Program-made: the position numbers and the translations under genes
In this document: piece by piece, positions 1 through 64,000 of the stretch
Position numbering within the stretch: the stretch's first letter is position 1
Layout: each line of letters starts with the position of its first letter
NCBI RefSeq assembly: GCF_020520425.1
Contig: NC_079488.1
Location: 91,617,285-91,681,284 of the forward strand
Direction of reading: 5' to 3'
Length of the DNA stretch: 64,000 nucleotides
Source: Spinacia oleracea
Lineage: Eukaryota > Streptophyta > Magnoliopsida > Caryophyllales > Amaranthaceae
Notes under the pieces: model-generated
Told to the model about the DNA's origin: nothing
What the model saw: the letters and a program-made list of their open reading frames with translations, nothing else
Databases searched by the model: none

Positions 1-560
1 TTTATAGTATTATTAGTTAACTTTTGCTATCAATTAGTTAACTTTTTCTATCAATTAGTGAACTTTTTCTATCAATTAGTTACCCTTTTCCATGAATTAG
101 TTATTCTATTAAGGTACCTAGTTTTGTATTCACTTCAGTTAGTTTGTTGTACGATTAGTTAACTTTTTCTATCAATTAGTGAACTTTTTCTATGAATTAG
201 TTAGCCTTTTCCATGAATTAGTTATTCTATTAAGGTACCTAGTTTTGTATTCACTTCAGTTAGTTTGTTGTACAATTAGTTAACTTTTTTCATCAATTAG
301 TTAACTTGTACCATCAATTAGTTAACTTGTTCCCTTAATAAGTTAACAAATTGATTTTATTTTCAAAAGTTAAGTTACTATAATTATTCTTGATGTCACA
401 ATATGCAGGATGATTATGTTTAACTAATATTGTTAACCTAAAAGTAGTTAACTTTTTGCATCAATTAGTTAACCTTTACAATCTATAAGTTAACCTTTTC
501 CATCAATTAGTTAACTAATTGAATTTGATATTTAACTAATTGAATTTAATACTTATGAAA
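1..560. repeat. Minisatellite, ~21-bp unit, CAATTAGTTAAC orientation
   Basis: Degenerate tandem copies of a ~21-bp unit read on the plus strand as a T-rich tract followed by ATCAATTAGTTAAC. A longer interspersed block containing GGTACCTAGTTTTGTATTC recurs at about 110 and 230. The same blocks occur at 2690-3290 in the opposite orientation, so this segment is inverted relative to the main array. No gene is visible here. The array probably continues to the left of the window. Confidence 0.85.
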
Positions 561-769
561 TATATCAAGTAAATAATTCAAAATAAGCTCCTACTAAATA
601 TATATATACCAAAAGAGCTACTTGCCCAAAATATTCAAAGATTAAATTTCTGTTTTAAAGCACCTATTCTCAAAATATATCAACTAAACAAAGCAGTTAA
701 TAAAAATATTCACATATAAATTGTTTACTAAATAACAACTAAAAACAACCTGATAGATAAGTTTACTGA
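561..769. other. AT-rich 3' flank of the Ulp1-like gene
   Basis: Lies between the inverted minisatellite block and the stop codon of the Ulp1-like gene. It is AT-rich without the GTTAAC repeat and presumably includes the 3' untranslated part. No clear polyadenylation element can be singled out. Confidence 0.4.
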
Positions 770-3700
770 TTAATTGGAAGGTGGCTTATGATGAACAACT
801 TTTGGTCTCTTTTGTTTCGGTGCAACATTAGCTTTGTTTTGATCCATATCAGAGAATGGCACTGCTTCTACTGTTGGCACTGCTTCAGCTGCTACCACTG
901 GTTCGTTGTTCTTGGCAATTCGCCTTGATGACTTGTATGTTCTCAAAGGAGCATTGTCATTTCCTTCTGGCTTCTCTTGGGCTGTTGCTTTTCTTTTTGC
1001 AATTGTTTCTAACCTTTTCCTTGTAGTTTCAGCCTTTTTTAAATCAGCCTGCTGTGTCAACTTTACAGCCTCTTCTTCTTCTAGCTTCTTCTTTGCTTCT
1101 GCTTATTTTCTCTGTCTTTCTTCTTCTTCTTTCTTTTTCTTTCGGCGATCACGAACAACATGGAAAATACTAACTTTAATCATGTTGAATTATTCCATTT
1201 CCTCCAGCACATCAGCCCGAATTTCATTCATATCAGAAAGGACTAAGGTTGAACAAATCTTAGCCCGTAACATTGTCCTTGTACCGCGCAGAAATAAAAA
1301 CATAATATAAGATAATGTATGTGTACTAAATACTGATTGTATGAAACAAAAAATAGGTTTGTTAATAGATTAAAAAAGTTAACTAGTTGCTGTAAAAAGT
1401 TCACTAATAAATTTAAAAGTTAACTAATTGCTGTTAAAAGTTAACTAATTGCTATAAAAAGTAAACTAATTGCAGTAAAAAGTTAACTAATTGCTGTAAA
1501 AAGTTAACTAATTGCTGTAAAAAGTTAACTAATTGCTGTAAAAAGTTAACTTATTGCAGTAAAAAGTTAACTAATTGCTGTTAAAAGTTAACTAATTGCT
1601 ATAAAAAGTTAACTAATTGCAGTAAAAAGTTAACTAATTGTTGTAAAAAGTTAACTAATTGCTGTAAAAAGTTAACTAATTGCTGTAAAAAGTTAACTAA
1701 TTGTAGTAAAAAGTTAACTAATTGCAGTAAAAAGTTACCTAAATTGATTAACTACTTGATAGAAAAAGTTGTTAAAAAGTTAAAACAATAACTAATTGAT
1801 GAAAAAGATAACTAATTGATGGGACAAGTTACCTAATAGATGGAAAAAGTTAACTAATTATTGTTAAAAGCTTAATGGATGCAAAAGGTAAACTAATTAA
1901 TGTAAAAAGTAAACTAACTGAAAAAAGGTTAACTATTTGAAATAATAAGTTAACTAATTGAAGAAAAAAGGTTACCTAATTCATGAAATACTTAATTTGA
2001 AACTATTGAAACTAGAAAAGATAAACTAATTGCTTGAAAATCTTAACTGAAGTAGACTTACATAGGAAAGGTCCATGGGAATATTTTTTCCATTAAAGTA
2101 CTGCATTGCTGTCATCAAAAAAATTCCGCAATCTACATGATCAGGGTTATCTGATCTCCCAGCAAAGTCCAGAATTGACATTTCAAAATTTAAGCAATCA
2201 GCAGCAGCCGCATGGCCAATCTCTAGTAGAAACTGTGCAAATTCTTCAATAAGCAATGACACCATTGCCATATAATCATCATGAATCTTCTTACTCCAAA
2301 TTATGTTGTCAACATAGACAAGACTTCTCTGATTTATGTTGACAATCAACAGAGAGAGGTTTGGTAAATAATGGGAAAGAAAAACTGCAAATGAATCAAG
2401 GGAAAAAAGTAAGAAAAATCAAACTAAAATATATAAAAACTTAACTATTTAATATCACAAATTAACTATTACATATAAAGGCATAACTACCAAAATACCA
2501 ACTTACCATTCCCACATTTTTCAGATTGAATCTGTGGTCATTGATTTGCACCCAATATTTCCAACTATTGATAAGTTCATCAATAATTTGATTTAGAGAT
2601 TCGGCTGACTTCGTCTTAAGAGAACCTTCAAGCTTCCTCTGGCATAAGCAAAAAACCAAATTTAATTAGAAAACAGTATAAACAAATTAACTGAACTGAA
2701 TACAAAACTAGGTACTTTTATGTGTAACTAATTGATGGAAAAGGATAACTAATTCATGGAAAAAGTTAACTAGTTGATAGAAATAGTTAACTATTTGATT
2801 GCAAAAGTTAACTAATTGATAGCAAAAGTTAACTAATTGATAGAAAAAGTTAACTAATTGTACAACAAACTAACTGAAGTAAATACGAAACTAGGTACCT
2901 TAATAGTATAACTAATTCATGGAAAAGGCTAACTAATTGATTGAAAAAGTTCACTAATTGATAAAAGAAAGTTCACTAATTGATAGAAAAGGTTAACTAA
3001 TTGATAGAAAAAATTCACTAATTGATAGAAAAGGTTAACTAAATGTACAACAAACTACCTGAAATGAATACAAACCTAGGCACCTTAATAGAATAACTAA
3101 TTCATGGGAAACTAATTGATAGAAAAAGTTCACTAATTGATAGAAAAAGTTAACTAATTGATAGAAAAAGTTCACTAATTGATAGAAAAAGTTCACTAAT
3201 TGATAGAAAAAGTTAACTAATTGATAGCAAAAATTAACTAATAATACCACAAACTAATTGAAATGAATACAAAACTAGTTACTTTACAGTGTAGGTAATT
3301 GATGGAAAAACTTAACTAATTGTTTGAAAAGGTTAACTAATTGTCAGAACAAGTTAACTAAATGATTTAAAAAGTTAAAAAGTTAACTACTTGATGGAAA
3401 ATGTTAACTAATTGATGTAAAAAAAAAAAATTGTGGTAAAAAGATAAGTAACTCATTATTTAAACGATACAACATAAAAAAGTAAAGGACATTAATAAAA
3501 AAAATTACGTAAAATAGAAACTAACCGTGTACTCAACACCAAAATAGAAATTGTTTTGTTCTTTATTCAACATGAACTGATTTTTGTTCAAGAGAATAGA
3601 CCAAATCTCAACAATGTTGGATAAGATATATTCCTCAGGAATCAAACATTGCATTTCCTCCCTATTTATTTTGTGGAGCATCCCAAAAATAAAAACATCA

Positions 3701-4356
3701 GCCCTGTTACACAAAAATTAAAACAAATAAATAAGGAAAATATTAAATTATGTAAAAATCTCAACTAAATGACATATATAGTTAACTAATTCATCTCACA
3801 AGATAACTAATTGTTAACTTACCGTTGATCAAGTGCCTCATCATCCAAGAAACAGAAGTCAATTACTTCTTTTTCCAGTCTCCTCAGACGACCGAGGGTC
3901 TTCGGAAATCTCTCCATTAACTCAGATAAGAAGAAGACTTCTTCTGTAGCAGAACCAATGGGAAGACTGCTATAGAAACTCCTAGCTTCTCGTTCAGGTT
4001 CAGCATCTTGGGGAGCAACATTTCCAGAACCTTCAACATTTTTCTCAATTGGCCCCTTATCACCAGGTCCATTATCACCAGAACCCTTGTCAGCAGCACC
4101 AACATTCTCCTGAATTGGCCCCTTGTCAGCAGCACCATCAACAGCTTGAGAAGGAGCATTATCATCAACAGCATTATTTTCGTAAGTGTTCAGCATAGGC
4201 AACAATTGAGTCAATTATCTCCAAAAACACAGGATCACTGTATCCTGGACTGTCTGATAATTCTTGTCGCCGACTCTTTAACAAATTTATACGGTCCTTA
4301 TGGAAACTGGACACAACATATAAATCGCGACAATATATTCTCATTGCCAATTGCAA

Positions 4357-5450
4357 CTCCTTCACACAAAAAAAAGAAAAATATTAAGAAAAGAAAACAA
4401 CAGCTAAATAGTTAACTAATTGAATTATCTAAACAATTATATAATTCATGGAAAAAGATAACTATTTGATGGAATACATTAACTAATTGTTGTATAAAGT
4501 TAACTAATTAAAGGAAAAGGTTAACTATTCGATGAAATAACTTAACTAATTGATGGAATGATGAAACTATTGGAAAAATTCATTAAAAATAAGTTCACTT
4601 ATAGAGAAAAATAGTTAACTAATTGATGAAATAAGATAACTAATTGCTGAAATAGGTTAACTAATTCATAAAACAAGTAACACTTGGTTAACTACTTAAT
4701 GGAAAAAGTTGACTAATTGCTGTAAAAACTTAACTAATTTAAGCAAAAGGTTAACTATTGTGAGATAGGTTAACTAATTGAATAAAAAGGTTTACTAATT
4801 CATAAAAAAAGTTAACTAATTGATGGTACAAGTTAACTAATTGAATAAAAAGGTTTACTAATTCATAAAAAGGTTAACTAATTGATGGTACAGGTTAACT
4901 AATTGAATAAAAAGGTTTACTAATTCATAAAAAAGGTTAACTAATTGCAAAATAGGAACTCCTTCACAAAAAAAAAAAGATAACTAATTGATGAAATACA
5001 TTAACTAATTGCTGTATAACGCTAACTAATTAAAGGAAAGGGTTAACTATTTGATGAAATAACTTAACTAATTGATGGAATGATGAAAGATTGGAAAAAT
5101 TCATTAAAAAATAAGTTAACTAATTGATGAAATAAGATAACTAATTGCTGAAATAGGTTAACTAATTCATAAAACAAGTAACACTTGGTTAACTAATTAA
5201 TGGAAAAAGTTGACTAATTGCTGTAAAAGGTTAACTAATTTAAGCAAAAGGTTAACTATTGTAATAGGTTAACTAATTGAATAAAAAGGTTTACTAATTC
5301 ATAAAAAAGGTTAACTAATTGATGGTACAAGTTAACTAATTGAATAAAAAGGTTTACTAATTCATAAAAAGGTTAACTAATTGATGGTACAGGTTAACTA
5401 ATTGAATAAAAAGGTTTACTAAATCATAACAAAAGTTAACTAATTGACAA
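4357..5450. repeat. ~510-bp segmental duplication inside an intron
   Basis: A block running from ACTCCTTCACA through a GGAATGATGAAA landmark to AACACTTGG is present twice in tandem, offset by about 500-522 bp (landmarks at 4551/5073 and 4681/5182). The first copy begins at the 5' edge of the exon starting at 4359, so the exon border was copied with the intron. This is duplication above the level of the 21-bp unit. Confidence 0.8.
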
Positions 5451-6964
5451 AATAGGTTAACTATTAAAAAGATTCATTAAATATGAACAAAAATAAATAT
5501 GAACATTATCATGACTTACATCATCGCAGGTAGCTTGAATTTCAGCATCTGTTTGAGCACTTTCCGGAATTTGAAACTCAATAATCCTGCTTCGATCAGC
5601 TTGGGAATTACCCGGTGCACCTTCCGAAGCTTTAGCAGAAGCAGCAGGAGCACCAGAAGCAGCACGAGCAGCAGAAGCAGAAGGAGCAGCAGAAGCAGAA
5701 GGAGCAGCAGAAGCTTCAGGAGCAGCGGAAGCTTCAGGAACCTCGAGTTTGATAGGGTTAAGACCCCCTAACAAATCAGCAAAAGTCTTAGACACGGGAT
5801 AGCTGGTTATATCAACCAAAGCTACCCCAAAACCCATCTTCTCTTCGGAAACCAGACGTTCAGTCACTTGTTCATCATTCCAATGTTGAACAATTGGGAT
5901 TTCCTTAGGGGGGACTACACCCCGAAATAACGATCTTTGGAGATAAATTATCTCCAAAAATAGAACACAGTCACCAACCTTGTCATTTTTGACACTCGCT
6001 CTCCACCTCTCGACAGTAAACCCAAGCTGATTTAACACGTATTTACACCAATTTTGTTTCACAATCTGTGAAACATCCTCAACAGCCTTCAAAACCTTGA
6101 TGTCTAACAACCGGTTAGACGTAGGAGCCAAAAATACACCTATAAAAACAATAAGATAATTACAGAAATCAATAAGATAATATGTTAACTAATTCATAAA
6201 AATAGTTCACTAATTAATGTAAAAAGTTAACTAAATGATGAAGAAAGTTAACTAAATGTAAAATAGGTTAACTGATTGATGAAACCAGTAACTAATGGAT
6301 AAAGAAGGTAAACTAATTATTAAAATGAACTAATTAATGAAAAAAGAAGAATAATTAATAAAAAAAGGTAAACTAATTAATGTAAATAGTGAACTATATA
6401 CTTGCTGTTAAAGGTAAATAACTTGAGCATGATTAATTTAGAAATTTTTACCTAAAACATATACCACAAAGGCACGTTTAAAATCATCTCCACATTCATC
6501 TATTTTCAAAAAAGATTCCAACTCCGTCAAGGTGGGTGCCTGAACAGTTGGTTTCTTATGGAACTTCTCATTCCATTTTTGAATCATTTCATGGTTGGCA
6601 TCTCCTTCAACCCGCTTTCTTGGCGTCTCTTGAACATCAAAATCCTTGTTCCATGGCAAGCCAAAGACGTCATAGACATCATAATCATATAACTGAACAT
6701 TTTGTGTTTCTCCAAACTGGAGCATATGACCAACACAATTAAAATGTTGAAGCAGCCATGGAACAAGGCGTGTGTTGACTTCATGAAGTCGAACACTCAA
6801 CAAACCACCAAAACCTATCTCTTTAATGGCTTTCACTTTGTTTTCATTCTTCTTTATAGAATTAAGAAGATTAATCAACGCCTCTGGTCTACAATTTAGT
6901 TTGTAACCCCTACACAAAACAAAAGAATTTAATTAATGAAAATATTTAACTAATTGCTTAAGAA

Positions 6965-7840
6965 GTTAACTAATTGAAGAAAAAGGTTAACTATTTAATG
7001 AAATAGGTTAACTAACTGCAAAAACTTCACTATTCATGCAATAGGTTAACTAATTGATAAAATAGGTTAACTAATTAATGGAAAAAGTTAACTAATTGCA
7101 GTCAAAAGTTAACTAATTATTGAGTTAACTAATTGCAGTCAAAAGTTAACTAATTAATGTAAAAGGTTAACTAATTAGTGAAAAAGTTAACTAATTAGTG
7201 GAAAGATTCTTTTTAAAAAAAGGTTAACTAATTACTGAAAAATATTTAACTAATTGTGTTTAAAGGTTAACTAATTATTTTAATTACATAACTACTTCAT
7301 ATAGGTAAAATAATTTGTTTCAAAGCAAAAGTAATTAATTTAAAAATAAATAACAAATAGTCATACCTATCCAACTAATTAAACAGTGATAAATAACAGT
7401 TACAAAGATAGGTTAACTAATTGAAGAAAAAGGTTAACTATTTAATGAAATAGGTTAACTAACTGAAAAAAACTTCACTAATCATGCAATAGGTTAACTA
7501 ATTGATGAAATAGGTTAACTAATTAATGGAAAAAGTTAACTATTTGCAGTCAAAAGTAAACTAATTATTGAGTTAACTAATTGCAGTCAAAAGTTAACTA
7601 ATTAATGGAAAAGGTTAACTAATTAGTGGAAAAAGTTAACTAATTAGTGGAAAGATTCTTTTTAAAAAAGGTTAACTAGTTACTGAAAAATATTTAACTA
7701 ATTGCAGTCAAAAGTTAACTAAATTATGCAAAAAGTTCACTAAATGTAAAATAAGTTATGATAATTGCAAAATCCATTTTTAAATAGTCATACCTATCCA
7801 ACTAATTTAACAGTGATAAATAACAGTTACAAAGATAGGA
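6965..7840. repeat. ~430-445-bp duplication carrying a splice-donor edge
   Basis: Landmarks at 6978 and 7423 (a GAAGAAAAAGG run) and at 7361 and 7787 (CATACCTATCCAAC) show a tandem duplication of about 430-445 bp. The CCTATCCAAC segment also forms the true donor of the first Ulp1-like exon near 7848. Three copies of the same exon-end plus GT donor sequence are therefore present. Confidence 0.75.
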
Positions 7841-8449
7841 GTTATACCTATCCAACTCTACAACTTCCCCGCCATCTTCCGTATATTCTACTTTAACTTT
7901 CGACTTCTTTGGCCCCCTTCCAATTTTCCTCTCATCTGCACTCAGCTTTGGACTAGCTGGAATATCTTCAGTCGGCCTTGAACTGCCTTCAACATCTTGA
8001 CTCGACTTCCCAGCATCGTGATAATCAGATGCTTTGTTTGCATTTTTTGACCTCATTATGTGAACTGAAACTATAAATGAATGTAGTTCAATATATTGCA
8101 ATGCGCAAATAAAAAGAATGTGTAATGAACATAAGCAGTATAAATAGCAATAAAAACAAAACAATTTCATTGTGTAACTAATTGCTTTGAATGTTTCACT
8201 AATAGGTTAAAATAGTTAACTAATTGGATTATGCAATTAACTAATTGGTCAAAAAAGTGAACTAATTGCTCAAGAAAGTTTGAAATTAAATAAATTAACT
8301 AATTCGTTTAATACTTGATTTATGAATGTCAGAATATGACTAATTGCTTTGAAAGAATAACTAATTGGTAAAAATAATTAACTAATTGATTAAAAAACTA
8401 ATTATTTATCAGCGAACTTTTAATTGAACAAATTGAACAAAAACACCAA

Positions 8450-8790
8450 AACAAACTTCAAATTATGAACAAATTGAACAAAAAGAAGGGAAAAGGACAA
8501 GAAGCTTCAAAAATATTATCGAAAATGAAGAACAACCAAAAGTATCACAAATCACAATTACAAAACCCTAAATCACAACCAAAAACAGTAAGAAACAAAA
8601 AAGAACTTCAAATGATAACAAAATTGAACAAAAAGAAGAAAAAATGACAACAAAACTTCAAAAATATTGTCGAAAATGAAGAACAACCGAAATTATCACA
8701 AATCACAATTACAAAACCCTAAATCAAAACCAAAAACAGTAAGAAACAAAACGAACATCAAATGATGACAAAATTGAACAAAAAGTAGAT
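8450..8790. repeat. 150-bp tandem repeat in the 5' region of the Ulp1-like gene
   Basis: A unit beginning CTTCAAAT and containing AAATTGAACAAAAAG and AAAACCCTAAATC recurs with a 150-bp offset (starts near 8456, 8606 and 8756), about two and a half copies. It lies upstream of the Ulp1-like start codon, in its transcribed leader or a leader intron. The lysine-rich plus-strand reading frame across it is a composition artefact. Confidence 0.8.
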
Positions 8791-9072
8791 GAAAATAGAA
8801 AGAACTTACCGAAACTTGAAGTAAATCGGAAAATATCACAATCACACCTTCAAAACCCTAAATCGAACGAAAAAAAGAGGATAAATCAGTAAGAACTACA
8901 CACGAACAAAGAAAAACAAGTGAAAATGCAAAAACTTACAGAAATTGAAGAAATCGAAGAGAAGATCAAAGAGTAGAAGCTTTCTCTCTCCTGAAATGGA
9001 AGAACTCGGCGGTTTCTCTCTCTAAAAGTGAACAGTGATTTGAAAATGGGCAAAAACGTGGGAAAGAAAACC

Positions 9073-9079
9073 TTTTATA
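9073..9079 (-). promoter_or_regulatory. TATA box, Ulp1-like gene
   Basis: The minus strand reads GTATAAAAGG here. It is followed in the minus direction by a pyrimidine/GAGAGA-rich leader (9045-8940), typical of a plant transcription start about 30 bp downstream. It fits transcription toward the Ulp1-like exons. Confidence 0.5.
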
Positions 9080-9080
9080 C

Positions 9081-9587
9081 TAAACCCGAAAAAATAACCG
9101 TTTTCGACCCGATTCGGATTTGACCCGCGTCCTGACCCGCGTCACGACCCGCGCTGCCACGTCACCCGTCTGACGCTGTCAGTCCGCCTTATTCAAGTTT
9201 TTTTGTAATTAATATACACATACAACCCAAGAAAGATACAACCCAAAAAATATTAGGTGCGCGTGATTACCTTCCAATAATAATAATAATTAGCACCAAC
9301 GAACATTGTTAGTTGTTCGTGATGGGTCTTCGATCAGGTATAATAATCCGATGGGCACAAAAATAGAATATGAGATTTTGTTTTCAAAGTGAAAAGGCAT
9401 GAGCTAGCTTCTTTAATTCATAGGCGGTGGAATTTTGATAAATAACTTTTGTGAAGCAATGGGTTTACATAGATACTCATGAGATGAATCAGTAAAACTA
9501 ACGGCAAAACAAAATAAGAATGAGAAAATAATAGGGCTGCCGTAATTAAATATTATTAGGGTTTAAGTAGTATTTATAGATGGTTCA
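9081..9587. other. Intergenic, with short GACCCGCG repeats
   Basis: At 9118-9160 a GACCCGCG(T/C) motif is repeated three to four times in the only GC-rich patch nearby. The remainder, up to the MULE target duplication, has a short (TAA)n run near 9280 and no recognisable gene. Confidence 0.45.
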
Positions 9588-9596
9588 TAATAAGAA
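9588..9596. repeat. Left 9-bp target duplication of the MULE
   Basis: TAATAAGAA directly precedes the element and is repeated exactly at 14951-14959. Nine base pairs is the duplication size of the Mutator superfamily. Confidence 0.93.
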
Positions 9597-9785
9597 GGAA
9601 AAATTCACGTAAACAGTCCCAACTATTAACATCCTTCTTTAAACGGTCCCAACTATCGATTAACTATGATTGGGCCGAATTACTTATCCTATTTTATAGC
9701 AATGGGCCTTAATAAAAAATGACCTGTTGTAGCAGGTTAAAACCTATACACGTGCATAGCCGTGATATTTAATGAAACAAAAAAT
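9597..9785. repeat. MULE left terminal inverted repeat (~190 bp)
   Basis: Matches the reverse complement of 14760-14950 through to a shared AATGAAACAAAAA segment, with scattered mismatches. It includes a GTCCCAACTAT motif repeated inside each arm, and a sub-terminal ACCTG(C/T)TATAG-like palindrome followed by an ACACGTG-type motif. Confidence 0.92.
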
Positions 9786-9929
9786 ATCTTTTCATTTTTA
9801 ACTTTTCTTTTTCCCTTTCCTTTTCCACTTTTTCCTGTAATTATATCCTTTCTCCCCCTCATTAATTCATCTCGTTAGTTTTGGTCTATGTATTGGGTCT
9901 TTTTCTCTTCAAAATTATTTATATCCTCC

Positions 9930-10480
9930 ATGGCTATGGCTTCAAAGTTTTTCTCTTCTAATACTGAGGAAAATCGGGAAATCAAGTGTCACTTATTTGT
10001 GTCGCCGGCAAGGACCGCAAGGAGTGGAAAAAATATTGGAAATAGATTTTATAGTTATTCTTTGTGGCCTGTAAGTACAAGAACAATTACAGCTACATCT
10101 TTCTCGTCAAAAAAAAAAGTACAAGAACAATTAATCTCAACTATCATAATTGTACATTTGCTCAAAAAATACAACACTGTTTTGCTCAAAATAACAGCTA
10201 ACGGTAGACCTGTCAAACGGGTCGGTCGGGTTGGATTGTAAAAATTTATTTTCGGGTTCGGATTCGGATAAAATCAGGTTACGGGTCGCAAAATCTTGTT
10301 CAAGACCCAGTATTTTCGGGTCGGGTTCGGGTTGGTTTTCGGGTCGGGTTGGTTTTTGACAGGTCTAGCTAAGGGTGTGCACATTGTCTTTTCGAGATAA
10401 CTGATCCTGCCTGGTATACCAAGAGAACACAGATGAAGGTGGAAAAGTGGCCAGGAAAGATTAGCCTTCTTGTTTTAGTT
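9930..10480 (+). pseudogene. GRF-type zinc-finger protein remnant in the MULE
   Basis: A first exon at 9930-10071 encodes a 47-residue start ending before a GTAAGT donor. Its KCHLFVSPARTARS and GNRFYSYSLWP segments resemble the GRF finger, but two of the expected cysteines are replaced. Near 10385-10470, after an intron, a frame reads FFEITDPAWYTKR, similar to the second half of GRF proteins. A hAT MITE sits in the intervening intron. GRF fingers bind single-stranded nucleic acid in known proteins, but this copy has lost metal ligands and is likely dead. It may be an accessory or captured gene of the element. Confidence 0.4.
10205..10367. mobile_element. hAT-type MITE, 163 bp
   Basis: Ends are TAGACCTGTCAAA and its exact reverse complement. 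The 8-bp flanks are GCTAACGG (10197-10204) and GCTAAGGG (10368-10375), one mismatch, which is the hAT duplication size. The interior is rich in CGGGTT/GGGTCGG repeats. It is nested within the MULE. Confidence 0.85.
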
Positions 10481-10709
10481 TTACCAAAATAAAAGCACTA
10501 TTTTGCTCAAAATACAAGCATTAGTTTGCAAAAATTACAAGCATTGGTTAATCAAAATATAATCTACTGTTTGCTCAAAATACATAAAGGAGTGTGCACA
10601 AAATGCTACTGTTTTGTGAGACTACAAAGCAGCTAGCTTAAATCTCCTCTTCTTAACTCGCATTTGAGGCCTGCTAAAGCAGCTTGCGTGGAGCTTAAAC
10701 CCTCCCCTC

Positions 10710-13700
10710 TTAATTAGCACTTGAGACATGACTTCCTAAAGGAGTTGACATTGAGCACTTAGTTACAACTGGTGTCTGGAAAAAATATTAGCAAATATTA
10801 GTACGAATAATTTGAAGAAATAGATTTGATAAACTTGAAGAAATAAACTAAATGAATACAAAAACTCACATTCGTCGTAGGGGTGCCATCAAATCCAATG
10901 AACACACCAACACCTTGAGGTACATTGGTTCCCCTTCTCTTGCCTCTAGAACCCTTGCCTCCTCTTTTACCGTTTCCTTCTCCCGGGCCCTTTCCTTTGC
11001 CTTCTCCTGAACCCCAGGCTGTGTTGTGGAGGTACTTGCCCCAATATTATTACATATTTTCTGCTTCTTTTTAGCTTGTTGGGATTGTTCCACAATTTTG
11101 TCTTTATCGGGACATCTTCTTTTGTTGTGGTTTTTTTTTACTTACATACACTACAATGCATTTCGATCCCATGCTTTGTTAACCTCCCTGGTTTTTTTGG
11201 ATTCTCATGAGGGTCCTTCCTCCTATTCACCCTAGGCCTACCGGATCCTATTTTTATGGGAGGTGGATTTAGTGACAATTGGACTTTAGGCCAGTGCTTA
11301 TCACCAACACAAGGAGCGATTGATTCAGAGTATGCTTTCATGTAGGTGTCTCTTTTGTACCAATGAGAAACATAATCCTCGGCATTTTTATGACAGAAAA
11401 ATATACATGCTACGGCATGACAACAGGGAATCCCTGTAAGATCCCATTTTCTACATGTGCATGTATTAGCTACTAGATCAACTGTCACAACATCCATAAA
11501 ATGACTAACTTGAAACCGAGTACGTGTGGATATTGTGACAGTGCATAAGGAGGCAGCATCCTTAGCTAAATTCAGTTTAGCTTGGATCCTAGGGCACACC
11601 ATAACAGAAGTCTTCTCCATATCCATGTTCTTAACTGCTAGTCTTTGCATCAAAGTTGTTCTAATATCCTCAAGCATGTATATCAAATGTTTTGTTCTTG
11701 CATTAATAATGTACCCATTGAAAGTCTCAGCCAAGTTATTTACAATCACATCTACTTGTGTATCCGTGTTTAAAAAATCTCTACAAAACACCACAGGTCT
11801 ATAGGATCTAAAACTTACAACAGCTTCCGGGTCAACCTTCTCCATTTCCTCAAGGGCATCATTATAATCTGCCATATTATAAGCTTTAACAGCCCTCCAA
11901 AAAAGTAATTTCATCTCATCACCTTTAAAAGATTTGTGCCAGTGTGCAAAAATGTGTCTGGCACAATGCCTGTGTTCAGCGTTTGGGAGAATATTGGCAA
12001 CAGCAGCTAAAATACTCTACACATTGCAAACATAATTCATATAATTATCAACATAATTCATAACATTACAAACATTATGAACAATAAGACATAAAATAAT
12101 TAGAGAAATATAAAAAGAAAATGAATAATGTATGTTACCTGATGTTCATCTGATATGACTGCAAGGCCATCTCCTTGACCTAGTTCCAAGTACGTTTGTA
12201 ATTCATGCATGAACCACTCCCATGAATTATTGTTTTCTCCTTCTACCACTGCCCATGCAACCGGATACATCTGATCATTCCCGTCTCTCCCCACTGCTAC
12301 TAACAATTGTCCTCCGAGGAATGTCTTAAGGAAGCAAGCATCTATGCACAACAGTTTTCTACAACCTGCCAGCCAACCCTTTTTCACCCCGTTAAAACAT
12401 ATAAAAAGCCTTTGAAATACTGCTGGACTATTTTTAGAATCAGTGACCAAAATTATGTGAGAGTTTGGATCACTATCCCTCAATGCCTGCAAGTACCTGC
12501 CCACCTTGTTGTAATGTTCTTGCATTGAACCATGTAACATCCTATGAGCATTGTATTTTACCTTATATGCAACACCCTTCTTGATAAGAATTTTATAAGC
12601 TCTCTTCACAGTTTCCATAATTTCTTTAGCAGGCCAATGCGGCCTTGCTTTGAAAATCTCAAGAAATTGTGATGCAAGCCAAGTTGACTTTAGTTGCTTA
12701 TTTTTCTCCATATTTCTAGGGCAACAATGTCCATTATCTACTGATTTCACCACAAAACAGGCCCTTACAGAATCCCATGACCCATACAACCTAAATTCAC
12801 AGCCAGGCAAGCATTTAACTTCCAGCCTTTGTTGTCTCTTCTTGTTGCTAGTGACAAAACTGAGATTTCGTCCTTGTAATATTGCAAATTTTGCCACTGC
12901 CTTCTTAAATGATTCTCTGTTAGGAAATCTGTATCCGACTTTCCATTGAAAATTAGAGAAGTCAGTGCTCTCACTAATAGTCAGCCCCCTTGCCCTTCTT
13001 TTTTTTCCCTAGAAATCTTCTTCCTCGCTTTCACCCGGAGTTAAGATCTCATCATCACTATCCTCATACTCACTAACATTCATCTCAGGTAAGTCATTTA
13101 CAGATTTAGGAGTAGGAACTTGTTCATTTGAACCTACTTTACCTGCTGCAATTTCTCTTTGTAATTGTTGAGCTAGCTCAAACAACTTAGCATTGTATCC
13201 CCTGACGTTTTCTCTGGCATCCTTTAATTCATCATCACTGCTGTCACCTTCTTCTACTATTAAGTCTTCATCATCAATCTCCTCCAACTCTTCTTGTTCT
13301 ATGTAAATCTCATCAACATCATCATCAGGTTCAGATTCACTACCATCATACTCTTCACTTTCTGACTCATACAGTGGATTTGTTCTGTCTTGAGATAAGT
13401 CACCCTCGTTCTCACCTATTAGATCTTTCAATGGAATCGGACTTTCTGGCCTATCATCATACCATGTGTGATAGTCATCAAGATGTGTTTGGTTAGTGGA
13501 CTGTGTTTGGCTTTGTATAGGTAGTATATCATTGTGTTTGATGTTAGATGGATGGGATTTTGTGGTTACTGGTGAAGGGATTTGTGCAAGGGGAGGATTA
13601 TTTTGCACTTTCTTAATTGGACTTTTCCAAAGTGGAGTGGGCTTTTTAGGTTGGGTGATATTCTTTGGTAAGGAAGCCTCTTTAGGTTGGGTAGCTTTTT

Positions 13701-14070
13701 TAGCCACAAAAGAAGGATTTGTTATTGTAGGTTGGGGAGTTTTTACAAGGTTTGGTACATTCACTTCATCAACAACATATAAGTCAATGGTCCTAAATTT
13801 AAGAGCTAAAGCACCCATTTCTAGTACTTCAGTATCATTGTAAACCTGTCTTAAACTACTGTCCAAATTCAAATCTGGAACTGAGTACAATATACTATCA
13901 ATTGTTTTGTACCCACATTTTTGTGCTAATTCTAACAGATACCACCAACATAATTCATCTGCATCAACTGGAAAAGTTTTAACTTTACCTCCCACGTACT
14001 GGAACCCTCTTCCATCTTTCTTAAACTTTCCTCCGTGCCAAAATCGAAGCGTAACAACAGTGTTCGACAT
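10710..14070 (-). pseudogene. MULE transposase (MURA type), slightly broken
   Basis: Exons: 14070-12139, 12016-10870 and 10775-10710, with a GT-AG intron at 12017-12138. In order: an N-terminal PB1-like region (residues 1-100), an acidic linker, a FAR1-like DNA-binding region, the MULE catalytic domain with aspartates in LCIDACF and ISDEH, and a SWIM zinc finger (CTCRKW, then CCHAV). A basic Gly-rich tail ending near TPTTN follows. The enzyme would cut and paste elements bearing these inverted repeats. Breaks: an in-frame TAG at 13009-13011 between linker and DNA-binding region, TAA at 11138-11140 inside a zinc knuckle next to a poly-A run, and further frame changes near there and at 11000-11030. 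A splice or readthrough explanation is not excluded but seems less likely. Confidence 0.88.
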
Positions 14071-14759
14071 TACAATAAGCCAAGTACAATTATATCAGCA
14101 TACCTGTTTTGATAGAAAAATGAAATTTATCAAATTTATTTTCATAGTGTTTACAACCCCTAATCCACATCAATTGTGACCCTTAACAACAAGAATTGCG
14201 ATTACAACCCTTAACAACAATAACAAGTAAAGGGCAGCAGAGTATTACCAAATTTGTCATATTAGTTTAATTGCAATTATGTAATTGTGATAATAAATTA
14301 AACCAATTAACTAGACTAATTAAGGTTACCCACTAGATCCATGTCTAACACTTGAGTCCTGACAACCTTGTAAAGGTCAATCAAATAATCAAACATGCTT
14401 GCCCACTAAATCGTGTAATCAAACAAAACTAATCTAACTAAAACCATAAATTATCTATCTTTAACCCAAAATATTGGCTTTAAATTCTCAATCTTTAACC
14501 CAGAAAACAAGAGTACTAAGTTACCTAAATTACCGTTGTTTGCCGAAATTCTAATTAATTCCCCCGTAAATCGACCTTTGCACAGCTTCACACACACAAT
14601 TCGAATTTTGAAAAAGAAAAACCTCTGTGTTAATGGGGTAATGCCGTAATGGTGTCTAACATTAGAAAGAAGAAGAGAGAGTTAACAACAGCAAAAGGGT
14701 AAGAAAGGAGGGAAAAAAGTAGAAAAGAAAAGGAAAAGAGAACAAATAAATTAAATAAA
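14071..14759. other. MULE right internal flank, 5' region of the transposase
   Basis: This AT-rich stretch lies between the transposase start codon and the right inverted repeat and would hold its promoter and leader. No clear TATA box can be chosen among several AT-rich runs. Confidence 0.4.
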
Positions 14760-14950
14760 TTTTTGTTTCATTAAACATCACGTGCTGTGCACATGTAGAG
14801 GTTTTTTACCTGCTATAGGAGGTCGTTTTTTTTATTAAGGCCCATTGCTATAAAATAGGATAAATAGTTCGGCCCAATCATAGTTAATCGATAGTTGGGA
14901 CCGTTTAAAGAAGTATGTTAATAGTTGGGACTGTTTATGTGAATTTTGCC
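14760..14950. repeat. MULE right terminal inverted repeat
   Basis: Reverse complement of the left arm, ending GTGAATTTTGCC. It contains ACCTGCTATAGGAGGT, a sub-terminal motif also found in the two short MULE derivatives at 51.2 and 62.2 kb. Confidence 0.92.
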
Positions 14951-14959
14951 TAATAAGAA
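14951..14959. repeat. Right 9-bp target duplication of the MULE
   Basis: TAATAAGAA, identical to 9588-9596. Confidence 0.93.
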
Positions 14960-15178
14960 TCCTACTAGGTTTAAAATTGTCATTTAACTTTTCGAAAATA
15001 TTAAAGATACTAATTAACTATGGAAAATAATTTAATAATACTTACAACTTCATTTTCGATAATAAAATATATTTTACGAAATCATAGAATATTGGGGTAT
15101 CACAATCTATCCCTCTTAAAAGAAGTGTCGTCCCGAAACTTAAAGTTAGAAAAATATAGGGTATTACATGAAGAGTCT
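14960..15178. other. Unassigned sequence between MULE and hAT element
   Basis: Contains GGGGTATCACAATC and GTCGTCCCGAAAC, phrases reminiscent of some plant gypsy LTRs. It is too short to assign. No gene is seen. Confidence 0.3.
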
Positions 15179-15186
15179 ACACCATC

Positions 15187-16197
15187 TAGGGCTGAGCAAA
15201 ACTATTTGAAAATCCGAATACCCGAATATCTGATCCGTATTTGATCCGATTTTTTGGATATCCGATCCGAAAAATGATTTCGGATCAGATATCCGATCCG
15301 AAAATTCGGATATCGGATACCAATTCGGATATTGAATGTAACATTTTCAGATATCCGATATCCGAAATATTATCCGAAATTTTGAACAAATATCCAATAT
15401 TATCACAGCCCACAATCCACAGGCCCAAATCCACGCACCTTTTTCCCAAACTTCACCCTACCCATTCACTTCAACCCTAGCTACACTACAACACTACTGT
15501 CATAGTAGTCAACTAGTCATACATACGGAGTATATTCTCTTTCTTCCAAAATCCTAAAACTTACCCACCTTCCTCCTCCATATCTATGAACTTCATATTA
15601 TTAATTTCCACCGGGTTTGCAGTTTACCATTTTCATGTTGTCTATTTCTTTTTCCTTCTTATTTCTCATAATCCAAGATCTGATTGTTACTGTCAAGATC
15701 GACAAAGGAGGCCATGATTACCAAGAAACTAAAATTACAACACCAATCACAAGCAATATATGTAGATCTACTTTTCGTTTTATTTTTTTGTTCTTTTGAG
15801 TTCATTTGTTAAGTTTTTAGTTCCATATTAGATATTTTCTTAAACCTTTTGTTCTTTAATTTCCCCCTCCCTCCCTAAATCTGCAATTTGTAAATTTTGA
15901 ATTTTAATCTACAAATTGTCAATTTTGTATAACAAGATAATACATAAATTGCAATTTTTTGGATTATATGAAAAAATATGCAGTAAAAAGCAGAAGACAA
16001 GCCAAATAATTGATGAACACCAAAATGATGGATATCCGATATCCGACAGTACCCGATTTGAAACTTTTCGGATACCGAATTTCGGATATCCGAAAATTTC
16101 GGATCAGGTACAAATATCAGATTTTAGATTTTTTGGATACGGATATCCGATCCGAAACGTGATTTCGGATCGGATATCCGATCCGTGCTCAGCCCTA
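15187..16197. mobile_element. Non-autonomous hAT-like element, 1,011 bp
   Basis: The ends are TAGGGCTGAGCA and its exact reverse complement. ACACCATC lies directly outside on both sides (15179-15186 and 16198-16205), a perfect 8-bp duplication. About 170 bp at each end is packed with alternating GGATATCCGATCCG-type motifs, as expected for sub-terminal transposase-binding repeats. The centre has no recognisable transposase. Confidence 0.92.
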
Positions 16198-16205
16198 ACA
16201 CCATC

Positions 16206-16822
16206 TCCACAGCATCAAACAGAAAGTGAACAGATTCATCATAAGCATAGGACTCCTAGAATTAAAAATGAATTGAGGCTGAAAATCTTGTTGTTCCTGC
16301 TATGTAGAAAACTTAGAAGGTCAGAAAACCTCATTTATGGGACAATTTAGGTGGATGTTAAAAAGTTTGGTTACACAAGGAAGGCAATTGGAGGGATATG
16401 AAACAAAGCAAATAGACAAAAGGCATCCATGGATTCATATCTTTAATTATGAAAGCAAATATCACAACTGTGGTAGGAAAAAAATTCAAGTGACATATGA
16501 ATCTATAGCATCAATAGGCATGGGGGACAGGAAAAGCATTAGATATCTTGCAAAGATGCTGAATTTGGGGGCAACAACAGTTTGGATATTGGTGAAAAGA
16601 AAACAGATAAGACTACACTCAAGTCCCTTGCATCCAGGCATTTCAGAAGAATGCAAGATGGCAAGGATGAGGTGGGTACTTAGACTCATAATGGATTACT
16701 CTATATCAAATGATCCCACATATTACACCATGTATGATTTCATTCATATAGATGAGAAATGGTTCTATCTAACGCAGAAAAGTCAAAGAGTTTATTTAGC
16801 AAACGTTAAAGAATATTTTTGA
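16206..16822 (+). pseudogene. Plant mariner-like (MLE) transposase fragment
   Basis: The clearest frame is 16337-16822. It has a helix-turn-helix-like stretch (KSIRYLAKMLNLGATTVW), then RPHS-like and EECKMARMRW motifs, then IHIDEKWFY, which holds the first catalytic aspartate of plant D-D-D mariner transposases. The protein stops soon after, so the rest of the catalytic core is gone. Upstream sequence from 16206 reads in another frame (HRTPRIKNELRLKILLFLL) and may be the shifted N-terminus. No mariner inverted repeats were found. It is a remnant, adjacent to the hAT insertion. Confidence 0.75.
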
Positions 16823-17203
16823 TTGAATTTTATTGGATTTTTGGCATTGATTTTTCATGTTTGGTTTTGGTTGATTGAATTAGTTCGATTTCTTTAATTA
16901 GTTTCATGATTAGGTTTTGTGCTAGTTTAATCTTAATTCTAATCATGTTCATTGAATAGTTTATAATCTAGAGATTAGGGTTGAAGCTTTGGATGTAGAA
17001 TTGGGGATTTTGGATATTATTTTTTGATTAAATTGATTAAATGATGCTTGATTCTATGTCTAGTTAGTTTAGGATTAGCTAACCTAAATGCTAGAATGTT
17101 GGAGTGTTTGGTTTCGAATTGGCACGAGAGCGTGATTCGTTTCTTGCATTACTTTGGCTTGTTCGTTCATGAGTTCCTCTTTGAATCTTGATTGTAGCAA
17201 AAG
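16823..17203. other. No feature seen
   Basis: T-rich sequence between the mariner remnant and the LINE fragment. It may include a LINE 3' untranslated piece on the minus strand, but no A-tail is visible. Confidence 0.3.
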
Positions 17204-18983
17204 CTAGATTAGGATTAGTTGAGTAGTATATTGGCCACACCACAACTTGTATTTCTTATGTGTTAAAGCCCAAAGAAGCTTAGCCACTGCAGCCTTGTTC
17301 CAAAGACACATTTCTTTAAGATTCCAACCCCCTGCAGTTTTAGGAAGGCACATGTTGGACCAGGCAACCAGAGATTTCCTTGAGGGATCAGTGTGACCAG
17401 TCAACAGATAGATTATGCAGAAGTTCTGAATCTCCCAAATAACCTTCTTGGGCAAAATGAAGATTTGACACCAGAATGACTGTAAACTCAAAAGAATATA
17501 TAGTTTGCACCAGTTGAAGCCTGTCAACATATGTAAGGTTCCTAGAAGTCCAAGTTTTGGCTCTAGCAACCACTTTCTCAATCAATGGCCTACACTGGTT
17601 ACAGGCCATTTTCATTGTTGATAGAGGAACACCAAGATACCTGAAAGGAAAGGATCCTTCAGGAATGTGAACATCAGACACAATTGAAGCTTTCTCAGTA
17701 GGAGAGACCCCACCAATGTAAATGTTGCTTTTTTCAAGATTAGCTTCAAGACCTGAAGTAGCAGAAAACTGATGAAAAGCAGTAAACATCATTTTAACAG
17801 ATTGAATGTCAGCTCTGGAGAACATGAGTAAATCATCAGCAAACATGAGATGAGTAATAGCAAGCTTTTCACACTTGGGGTGAAAATTGAAATCAGGTTG
17901 AGCTTGGAGTTGTTGGAGATGCCTTGTAAGATATTCCATGCCAATTGCAAAAAGGAATGGAGACATAGGATCTCCTTGCCTTAGCCCTTTCTTTGCACTG
18001 ATCAAGGCTTAGTGGGTTTACCATTAATGAGAATTCTATAAGACACTGTGGTGATACAAGTAAACACCCAATTCACAAAACACTTGGGAAAACCCAGTTC
18101 AATCATCACATATTTGAGAAAACTCCATTCAATAGAGTCATATGCTTTTTTTAGATCCACCTTGAGAAGACATCTGGGGTGAGACATGAGCCCTGGTATA
18201 CCCTTTGATCAATTCAGTAGCAAGTAAAATGTTATCAGAGATTTGCCTCTCAGGAATGAAACCATATTGAAATTCACTGACAACATCACCAATAACATTC
18301 TGCATTCTGGAAGTGAGAATCTTAGAAACCAACTTGTATATCACATTGCAACAGGCAATAAGTCTAAAACCTTTGACCTTAGTAAGGTTAGCCACTTTTG
18401 GAACAAGAGTAATAGAAGCTAGTACAGTTATACTGATTTAGCAAAGTATTAGTTCTAAATACCTCCAGAACTGCTATGTAGACATCCACCTTGATTATGT
18501 GCCAAGTATTTTTAAAGAACACAACATTAAGACCATCCAAACCTGGTGCCTTATCATCACCAATACTCTTAAGAGATTGATCAATTTCAGCTGTAGTACC
18601 CTCCCTAGTTAGCCAATTTCTAGCTGAAATATTGAGTTTCTTACCATTTATAATAGTAGGAATGTGAATAGCGGGAAGAGAACTAGCAGTAGACCCCAAC
18701 AATTTCTTATAAAACCCCACAATATAATCTCCCCTTGAATTGCATCTGGCTCCACCAGCTTATTGTTGTGCTCATAAAAAAGTACCGAAATCCTGTTCTG
18801 TCTATTTCTCTCTTTCATAGAGGAGAAAAAGAACCGGTGGTTGGAATCACCCACCTGTAGCCACTGGATTCTAGACTTTTGTCTCAAAGCAATCTCATCC
18901 ACTCTAAGCCACTTTCTAAGATTTTCAATACACACTAAAGGGGAATTTTTTTTTTTTAATATAGATAATGGGATGTGTGTCAA
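17204..18983 (-). pseudogene. LINE (L1-type) reverse transcriptase fragment
   Basis: Five or six frames must be joined along the minus strand. From 18983 downward: WLQVGDSNHRFF (18.85 kb), DDKAPGLDGLN (18.55 kb), GFIPERQISDN (18.25 kb), KVDLKKAYDSIEW (18.16 kb), KGLRQGDPMSPFLF (17.98 kb), FADDLLMF with the catalytic Asp pair (17.83 kb), YLGVPLS (17.64 kb) and LPKTAGGWNL (17.34 kb). These are successive landmarks of plant non-LTR reverse transcriptase. The endonuclease half and the start are missing, as in a 5'-truncated insert. Frameshifts near 18700, 18390, 18140 and 17580 and a stop at 18002 make it non-functional. Confidence 0.9.
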
Positions 18984-19154
18984 GCTTTTAAAGGGGTAGG
19001 GGGTGCGGTAGTGAAATTTTTAATGTTTTTTTTTTAAGGAAGTAGAGATCTAGGTGAGTCATTGGGTAAATAAGAAATTAATATAATATTAATAAAAGTT
19101 TCCATTTTTAGAAACGTTGCAAATAATCCGGAATGACCTTATAAAGAAAGCGTT

Positions 19155-19178
19155 TCAAGTATTTCGGGACGGAGGAAG
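19155..19178. mobile_element. Solitary Stowaway-like MITE end
   Basis: Reads as the right end of a Stowaway element (ATTTCGGGACGGAGGAAG) followed by TA. The matching left end was not found upstream, so it is a truncated remnant about 80 bp from the DNA2 promoter region. Confidence 0.5.
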
Positions 19179-19255
19179 TAAGCTTACGAAGTGGGGCAAA
19201 AAGAAGGTACTTTTTGATATTTTACCTAAAAAAAAAACCTTTTTAGCCTAAATAA

Positions 19256-19266
19256 TTTGGCGGGAA
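19256..19266 (+). promoter_or_regulatory. E2F-type site upstream of DNA2
   Basis: TTTGGCGGGAA fits the E2F consensus (TTTSSCGS) about 175 bp before the start codon. E2F sites mark S-phase genes in plants, which suits a replication helicase-nuclease. Confidence 0.6.
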
Positions 19267-19306
19267 AAATAAAATAAAAAGTCAAAATATTAAAATGCGA
19301 CTCTTC

Positions 19307-19313
19307 TTCCCGC
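19307..19313 (-). promoter_or_regulatory. Second E2F-like core
   Basis: TTCCCGC, the reverse complement of GCGGGAA, lies about 40 bp from the first site in opposite orientation. It is a shorter, weaker match. Confidence 0.4.
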
Positions 19314-19437
19314 TCTATCCTATTATCTCTCTCCTCAGTAGCTAAACCGGTACATTCTGTGAGTCCCACAGACCGCCATAGCCAACCATAGAGAGAGAAA
19401 CCGAGAGTTAAGACTTAAGAGAGTGAAGCATAGAAAT

Positions 19438-22400
19438 ATGCCCCCAAGGAAAAAGTCAAAGGCTTCATCATCTTCAACATCCAAGAAAACCACTCAAAAC
19501 ACCAACTCTCAGCCTTCTAAGTATGGTATCCAGCGCTTTTTTGGGCGTCTTACTCAAAACCCTACAAAGGATGATTCTACTAATTCCCCCCAAAACCCTA
19601 CAAAGGATGATTCTGCTAATTCCCCTCAAAACCCTAAACCTTGTTCCAATTCTCTGATTTCGGAACCACCCAATGGATCGAAATTAGCCGAAAGCAGGTC
19701 GTATTCGAGGCCAAGCGAGGGAGTGAAAAATGGGGTTGAAAATGGAGTTTCCCAGCGAATTAAGGTTCGAAAAGATACCGAGGAAGTGGGTTTAGCTGCT
19801 TCTGATAAAAACCCTAAAAATGGGTCGGAATTGAAAAGGGGTGGAATTGCAGCATCTGAGAAAATTAGGGTTTCTAAGAATTTGGGTTCCTCTTCCGCTG
19901 ATGGTCAAAGCTCTAAAAATGGGTCGAAATTAGGATCTGATTATACCCCGCCTGAAAATTTGTTGGTGGAATTGACTAATTCGGATGATGTTTTTGAGGT
20001 TTCGCCAGAAATTTCAAAGTGCAACCCTAGAAAACGTTTCAAGTTTTCTCCTGGAATGGTAATTATTTTATTTGATCATAATAGGAGCATGATAGTGCGA
20101 GTTAACTGTGTAAATTGAACCTAGAGGGATGATTATTATAAATTTTTTGAACATTATGTTGCATTTGATTGTCAAATGCCTGTGGTAATGTTGGTTTATC
20201 TCCACCACTTAGTTAGCTTCAATGCTTTGCAACTGTAAGCGAAGTTTCGCGGTTAATTTGTCGCAAACTTTGCAAGGTAATGTTCTAAACAATATGCATT
20301 CCGGTGCTTGTCTGCTTCTTGATTGTAGTGCTTTAAAGTATTGCTGCTGTTCTAAAATATATGTCTACTCAACAAATTTTGTCTAATTCGATAGTTCGAT
20401 GATATGTGTCGCTTGAATTCTCAATGAACTATTACTAGTTAAGAGTATCAATGTAATAATAGTTGCCAGTTTTGGATACCAATGCAATAACTCAACTCTT
20501 TAACCTTCAAACTGTTAAGAGACACACATAGGAAGTCATGAGATAAAGCTGTGGGTTTTTCAAACTTCATTTATATGTGATGGTAATGGTGATATAGTTG
20601 ATAAAGCAAAGCCAAGATGACGGAGGAGAAGAGGTGACATGGAGGATATCCCCTGTGAATGAGCGCGTTCGAGCCATCTCTAAGCTTGCTCCTGATGTGG
20701 TGAAAGCTTTAGCTGATGCTTCAAGGCTCAATTCTTCCAGCTTCCAGAAATTGTCTGACAATTGTGTAAGAATATTGATTTGAATATTTGACTCCCTCTC
20801 ATCCATCTTTTAAACATTATTCAATGCTTTAAAGTTTGAAATTTCAGAAGTGGCACTCTAGGGAGGGAATGGTTTATGAAGAACAGGCCATGCCAACAGT
20901 AACACCTGAGGCACTTGAAAAGTCAACCTCTATATCAAATGGTACTGTCTTTAAAAGGGTGAGTAATGGTCATGCTACAAACACGGGTGGCCAATATGGC
21001 AATGTGCCAGATTTAGATAATTCAGATGCTATTAGTTCTCAGAGCCCTTTTAGAACTCCACCTTCATTATCATATCGACATGACAAGGTAACAAGCTTTC
21101 CCTGGCGTCTAGTTTTAAGCTGAATATTTTTCACGAGACTGTCTTTGTGATGGTTCATATATCTAGTGCAGCCTGCTGAGAGTGCTGTTCATAAAGACGG
21201 TCTAAGAGAATGGACAGGACTTAGGCAGCACAAAAAGGTGATTTTCCTTAACTTTTTCTACGGTGCCTAAGATTGTAATGCGTTTTACGGTTTTATGTGG
21301 TTACCTTTCAAGTCTTTATGTCTAAAATGTCACATGTGCTTAGAGAAAATTAACAGCAACTATTGAAATGGTTAATTTGTTAAACACATGGTTATCTTAT
21401 CTATACACGGATCTTTTCAGGACCTGTTTGAACTTCTAGATCAAGTACAGAATGCAATTTCAGTTGAAGACCAGATACATTCATCTGGTATTTGCAGTAA
21501 AACCAGTGATAAGAGACCTGTAAAGGTTAAGTCAACTAGTAATAAAGTGGCAATGAAGGCACAAGAGGAGGCTAGTTTGCGATTTTCTGATCCTTATTTT
21601 CTTGTTTTAGAGGTATGTGTCGAACACCAGATGCTCTTCTAAGGGTACTGCATTTCTTACACCCATGTCCACCACCCCTTCTTATCTTTTTTGCATCTGT
21701 TGGAGCTGTTGTCTGTGGATTTAGATGGTCTTGTGCATTGTTTGTTTTTGGTAGGTCACTGAGAAACGTGCCACTACTTCAGATGGAGCTCAGTGTTCGT
21801 TGAAGGTAATTTCAAGATTTGATATGATAATGTTTTCTACCAATGGTCAAACAGAAATGCAGCTTAATCAATTAACTTCCGTGTAGGTTCTCCGTGTGTT
21901 AAATGAGCTAAGTGGGGAGGAACAGTGTGTACATCTGTGGGATGACTGGTAAGCAATTAGTTTTTGCTTTGGGTTACAAGTCTTACAACTAGTAGTCACG
22001 TGGGCAACCTTCTCAAATTTATTATGTTTATATCTATGTGATGAGTAGATTTATGCCATAAACTTATATACAACTGAATTTTGATGCCACCTTTTCTTTT
22101 TGGCTTATGATTGTTAGTGCAGGCTGAGATTCTTCTGCTCCTCTGACTTTTTCCCCCATCAATTTCCGTATATTCACTGTATAGTGGACATTTATTGCTA
22201 ACAAAAATTGACCAAAGCATCTGCATATGGAGATACTAAGCTGCATATTTACATTCTGACTGATACAGTGTGATTGTCTGTGACTTTTTCTTCTAAATAC
22301 TTAAGTTATGACATGCTAACATTCAACTCGGTATTTGATTATCCTTTAAATTCTCCAACGTACCAATCACATTAGTAAGATATCCTTTGCACTTTGCCAT

Positions 22401-25400
22401 TTCACCACATAGCTACAATATGTGGCCATTGACTACTTTATTTCGAACTGTAGTTAAACTAGTAGAATTCTTGATCTTATGAGATGGGGAAAAAAAGGTG
22501 AGTTTTGTGTGTAAAATAGTTAGATGTTAATCATGTTCTTTCTGATGCAGGTTCTACAGTGTGATTGAGCCTGGAGACTCCGTACGAGTTATTGGAGAAT
22601 TTGATAACCAGGGAACTTGTGATGTAAATCATGACAATAATCTTCTTGTTATACACCCAAACCTACTACTTTCGGGGACTCGGGTAATCTTTTCTTCTTT
22701 TTGTCAAATCTATGCATTATTTGGGTGAATAGCTCAATTGTGTGGAATTTGGTTAGTAGGCTCAAGCTTTAATGTGATTCAATTTTCTCCGAGAAGGATT
22801 TTCAAAAGAAACTGACACCCCTTTAGATCGCGGGTAGTTTCAGTTGTCCTAGACGAGCAGTGTTGGATGAGAGGTTGAGAGGTGGTGAAACCTCTACTGC
22901 AGCATTAACTGGCACCTTGCTGCACCAAATCTTTCAGGTCCTGCTCCTTATTTGGCTTCTGTGTTTAGACTTTCAATACTAAGATCAAATTAGGATTAGG
23001 TTGCTAAAGCCTGTGTAGTTGTGATGTTGGAAACTCTATTTTTTAGGCCGGGCTTTTAATGGAGAATCCCACAATAGAGCCGCTTCAGGAATTTGCAAAG
23101 ATTGTTCTTCAGAAAAATATTGAAGGCTTGTATGCATGTGGAGGTGAGATCTTTAAAATTTGATTTCAGTTTTCTATTCCCTTTGAAGGCTGTATTCTTG
23201 ATTTGTAGCTGTTTAATGTTTTCTCTTATCCTAAGTGTTATCTTCATTTTTCATCATGCTGAACTTCTAGGAGAGAATCTCATAGCTTTTGCTCACAACA
23301 ATCTAATGTGTTGATTTGCAGTACAGGAGAAAGATATGCGTGAAACCTTGAATGATGCAATTCCAAGGATGTGCAATTGGATAAAACATTTTCGGGACTC
23401 TCAGGTTGAGCAGTCTTTTTATCTCTGAAAATGTCAAATTATAAATATAAAATCTAGGGGAAGGACTTGATCTATAGTAAGAGCTTCCCTTTGCTAGTGC
23501 TTTCCAAAATGCCTAGCTGTTACTTGCGGAAAATATCAGGTTTGCCGGAGTAGAGGTGTTATGTGGAATGAGCTTATGCTGCAGCAAAATTCTGGAGTTG
23601 TTGTCAATCTTATCATCTTGTTGCTGTGCACTGAACTTGTTTGGTCTATGTTTCTTTGGATTTCTGTTCTTTGGTTTTAGGCAAAAAATCCCTGATCAAG
23701 TTTCGAATTTGTTGCAGATTTCCAATGCACCTACAGTTGATTTTGGACCTAATGATGGACCGATGAAACTGAGCATATGTGATGTAAGACATCTATGTTG
23801 AACACTTGAACTTGACTGTTGGAATATCAATTTTCCACTTTATCTTCATCGCTGCACCCTTATATAAGTGTGAAACCTGAATGGCAGTTAAAAGCTGCTG
23901 ACAACAAAATTATGTTTTTGCAATTGCTGACTCAATATAAGTGTGAAACCTGGCATTTAAAAGCTGCTGACAACAAAATTATGTTTTTGCAATTGCTGAC
24001 TCATTTTATGTCAGTCATTTATTTTTCTTTACAACTGTGAATTCAACCATAGGAAATGCATCATTGCAGCTACTTAATTTATTTCTTTATATAATGTCGA
24101 TGATGCTTGAATTATGCTACTGTATAGTGCATTAGTGCAATTGCATTTTCTACTTTTTGTTGTGTTTTGCTCCTACTTCGAAAATAACCAGATTTTTGTC
24201 AGCAGGTAGTTGATATAGAGGAAATGGCATGGGCACCAAAGTATGGCTTGAAAGGAATGATTGATGCTTCCCTTCGAGTACAAGTTCTCTCAAGTTCCGG
24301 AGTAACTAATGAAAAGATCATGCCCCTAGAGTTCAAAACTGGTAAAGCAACCAGTGGACAGGCAAGTTCCCTTCTTGTTAAGCTTTTTTTTTTGGACGGG
24401 CCCTTGTCAAGTTTAATGCTTGTAAATATCAAAATTGTTTTTAATCAGAATACATTTGTTTTGGCTGAATGCTGTCTTAAACAGGCCTTGACAGAACACT
24501 CAGCACAATTGATTCTATACACTCTTCTCTTGTCTGAAAGGTATATACTTTGCTTTTCTTTATTCTCTGCAAGAATCTTGGTATCTGAAAATATTCTTGC
24601 TGATATATCCTCTGCTGGTCAGATACATGCAGAAGATTGATTCTGCTCTTCTATATTACCTGTCGACAGATCAGACGTTGGTAAGTGTTGAAAATTCCTG
24701 TCATGTCATATAAACCCCATATGTGCATTTTACTGAAGAAATGCTACAAATTTTGCTAAGGGATCAAATGTGCGGAGATCAGATTTGATTGGACTGATCA
24801 TACGTCGCAATGAACTAGCACATAGCATCATTAAGGCTTCAAAGGTGCAGCAATTGCCACCGATGCTCAAGGTATTACCGTGGATAGAATTTACTAAGTT
24901 CGTATGGCTTACTGAATTTAGTAATTCACTGATTTGAATTCCAATATTGTAGAGTATAAATATGTGTAGAAGCTGTCGCCATCTCAATGCTTGTGCCATT
25001 TATCACAAGGTAAATTCTAACTTCTTCAGCCCATGAAACTGGTACATAGATTTCTTAATCAATTGTTTTTGTGAACTCATCACTTCTTTACTTCAACAAT
25101 ATAGGTGGAAATGATTCTTTTGTGCTAAATATTCACGCTGGGTTGGAGTGTTCTCATACATCAGTTACGGACAATTTATTTATGGTTAATATTCTTAGAT
25201 CACGTGGGTGTTTTTAGATGGTTGTTTGTGACCTCTTAGTACCAAGTTGTTATTTTGCTCAATGTAGAGCTGCTTTTTGCATTTTTCCCCCTTCTTACAA
25301 TTCATGATTATAAACTGTTATACAGCGATCATAGTTTTGAAATACTTTTGGTCATTTCAGGCCATTGACTAAAGATAAAGATTTAATTTCTGAAATCAAG

Positions 25401-28400
25401 TTATTCTCTGAATCTGAAAAATTGTGTCTAAATATGCTGTATTAGCTCCTTTTTACTTGTTAGACAATAAGATCACATTTTGTGCACACATCTTAGGCTC
25501 TCGCTGTTGTTGAACGTTCAACATAAAAAAACGAAGAGAAACCAATCTACAATGATCACATTCTTTTAATGGTTAATTGGTTAGTGATACTAGTAGAGTC
25601 GTAAGGGGAACTGAGTATAGAGAATGATCCCAAGCAAAGAATCCTGGGCTAGTAGGATTGGATTTGTTTAATGGGAGCCAATATTAGGTTTGGAGCTTTG
25701 TCTCATGCGATATGGATGTTAGTCTGATGGTTAAGAAAAAATTTACTTGGTTGGAAGGTTTACGCATGGTTAATTTTGCTTTACTTACAAAGTTGATAAT
25801 CTTTTTTAATATCTCACCAAAGTTGATATTCTTTTTTAATATCTCACCGAAACTTGTCAGCAACATCTATGTTAACTCTGATGCTGGTTGCCAATAGGTG
25901 CATGGTGGAAGTGCTGAGAGCAGTGGGTTGGGAGACCTTTTTGAGTCATTGACAGATCATTTAACAACCACTCATAAAGTTTTCTTTAAACAATGGGATA
26001 AGTTAATTGACCTAGAAGCTAAAGAGTTGCAGGTATATGTTATTTATAACTTTATACACTAGTATGTATTATTATCAGTAAGCAAGTAACTATTTATAAT
26101 GCCGGAATTAAGAACTGAACTTTTGTGATTGTTATACGGTTTTCAGCTTCCCAAATTTGGGCATGGGAGATCATATGTTTCAAAGAATGAAAATTTCTCC
26201 AGCTGCCTCTCTGCGGTGGTTCTTGACGCCTCAGATGAGCTTCACTTGCAAACATGTTCCAAAGATGAACGCTTTGTATATCGCTTTGTGCACAAGGACA
26301 ATCCCGTTTCTAATCAGAGAGTGCTTAATCAAGATTCTAATTCTGCGGAGAATGACTTGCATTCCAGTCTCCGCAGTGGTGATCGTGTGGTATATCTCAC
26401 CATGTCGTGTACTCTGTCATAAAAAAGATTATGAAAATTTCAATATTTGACTGTCTGAAAACATAGTTAATTTTATCATAAGCATGGTTGAACTTGCAAT
26501 AGACTTATCCATATCAAAATAACTTGCAGTAATTGACGCTTCCTACAAGTATATTTTATTAACTTCTACTGAACATTTTGGGACTGATGTAGTAGTACTG
26601 AGCACACTATAAATTACATACACATTCACTCTTTGAATAGCAAATAAGTCTGAACTACTGTATAATTGCATATCTGTTGAATGTAATAACGTGTTAAAGC
26701 CTTCAGATAGATAGCTAGAAGTCTCATTTATGATCATTTTGTGAATATTTAATTTGTTTTTTCCTTCGTATATTCGGTTTAGTTTTTCTTCCTGATTGCC
26801 AAACAACTGAATTTTATTGTGTGTTTTAAATTGGGTCTTCTGTGGATTGCATATTCCAATCTCAAGTGTTTCTCTGATACTAGTGGACATGCCTTTCAAT
26901 ATGCTCCCATTGTTTTACTTGACTGTCCTAAAAGAAAAGGGAATTTTTTTTGTTGCGAACCACCGATAACACTGTCCTGTGTTTACTCTTACCTTTTTCT
27001 GCTGAGCCTGCATATCGTCCACCTTTAAAAAAAAATATAAAACACATCTTGATAACTTACACTTGTTAGGTACTATGTCTTGCTTCTGATGTGTCATGTT
27101 TCTATACAGTTTCTCACATATTGTAATTCTCCATGTTTCCTAAACAGATATTGAGCACCGAGTCCAACAATCTTGCAGTTGCAAGTGGTATTATCACAGA
27201 TATCAGTCGCTCTCATGTTTCAGTAAGGACAGACTTCTCAGATTTAATGTCCTTTTTTATGTTTTACGTTGGTGTTTTGTTGTGAGGCATGATCTAATTG
27301 TTTCGAATTGTGCCCAATGTCAATGTCCTCATTGCACATTTTTCTCCTGTTAAAATTAGATTTCATGTTCGAAGCGCTTGCGGCTTCCAAGGAGTACTAT
27401 AGCTTCAATGTCACAGGATTTATATCAGGAAGTCTGGCGGATAGAGAAGGATGAATTTGCTACATCCTTCGCTACCATGAGGTAATTCTCTGGAAGTGCT
27501 GCCACTATCGTAATTTGTGTCAATAAAATGGCTAAATTGTCCAATTACACTCAATGCCTGCTACTTTTCCCCCAAGGTTCAACATGGTACAGCTCTTTCT
27601 GCTAAGTGCACAAAGTGATCGTTTGAGGAAGCTAATTGTGGATCTCGAGGTGGGTCTTAGTTATTTCTGTAGCTGTCCTTAATTTGATGTAGTTGATCTT
27701 AGTGTTTTGATTCAACAATGCTGTCTCTAGGCTCCTAGATTCGACAGTGGGTCTATACTTAGCCAAGATCCTGCTATATCCTACATTTGGTCTGAGAAAA
27801 ATTTAAATGCTGATCAGCGCAGGGCAATTATCAAGGTGAAATTTGTGTTTGGATGGGTTCTTATCCCCCCACCCCCCCTCTGTTTTCCGACGTGCCTATT
27901 TCATGTGCTGGTATTTCCTGTTAAATGAAGTAAACTTAAATCCATATGCAGATTCTCACAGCTAAAGATTACGCTCTTATTCTGGGAATGCCTGGGACTG
28001 GAAAAACGTCCACTATGGTATACGCTGTCAAGGCTTTGTTGATGAGAGGAGCATCTGTCCTGCTTACATCATACACTAACTCGGCTGTAGATAATCTGCT
28101 TATCAAACTAAAAACTCAGGTTATTTCTGTTTTTACTACATCCTGTAAAGAAGAAGAATGTAATTGGTCTCCCAGTTTAGCAGTTCCATGATTAATGTGT
28201 GCGTTGTGACCGTTGTCTAGCACATTTACTAAATCATACTGAATTTTGTTCCTGTTTTTTGGGAACTGGACTTTGTTCAGTTTTGAGAACTGCTTTCCAT
28301 TTCTGCTTTATCATAAAGAGGTAGTTACACTTGAGTTATTTATAATTTCACCCTTTCATTTAGAACAGAATCAACAGACTACATTTGCTGTAGAGTTTTT

Positions 28401-31400
28401 TTTAGTATATTAAATATATTATTATGATATTCAGTATTGACAGAGTTTGGGATCAAGTATCTTACCTGGACCTGGAAGTTTGGCCTTGAGCCCAGTTTAA
28501 GGCACATAATTTAAGCTTGAGCTTATGTTGGATATGAACTGGTTCAGTTTTATGAATTTAGAGTCTTCTAGATTTTTCTCCAATACACGGGATCTTTATA
28601 ATACTCATATTTATACCTTTATATTGGTTTAATCCCACAGCTTTTATACACTGTTGTTTATTATGAGCTGAGGCAAGCCCAACTGTTTTGGAAAAGCCTG
28701 GCTCTTGGTCATCCTTGTTATCAACTTTTGTGGTTGGTTTTTGATTTTATCAAGAGTCTGAACAGATTTACTGGGGTGTATTTGATGGATTTCATGAGTC
28801 CCAGTGTTTGAACTCCCATCTATTCTGCATCAGTTTATGGCTCGTTTTTGGAGATCTTGTTTGCTATTTTGCATATTCATGATTTTCCCCCTAGTTATGG
28901 TTCTATAAGCAAATACTCTTTTACTTTATACAACCAAAATAAGGTACTAGTTCAAATACTGTTTCATCCGTTGCTATGGTTATAGTTATTCTCTCATCCT
29001 TACTGAAGGCTGGATTTCTCAGGAGATAGACTTTGTACGTATTGGACGATGCGAAGTTGTGCATAAGGAAGTTCAAGGGCATTGTCTGTCAGGTTTTTGC
29101 TCATAGTAGTTACTATAATCTTTTACAAAGACTACTTCAGTCTGAGGAGGATAATCTCTGAAACTATTCTTTGACAGATATGGACCTTCATAGTGTGGAT
29201 GAAATCAAATTGAAGCTCGATCAAGTCAAAGTTGTTGCGGTTACTTGTCTCGGAATAACTAGTCCTTTGCTCACAAATAAGAAATTTGATGTTTGCATAA
29301 TTGACGAAGCTGGACAGACTAGCCTTCCGGTATGAGTTGTTGGGTTATACCCTTATAGCTTGCTCTTCCAGATGACTGCATGTTTGCTTCTGATACCTTG
29401 TGTATTTGTCTGAGGCTTTGCGTAGAGTACCATAGTTCTATGTATGAACTGCCCCGTAGGAGTTTAAGTTGCCTTAATTTCCATATGTTCATTGACTATA
29501 GGCTTATAGCTTCAGTGCAATTCTGTACTTTTCTCAGCATGTTGCGTGTATCAAATGAGAAAACTTGTTGGATTATTTTAGTCATGGAAAGAAAAGGATC
29601 TCTTACCTTTGGTTGCGGGTTGAGCCTTGTAAAATTGGTTATGCAGAATAAAGGATGCGATGTTCACTAACATTTTGATGTTATTAGGTATCTCTTGGGC
29701 CTTTGATGTTTTCTTCAAAGTTTGTCCTTGTTGGAGACCATTATCAGCTGCCACCACTTGTGAAGGTATATACCATATGATTCTCAATCCATCTGCATCA
29801 CATTTCCCTCTCAGGATGCTTAATTATTTAGAATCTCAATAGAGTGCAGAGGCTCGAGAAAATGGAATGTCTGTAAGTTTGTTTCGCAGGCTATCAGAAG
29901 GACATCCTCAAGCAATATCAGCACTGCAAAGTCAGGTCAGTCTCTGAATTCCTAGCGAAGTCTGCTCATGTGTCCTGTATATTTCTGATGTACCAACAAA
30001 ACTGAATATGCATATGTTCTTGCATGCAGTATCGTATGTCTGCAGGTGTCATGAAATTGTCAAATGCCCTTATATATGGTGAAAAACTGCGTTGTGGTTC
30101 TCCAGATGTGGAAAATGCAAAGCTTAAGTTATCAAACAGAGGGGCCATGTCATCATGGTTAAAGGAGGTAATGACTGGTATTTTGGATTAACTACACATT
30201 TTTGTTCAATCATTAACTTTCTCGCTGCAATAATTATTTTTATTTATAATGACAGGTTTTAGATGTAGCCAAACCAGTAATATTTATCAACACAGGTCTG
30301 CTAAATCTTAATTCTTGTTCCAGTTAAATACTGATGATGTGTCCTGTCTCTTACGAAATGGTCATTCATTGCATAGATATCTTACCTGCCTTTGAGACAA
30401 AGGAGAAGAAGACTGTGAATAACCCAATTGAAGCTCATATTGTAGCAGAGGTTAGAATTAGGGTTATCCTCGGCTATACTTTGCTAAAATACAGGATTTG
30501 TTAACTGCCTTGTCAGTGGCAGAATGCATTGTTTTTTTGCCCCTAATTTTCACTATTCATTGTAGGTCACAGGGGCATTAGCTAATCATGGAGTTGAAAA
30601 GGGGACAATCGGAATCATTACCCCTTACAACTCTCAGGCAACTCTAATCAAACATGTTCTGAATATGGAAGCTGTGGAGGTCCACACAATTGATAAATAT
30701 CAGGTTTATACATATGCTTTGCAATATCTATAATTTGGAATATTGAGTTTTGAAACTTTGACTTAAGTTGCTACAGAATTTGGATTTGAGAAGGATAATT
30801 GAATCTGTATTACCAAGTTGCAGAAGATCATGTGTCATATGACAACATTAGAACTTTAGCTAGGCTACAGTAGTAGATATTTTGTGACACAAATGCAGGG
30901 TCTACCAATCTTTGGCTGCATGTTACACTGGTTTTGCATTGAAAAGTATCTGGGTCACTTTGACACCCCGGCATGTTAATGAACACTTTTTACTTCAATT
31001 TGGACCAAAATCACGGAAATAATTTGTTAAATAGTAAACTCCAACACATGGACATGTTTCCGTGTCCAAAATGAGTACCCGGGTCTGAGTAAAATTTTAT
31101 TTGCCCACTTCCTTAGAACATTCAATCATATTTCTGTGGAAAGGATTTCATCTTGTTCCTGGATCGCTGCCCTGTATTTACTTTAAAATTCCTTGAACTA
31201 ATTTGCTTCTGCCTGCAAATTCTAATGTTAAGTACATGAACAATCCTTCATGCAGTCGAGCAGTCTTGGAAATTGAGAGGCTATAAACCCTTTATTATAA
31301 TTTTTCTTCTTTTGATTCGTAGCCCCTTTTATTTGATTATGGTCTGTCAATTCATCAAGGAACTCAATGATTACCTATTCGTAAGACATACTACGTACAA

Positions 31401-32175
31401 AGTGTCAACTTTGTTTTCTTATACATTTTGTTTTGTCTATCAGGGACGGGACAAGGACTGCATAATTTTGTCCTTTGTTAGGTCATCTCGAAATCCAAGG
31501 AACTGCTCATCTTCACTACTTGGTGATTGGCATAGAATCAACGTGGCTTTGACACGTGCTAAGGTAGAATTCTTTGGTCTAATCCTTGAAATCCTGTTGT
31601 ATGCCCGTTGAATCCATTTGGGGTTGTGGAGGATATTGTTGCTTGGTTAGCTAGCAATACATCTAAAACAAATGTTGGTCGAGAGATCACCAGCAAGCAG
31701 AGAGGGTTTATAAAACCTATCTTACCTGGACTATAAATCTCAATTCTCAAGTACGTGGTGGAATATTTAATTCCAATTTCTTTTTGACAATATCAGGTTT
31801 CCAGAAAGTTATATATCTACACTCTGAATATTAGTTTAGGCACTTTCCCTTATTATTGGAAGTAGTACAGAAAAGTGTGCTCACTGTTGGAGTGCCAAAT
31901 CAATTTTCGGTGTAGGAAATCAACTCAGAGACTACAAAACCTAGGCCTATGTAATGCATTAAGCTTTAGCAGCGTCTGTTCATTAGCTGCCTGTCTTAAA
32001 ACCTTCATCTTTGTTTTTGCAGAAGAAGCTGATAATGGTGGGTTCATGCAAAACTCTTTCTAAAGTTCCACTTCTAAAGCTTCTCATTGAAAAAGTTGAA
32101 GAGCAGTCTGGAATTTTTTGTATCACCAGGAAGGATTTTGATCCCAGGATAGTTGAAACAATGCTCATATGTTAG
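19438..32175 (+). CDS. DNA2/JHS1 DNA replication helicase-nuclease
   Basis: Nuclear enzyme that trims long 5' flaps during Okazaki-fragment processing and resects broken ends. Exons: 19438-20058, 20598-20765, 20848-21087, 21172-21237, 21421-21612, 21755-21805, 21887-21948, 22551-22683, 22827-22937, 23047-23143, 23322-23404, 23718-23783, 24206-24361, 24485-24540, 24623-24680, 24761-24871, 24953-25009, 25898-26032, 26147-26389, 27148-27222, 27360-27481, 27577-27649, 27731-27835, 27952-28119, 29023-29092, 29178-29329, 29688-29765, 29843-29935, 30030-30167, 30256-30295, 30377-30450, 30566-30703, 31444-31563, 32023-32175. They join in one frame of 1,434 codons plus stop, somewhat longer than the Arabidopsis protein. 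All introns are GT-AG except a GC donor at 24362. The start is the first ATG in frame. The N-terminal ~200 residues are Ser/Lys-rich and carry a short direct repeat ([11 protein letters not shown]). No break is seen. Confidence 0.95.
22827..25009 (+). other. DNA2 nuclease domain with iron-sulfur cysteines
   Basis: Exons 9-17 of DNA2 (residues ~512-776). Visible are the first cluster cysteine in FSCPRR (~518), the nuclease aspartate in KGMIDAS, and the E-x-K pair in PLEFKTGK (PD-(D/E)XK fold). The last three cluster cysteines are in [10 protein letters not shown] (~762, 765, 771). All residues expected for nuclease activity are present. Confidence 0.9.
23862..24005. repeat. 69-bp tandem duplication in a DNA2 intron
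   Basis: The block containing AAAAGCTGCTGACAAC and TTTTTGCAATTGCTGACTC occurs twice with a 69-bp offset, inside the intron at 23784-24205. No coding effect is expected. Confidence 0.8.
27731..31563 (+). other. DNA2 superfamily 1B helicase domain
   Basis: Exons 23-33. Motifs in order: Q-like NADQRRA; Walker [11 protein letters not shown] (~residue 1038); Walker B IIDEAGQ; motif [15 protein letters not shown] at the exon 28/29 joint; motif [14 protein letters not shown]; motif VI VALTRAK. The set is complete, so an active 5'-3' helicase is expected. Confidence 0.92.
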
Positions 32176-32492
32176 ATGAGTGTACATATTTAGGCATGTA
32201 TCCTTAATTTTTGACAGGTCAATAATTTTCCAATTTTTTGTATCATTCTTGAAATCTGTATATAGAACATTTTGTACCATATAAGGAATTGGGAAACGGA
32301 GTAGTGTTGTAACAAATAAAATGTACTCCATACTTCAGACAAGAATTAACTACCCTAACTTTGCAGTACAATTGTCATCTTTTTTTGTAGGGAAATATAA
32401 GGAAATGCCTTCTGTTCACAAAACTTAGAAAGCATAAATACTCCATAACAGATAGTAGCACTCTGTAGAACTTACACAATACAACAGCAATA
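32176..32492. other. DNA2 3' region up to the retrotransposon
   Basis: Holds the DNA2 3' untranslated region. AATAAA at about 32315 is a candidate polyadenylation signal. The retrotransposon target duplication begins only 318 bp after the stop codon. Confidence 0.45.
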
Positions 32493-32497
32493 ACCGC
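32493..32497. repeat. 5-bp target duplication of the LTR retrotransposon (left)
   Basis: ACCGC precedes the 5' LTR and is repeated at 44076-44080 after the 3' LTR. Confidence 0.92.
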
Positions 32498-32924
32498 TGT
32501 TTGGGCTCCCAATTGATTCTCAATTGGGCCACTAAGTCCAAAGCCCAATGGCTCTAAACAAATAACATCAAAACCTACCAATGGCTAGTCAGCTATCCAT
32601 CAAGGCCCAAGGCCCAATAGCAATAAATGACCTATGGGCATTTATTATGCAAACACTATAAATAGGCCGCCAAGGCTCACACCTCAAGGTACGTCCAATT
32701 TATCGCCTTAAGACTACTCTTCTAGAGAACTTCTCTCTAGAATCCGAGCATCATTCTTACTTAGGCATCGGAGGGGCTTTCCTCGGAAACACCCCCGAGG
32801 CTAGTGACTTTGCTCTTGTGCAGGTGAATTCGGCCTCTACTCATTCAAGCAAGCAAGATCTTCAACACATACAAAAGGGCCTTCATTCGAAGCCCATTGT
32901 TTCCATCTTTACAACACCGGAATA
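32498..32924 (+). repeat. 5' LTR (427 bp)
   Basis: Starts TGTTTGGGCTCC and ends CCGGAATA, where the 3' LTR ends CCGGAACA. A TATAAATA box lies at 32657-32664. It differs from the 3' LTR at three sites, all transitions. Confidence 0.95.
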
Positions 32925-32927
32925 ATT

Positions 32928-32945
32928 TGGCGCCGTCTGTGGGGA
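32928..32945 (+). other. Primer-binding site
   Basis: TGGCGCCGT starts 4 bp after the LTR and matches the 3' end complement expected for tRNA-Asp over its first nine bases. The match weakens afterwards. This primer is common in Tat/Athila-type elements. Confidence 0.6.
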
Positions 32946-32994
32946 AGAACACTTCAAAGCCTTTTGAAAGACATTAACCACCTCTTTCTGCAAA

Positions 32995-34613
32995 ATGGTT
33001 AATGATGTTATCAACAACGATGATGACGATATGATAGTGCGATCAGATTCGGAATCTGACGAAGAGGAGCACCCTCAATCGATGGCGAGGTCACAGCCAA
33101 GCAGAGCTACGACCGCCACAAACGCAGGACCTCCGATTCCAACTAGGGAAGAGCTCACTGCGGCCATGACCATCATGCAAAACTTCCTCTTCAATGAGAA
33201 GCAGCAAGGATTGGCAAAAGACCGCAGAGAGGAGAGGAGGACCAGGCGAAGGCTGAACGAGCAGCCCAGTGTAGAAGTGTCCAGACCCGAAAGAGAGCTC
33301 CTCCCCTTGACAGGAACACACCTGACGTCAAGATGGATGGAAAGCACGTGGGACACCCAAAAAAGGGCACAACAACAACCAGATTGGTTTGCAAAACCAT
33401 CGCCTACTCCAACAGCTCTCCAAAGCGAATCGACTACTCGTAACACCCGGATCCGAAGCTCGGTGCTCAGCAGGTTGAGGCCATCGGTCCACTCAAGGTT
33501 AAGACCCTCGATCCATACGAGACTCAGGGTAGGCGAATCAAGCAGATCTGGCGAACGACCCGAGGTCAGTAGCCGAGAAAGAAGAAGAGACAGGAGGCAT
33601 GATCGAACCCCTAGCCCCCATCGTACGCCCGAACGTTCTAACCACAGAACCTCGGCGAACGAGGGCATCAGGGCTAGACTCGGGAAAAGAATCATGACTC
33701 CCACGTCATCCCCTTTCTCGGACGAGCTGATCAGGGAAGAGATACCAAAGGTAAGACTGCCAGCACACCTGACGTATAGCGGAATCACGGATCCAAGGGA
33801 TCATGTCATCTCCTACGAGCAGCAAATGTTCTTGAGTCCCTACTCCGAAGCATGTTGGTGTAAATATTTCCCAACCACGCTAACCGGAGTGGCGGGAGAA
33901 TGGTTTTGATCGCTGCCGAAAGGATCGATCAAAAGCTGGAAGAAGCTGAAAAAGAGATTCTGCACACAGTTCGTGAGCAACAATCGCCCCGAGCGAACCA
34001 CGGCAGAACTGACCTCGATCCAACAAGAAAAAGACGAAAGTCTAAGAGAGTTCATGGCCAGATTCATGAAGGAATCAACAAACGTACCAAACTTACAACC
34101 AGATGTGGCCATCTTCGCCTTGAAACACGCGCTCCAGGAAGGGAAATTCCGTGATAAGCTCTCGATGAAAACCCCTCCAAAATAGCCGACGTGCTCCAAA
34201 TGGCTGATGCGTTCATCAGAACCGAAGAGTTCAACAAAGCCGCTGCAAGATTGAAAGGATCGTCGGATCCGAGAGAAATAAAGAATACCCAGAGCAAGCC
34301 CGAGGGCGGCTCAAGGAAAGGGAAGGAGAAAGTAGGAGCTAGAGAGATGAGCCCGAAGAAAGACGGGAGAAGGGGTGAACTTCAACCCAGATACACTAAC
34401 TACACTCCACTGACTCTGCCCCGAAAAGAAATCTTTAGCCTCAACAGAAATGATGAAAAGTGGAAACTACCTGGGAAGCTCAAGTCCAACCCAGCTCGGA
34501 GAAACAAGAACAAATGGTGCGAGTTTCATGATGACTTCGGTCACCACACCGAAGAATGCAACTCGCTGAAAGACAACATTGAGGACCTCGTTCGCCGAGG
34601 CTACCTGAAATAG
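32995..34613 (+). pseudogene. Retrotransposon gag, interrupted
   Basis: Structural protein region. The first part (33000-33700) is Arg/Ser-rich. The core retrotransposon gag domain follows from about 33770, and a CCHC-like zinc knuckle (WCEFH, then GHHTEEC) lies near 34520. An in-frame TGA at 33907-33909 falls in the gag core, a frame change occurs near 34180, and TAG at 34611-34613 separates gag from pol. Beyond each break the frame continues with recognisable family sequence, so these are recent lesions. The start at 32995 is the first ATG after the primer-binding site. Confidence 0.88.
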
Positions 34614-34616
34614 TAC

Positions 34617-37600
34617 TTGTTAGACCGAAGGGAGGAAAAAGAAAAGGCCGCAAGTGGCAAACAACACGAGCAACCCCAGAAAAGGGTCTACGAAGCAACA
34701 GGGCACAAGAAGAATGACATCCTAGTGGTGTTCGGGGGACAGAAGTCTGGCCAAGCCAGCAAGAAACACCTGAGAGCTCTCACCCATAGAGTCAACTTCA
34801 GCACAGTGGGAGACAACCAACCACACCCCCCGAACATGACCTTCACTGCCGATGATTGCTTCGGAGTCCAATACAAACATGACGATCCTCTAGTCATTTC
34901 CATGGACCTCAATAACCACAACGTACACCGAGTGTTGGTCGACGGAGGAAGTGCCGTCAATATCATCTTCAGAAACTGCTTCGAGCAACTGATCCTCGAA
35001 GAGTCAGAGGAAGCATTGACGAAAGTCAGTTACCCCCTGATCGGATTCAACGGATCCGCAGCTATCCCTCGAGGAAAGATCACCTTGCCAGTCACAGTGG
35101 GCGAAGGCCAAGCAGCGAAAACCCTTCGGGACCAATTTTTGGTGATGGACTGCGATTCCGTATACAACGTAATCATGGGAAGAACCATGATCCACAAGAT
35201 GCAAGCAGTCCCCTCCACATACCATCAGCTGATGATATACGTCTCGGATGCAGGATTCGCCGAACGAATTAGAGGTGATCAAGAGGTCGCGAGAAGAACC
35301 TGCCACACCGCCGTCCGAAAGCCCAAATTAGGAGACAGTTCGGAGGCGGAGAAAGATGCTCCAGGAGAGGAGAGTGAGGCAAAAAGGAGGAAAGCAGGCA
35401 TGAGCAGCTTATCTCCCGCAGAGGTCGATGCCCGCCCCGAAACCCTGTCTCCTGAACCAGATCAGGAAATAGAGGATATCTTCCTCGAAGAAGGTTCAGA
35501 CAGGAGCGTCCGAATAGGCAAGGGCCTAAGCTCGGGGCTCCGAATCGATTTGATCCAACTACTCAGGGATCACAAAGACATTTTTGCATGGTCGGCAGCA
35601 GATATGCCAGGGATAAATCCGAAGCTGATTTGTCACAAGCTGGACGTCAACGCCGAAGCTCGGCCAATCAAACAAAAGAAGAGGAATTTCTCCTCGGAGA
35701 AAAACAGAGCCATCGCCGAAGAGGTAAAAAAGTTGCAAGAGGCCGGATTCATCGAGCCATGCATGTACCCAAAATGGTTGGCCAACGTGGTGATGGTCAA
35801 GAAAGCGAACGGCTCCTGGCGAATGTGCGTGGATTTCACAGATCTGAACCGAGCCTGCCCCAAAGACTGCTATCCCCTGCCAAGGATAGATCAATTGGTT
35901 GACTCCACCAGCGGCCATGCACTGCTCAGCTTCATGGATGCCTTTTCAGGCTACCACCAAGTGTTCATGCACCCCGACGACAGGGCAAAGACAACATTCA
36001 TCACAAGCGCAGGAGTGTTCAACTACAAAATGATGCCTTTCGACTTGAAAAATGCCGGAGCCACCTACCAGAGGCTAGTTGATCACGTCTTCGCCGACCA
36101 GAAAGGGAGGAATGTCGAGGTCTATGTGGATGACTCCATCGTAAAAAGCATCAAGGAGGAAGACCATGTCAAAGACTTGGCAGAGACCTTCGGAAATCTG
36201 AGGAAATACAGCATGAAGCTGAACCCAAAAAAATGTGTCTTCGGGGTGAAGTCAGGGAAGTTCCTCGGATTCATGGTGAGCGAAAGAGGAATCGATGCGA
36301 ACCCAGACAAAGTCCAAGCGGCATTGGATTTACCCGAGCCGAAGACCAAGAGAGATGTGCAGAGGCTAACCGGCAGGTTAGCCGCACTAACAAGGTTCAT
36401 ATCAAAAGCCTCGGACAAGGGAGCCCCCTTCTTCAAAGCACTGAAACCAAAGAACCTCCCCGGGGGAGAAGCAGAACCAGTCAAGAAAAAGGGGGTCCCG
36501 AGGAAGGTGGATCCCGAACTGATATGGGAACAGGAGCAAAAAGAAGCTTTTCAGCAACTCAGAGCCCACCTAGCTCAACTGCCGACACTGGCCAGACCAA
36601 AGGAGGGGGAAACCCTGTACCTATATGTCGCAGTCAGCCCTGGAACCGTCAGCGCAGTACTTCTTCGGGAAGAAGAGAAGAAGCAACAGCCAATCTACTT
36701 CACCAGCCGAACACTCACAGGGGCCGAAACTCGGTACCCGCTCATCGAGAAAGTCGCATATGCAGTAGTGGTAGCTGCACGAAAACTGAGGCCATACTTC
36801 GACTCCCACCAGATCACAGTACTAACTGACCAACCGCTCGAGAAAGTACTCGACAAAATAGAGAGGTCAGGAAGATTGGCTGCCTGGGCCTTCGAACTAT
36901 CAGAGTTCGGCATCAAATATCAGCCGAGGACCGCAATCAAAGCACAGGCGTTGGCAGACTTCTTGGCCGAGTGCTCATACCAGGAAATGCTGGATGATAC
37001 GAAAAGCACTTGGGAGGTCTTCACTGACGGATCTTCCACAATAAACGGCTCAGGAGCAGGAGTTGTACTAATCCCCCCGACGGGGAAAAGCATAGAGTGT
37101 GCATTGAAGTTCGGCTTCAAAGCAACTAACAACGAGGCCGAATATGAGGCCGCAATCGCAGGGATAGAGCTTTGCTTATCCCTGGAGGCCGAGCATGTTT
37201 GCCTCAAAACTGATTCCCATCTTGTAGCCAACCAGATCCGAGGGGAGTATGAGGCCAAGTGGCCCAGCATGACAGCTTACTTAGCAAAAATTAAATCCTT
37301 AACGTCAAAGTTAAGATCCTTTGAAGTCATTCTCATCCCCTGAGGACAAAACACGCAAGCAGACGCACTGTCAAAACTCGCAAGCTCAACACTCATCGAC
37401 CTAAACAGGTCGGTCCACGTGGAAGTTCACCAAGAGAGAAGCATTGACTTGCTACCCACCACAGTATGCAGTTTACGTACCGAACCCAGCTGGATGGACG
37501 CAGTAGTTGCATACAAAGAAAGGGGAGAACTTCCCGAAGATAAGCTGCAGGCGAGAAAACTGAAAAGATTCAACAAGTGGTTCATCATCAGCGCCGAAGG

Positions 37601-38747
37601 AGAGCTCATGAGGAAATCATTCTCCGCTCCGCTGCTAAAATGTGTGGGTCCAACGGACGCTGACTACATCCTAAGGGAAATCCACCTCGGGATATGCGGA
37701 AACCACATCGGAGGCAGGACATTGGCACATAAAGCCCTTCGGGCTGGGTACTGGTGGCCCACTATGGTTTCCGAGGCAAAGCAGATGGCAAGGAAATGCG
37801 AGAAATGCCAAAAGTTCGCACCAGCCATCCATCAACCAGCTCAAACCCTACAATCAACACTGTATCCCTTACCATTCGCACAGTGGGGGTTAGACATCAT
37901 TGGTCCCTTCCCCTCAGCGACGAACCAGAAGAAGTGGTTGATTGTAGGAGTCGACTATTTTAGCAAATGGATCGAAGCCGAAGCTGTCTCCTCCATCACC
38001 GAACCTCAGGTCCGCAAGTTCATATGGCAGAACATCATCACGAGGTTCGGCATACCAAGACTGATGGTCTTCGACCACGGGAAACAGTTCGACAACACCC
38101 CGTTGCAAAAGTGGTGCAAACAGTTCGGCATACACCTAGCTTACTCGGCAGTCTGCCACCCACAAAGCAACGGGCAAGCCGAAGCTGCTAACAAACTCAT
38201 CCTCAATGCACTCAAGAAAAGAGTCGAGGATGACAAAAACAAGTGGTTAGAAGAGCTACCCGGAACGCTATGGTCCCTTCGGACCACTGAGAAAGAAGCT
38301 ACCGGGCAAACACCGTTCCACCTTGTATATGGATCCGAAGCTGTAATCCCTGTGGAAATCGGAACAGAAAGCCTGAGGATCCAGGCATACAACAGGTATG
38401 ATGGGCTCCAAGGAGAAAGCAACAACCAACTTCTGTCTGAAGCTCTCGATCTACTGGACGAAGCTCGGAACGATGCAAGGACACTCAACGCAGCCTATTT
38501 GCAGAGGGTCAACAAGCATTATAACCGAAGAGTCAACGCCAGACCCCTAAAAGTCGGTGATCTAGTGCTCAGAAACGCCGCCTCGGTTCAGAAAGGACGG
38601 ATCCATGGCAAACTCTCAGCCACTTGGGAAGGACCATACATCATCCATTCCGAAAAAAGGCCAGGCACGTTTATGCTGAAACAGTTAGATGGAACAATTT
38701 TGAAGAACCATTGGAATACCGATGTTCTCAAGAAATATTTTGTATGA
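34617..38747 (+). pseudogene. Retrotransposon pol: protease, RT, RNase H, second RNase H, integrase
   Basis: One frame in phase with the end of gag, broken only by TGA at 37341-37343. In order: aspartic protease (VLVDGGSAVNII, ~34930); reverse transcriptase (FMDAFSGYHQ at ~35935, YVDDSIV at ~36122); RNase H (~36540-36960); a second, archaeal-type RNase H (VFTDGSSTINGSG at ~37020, TDSHLVANQ at ~37210), where the stop falls at its end; integrase with an HHCC finger (CEKCQKF at ~37798) and aspartates in LDIIGPF and VFDHGKQF plus glutamate in GQAEAANK. The C-terminal part ends at 38747. Catalytic residues look intact on both sides of the stop. Confidence 0.93.
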
Positions 38748-39130
38748 TCTCTGTCTGTAAACCAAGTAAGTTGTTTAATGAGAAGAGGAAAGCCATTGGC
38801 ACCATGTGTTTCATTAAACTTATCTCTATATTTATTGTCCCCTTATATATATATGCAGCCTCGGATCTGATCAATCCGAGACTAAAAACAGGTTGACTTT
38901 GCCCATTCCTTGATAAAATGCAAGAAATGACCAAATCATACACTTCAGGGAATCGTCCAGAATCCTCGGATTCGCGATACCCAGATAAAACTTGTTCGCA
39001 ACAAACAGTCGCTCGAATCAAGTTATAAAACTTCGGCTCAGATCCACGGATCGCCGAAGTCATAACTAAGAGGCAGACTAGCGATCTCTTGCCCAGGTTT
39101 CCGAACCACAAGAGATCGGAAGAACAATCC
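38748..39130. other. Retrotransposon 3' non-coding region
   Basis: Downstream of the integrase stop, with no sense gene. It contains repeated CGGAT/TCCGAG phrases leading into the 46-bp tandem array. Confidence 0.4.
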
Positions 39131-39420
39131 AGACCTCTGAGCAGATCGACGGATTTGAAGAGTCTGGAAATTAAAGAGTCTCTTAGCAGATCTACGGATT
39201 TGAAGAACTCGCAAAATTAAGGAGTCTCTTAGCAGATCTACGGATTTGAAGAACTCGCAAAATTAAAGAGTCTCTTAGCAGATCTACGGATTTGAAGAAC
39301 TCGCAAAGTTAAAGAGTCTCTTAGCAGATCTGCGGATTGGAAGAACTCGCAAATTAAAAAGTCTCTTAACAGATCTACGGATTTGAAGAGCTCGCAAGAT
39401 CAAAGGGTTTTTAGCAAGTC
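39130..39420. repeat. 46-bp tandem repeat in the element's 3' region
   Basis: The unit AGTCTCTTAGCAGATCTACG plus GGATTTGAAGAACTCGCAAA and a short linker repeats about six times (starts at 39177, 39223, 39269 and onward), nearly identical in the middle and degenerate at both edges. Tandem repeats downstream of pol are common in Tat elements. Confidence 0.88.
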
Positions 39421-39773
39421 TACAGAAAGAAGAGCTCGAAAAATCTACGGATTCAAAGACTTAAAATTGCGAAAGTACAAAATTGAAAAGAAGCAGCCAA
39501 GTAACAAACATTCATTTTTCATTCAATATTTGGGGGAAGTACAAATACATCAAACAAACTCGGTACATACCCGAGGACCCTCAAAAATTGAAAACAAAAT
39601 GAAACAGTTAAAATCGGCAGCCATCAACAGACAATACCGGCCTACCGAAGTACTAAGAAAGCAAAAAGAAACAGTACAACGCAGCGCCGAGGCAAAAGGG
39701 GGAAAGGCAAGCACACATTCGGAAGTCCTCAACTGGAACCGACCGACTCTGAAGAAGACGACTGCCCGAATCC

Positions 39774-40598
39774 CTAACTCTTGGGAGTCTCAGGAGCAGC
39801 CCCCAGGGGAGCATCCTTCGAAGAACCCCCAGCAGTAGTGTCACCTTCGGAAGTCGCCTTCTGGGCCCGAGCCTCTGCAAGAGCAGCTTGGCGTTCAGCT
39901 TCAGCTTCGTCTCGATCGGCCTGGCACTCCACCAAGTGATCCTGGGCCCTCATCCAGAGAGGAACTTTCTCATTCCAAGGTAAATGAGGCATATGCTTCG
40001 CAAACATGCGCCGAGCACCCAGGATGCCATTCCAGTATTGCTCTCTACACTGATCAGCAGTGTAGAGGTCAACTCGCTCTTGCTCCAACTTCCGAATGGT
40101 CGCATCCTTCTCTCGGATCTTCAGCTGGAGAACGGGCACCTTGTCAGCTTGATTCTGAATAATCTCCCGATGCTTGACAAACTGCTGAAGCCTCGCCTCC
40201 GCTTCCTGGCTCTGCTTAATGGCCGCCTCAAATTTAGACGTCATCTCCTTGAGAAGACTGTCTTTTTCTTCAAGTTCGCTCGCAAACTTGGCGGCCATTT
40301 CTTTCCTCTCCTTGTCGAAGGAAGCTATCTTTTCAGCATCCTCTTCGACTTGGAAAGTGAGCTTCCCAACTTCGGCCCCGATCTGTTCAGCCGATTCCCT
40401 AGCCTCACGACTGTACTGAAGATATAGTTGCTTGACCTCCACCAGCTCGGAGAAGAGCTGCCCAGCCTTCTGGTCCAAAATAGGGATATCACGAGCATAA
40501 GCCTCCTGATATCTCCTCAGTTGTCTCTCCTCAACCGAGCTACACTCGGAAGCGAACGAGGACCAGAAAACAGCCTGTGAAGAGAAGGAAGGATGAGG

Positions 40599-40635
<37 letters not shown>

Positions 40636-43220
40636 ATAAAACAAAAACACAACTCAAAAGAGAAAATCCAACACTTACCTCATTCAGATAGTACTGGGCC
40701 ATCATATCCGGGTTCCTCTCTTTAGCTCCAGGAACCCTCCACTGCGGGTTGGCCCGAAGAAGATTCTCCCGAGCAGCTTCGGGACCCACCAAAGATCCCA
40801 CATGAGCCATGGGGTTCTCCCCCAAAACCGGAGCCCTGGCATAGCGAGCCATCGCCTCCCTTACCTCCTCGGGGATCCGTTTCAGCGGAACATCCGAGCA
40901 AGGGTCAGCGTGGATCAATCTATCCAAGGCCGAGGTCGAAGTAGAGCCCAAGGTCGAATGGCGCCTCTTCCTCGTCAAACCCTGTTCCTTCTGCTCCTCC
41001 TCAGCAGAAGGAACCTCCTTCTCAGCCTCGGGAACCTCAATGTGCGCTTCGGTGAGGTCCACCATCTCCTTATCTGGACTTTTCTCTCTTTCGAGAGAAA
41101 CGTCAGCAGATTCCTCCTTCTGCTCGACCACGATAGGGGCATCCGAGCTAGGAACAAGGTCGGCTTCAATCGCCTCCATCACCTTGGTGATATCCTGGAT
41201 CTCGATCCCTAAAGCAGTAGACGGCTTCAGCGGAGAGGGGATGGTATCTTCCTCAGCCAACGGTTGATCCACGGGCGGCGGCTCCGCAACCACCACACTC
41301 TTCAACTTCTGCCCTGGCAAGGGCATGAAGTGAAGGAGATTCTTGAGAGGAGGCATGTCTTCCGAAACCGTTTCCTACAAAACAGGCGTTCAAAGATCAG
41401 CTTCAAGGAAAAAGAAGAAGAAGGGAAAAACGGACGACAAAAAACTCCAAGTCAGAGCAAATACCTTCTCCGAGGACTGAGAAGCCTTCGCTTTCTTCGG
41501 ATGCGCGGAAGGCCTCAAAAGAGTGCTACCCTTCCTTTTTCTTTGATCCTAAAAAGGGGAGACCAAGGGTCAATAAATGTAAAAGAAGACAAAGGAAGAA
41601 ATAAAGAAAAAAAGCGTGAAGTACCCGGTTCCTAGATAAAGAGATATCTATCCGAGCCGGGGATGAAACCAAAGGAACGGCACGTGGCACAGCGTCAGTC
41701 CCAGGACCCTAAAAAGATGGTCCAGGACCAAGACGTTAGCCGACGGCCAACCAGAAAGAAAGACAAACAAAAAACTTCGGGATATAGAAACACTCACCGG
41801 ATCTGAGGTTGTCCTCAAATCAGGAAGCACGACCTTCACTGGAACAGCTTCGGGAGAGGAGGCAGAATCCCACGGATCAGCTCGAACTTCGGATATCCGA
41901 GCGACACCCGAAGGAGACAGCACGTAATCCTTCAAGCGAGGATTACGAGGATTCTCTTTCCCGAACTTGTAATCAGGAGCCGAGTCGTGAATAGTCTTCA
42001 GATCCAAAGAGATGCCCAAAACCACAGGATCAATGCAGCTAAAGCCGTACTCTGCAGAAACAAAGCACAAAACAAGTCAATAAAACGAGACAAAAAGGAG
42101 GAGGACAAACTCACTGAAGCACGGTCCCAGCCGAAAGACACCTACCCCTGTCAAAAATCCTGCTGAGACCGGCAACAGCAAGAATGTCCTCCCGCAAGAT
42201 ATAGTTGAGGTTCGGGAGCCAGCTAGACGGCAGTTTGTAGTTGTCCTCCCGAGCCAAAAACCACTGGAGGAGATCCACGTAGTGGTGATGGTTCCGATCC
42301 GGAGCAGCCACGCTTCTCATATCAGGATCAGGAGTCACAAACCACTTCGGAGGGCGATAAAAATGGGGATGCTTCGGATCTGTCGGCACACGAACGAGCA
42401 ACCACTCCGTCTTCCAATTATGGTCAGAGCTGAGGTAAGGGTAGGCCGTAATGTAGTTCGGCTCCCCCTTCCTTCGAGAATTTTTGTTGATGATGGTCCA
42501 CCAACCATACCCATCCCCCTTGGAAGCGTGATTGAAAGACAGATCGTGGAGATCCCGAAACACGGCGACAGAACAGGGAAAGTTAACAAAATCGCACACC
42601 CATCTAAATCCGATGATGTGCCTCATAGATTTGGGTGTAAGTTGGGCCAAACTGATGTTGTACGACACCAGGAGCTCGGAAATGAATGGATCCAAGGGAA
42701 AGCGGAGACCGTTCTCCAAGTGATGAGTATACACAGAGATGAACCCCCTCGGCGGATGAGTCACCCAAGGACGCTCCTGATCGGGAAGCTCGCACCAGTA
42801 CCCCAAGGCGTGCTGGATTCCGTATAGCTCCTCGGCCCTCCGATGGTAGTTCCCCAGCTTCGCCTCCACCAACCAGTCACCACTGACCGATTTCTCCAAC
42901 GGACCATCGATCTTAGTGGTCTCATGCAAGATCGGGGCATACTTGCCCTGCGGATCAGCTTCAGTCCAATGAACTGGAAACTCAGGGTAAGGACGGCGCA
43001 CACCCGAAGAACCAGCTTTCTTACCAGAAGTTGCGCGTTCAGACACGCTAGACCCGCCAACAACATCATCTTTGGAAGCATCCCAACCAGTCGAACGCCT
43101 CTCCACCGGCCTCTCCGAAGGCCGACCCCTCGAAGTTTTCTGTAACCTTCCCGAAGGCACATTCTCCCTCTCACTAGAGGAGCCAACGACGAACTTGCTT
43201 TTGCCCCTATTCTTTGCCAT
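39774..43220 (-). CDS. Antisense gene of the Tat retrotransposon, six exons, intact
   Basis: Function is unknown. Exons on the minus strand: 43220-42146, 42051-41798, 41708-41625, 41548-41465, 41374-40679 and 40574-39774. All junctions are GT-AG, and together they give one frame of 997 codons plus stop. The N-terminus is basic and Ser/Arg-rich. Residues ~110-330 match the plant putative gypsy-type transposase domain (GFISVYTHHLENGLRFPLDPF; IGFRWVCDFVNF). The middle is acidic, with a nuclear-localisation-like RKRRH. The last exon is a long coiled coil (EKDSLLKEM, KIREKDATIRKLEQE). A TATA box lies upstream and a poly-T tract precedes the last acceptor. Such antisense ORFs are known in Tat elements. 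Unlike gag-pol, no stop or shift is present. Confidence 0.82.
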
Positions 43221-43474
43221 GGTCGCGAATTCTCGGTCTAGGGTTTAGATTGAGGAGTAGAAGGAAGAACGAAGAAGTAAGGAGAATTCAGAAACAAATT
43301 ACCTTTTTCCGAAGCGGAATTCGCCGATAAAACGAACAACACAAGTTCCCGAAGTCTAAAGCTGGCCGAATTTCGTAGATCTGAAGAAACTCAAAAACCG
43401 CGATCGCCGGGAAAAGAGAGGAAGTTTGTTTAAAAGAGAGAGAAAGTAAAGTTTGAAGGAAGTTTAGCGCCCGG

Positions 43475-43482
43475 TATTTATA
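43475..43482 (-). promoter_or_regulatory. TATA box of the antisense gene
   Basis: The minus strand reads CTATAAATACC about 255 bp before the antisense start codon, followed by a GA-rich leader. It suggests a promoter of its own inside the retrotransposon. Confidence 0.5.
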
Positions 43483-43631
43483 GAAAAGGGAAACGCATCA
43501 ACTTCCTTTCGACGACACAATACAAATCCCAACACTTGTCATCAATGCAAATCATCCCTTTTCAAAAAAAAAAGAGGGAACTTTTGGACTTCTGACAGCT
43601 GGAAACCCACCCATTTAATTCTAAATGGACC

Positions 43632-43648
43632 GGGTCTGGGGGGCATGT
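43632..43648 (+). other. Polypurine tract
   Basis: GGGTCTGGGGGGCATGT lies directly before the 3' LTR, in the position where plus-strand DNA synthesis is primed. Confidence 0.6.
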
Positions 43649-44075
43649 TGTTTGGGCTCCCAATTGATTCTCAATTGGGCCACTAAGTCCAAAGCCCAAT
43701 GGCTCTAAACAAATAGCATCAAAACCTACCAATGGCTAGTCAGCCATCCATCAAGGCCCAAGGCCCAATAGCAATAAATGACCTATGGGCATTTATTATG
43801 CAAACACTATAAATAGGCCGCCAAGGCTCACACCTCAAGGTACGTCCAATTTATCGCCTTAAGACTACTCTTCTAGAGAACTTCTCTCTAGAATCCGAGC
43901 ATCATTCTTACTTAGGCATCGGAGGGGCTTTCCTCGGAAACACCCCCGAGGCTAGTGACTTTGCTCTTGTGCAGGTGAATTCGGCCTCTACTCATTCAAG
44001 CAAGCAAGATCTTCAACACATACAAAAGGGCCTTCATTCGAAGCCCATTGTTTCCATCTTTACAACACCGGAACA
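43649..44075 (+). repeat. 3' LTR (427 bp)
   Basis: Near-identical to 32498-32924 and ends in CA followed by the ACCGC duplication (44076-44080). Confidence 0.95.
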
Positions 44076-44080
44076 ACCGC

Positions 44081-45690
44081 GATATAAACGGTCAGTTTTT
44101 TCTTTTCTGTTTTAATTTTGTAGCAATACATAAACTCAAACATTAAATCAATTTATCCATCATTAGACAATTCACTTATACACGACCAATATTCTGCACT
44201 ACAAATAGCAATTTAACTACTACTTCGTATTAAAAATGTCATCTTCAATCATGTCTGCATTTTAAATTAAATTTGATTCTACTCCACATAACATATTGCT
44301 GTAATAATGGGGGTGAGATCCAAGAGAGTGCACTGCAGTGCAGTATGAATGTATGATAGTGGATTCTCCTTGGAAATTGCATAAATTAAATACCCTTTTA
44401 CTGCCCACTCTTGGAACAACATTTTGATTCCTTTGGTTGATTCCAATTATCTGTGAGAATTCTGTCCATTTTTTTACTATTGTCTTTTTACTTTCTTTAA
44501 AAATTATACGGACATGCTCTATAGTTTATATGATATAATGTTCAAAAGTTAAATGAGATTGGAATGTTTTTATGGTGAGTTGAGTATGCTCAACATAAAC
44601 TAAACTCATGAGCCGCAAGTGAATTCAATTTAAACGGCCAACTTGCCACCTTTATTATACTTGTCAAATACCGGGACAAAATTGTAATTACGAGTTGCTA
44701 CCTAATTTAGTAATTTCACGGTTACTAATAATCTTACAAGAACAAGTCTTATTAATCAAAGGGTCTAGTTTTAACTATTTTTTAATTTGTCTTGTTCGGT
44801 GGTATTCACCCAAATAATATAAAATACTTCGTATATCCTTGAAAGAAGATAATAGACAATAATAATAATAATATAATATATAGTTGTTGAAGAATTAGAA
44901 TGTCATAGTCTCACTAAACATAATAGGCAAGCTAATTCCACTATCAAAGAATATATCAATAATACTACTTAGCACCATGTATGACTACAAGAATTATGAC
45001 CCACATGACATCTAAATTAAATTATAAATCGACAATTAAAATTATGATATTTACTTAAGAGTTGATTTAGCAATTGACTTGATGACTAACACTAACACCA
45101 TTTTAATGAAAATTTTAAAAATGAATCGAGACATCAATCATTACTCGTATATGGCTGAACGCCAAATTCATATAGACGTATATATATGATGTTAACTGTG
45201 CGTGTATTAAAAGAATACAAGTGCATATCATTATATGTAAAAAAAAATTAAATAATGATAAAAAACACACGAGATATTTTACATATACCTTTATATACAT
45301 TTGTGTTTTTTAGTGGACAACCGAATTTGTTTAACTTTTGTTATCATATTTTAAATTGTCACATAAAAGCGACATACGAAGTACGTTAGTTGTTGCTGAT
45401 ATAATGTTCCAATAATATGCAATTGACAAGTTAAAAAAGACAAAGTAAAGGTTATCGAGATATTGCATGCTACTGCTAGGAAAGTAAGAGGCTATCAGTG
45501 AAGAAGTCTCACTTTTAGAGTTGTCCTTGAGCACTAACCAAAAGTTGTCGTTATGGACAAAATGTTTACAATCACGAACCTCATCGTCAACGTACCGGTA
45601 CCGGGTGAACTTTATCAATAAAGTAGCGGGTGAACTTTATCAATAAAGTAGCGGGTAACTGTTGTAGTAGCGGGTAATGATGTTTATGCT
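44081..45690. other. Gene-free AT-rich region
   Basis: No coding signal. Contains a short (AAT)n run near 44855 and A/T homopolymers. Confidence 0.4.
45602..45665. repeat. 25-bp direct repeat with GTAGCGGGT
   Basis: CGGGTGAACTTTATCAATAA recurs with a 25-bp offset at 45602 and 45627, followed by two more TAGCGGGTAA copies. Similar TAGCGG(G/T)T phrases recur at 61977-62070, hinting at pieces of one transposon family that cannot be named here. Confidence 0.5.
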
Positions 45691-45692
45691 AA

Positions 45693-45775
45693 TCTATCTA
45701 TATAATATACTAAAAGAGAGGAAATCAATGTGGTGATGACAAGTGTCACTCATTGATTCGCCTCTTTTTTAGTTA
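45693..45775 (+). mobile_element. Helitron-like 5' end
   Basis: Begins TCTATCTATATAATATAC and continues AAAAGAGAGGAAATC, similar to plant Helitron 5' ends that start with TC. Related but diverged copies lie near 47383, 48460 and 48675. The extent of each element is not resolved. Confidence 0.5.
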
Positions 45776-46460
45776 AAAATACTCTCTAATACATATATGG
45801 AATAATATTATAACTTGATCAAGCTGCAGAAAATACTCATATAATATCTTTAACTTTATTACTACTCATTTAATAAATTATGATATCATTGTAACTTTAT
45901 GTAAAACGTGAATTAGTTCCCAAAAAAAAAAAAAAGTGAAGCACAAGTATTAATTAAGTAACTATTGTAAAAGATATTTTTGACTTTTTTATTTTATATA
46001 TACTTATTACTCATTAAAATACATCAAGATCTATGTATCCTGGCATAATTCTATTTCAATGTCACGAGTCACACCTAACATTATTCTTACATATTGTTAC
46101 TATGTTTATAATTTATATGTGATTATCGATCTAACACAATTTTATTATATTATCTTTATATATTTACATTGACTACCTAACATAATTATAGTATATCTAC
46201 TATAATTACTTTTCATTAACATGCATATCTCTAATAAGAATACAATCTTTTCCAAAAAATATTTCGCAAAACGTGTTTGTTAGTAAATTTGAGTGCATAT
46301 TATAACCATTTGTCATCATGCAAGATGTCATATGCATTACAATCTTTTCCACAAAATTATGGAATGCAATATTATGTGCTACTTTTGCAATTATCATTCT
46401 AATACGTGTTTATTTCATTTTATTACCATCTTTATTCAATGTTTTCCACAAAAATATGTA

Positions 46461-46745
46461 TCCTTTCGTTCTTGAGTGTTAGTCCCTTTTGTAATTGAAA
46501 ACATTCCAACAAAAAATACTATTGAAATATGGTATTTCAATAGAATCTAACCAATGTGTGTAGGGTAGAGAAAGAATTAAGGGGTTTAATGGGATAAATT
46601 TTAATTGAGAGTAAACAAGTGAGCCATTTGGATATTTATAAGGGTATAAAATGGATAATGTTGAACAGATAAGGAAAGACTCCAAAAATAACTAATAAAA
46701 AAGAACTCAATAAGAAAGGGGACTAACATTCAAGAACGGAGGGAG
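46461..46745. mobile_element. Stowaway-like MITE, 285 bp
   Basis: The inverted ends share GTTCTTGA(A/G)TGTTAGTCCC. The right end reads GAACGGAGGGAG, and TA flanks both sides (46459-46460 and 46746-46747), as for Tc1/mariner MITEs. The left end has several mismatches. Confidence 0.8.
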
Positions 46746-46747
46746 TA

Positions 46748-47382
46748 TGTGTTATTCTGTGCAATTCTCACACCTTTATACAATATATTCCATATTAAAG
46801 TACATATATAATAACATGTCATATTATTTACGGTCAAATCACCAGAGTCAAAATTAGCTATTATAACATGCATTATGATACCCCGTTACATCATCATGGA
46901 AATTAAAGGAAACGAATGTGAGGTTTGAAAACAAACGAATTACAATGTTTCAACAATAACTAGCTCAATTGAATTATTATTGGTGGATGAGAAGTTAAAT
47001 TATCACAATTTTACTTTATGATTTTGACATTTCTTTTACTTAGTAAAAATATTCTTATTATAATATGTTTGCAACAAAAAATTATTATTAAATGTTAATG
47101 TGAAGTGTTGCAATATCACTTATATATAAAATTTCGAGCAAAATTAATATTTTGACATGTAAATCGTGCATCACACCTTGGTGATGCATGGTGCGGATTT
47201 GGATTTAATTGACTTGGAAACAATCCTCACATCCTAAAAATGTGGTCATATTTAATTTATTTATTTTTATCAAAATTATGGTTAATAGTAAAATTATTTT
47301 TAATAATAAATTTATGTCAAAATTATCAAAATTTAGCTCAAAGGTAAGGTGGAATTTGACCAAATATATCAATATTAGGTTA
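46748..47382. other. Gene-free region, hairpin at 47168-47189
   Basis: The only structure noted is a palindrome with TGCATCAC/GTGATGCA arms preceded by AAATCG, resembling a decayed Helitron 3' terminus. Confidence 0.35.
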
Positions 47383-47460
47383 CCTATATACTATATTAAA
47401 AGAAAGAAAATCAATGTGGAGCTGATAAATATCGCTATCTGATTTGCCTCTCTTATAGAA
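47383..47460 (+). mobile_element. Second Helitron-like 5' end
   Basis: CTATATACTATATTAAAAG, then AAAATCAATGTGG and GATTTGCCTCTCTTATAG, parallels the 45.69-kb copy with about 75% agreement by eye. Confidence 0.45.
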
Positions 47461-48456
47461 ATAAAAAAATATATAAAAATTTAAATATTTGATTCTGTAA
47501 TTATTTTAAACAGCGTAAGGCGATCGAAGTGAGGTTCAATCTTGATTAAATTAACTTGCCCCTCATAAAAAAATTGATTCTATTTTCCAAAAAAAACAAA
47601 AAAACATTCTACACATGGAGAATATTTTGTAAATTATACTTTATGTACTTTGCTAACAAATATGACCAATATAAGGTTATTTTTATATAAAAAAAATTAA
47701 TCCATTATACTTAGTACTTAGGATTTTTATAAAACTTTAAAAGCAATATACAGATATTGGATAATTAGAATACAAATAAATCAGAAAATCAATCAAGTAT
47801 ATATGAATAAGAGTGTATTAAAAAAATTACTATAGTACTCTATAATATTTTAACAACTAAATTTGAAAACCGCAATTGGTTGTACAATTTTATACGTAGT
47901 ATATTTAGTAACTAAATTCGATATTATCAAAGCCATTGATAGTAATATTTAACTTTTTAAAAAAAAAAAAATGTAACTTTGTTAAACATGAAGAAAACTT
48001 GCGTAATCTAATCCACCTACTAATCTACTACTTAGTTCCTCAATTTTAGATGCAACTCTTTGATTTTAACACTATCTATTATATTTACTTATCCCTCTAC
48101 TTTTTCTGTTTTTTTTTGTGTGTGTGATTATTAATACTTTATAATGAACATAGTCATGTACTCTCTAACATTTTTTTTGTATTTGTCTAAATACTTACAC
48201 AATATTACCATTTTTTAAAAATAATTTTTACTTATTTGATAATTTAAGATATTAACAGTTGAAGTTACTTATTAACAACCGTGAAAATAAAATTGCATTA
48301 TCCAAAAGCATGGTAGAAGTAGTAAATAAGAAAATCGATGTGCAACTAACACACGTTACTCTCTACTTAAAAAAGCTCCTTCATATATTTTAGGCTAAAC
48401 AATTGAATGATAATTTAATCATTTTTTAACAACATTTGTATACGTAATACTAAAAT

Positions 48457-48760
48457 AGTGACAAATTTATGTGGACCTGAAAAAATAATGTTGTCTGATG
48501 TGCCTCTCTTATAATAAAAATAAAAATCATATGATAAAATAATAATATAATTCGTATTTATTTTACCTACAATCTAGCTTCTAATTACTTATGGTAATAA
48601 TTGATTATACTATGAAGTACTATTTACTTATGACCAATAAATTTCTTAATTAAAATTTATACTCCATATCCATATCTATATACTTTGTACTATACCAAAC
48701 GGAAGTCAAATCGATGTGGATATGACAAATATCGCTCTATGATTTGCCTCTCTAGCTTAT
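48457..48760 (+). mobile_element. Further Helitron-like 5' fragments
   Basis: TGATGTGCCTCTCTTATAAT at ~48500, and GTCAAATCGATGTGG with GATTTGCCTCTC at 48695-48755, repeat the same terminal block twice more in decayed form. Confidence 0.4.
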
Positions 48761-50080
48761 AACATAAATAATGACTAATTGTAAACTACTGGATGCGGTA
48801 TCAATTTTTATTTAGAAATTATGTCATACGCTAGATACAGATATGTATGACGAATGTTTATCTTTGATCGTTTATTATTTGAAATCCAATGAATCTTTGC
48901 ATGCATTTTCTGATACCGGAAATCTTATAATAGTTGATCATGTACTATCAATTACATTATTACAATGCTATCATCTTTTTAAGAATTAGTGTCATATATA
49001 TAATGAATCCGGATATGCATAACAAATCTTAACTCTTGAATAAATATATTTTACAAGGTTGTCTCAAACATTTTATTGCCCAATTTTAATTAACAAACTG
49101 AGACCCCTAGCTATTTTTTTTTATGACGGGTCCTAGCCTGTACTTAATCTTAAATATGAAAAACAAAATTTTCCACATTGTTATTATCGTAATATTTTTT
49201 CCATATATTTAAAAGTTGGTTAAGGAAAGGATTATTGATCGAATATATATAGTGATGTCAGATTGTCAACGAGGCATATTTTTGGGAGACCCCCGTGCAT
49301 CCTCCTCAAGTGGACGGGGATGGCGGAAAGTTTGGTGGATGATGGAGTTAAAAAATGTATTCGTCGTGGGAGACGGGACAAGGATAAATTTTAGATTGGA
49401 CCCACCTGCGTTGCTAATCCTTCATCTAATTGATTATGAATAATATAAAAAAAATTACTACTAACTTATTATAATATTTTATTTATTTATTCAGTTACTC
49501 TAATCAGACTAAGGAATTTCAAAAACTCAATAAGTTTTGAAATTCAAAACTATCTTACCAAAAACATTGAGTCTAGGGGTGCGTTTGAGGCGGGGATGGA
49601 TACATTGGAGGGGGGGTCATGAAGAGGGGGCTAAAGTTTATTTTGTACCTCTGGGATTGGAAGTGGTGGGTATCGTTTATGTCGTGGATGGAGATGAAAA
49701 TTATAGGCGGGTATGGGTGTGCAGGTCTCACCTCGCCTCAAAGTTATCTCTGGCTGAATAAAGTAAATGGTATAGTTAGGTGTTAAGTGGTCGGGTAATG
49801 AATTTAATGGTCGACTGCGAGTAATAACTAGGTATTACTATCGATGTGAAGGGTGAATGAGATAATTAAGTTTATGCTTGACACAAGAGGTGAATAAGAA
49901 AGAAAATAAATTTATTTATGTACCCTTATTTGTTTTAACTATTTTAATAAGTAAGACACCGAATGAGCAATAATAAATTTATCCATTATTAATTCTAATT
50001 TGGAGAATACAGAGTAGCTATAAGATCTATTTTGATGATAATCGTCTACCAAGTTTCATATAAATTTATGTTTAGATTAT
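48761..50080. other. Probable Helitron interior, no gene
   Basis: AT-rich with short frames only. A stretch near 49340-49410 reads VGDGTRINF, faintly like a LINE tail, but too little to call. Confidence 0.3.
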
Positions 50081-50084
50081 AAAT

Positions 50085-50110
50085 CGTGCATCGCACGGGT
50101 ATTATACTAA
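50085..50110 (+). mobile_element. Helitron-like 3' end
   Basis: A perfect short hairpin CGTGC-ATC-GCACG (50085-50097) is followed nine bases later by CTAA at 50107-50110 and then T, matching the hairpin-plus-CTRR rule for Helitron 3' ends inserted at A/T. It could belong to any of the upstream 5' ends. Confidence 0.6.
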
Positions 50111-50314
50111 TTCATCTTCTGTTTTTACTTTTTAAGAAAATCAAAACAAGGTACTTTTAACCTTATTTTATATGGCTGATTTATCATTGTTTCGGGAAAG
50201 CTGAAGCGCGCTAGTTTATTGGCAACTAATATATCATACACAATTACACACAATCTCATCTATACTAGTACTTTCTACGGAGAGCGTTTCATAAAGTTCT
50301 ATCTATTATATTTA

Positions 50315-50691
50315 GGCAATTTTGTGAAACACTACCTTTAAGTTTGGTGGTTTTGTGAATTACAACCTTATAAAAAATTTATTAAATTTAACTACCTTAT
50401 AAGTTTAGTTTGGTTTACTAACACTACCATTTGACGTTTTCCGTTAATATTTTCCGTCGTGTATTTCTTCTATTCTTTTAAATAACTATATTTATTTGTT
50501 GTTTTATTCATTTGCCATATTAAATAACCGTTGTAATAAGGTTTAAAGACGGGAACCATTAATGAAAAACATCAAATGGTAGTGTTAGTCAAACAAACCT
50601 ATCTTATAAGGTAGTAAAATTTAATTTTCTTTTTAAAAGGTAGCAATTCACAAAACCACCAAACTTAAAGGTAGTGTTTCACCAAATTTCC
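50315..50691. mobile_element. MULE-type MITE, 377 bp
   Basis: Inverted repeats of about 145 bp begin GG(C/A)AATTT and contain ACACTACCTTTAAGTTTGGT. TTATATTTA flanks both sides exactly (50306-50314 and 50692-50700), a 9-bp duplication. It has almost no unique interior and no protein. Confidence 0.9.
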
Positions 50692-51150
50692 TTATATTTA
50701 CTACTTGTGTGATCAAAATTTTAAACTTTTGACCATAATTTGCGGTTAACATAGTAATAGAAAAGCATTATCTTATTACACTCTCCGTTTCTTTTAAATG
50801 CATCACTTGCTTTTAAGGTTTTTTCGTTAATCTCTATTCAAATATTTTATTGTCTCTCTATTTCACGACCTTACTTAAATAATTAAAAAAATCAACCTCT
50901 TTCACATAAGCTAACTATCATATTCCACATTATTTTTTTCTTTAATAAATACTCACTCCATCCTTAAAAGATTGCCTCAAATATTTTTGTTTACTTTAAA
51001 TATTAGGTATACTCAAAAGCAAATGACCGAGTCACCGAGTAGGTATATTTGTCTTAAACTTAGATTAAATAATTGTATGCAAGGGGATATGTGAGGACCA
51101 CAAACCAAATAAAGTATGAGGCAAATAAATATGGACATCCATTTATGATA

Positions 51151-52293
51151 GGAAAATTTGTAATTATTAATCTAACATTTGCCCGATTTTCTTTAATTAA
51201 GCCTACCTATGCGATATTTCTAAATAATCCCACCTTTATGACCCAACTACTATTATTAAGCCTAACAAGTTACTAACCTGCTATAGGCGGTATTCACCCT
51301 TATGTGGCATATAACAATTATAATTTTTTTAATTTTTTTCCCCTTATTTTCTTTAATTGCTATTTTAATTTTCGTCTCTCTCAGCTCTCCTCTGCGATTT
51401 TCTGCTTCATCTCTGCACTCCTCTCCATTATTTCTCTTCTACCTCTTCTCCACCATTGTCGATCCCTCATACGGTCATACCTCTCCATTCGAAGTTCATC
51501 AAAAATAATCAGCAATTGTTATGGCTGGGTAAAGCAATTGCCTGTTGGATCTGGATCTTCTTCAAATTCAAGGTTTTTTTTCTTTCTAAATTTTCAACAA
51601 GACCACAATAACCAACATCCCACAACATAAAAAAAACTATATTATTGCAACAGCTCGGGTTTTTACGAAATGGCCATCAAGGAAGCCCAAAATTCAAAAA
51701 TTACCAAAAAAGGAACAAAAACGCTAAGGTTCGTAAGTTCACCTTCAATTGTACGATTTTGGTGACGAAATTTGAATGCGCGTGGATGAAGTCACCTATT
51801 TCCACAAGAAAATCGCTGATGATGTCATGAATCAGTACAATTGTGGTTGAAGCAGCAGTAATGGAGGAGAGAGGAATTGAAACACGGTACAGAGAAGAGA
51901 AGGGTTAAGGGTTTTTTGAAAAAAATGAAATCCTTGTTTAGGTGGCAAGTGATGATGACGTGTCTATTTTAGGAGGGAAACCAACTTTAGGTTGTCAACG
52001 TTTTTAACGTTGACTTTGTAGCAGCTAACCGGTCATCTAGGCTTAATAATAGTAGTTGGGTCATAAATGTTGGATTATTTAGAAATATCGCATAGGTAAA
52101 CTTAATTAAAGAAAATCGGGCAAAGGTTGGATTAATAATTATAAATTTTCCTTGACTTTGTAGCAGGTAACCGGTCATCCAGGCTTAATAATAGTAGTTG
52201 GGTCATAAAGGTTGGATTATTTAGAAATATCGCATAGGTAGGCTTAATTAAAGAAAACCGGGCAAAGGTTGGATTAATAATTACAAATTTTCC
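51151..52293. mobile_element. Non-autonomous MULE, 1,143 bp, duplicated right arm
   Basis: Starts GGAAAATTTGTAATTATTAA and ends in its complement, with an exact 9-bp duplication TTTATGATA (51142-51150 and 52294-52302). The right arm is present twice in tandem (about 52010-52152 and 52153-52293). The interior (51300-52000) has an unrecognised CT-rich stretch with short frames. The sub-terminal ACCTGCTATAGGCGGT resembles the motif in the full-length MULE at 9.6-14.95 kb. Confidence 0.9.
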
Positions 52294-52936
52294 TTTATGA
52301 TATATGGGGTAATCTTGTAGGGATGAAGAGAGTAAATTATATAGTTGTCCACTTACACCATTTAATAATAATTTTGCACGGGTTTTCTAAAACTATGTGC
52401 TCGTGAAAATGAAAAGGAGGAGGGAGTAGATATCATTGGATTAGTTTCAATATAAAATTTTCAAATATAATTTTTTCTATAATTTTTGCTAATACATTAT
52501 TAAATTCTTAATGATTAAAGTAGTGCACTGAAGACCGCGTTAAATGCAAAAGTAATGAACTTTATGGAACATAAGGAGTAGTATAGTAGGTATTTAATAA
52601 CAAGATTGACACGTGTCCCTATTTTAAAACATCTTTTCAGTTTATTTTTCTTTCAATTTATTGCTTCTTCCTTCTCCAATTTCAAGTAATAAGTTACCGT
52701 TTCTTATTTTTCTACGTATTATTTACAATTTTTTTAAACTTTTCAAATAATATACCTACCTATATTACTATCTTCATTATTTTCTTAGTTAAACTATATT
52801 AGTGAAATACTTGGTGTGAAAGAAGTACATATACACGGAGTACTCTTTTAGTCCTATATGATGAATTGAAAACTAAAATTACGTAAAATTTAATATTCCA
52901 TATAACAAAAAAAACGTACATGACAATAAATTCTAA

Positions 52937-53050
52937 TAAAATTTATTCATTTTCTTTCATAGAGGCACATATAGAAGTCGTCAAAAACCAAATAAAATTT
53001 ATTCATTTCCTTTCGTAGAGTCACATATAGAAGTCGTCAAAAACAAAAAT
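52937..53050. repeat. 56-bp tandem duplication
   Basis: The block from AAATTTATTCATT to GAAGTCGTCAAAAAC is present twice at a 56-bp offset with a few differences. No gene is seen between 52303 and the ABCC start apart from repeats. Confidence 0.8.
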
Positions 53051-53637
53051 ACTAGGGTTGTTATTTTGTTAAGGCTAACCCTACGGCTACATTCACTCAC
53101 TCTCTCTCTTGTCATTTTCATCTCTTCTTATCTCCCAATTAGATATTCCTAGAAAACAAATAAGAACCATTTAATTTCATTATTTTCGTTTAAAACCAAA
53201 AACAAAAGCATTTACCCTAAAGTACTCCAAAAGAGAATCAAACCTCCTCAATTTTAACCTTACTTGCATCACGTGAATTCCTCCAAAACCCAGTTTTTAT
53301 TTTCTAATGATTCATATATAGACAAAAAGAGTTAATTACACATTAATTTAATTGAATGCGATATGTATTGTCCTTGTTGCTCATTTACCTAAAAAGAAAA
53401 AGAAATTAAGAACCACCAGTTATTTAATCATATAAATGGTCCCCCTTAATCACTTAGAATTCTCTCCCGTTTCTTTCTTCACCACTACTCCGTATATATT
53501 ACTTACAGCTTTGTGTTGTTCAACTAGTCCTTCGTATAAGGGACTATTTGTTCACATAGTTCCAAAGCTAAAGCTGGGGAGAAAGATAGAATCATGCCGT
53601 ATTCTTTTCTTGCAGCAAGTAAGTTCTCTCAACTCTC

Positions 53638-53733
<96 letters not shown>
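53638..53733. repeat. (TTA)32 microsatellite
   Basis: Thirty-two uninterrupted TTA units (96 bp), about 750 bp upstream of the ABCC gene. The poly-isoleucine frames over it are artefacts. Confidence 0.98.
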
Positions 53734-54479
53734 GCAAGTATGCTAGTTTGCTGTTTTAAATTGTTAATGAACTATATATTGCTTTCTTTGATTACGTTAC
53801 GGCAAGGGTCGTCCCCCGCCAGAAGGCGCTGTTGTATCGTAAACATGGTTGTAGAATCGTTGCTCCGATTACTGCTTTTGGTTTCGTGATGTTGGGTCTT
53901 TAAAGTTTAATGTGCTGATTAATTTAACAAGGTAAAAACAGAAAAATGAATGGGATCATCTATACAAAATAAGGTTAAAAGTAGCTTGTTTTGATTTTAG
54001 CATAAACATCCTACATTGTTTGAAGTTGGAAGTTCCCTCATTCTTGACTTGAATCAAGCTATCTTTAGGTCTCGAAGCTGCACTGCTCGTAGTAGGAAGT
54101 GGTTGCACATAACCATTTCCATCCCGGACAAAGAAAACTATACTTGATAGTGACAACTGACAAGGGGGTTGCACATAATCATGATTCATGAGACATGTAG
54201 CATGTATGTTTTATACCCTGAAATGAAACAGAAGATCCATGTGTATAAATCCTTGAGTAGCAGTAAATGAGAACATAGGGAAAGAGCTTAATTATATATA
54301 TAGGGCTTCCTCAGTTTCAAAATAACACTCCCTCCATTCACATATACTTTGTATGACTGTTAAGGTTGTGCAGACATTATAGAAAGTCAATAGTACAAAG
54401 TTACTCACTCGCAAGCATTTAGGCCGGTTTTTAAGTTATATTTTTCTAGCATAATCATCAAATTGCTATTGTTTTTTTT
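53734..54479. other. Upstream region of the ABCC gene
   Basis: TATATATATAGGG at about 54293 is a possible TATA element, and a Stowaway-like half-end (CTCCCTCCATTC) sits at 54328. No other gene is supported. Confidence 0.4.
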
Positions 54480-57400
54480 ATGGCAGATCTAAAGCTATTG
54501 AATCTAACAGCATGGGAACAGCTGAAAACCCCCTGCTTGTGGGAAGAGATCAGCATATTTTTGCTGCTGGGGTTTTATGGGACCCTACTGTTATATTTCA
54601 TCAGAAAAATGATTTGTGCAGTACACATGCACACTACAAAAGCAGCAGAAAAGGATGCAGAAATGTACCTTGAAAATGCAAGACTAAGCCTATGCTCGAA
54701 AGCCAGCGTTATTCTTTCCATTTTGCTCTTGGGTGTGCATTCAACTTCTTTAATCTTGCTGTTAAAAGGAAGCAGCAAGACTCAGTGCAACCATTCTCTT
54801 CCAACTTTCTCAGCTGAAATTTTGCAGGTTATATCATGGATAATCACGATAATTGTACTAAGTAGGATTTTAACAAAAAATTACCTCATTTTCCCCGGAA
54901 TTCTAAGATTCTGGTGGGTTTGCAGCTTCTTGATCTTAGCTTGTCACATTGCCATTGATTCTCATTTCATAATGGCAAACCATGGTAACTTTAGAATACA
55001 AGACTATGCAGATGTCCTCGGCCTTTTTGCATCAGTCAGCCTGTTGTTAATTTCCATTCAAGGAAAGATGAGAATAGTGCAAGACGGTGCAACAAAGAAC
55101 TTGACTGAACCACTTCTGAATGGAGAAAGTGAGAAATTTTCAAGGGGGAAAAGCGAATCACTTTACAGCAAAGCAACCTTTCTTGACCTTGTTACCTTCT
55201 CATGGCTCAACCCATTGTTTGTTATCGGGAAAAAGAAGCCACTTGAGCAGGATGAGATCCCAGATGTTGATGTGGAAGACTCTGCTGCTTTTCTCTCTTA
55301 TTGCTTCGATGAAAACCTAAAACGAGTCAAGGAGGAAGAAGGAACCACCAGTAACCCATCTGTCTACAAGGCAATATTCTATTTAGCATGGAAGAAAGCA
55401 GCAGTAAATGCCATATTTGCAGTAATAAGTGCATTTGCATCATATGTTGGTCCATATCTAATCAACGATTTTGTGAATTTCCTCAGCGACAAGCAACACC
55501 GCAGCCTAAAAACAGGCTACCTCCTTGCTCTTGGATTTCTAGGGGCCAAAATGGTGGAGACAATAGCACAGAGGCAATGGATCTTTGGGGCTCGCCAACT
55601 AGGGCTCCGCCTCAGAGCTGCTTTGATATCTCAGATATATAGAAAGGGCTTAGTCTTGTCATGTCAAGCGAGGCAGAGTCACACCAGTGGAGAGATAATG
55701 AACTACATGAGTGTAGATGTTCAAAGAATCTCAGATTTTGTATGGTATGTAAATACCGTTTGGATGTTACCAGTACAAATATCGTTAGCAATCTTTGTTC
55801 TGCATACAAATCTAGGTTTGGGAGCATTTGCAGGATTAGCTGCTACTTTAGTAGTTATGTCTTGCAATATACCTCTAACAAGAACGCAGAAAAAATACCA
55901 ATCCATGATCATGAATGCCAAAGATGCTCGGATGAAAGCCACCTCAGAAGTCCTGCGTAACATGAAGACAATCAAACTTCAAGCATGGGACAATCAGTTT
56001 CTAAATAAGCTAGAAAGCTTGAGAAATATAGAGTCTTCTTGGATATGGAAATCATTGAGATTAGGGGCAATTGGAGCCTTCATTTTCTGGGGTTCACCTA
56101 CCTTCATTTCAATAGTGACTTTTGGAGCTTGTCTTTTAATGAAAATTCCACTCACAGCAGGCAGCGTTTTATCTGCATTAGCAACCTTCCGTATGTTGCA
56201 GGATCCCATATTTAGTCTGCCTGACTTACTTAATGTTGTAGCACAAGCAAAAGTATCCGCTGATAGGGTTTCTTATTACCTCCAAGAAGAAGAAATTCAG
56301 CAAGATGCTGTCGAGTTTGTTTCAAAAGATGAAACACCCTATGCCATAGACATACAAGGTGGGGAATTCAGCTGGGATCCTAATTTAGGAACTCCAACCC
56401 TCGATGGAATAAACTTGAAGGTTAAAAGGGGAATGAAGGTAGCAATATGTGGAACAGTAGGATCAGGAAAATCTAGTTTGCTCTCTGGTGTAATTGGAGA
56501 AATCCCTAAGATCTCCGGGACTGTAAAGATTAGCGGTTCTAAGGCTTATGTTCCTCAAACCCCATGGATACTGACAGGAAATATCAAAGAGAACATACTC
56601 TTTGGGAACCATTATGATGCCACTAAGTATGATACAACGGTTAAAGCGTGTGCTTTATTAAAAGATTTTGAGCTTTTCCCACAGGGCGACTTAACAGAAA
56701 TCGGAGAAAGAGGTATTAATATGAGCGGGGGTCAGAAACAAAGGATACAAATTGCTCGTGCAGTATACCAGGATGCAGATATATATTTGCTTGATGACCC
56801 TTTTAGTGCAGTTGATGCACATACAGGAACACAACTATTTCAGGTAAGCACTTGTGAGACTAGAATGTCAAATACTGCCAACCCTTTGATTCTTACATTT
56901 TTATTACTCATCTCACTTACAATGTACTGAATTTTAATAAACAGGAATGTCTGATGGGGGTTCTAAGAGACAAGACAATCTTTTATGTGACCCACCAAGT
57001 CGAATTTCTACCAGCAGCAGACCTCATTCTGGTATGATATAACAGCAATTGTTGTATGCACTTTCTCAGCTACATATATTGATTCACGAGGGAACTTATA
57101 TACAGGTGATGAAAGAAGGACGAATCGCAGAAGCTGGAAGTTTTAAGGAACTCTTGAAACAGAATATCGGGTTTGAAGTTTTGGTTGGAGCTCATAGTCA
57201 AGCTTTAGAATCTGTTCTTACAATTGAAGGTACTTCTGGTAGAACTTCTGAACATGCTACACCACATGATGTTGATTCAAGTGCAGAACAAATTCAACCA
57301 AGGGATGAAGAAGAGGATAACCTTTCTCCGGAAATGAAAGAGAATCAAGGGAGGTTGATACAGGATGAAGAGAGAGAGAAAGGAAGTATAGGGAAGGAAG

Positions 57401-60400
57401 TATATTGGGATTATCTTACCATTGTAAAACGTGGTATGTTGGTTCCGGTAATAGTTTTAGCCCAGTCATCATTTCAAGTGTTGCAAATTGCAAGTAATTA
57501 CTGGATGGCATGGGTTTGTCCAACCTCAAGTGATGCAGCACCTATAGCTGGGATGGACTATGTCTTACTTGTATATTCCCTACTTTCTATTGTGAGCTCA
57601 GTTTGTGTCTTAGTACGGGCTACTGTATTAGCTAAAGCAGGCATTCTAACTGCACAAAAACTCTTTGAGAACATGCTACATAGTGTATTACGAGCTCCAA
57701 TGTCATTCTTCGACTCAACTCCAACTGGAAGAATACTGAACCGGGTAAGAATTCGTTTAAAAATAGTTGAGATTTCATAAATGCAGTATAATTATTTAAA
57801 TTAATCATCATAAACAATGAAATAAACAATCATATATTTAACTATCTAAAGATTAACTCTAGCTGAAGATTTGATGCACACCATCCACCTCTGGCAACCA
57901 GAAGGCCCTCAAATAAACTGAACTATGTTAAATTTATCAGTCAGATTTAGAGTTTATTTCAGAACTGGAATGTCTGCAAATAAGCATGTTGGAAACAGAA
58001 TAATTCATGACCATCGACTGAAATAGGCATTTTTACTTAATCATCTTCTGTCTTTAAAGTGTTAACATAGAGAAATTTTTGTTTCTAGAAAATGAGTTTC
58101 TTAGCCTCTGCACTCTTAAAAATCTAGGAGTATCGTTTATAAAGAAGAAATATTACAATCACAAGTAAAGGTCTATTAACTCTTACTTCCATGTGCAGGC
58201 ATCATCTGACCAAAGTGTATTGGACTTGGAAATGGCACAAAGATTAGGTTGGGCAGCATTCTCAATGATCCAGCTTATCGGCACCGTCGCAGTCATGTCA
58301 CAGGTCGCATGGGAAGTCTTTCTCATCTTCATTCCAGTAACAGCAATCTGTATATGGTATAAGGTAAACAAATTGAGCTTGAAACCTAAAAATTAAAAAA
58401 ACACTAGAAAGATGATTTCAACAAGATGACTAGAATAATGAATATAATGAGTTTTTGTGTAGCAATACTACATACCAACTGCAAGGGAGCTAGCACGATT
58501 ATCTGAAATACAAAAGGCTCCAATCCTTCATCATTTTGGAGAATCACTTTCAGGGGCAGCAACAATACGTGCCTTCGATCAGAAGGATCGTTTCATCAAT
58601 GCAAACCTTATTTTAGTGGACGGATTTTCAAGACCATGGTTTCACAATGTATCAGCGATGGAGTGGCTTTCATTCAGACTTAATCAATTATCAAACTTTG
58701 TGTTTGCATTTTCACTGGTTCTGCTAGTGTCTCTCCCAGATGGAATTATAAATCCAAGTAAGCACCTCAGATCTGATAAGTAAAACTAGAATAAATACAA
58801 AATTTTCATTTTCCAGCGATTAAGACTTTTCCATATGTATGTCAATAACATCCTAGGAGTTCATCTTACCAGATGAAAAGTTAAATGCAAATGTCAGTTA
58901 GTTCTTAGCTATTAAAGCCCTAAGAGGTTTTACCTGACTACCTGAGAGGACTGAGACATCAATTTAAAATCTACTTCACTTTCATGTTGGACAATCTCAT
59001 CATCTCTAAGGCTCCGTTTGTAGGGTGTAAAACGTTTTCATAGAAAACAATTTTCCCTTTTCAATCATTTTACGTTGTTTGGTTTGGCAAGGGATGAAAA
59101 CAATTTTCCATAACTCCCACAAAGTTGGAAAAACCTTTTCCATTTGATAGGGAGGGAAACCACTTTTCCACTTTTCCACCTTACCTCCCTCTCCCTTCTT
59201 CCCCTCAATTTTCACCATCTTCTCCCATTTTCCTTCAAGGAACCAAACAAAGGAAAACTAGTTTGGAATTGTGTTTTCCCTTGGAAAATGTTTTCCATGG
59301 AAAATCATTTTGTACTAAAAACGTTTTACACCAAACCAAACGGAGCCTAAAGCTTACTTAGCTTGAGGCACACCAGATTATTGAAGAAAAGTTAATGTGG
59401 CTTGGAATATTTTGCAGGCATTGCAGGTCTGGCAGTGACATACGGAATAAATCTGAATGTTTTGCAAGCTTCAGTCATATGGAATATATGCAATGCAGAA
59501 AATAAGATGATATCAGTGGAAAGGGTTCTTCAGTATACAAAGCTTACTAGTGAGGCTCCTCAGATTGTTGACGATTGCAGACCACCAAACAACTGGCCAA
59601 CTACTGGAACAATCAGTTTTCAGAACTTACAGGTAAGTGGTTGCAGGTTGATTAAGTGGCTAAAGTCTGAATATTCTCTAATCCACATAAACTTGCATGG
59701 TTTCCTACCTGAGTGTTCCAAAATACATGGCAATCTCTCTACCTGCTTTCTCTTACTTATTTTCTCTCTATCTTTTTTCTCTGACTTTATCCCAACAGTT
59801 TTCTCTTACTTTTTTCCATTTCTAAACACTTCAAAAAATTTAACTCATATAATCATAATTTAACAACGGATTTCAATCTCCCTGCCTAAAGCAAGCATGC
59901 ATAATTTGTGAGATGGACGGAGTAACAATATCGGTTCAGATGACAATAATTAGCAGAAAAAAGTGTATAATGCCAGCCCCAATTTCATGATGTTGCAGAT
60001 ACGTTATGCTGAACATCTTCCCTCTGTCCTGAAAAATATAACGTGCACATTCCCTGGGAAGAAAAAGGTTGGTGTTGTAGGAAGGACAGGCAGTGGAAAA
60101 TCAACACTTATTCAAGCTCTATTCCGCATTGTGGAACCAAGAGAGGGGAGTATTATAATTGATGATGTGGATATCTGCAAGATAGGTCTTCATGACTTGA
60201 GATCAAGGCTCAGCATTATTCCTCAAGATCCAACAATGTTTGATGGCACAGTTCGAGTTAACCTCGACCCACTCCATCAGCATTCCGACAGTGATATATG
60301 GGAGGTAATATAATCTAATTGATGGCTTTACCATTGTGAATTCTTAGCTAGAAATAAAAGTTAATCGGTAACAACTAACACCCCATTTTGCAACTTTTAG

Positions 60401-61000
60401 GCGCTTGACAAATGCCAACTAGGAGACCTTGTACGGGCAAAGGAAGGAAGATTGGGATCTACAGGTGAATAGATCAATAATTTTCAGAAAGACTTGACTT
60501 AATGCTTATTTTTGCTAATAAATCTAACTTAATGCATGTGACATATAGTGGTTGAAAATGGCGAAAACTGGAGTGTTGGACAAAGACAACTGTTCTGCTT
60601 AGGAAGGGCACTGCTAAAGCACAGTACTATTTTGGTTTTAGACGAAGCAACTGCATCAGTCGATTCTGCTACTGATGGTATAATTCAGAAAGTTATCAAC
60701 CAAGAATTCAGAGAACGAACCATTGTCACGATAGCTCACAGAATACACACAGTTGTTGATAGTGATCTTGTCCTTGTCCTCAGTGAAGGTATTTATCTAT
60801 TCTCCCTTTTATCATCTCTCCGAGGCTAAAATTACCGAGAACACCAATGAAAAAGTTTGTTTTGACAAACAGGAAGGATTGCAGAATATGATACACCATC
60901 AAAGCTCCTAGAGAGAGAAGATTCATTTTTCTCACGATTGATTAGGGAATACTCTTCTAGATCACAGAGTTTCAACAACTTGGCAAAACTCCAAGGTTGA
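54480..61000 (+). CDS. ABCC-type (MRP) full ABC transporter, ABCC3/ABCC8-like
   Basis: Membrane pump for conjugated or bulky organic anions, usually in the vacuolar or plasma membrane; this protein's substrate cannot be read from sequence. Exons: 54480-56843, 56945-57031, 57106-57744, 58199-58363, 58463-58757, 59418-59632, 59999-60304, 60401-60464, 60549-60788 and 60873-61000. They give one frame of 1,500 residues, the usual ABCC length. In order: hydrophobic TMD0 (1-~190), TMD1, NBD1 (Walker [10 protein letters not shown] ~658, signature MSGGQKQ ~748, Walker [12 protein letters not shown]), an acidic linker, TMD2, and NBD2 (Walker [10 protein letters not shown] ~1283, signature WSVGQRQ, Walker [12 protein letters not shown]). 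NBD1 has aspartate after Walker B and NBD2 has glutamate, the usual asymmetry of ABCC proteins. Nothing is broken. The exact family member is uncertain. Confidence 0.94.
59010..59347. mobile_element. Tourist-like MITE in an ABCC intron, 338 bp
   Basis: Inverted ends GGCTCCGTTTG / CAAACGGAGCC extend inward through GTGTAAAACGTTTT. TAA flanks both sides (59007-59009 and 59348-59350), the PIF/Harbinger duplication. It lies in the intron at 58758-59417, clear of the splice sites. Confidence 0.88.
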
Positions 61001-61460
61001 AATCATGAAGTAAAACATCAAAGCAAAAGGAGTTGACAACTTTATTGGCAAGATAATGATACGAAAGTCTCACCTAAGGAAAACAAGAATGCCAGGAGAT
61101 TATGCATCACAACAACATCTTACGGCTCCCCATTTTTGTATCTCTTGGCACTACCCCGTGCTTCTATAGACTATAGTATAAAGGTAGCAAGAGAAGTAAT
61201 GAATCATATGTGCCCCCTCGTTGTACTTTAACTACCCTTAAATAGTATTATTTGAAATTTGTACTAAGATACACTCTTTGATCCTCTATCACAATGTAGA
61301 GTTAGACTATCAAACCCACAAAATAGCATAATGGAAGCAACTTGCATCTTAACAATGAGCCATTTTAGCAAACAGTGATACAATCATATTCTGAAGATTT
61401 GGGCTCTCTCCTTCAACATTGAAATAAACAAATTTTATTGAAGATTTGGACTTTCTCACC
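61001..61460. other. ABCC 3' flank
   Basis: Contains the 3' untranslated region. No single polyadenylation signal stands out, and no further gene is seen. Confidence 0.35.
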
Positions 61461-61469
61461 TACACTACC

Positions 61470-61585
61470 CCAAATGAAACTGTAAGGTACCAAATGCAGT
61501 GGCAATTAGATGCCCTAGGGTATGAAACTCGAATCCGAGCAAGGGGGCAATACCCAACCACTGAGCTGCCAGCTACGCCTCATCC
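61470..61585 (-). mobile_element. tRNA-derived SINE-like sequence
   Basis: On the minus strand TGGCAGCTCAGTGGTTGGG resembles RNA polymerase III box A, and GGATTCGAGTTTC, about 35 bp further on, resembles box B. The spacing suits a SINE head. No cloverleaf or clear tail is visible, so this is not a tRNA gene. Its boundaries are approximate. Confidence 0.5.
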
Positions 61586-62191
61586 TACATTCCTACCCCA
61601 TCTATAGTACTACAATCAAAATAAAAATTAGCGGAACCAATAATTAATCAAACATGAAGTGAAGAACTAATAACAATTCAGATTGCAAAACTGGGATAAT
61701 GATTTGGATAATAACCCTTCAATTGGTTGCTTTATTTGAACATAATTCAAGTAATTTTTTCAAAAGTTCCAGTCATATGAACGAAATCATGAAACAAATG
61801 TCTTCTACCTTGAAATTTGGTAATTTACCTTGAAATTTGGTCTGATGATTGAGGAAAACCGGCGGAATTTTGAGGAGATTTGGGGTTGTGATAAATTTGA
61901 AGGAAGATGAACTGTTGTTAGTGTTGTGAAGTTGTCAATTTTCCAATTCAAAGAAGTGATAAGGTCATACCGTTTGAGTAGCGGGTAGCGGTCAAATAGT
62001 AGAGGGTAGAGGTTAGCTGTCAAAGTAGCGGTTGATAATATAAGTGTTTGGCAAAAGTAGCGGTTGAAATTACAAAAGAAATATATAATATATTTAGTTA
62101 AAAATTAAATAAATTCAATCCATAAATGTGATTCTTTTGGGGTAACGATTCTTAACTATGAAACAAATGTATGGAAGAAATTCCTTACATA
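61586..62191. other. No gene; TAGCGG-rich patch at 61975-62070
   Basis: Several TAGCGG(G/T)T phrases recall the repeat at 45.6 kb. The remainder is plain AT-rich sequence. Confidence 0.35.
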
Positions 62192-62200
62192 TAGAAATAA

Positions 62201-63470
62201 GGAAAATTTGGTAATATTAATCCAACCTTTGACCGATTTTCTTTAATTAAGCCTACATATGAGATATTATTTAATAATCCGAACTTTTATACCTATATTC
62301 TTTTGTTGGTCCCGACAGGTAACACACCTGCTATAGAAGGTTACCTGTACACGTGTCACTTTCTAATTTATCCAAAAAATCCTTTTTTTTCCTTATTATT
62401 CCATTGCTCTTTTCTTCAACTGTCCGCGGGAAGCCCTCCTTCCTCGTGCTGCCTAGCTAGCCAGCTCCCACGTAATCAATGCAACCATCTTCCCCATTTC
62501 TTTTCTCTCTCCTACGGGATCCATCAATCTCCCCTTCTCATAGTTGGTTATTCTATTATCATATTCCTCTCTCCTGTAATCCCGTAGAACACCATTGTTT
62601 TTAGCAACCTGAGATTTCTTTGATGTATCTCTAATTCATCATTGATCTATCTCAAGTATAATATCTCTTAAATGTATCTCTAATTGACTCCCAACGTATT
62701 CAATATTTTTTTTTCTCAATTCATTTAAATCCAAAAATCAATCTACTCAAATTAATCCCAATGTGTACATGGTACTGTTCTATGGATTTCGAATAGACGA
62801 ACATCTCTCCATTTCCTTCTCGTTCTCTCTCCTTCTATGTGCGGTCAGCGACCAACAACCACCCACGGGCCACGGCCAAAACCACCATTGATGACCACCG
62901 GTCTTCCGTGAGCCAGACGTTGTTGAATTCAATCCACAGCGGGACATTGTGGATGGTATGACAGTAATAGTTGTAGCCAAATTGGTGAGAGAACTAACAG
63001 CAAAAATTTCAAAGTAATAGCATTGTAAAAATAATAATATAAATGAAGGTTCTTGAGGAGATCAACAATGGTGTGGAGGGAGGAAAGAGGAGATTTTAGA
63101 ATTAATTAGAATTCATTGTTTTTAATTATCAAAATCATAATTTATTTCAGTTAATTTTATTTTTAATGCGTATTAATTAAGTAGTAGGAGTAGATTGGAT
63201 TAGTTTTGAAAGTTGATGACTGAGAAATTTAGAAGCCATTAACGGCTTGTAGCAGAGGTGAGAAAGGGAAATTAAAAAACAGAAAAAAATAAAAAGAAAA
63301 CATTAATGTAGGGAAGGTGGAGGAACTTTGACAATTTTATCCGGTTACCGGTCAATGTGACCCATCAAAAGAAAATAGGTATAAAAGTTCGGATTATTAA
63401 ATAATATCTCATATGTAGGCTTAATTAAAGAAAATCGGTCAAAGGTTGGATTAATATTAACAAATTTTCC
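62201..63470. mobile_element. Non-autonomous MULE, 1,270 bp
   Basis: Starts GGAAAATTTGGTAATATTAA and ends in its complement, with 9-bp flanks TAGAAATAA (62192-62200) and TAAAAATAA (63471-63479), one mismatch. The inverted repeats are about 140 bp and closely related to those of the 51.15-kb element. The interior has CT-rich and short open stretches that I do not recognise, so captured host sequence is possible but unproven. Confidence 0.87.
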
Positions 63471-63546
63471 TAAAAATAAAGATTACATTGTTCCTTTAAT
63501 AAATAAATCATGTCAAATCGTTCTTGATATAAGTAGTTTGCAATAA

Positions 63547-64000
63547 TTAAATGTTTCTTCTAGCTTTCCATAAATCATCAGCAATACGATCACGGATAAC
63601 CTTCATTTCAGTATATATTCCAACTCCATTTTCACTATTTGAAACGGCATGAACATCGGGAAGCTCAAATGAGGGTATAAAATTTGGATAATCCTCTAAC
63701 ACTCGAAAAAGGGGATCATCTGGAGAATTTATCCTTATATAGTTATGTAGTGCAAATGTAGCGACCATAATTTGTATTTGCATCTCAATACTAAATTGTG
63801 GCATTTTAGTAAGTATCTTCCATCTCTGCTTCAAAACTCCGAAAGATCTCTCAATGCAACTTCTAAGAGATGAGTGCCATCTATTAAAAGTTTCTCGATC
63901 ATTTTTTGGAGGCACGTACTCAAATTGTGACTTATGATACCTTATCTTTGGATATGGTACTAGATAACCTCTACGATCTGGATACCCTTTATCAGCCAAG
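63547..64000 (-). CDS. PIF/Harbinger transposase (HARBI1-like), 3' part only
   Basis: The 150 visible residues run out of the window at the right edge, so the N-terminus and first catalytic aspartate are not seen. Present are ADKGYPDRRGYL with the second aspartate, FNRWHSSLRSCIERSFGVLK with the catalytic glutamate, RWKIL, and ALHNYIR, all classical DDE_4 nuclease landmarks. The frame is uninterrupted to its stop at 63547. It would excise and insert PIF-type elements with 3-bp duplications, such as the Tourist-like MITE at 59.0 kb, though their end match cannot be tested here. Confidence 0.9.
   Translation of the reverse strand, partial: LADKGYPDRRGYLVPYPKIRYHKSQFEYVPPKNDRETFNRWHSSLRSCIERSFGVLKQRWKILTKMPQFSIEMQIQIMVATFALHNYIRINSPDDPLFRVLEDYPNFIPSFELPDVHAVSNSENGVGIYTEMKVIRDRIADDLWKARRNI

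Follow-up and report, generated by a model that had tools for sequence, protein, structure and literature searches.

The retrotransposon at positions 32498-44075 of the window (the whole 64,000-nt stretch of Spinacia oleracea DNA analysed here) carries, antisense to its gag-pol, a six-exon reading frame which is apparently one old, spliced gene kept by selection, as judged from genomic comparisons. We consider it probable that this is an accessory gene of a Retand-type Ty3/gypsy family, and that it serves the element and not the host.

The element is complete. Its two LTRs of 427 bp differ at 3 positions when aligned (0.7%), and a 5-bp target-site duplication, ACCGC, lies on either flank. The LTR termini are not the same, since TA closes the 5′ LTR (32923-32924) and CA closes the 3′ LTR. 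Pfam searches done with the separate pieces of gag-pol returned Retrotrans_gag, RVT_1, RT_RNaseH, RVT_3, Integrase_H2C2 and rve. On the plus strand the domains follow one another as RVT_1, RT_RNaseH, RVT_3/RNase_H and then Integrase_H2C2 with rve, which is the gypsy order with the integrase after RNase H, and it includes the additional RNase H-like domain that marks Tat-type elements. No Pfam match to a chromodomain was detected in the polyprotein of the element up to E = 1. The region between POL and the 3′ LTR (38748-43648) measures 4,901 bp, within the 2.9-6.6 kb range used for Retand membership, and contains an antisense ORF with PF04195 (E = 4.1e-10), which is likewise a Retand criterion. 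Domain order, length of this region and antisense ORF together fit a Retand-type Ty3/gypsy element (non-chromovirus).

The preliminary description of this DNA had proposed six minus-strand exons with GT-AG borders and an uninterrupted frame of 997 codons. This structure is now on firmer ground than when it was put forward: the joined exons give 997 codons plus a stop, the five introns are all GT-AG, and the longest spliced ORF found in a blind search of 39600-43400 has the same length as the model. The TATA box and the lesions of the sense gag-pol (three stops and a frameshift) were also found as reported; all features are located in the table below. The introns are 76-104 nt long and their T content is 45-66%, versus 24% in the exons. 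The weak polyadenylation-like hexamers recur 249-257 nt beyond the stop codon in all six loci sampled. As for the controls, 40 order-2 Markov shuffles never exceeded 508 codons for the longest spliced ORF (mean 225), and the sense strand of 39600-43400 gave 190 codons. Twelve other tiles of the window, scanned on both strands (24 scans), reached at best 817 codons (plus strand, from 53201) and then 368; the 817-codon control frame indicates that long frames do occur elsewhere, where genes may lie. An ORF arising by chance is rejected by the shuffle controls together with the retention of introns across copies and the dN/dS values described below.

Features of the element and of its antisense gene (positions in the window; strand; basis or remark)
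Feature	Position	Strand	Basis or remark
5′ LTR	32498..32924	+	aligned to 3′ LTR; ACCGC at 32493-32497
gag-pol, broken	32968..38747	+	stops 33907, 34611, 37341; frame change within 34158-34185
Tandem array, 46-bp unit, 6.8 copies	39135..39444		adjoins 3′ end of antisense gene
AATGAA/AATTAA polyadenylation-like hexamers (weak)	39511..39523	-	about 250 nt beyond stop codon
Exon 6 with stop codon; heptad-patterned stretch	39774..40574	-	gene model
Intron 5, 104 nt, GT-AG, long minus-strand T tract	40575..40678	-	borders kept in 29/29 other copies
Exon 5; basic cluster TRKRRHS, aa 633-639	40679..41374	-	gene model
Intron 4, 90 nt, GT-AG	41375..41464	-	borders kept in 29/29 other copies
Exon 4; bipartite basic cluster, aa 473-493	41465..41548	-	gene model
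Intron 3, 76 nt, GT-AG	41549..41624	-	borders kept in 29/29 other copies
Exon 3	41625..41708	-	gene model
Intron 2, 89 nt, GT-AG	41709..41797	-	borders kept in 29/29 other copies
Exon 2	41798..42051	-	gene model
Intron 1, 94 nt, phase 1, GT-AG	42052..42145	-	position and phase recur in three other families
Exon 1 with ATG; PF04195 (Transposase_28/TRP28), aa 163-225	42146..43220	-	gene model; Pfam
TATA box TATAAATA of putative antisense promoter	43475..43482	-	255-262 nt from ATG
3′ LTR	43649..44075	+	aligned to 5′ LTR; ACCGC at 44076-44080

Other parts of the window have features of their own. The 817-codon frame (53201-57000, plus strand, spliced or open) is perhaps a host gene. Positions 12-8280 contain long runs of a degenerate 21-bp AT-rich tandem repeat around GTTAACTAATT; both orientations occur, and higher-order duplication is seen locally. 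Paired inverted repeats about 110 bp long, with 0.8-1.1 kb between the partners, were found at 51149-52306 and 62188-63472; the two places are 71-81% alike and are possibly two related mobile elements.

The predicted protein had been described as a transposase domain fused to a long coiled coil, and this holds in part. The PF04195 match is clear, but the word "transposase" is a Pfam label only. The C-terminal coiled coil in exon 6 is a prediction with moderate support, consisting of a proline-free run of 115 residues from aa 763 whose heptad spacing was equalled by 6 of 200 shuffles. Besides the basic clusters of exons 4 and 5, the motif Q[RK]KRKG is found in 30/30 copies. Pfam gave zero matches for exons 2 and 5 and 16 for exon 6, all of these under the cut-off; NCBIfam, searched with exon 6 only, gave 3 matches far under the cut-off. 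No PDB entry matched exon 1 by sequence, nor by fold using a low-confidence structure model (mean pLDDT 48), which is too weak to inform function. Nothing useful came from scanning viral contigs with exon 1 or from tblastn of exon 1 against phage records, and a viral scan with an alignment as query yielded 39 pattern matches and no relatives.

To compare the gene among copies, the 3.4-kb region was used as query against the 894-Mb assembly (966 first-look candidates, 40 scored, at least 41 matches). The 30 best-scoring loci, one of them the window copy, were read; they lie on six contigs of 115-189 Mb and are biased toward window-like copies. All five GT-AG intron borders are kept in the 29 other copies. 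In 29 of the 30 loci the distance from the TATA box to the ATG downstream of it is 261-263 nt; it is 364 nt in a truncated copy (L025), which was left out of the lesion and site-class counts. In some copies intron 5 reads through, exons 5 and 6 both reporting an open frame of about 524-530 aa; its retention would be harmless there.

Selection on the multi-exon gene, which the preliminary description had suggested, is supported by these copies. Comparison of the 16 most diverged full-length copies with the window copy gives a dN/dS of 0.16-0.19 at a dS of 0.10-0.23, although all these comparisons share the branch of the window copy, and the introns of the same 16 copies diverge by 0.05-0.20, drifting roughly as synonymous sites do. 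In the closest copies dN/dS is higher, 0.63 (L002) and 0.65 (L003). These data also bear on the idea that the antisense transcript, and not the protein, is what matters, by pairing with the sense RNA and tuning silencing. This was raised as a possibility in the part of PMC7264820 available to us and would suit the conserved promoter-like TATA box; on the other hand, a role of the transcript by itself would not account for selection that acts on codons while introns drift, and we regard it as very improbable, even if transcript and protein roles could coexist.

The level at which selection acts can be approached by separating differences according to how widely they are shared, in columns with at most two codon types and codons differing at a single base. 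The differences common to at least two copies comprise 46 nonsynonymous and 120 synonymous changes and no stops (per-site ratio 0.11), while the private ones comprise 123 nonsynonymous and 87 synonymous changes and 7 stops (per-site ratio 0.42). This pattern fits selection during the replication of the element and relaxation after insertion; since the ratio of private differences is 0.42 and not 1, they are not pure decay. Gag-pol appears to be under a constraint like that of the antisense gene, with dN/dS against the window copy of 0.15 and 0.09 in the two copies read (L006 and L012), versus 0.19 and 0.20 for the antisense gene in the same copies, both of which had been picked because that gene is intact. 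Taken from sequence comparison, purifying selection on the antisense gene is thus placed at the level of the mobile family, and the proposal of a host-relevant product is not borne out by the contrast of shared and private differences.

The preliminary description had further held that the antisense frame outlasts gag-pol. The copies argue against this. The antisense gene is intact, free of stops and frameshifts and with its start codon kept, in only 10 of the 28 other full-length copies, and the remaining 18 carry 14 stops and 7 frameshifts, some of which, if of a single base, could be assembly errors. Among the matches listed, those of the window copy excluded, 6 stops occur in 113 matches for exon 1 (0.049 per kb), 10 in 149 for exon 5 (0.096), 14 in 143 for exon 6 (0.123), 11 in 49 for a 909-aa pol piece (0.082) and 2 in 90 for the integrase (0.016). 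Pooled, the antisense exons have 30 stops in 339 kb (0.088 per kb) versus 13 in 260 kb (0.050) for pol and integrase, so that the antisense value is the higher one (p = 0.09); these protein-search matches are ranked by score, which favours intact copies, and frameshifts are uncounted. In many sister copies gag-pol is open throughout: the frame that holds the match is open over 2026-2028 aa for 43 of the 91 integrase matches listed, and where exon 1 and integrase matches stand at the right distance the frame is 2027 or 2028 aa long in 15 of 26 copies, the window copy excluded. The integrase piece itself (467 aa) is 99-100% identical in all 91 matches listed, and the RT piece mostly 97-98%, which looks like either unusually strong constraint on the integrase or its recent sharing among members of the family.

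Eight of the 29 copies could be paired by position with a pol match. In two of them the antisense gene is intact and pol is stopped (L006 and L023), in four the antisense gene is broken and the 909-aa pol piece is stop-free (L005, L009, L015 and L025, although L009 has a stop in its integrase match), and in two both are broken (L003 and L024). Gag-pol was read in two copies chosen for their intact antisense gene, and both turned out to be broken, L006 (locus L061) with two stops and a frameshift and L012 (locus L062) with two stops. These two copies and the window copy, all three broken in gag-pol while their antisense gene is intact, are what could suggest that the host has adopted the antisense gene of the window copy and preserves it while gag-pol decays. 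However, an intact antisense gene was the reason for choosing L006 and L012, lesions in it are present in 18 of the 28 other full-length copies, stops are not rarer in the antisense exons than in pol and integrase, and four copies display the opposite pattern. Moreover, the LTRs of the window copy differ so little that there has been little time for decay, and when its 4 lesions are placed at random over both genes all 4 fall in gag-pol 19% of the time. We infer that its frame was kept through youth and chance and not through host need. Adoption by the host is highly improbable, and a host-domesticated gene was rejected on the ground that the frame at this locus is not kept beyond what the mobile family keeps.

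Older relatives of the gene were sought with PF04195 (2698 first-look candidates; the best 150 scored, all over the cut-off), and 30 diverged loci were read, of which 16 were left out for alignments falling short of aa 345. In the 14 loci where the alignment spans the end of exon 1, the GT of intron 1 is always at the same position and phase as in the window, one base more than seven codons after the start of residue 352 (phase 1). The loci fall into three families; when one representative per family is compared in the exon 1 protein, identity to the window is 28, 25 and 24%, and among the three representatives it is 20-36%. Given that loci within a family are related, 14/14 counts as three agreements. 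At least one diverged locus beyond the reach of the alignment (L042) has lost this GT. For exon 2, 17 loci with the donor motif were taken and one (L053) was dropped; if unspliced, the frame past the donor stays open for 4-8 codons in 15 of the 16, and for 32 in L058, before a stop closes it. Downstream of the donor, pyrimidine-rich acceptors open a second exon, which is similar among the members of each family and, judged by eye, also across two of the three families. This comparison, which covers intron 1 only, suggests that its position is older than the family of the window copy.

We propose that antisense transcription starts from a promoter between exon 1 and the 3′ LTR, and that splicing would yield an mRNA for a protein of about 1000 residues, with TRP28 at the N-terminus, basic clusters, and the coiled coil at the C-terminus. 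The basic clusters could send the protein to the nucleus and the coiled coil could pair it; there it would serve the element, most likely as a nucleic-acid-binding regulator. To judge from the strand, copying would leave the introns in place every time, since genomic RNA represents the sense strand, which is devoid of these splice sites.

In a narrower form of this explanation, the product would be a sequence-specific anti-silencing factor binding the array or the promoter of its own element, like VANC of the Arabidopsis VANDAL elements. According to the accessible text of PMC10398659, VANCs, which belong to plant mobile elements, are anti-silencing proteins with sequence specificity; DNA binding is predicted for TRP28 in the portion of PMC11963269 available to us, and the 46-bp array lies just past the gene, at the same place and with 3-9 units, in 30/30 loci. 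Yet that portion gives arrays for only 32 Retand representatives, and the likeness to VANC is one of description; we hold this form to be unlikely. Extended to Retand as a whole, one ancestral multi-exon antisense gene would encode a paired, sequence-specific nuclear anti-silencing factor recognising its own array or promoter. This broader reading, which we offer as a tentative possibility, would explain the separate promoter, the adjoining array and the gag-pol-like constraint, and the gene would have been overlooked because surveys call ORFs without introns.

Returning to the accessory gene of the element, several known systems resemble it. Antisense ORFs with the TRP28 domain (PF04195) are characteristic of Retand elements (Vicient 2025, PMC11963269) and are present in 97% of the clusters surveyed according to the accessible text, which does not support the rarity implied in the preliminary description. 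They agree with the gene described here in place (pol to 3′ LTR), orientation, domain and tandem array. The row Spinacia oleracea 1 of that survey (LTR 425, internal region 10,719, POL-3′LTR 4,850, one array) is close to our element (427, 10,724, 4,901, one array), an agreement of sizes alone. The survey considered single ORFs of at least 600 bp called by ORF Finder, whereas in our model several ORFs are joined as exons into a single gene; in the part of its text available to us, "intron" and "splicing" of the antisense gene do not appear. Maize Grande gene23 has its own promoter and a nuclear product (Gomez-Orte 2013, as told in PMC7264820). By this second-hand description it is alike in being antisense and in a long 3′ internal region, and differs in belonging to a maize element. 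ORF2 of PvRetro13 from common bean (PMC7264820, in the part available) is also antisense, and its coiled-coil-like (SMC) product recalls exon 6 by description, but exon 6 has no Pfam match near the threshold. HBZ of HTLV-1, named in the accessible text of PMC11963269, is one of the retroviral antisense genes and is similar only in its manner of working: it lies close to the 3′ LTR and its product is nuclear. No homology is claimed.

The antisense ORFs being already known, the newer part is the multi-exon structure and its conservation. The literature searched describes no multi-exon antisense gene or intron conservation for Retand; most subscription papers were outside this search, and novelty is not proven. 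PMC7264820, in its available part, calls for looking for antisense and spliced transcripts. For a retroelement, it is worthy of note that families sharing about 25% identity keep an intron at one codon: an intron on the sense strand would tend to be lost on copying, and the antisense orientation is what allows it to stay. Antisense ORFs are widespread in Retand elements. If the ORFs reported for each element belong together as exons of a single gene, domain searches so far have dealt with fragments, and the full protein becomes the target for tests.
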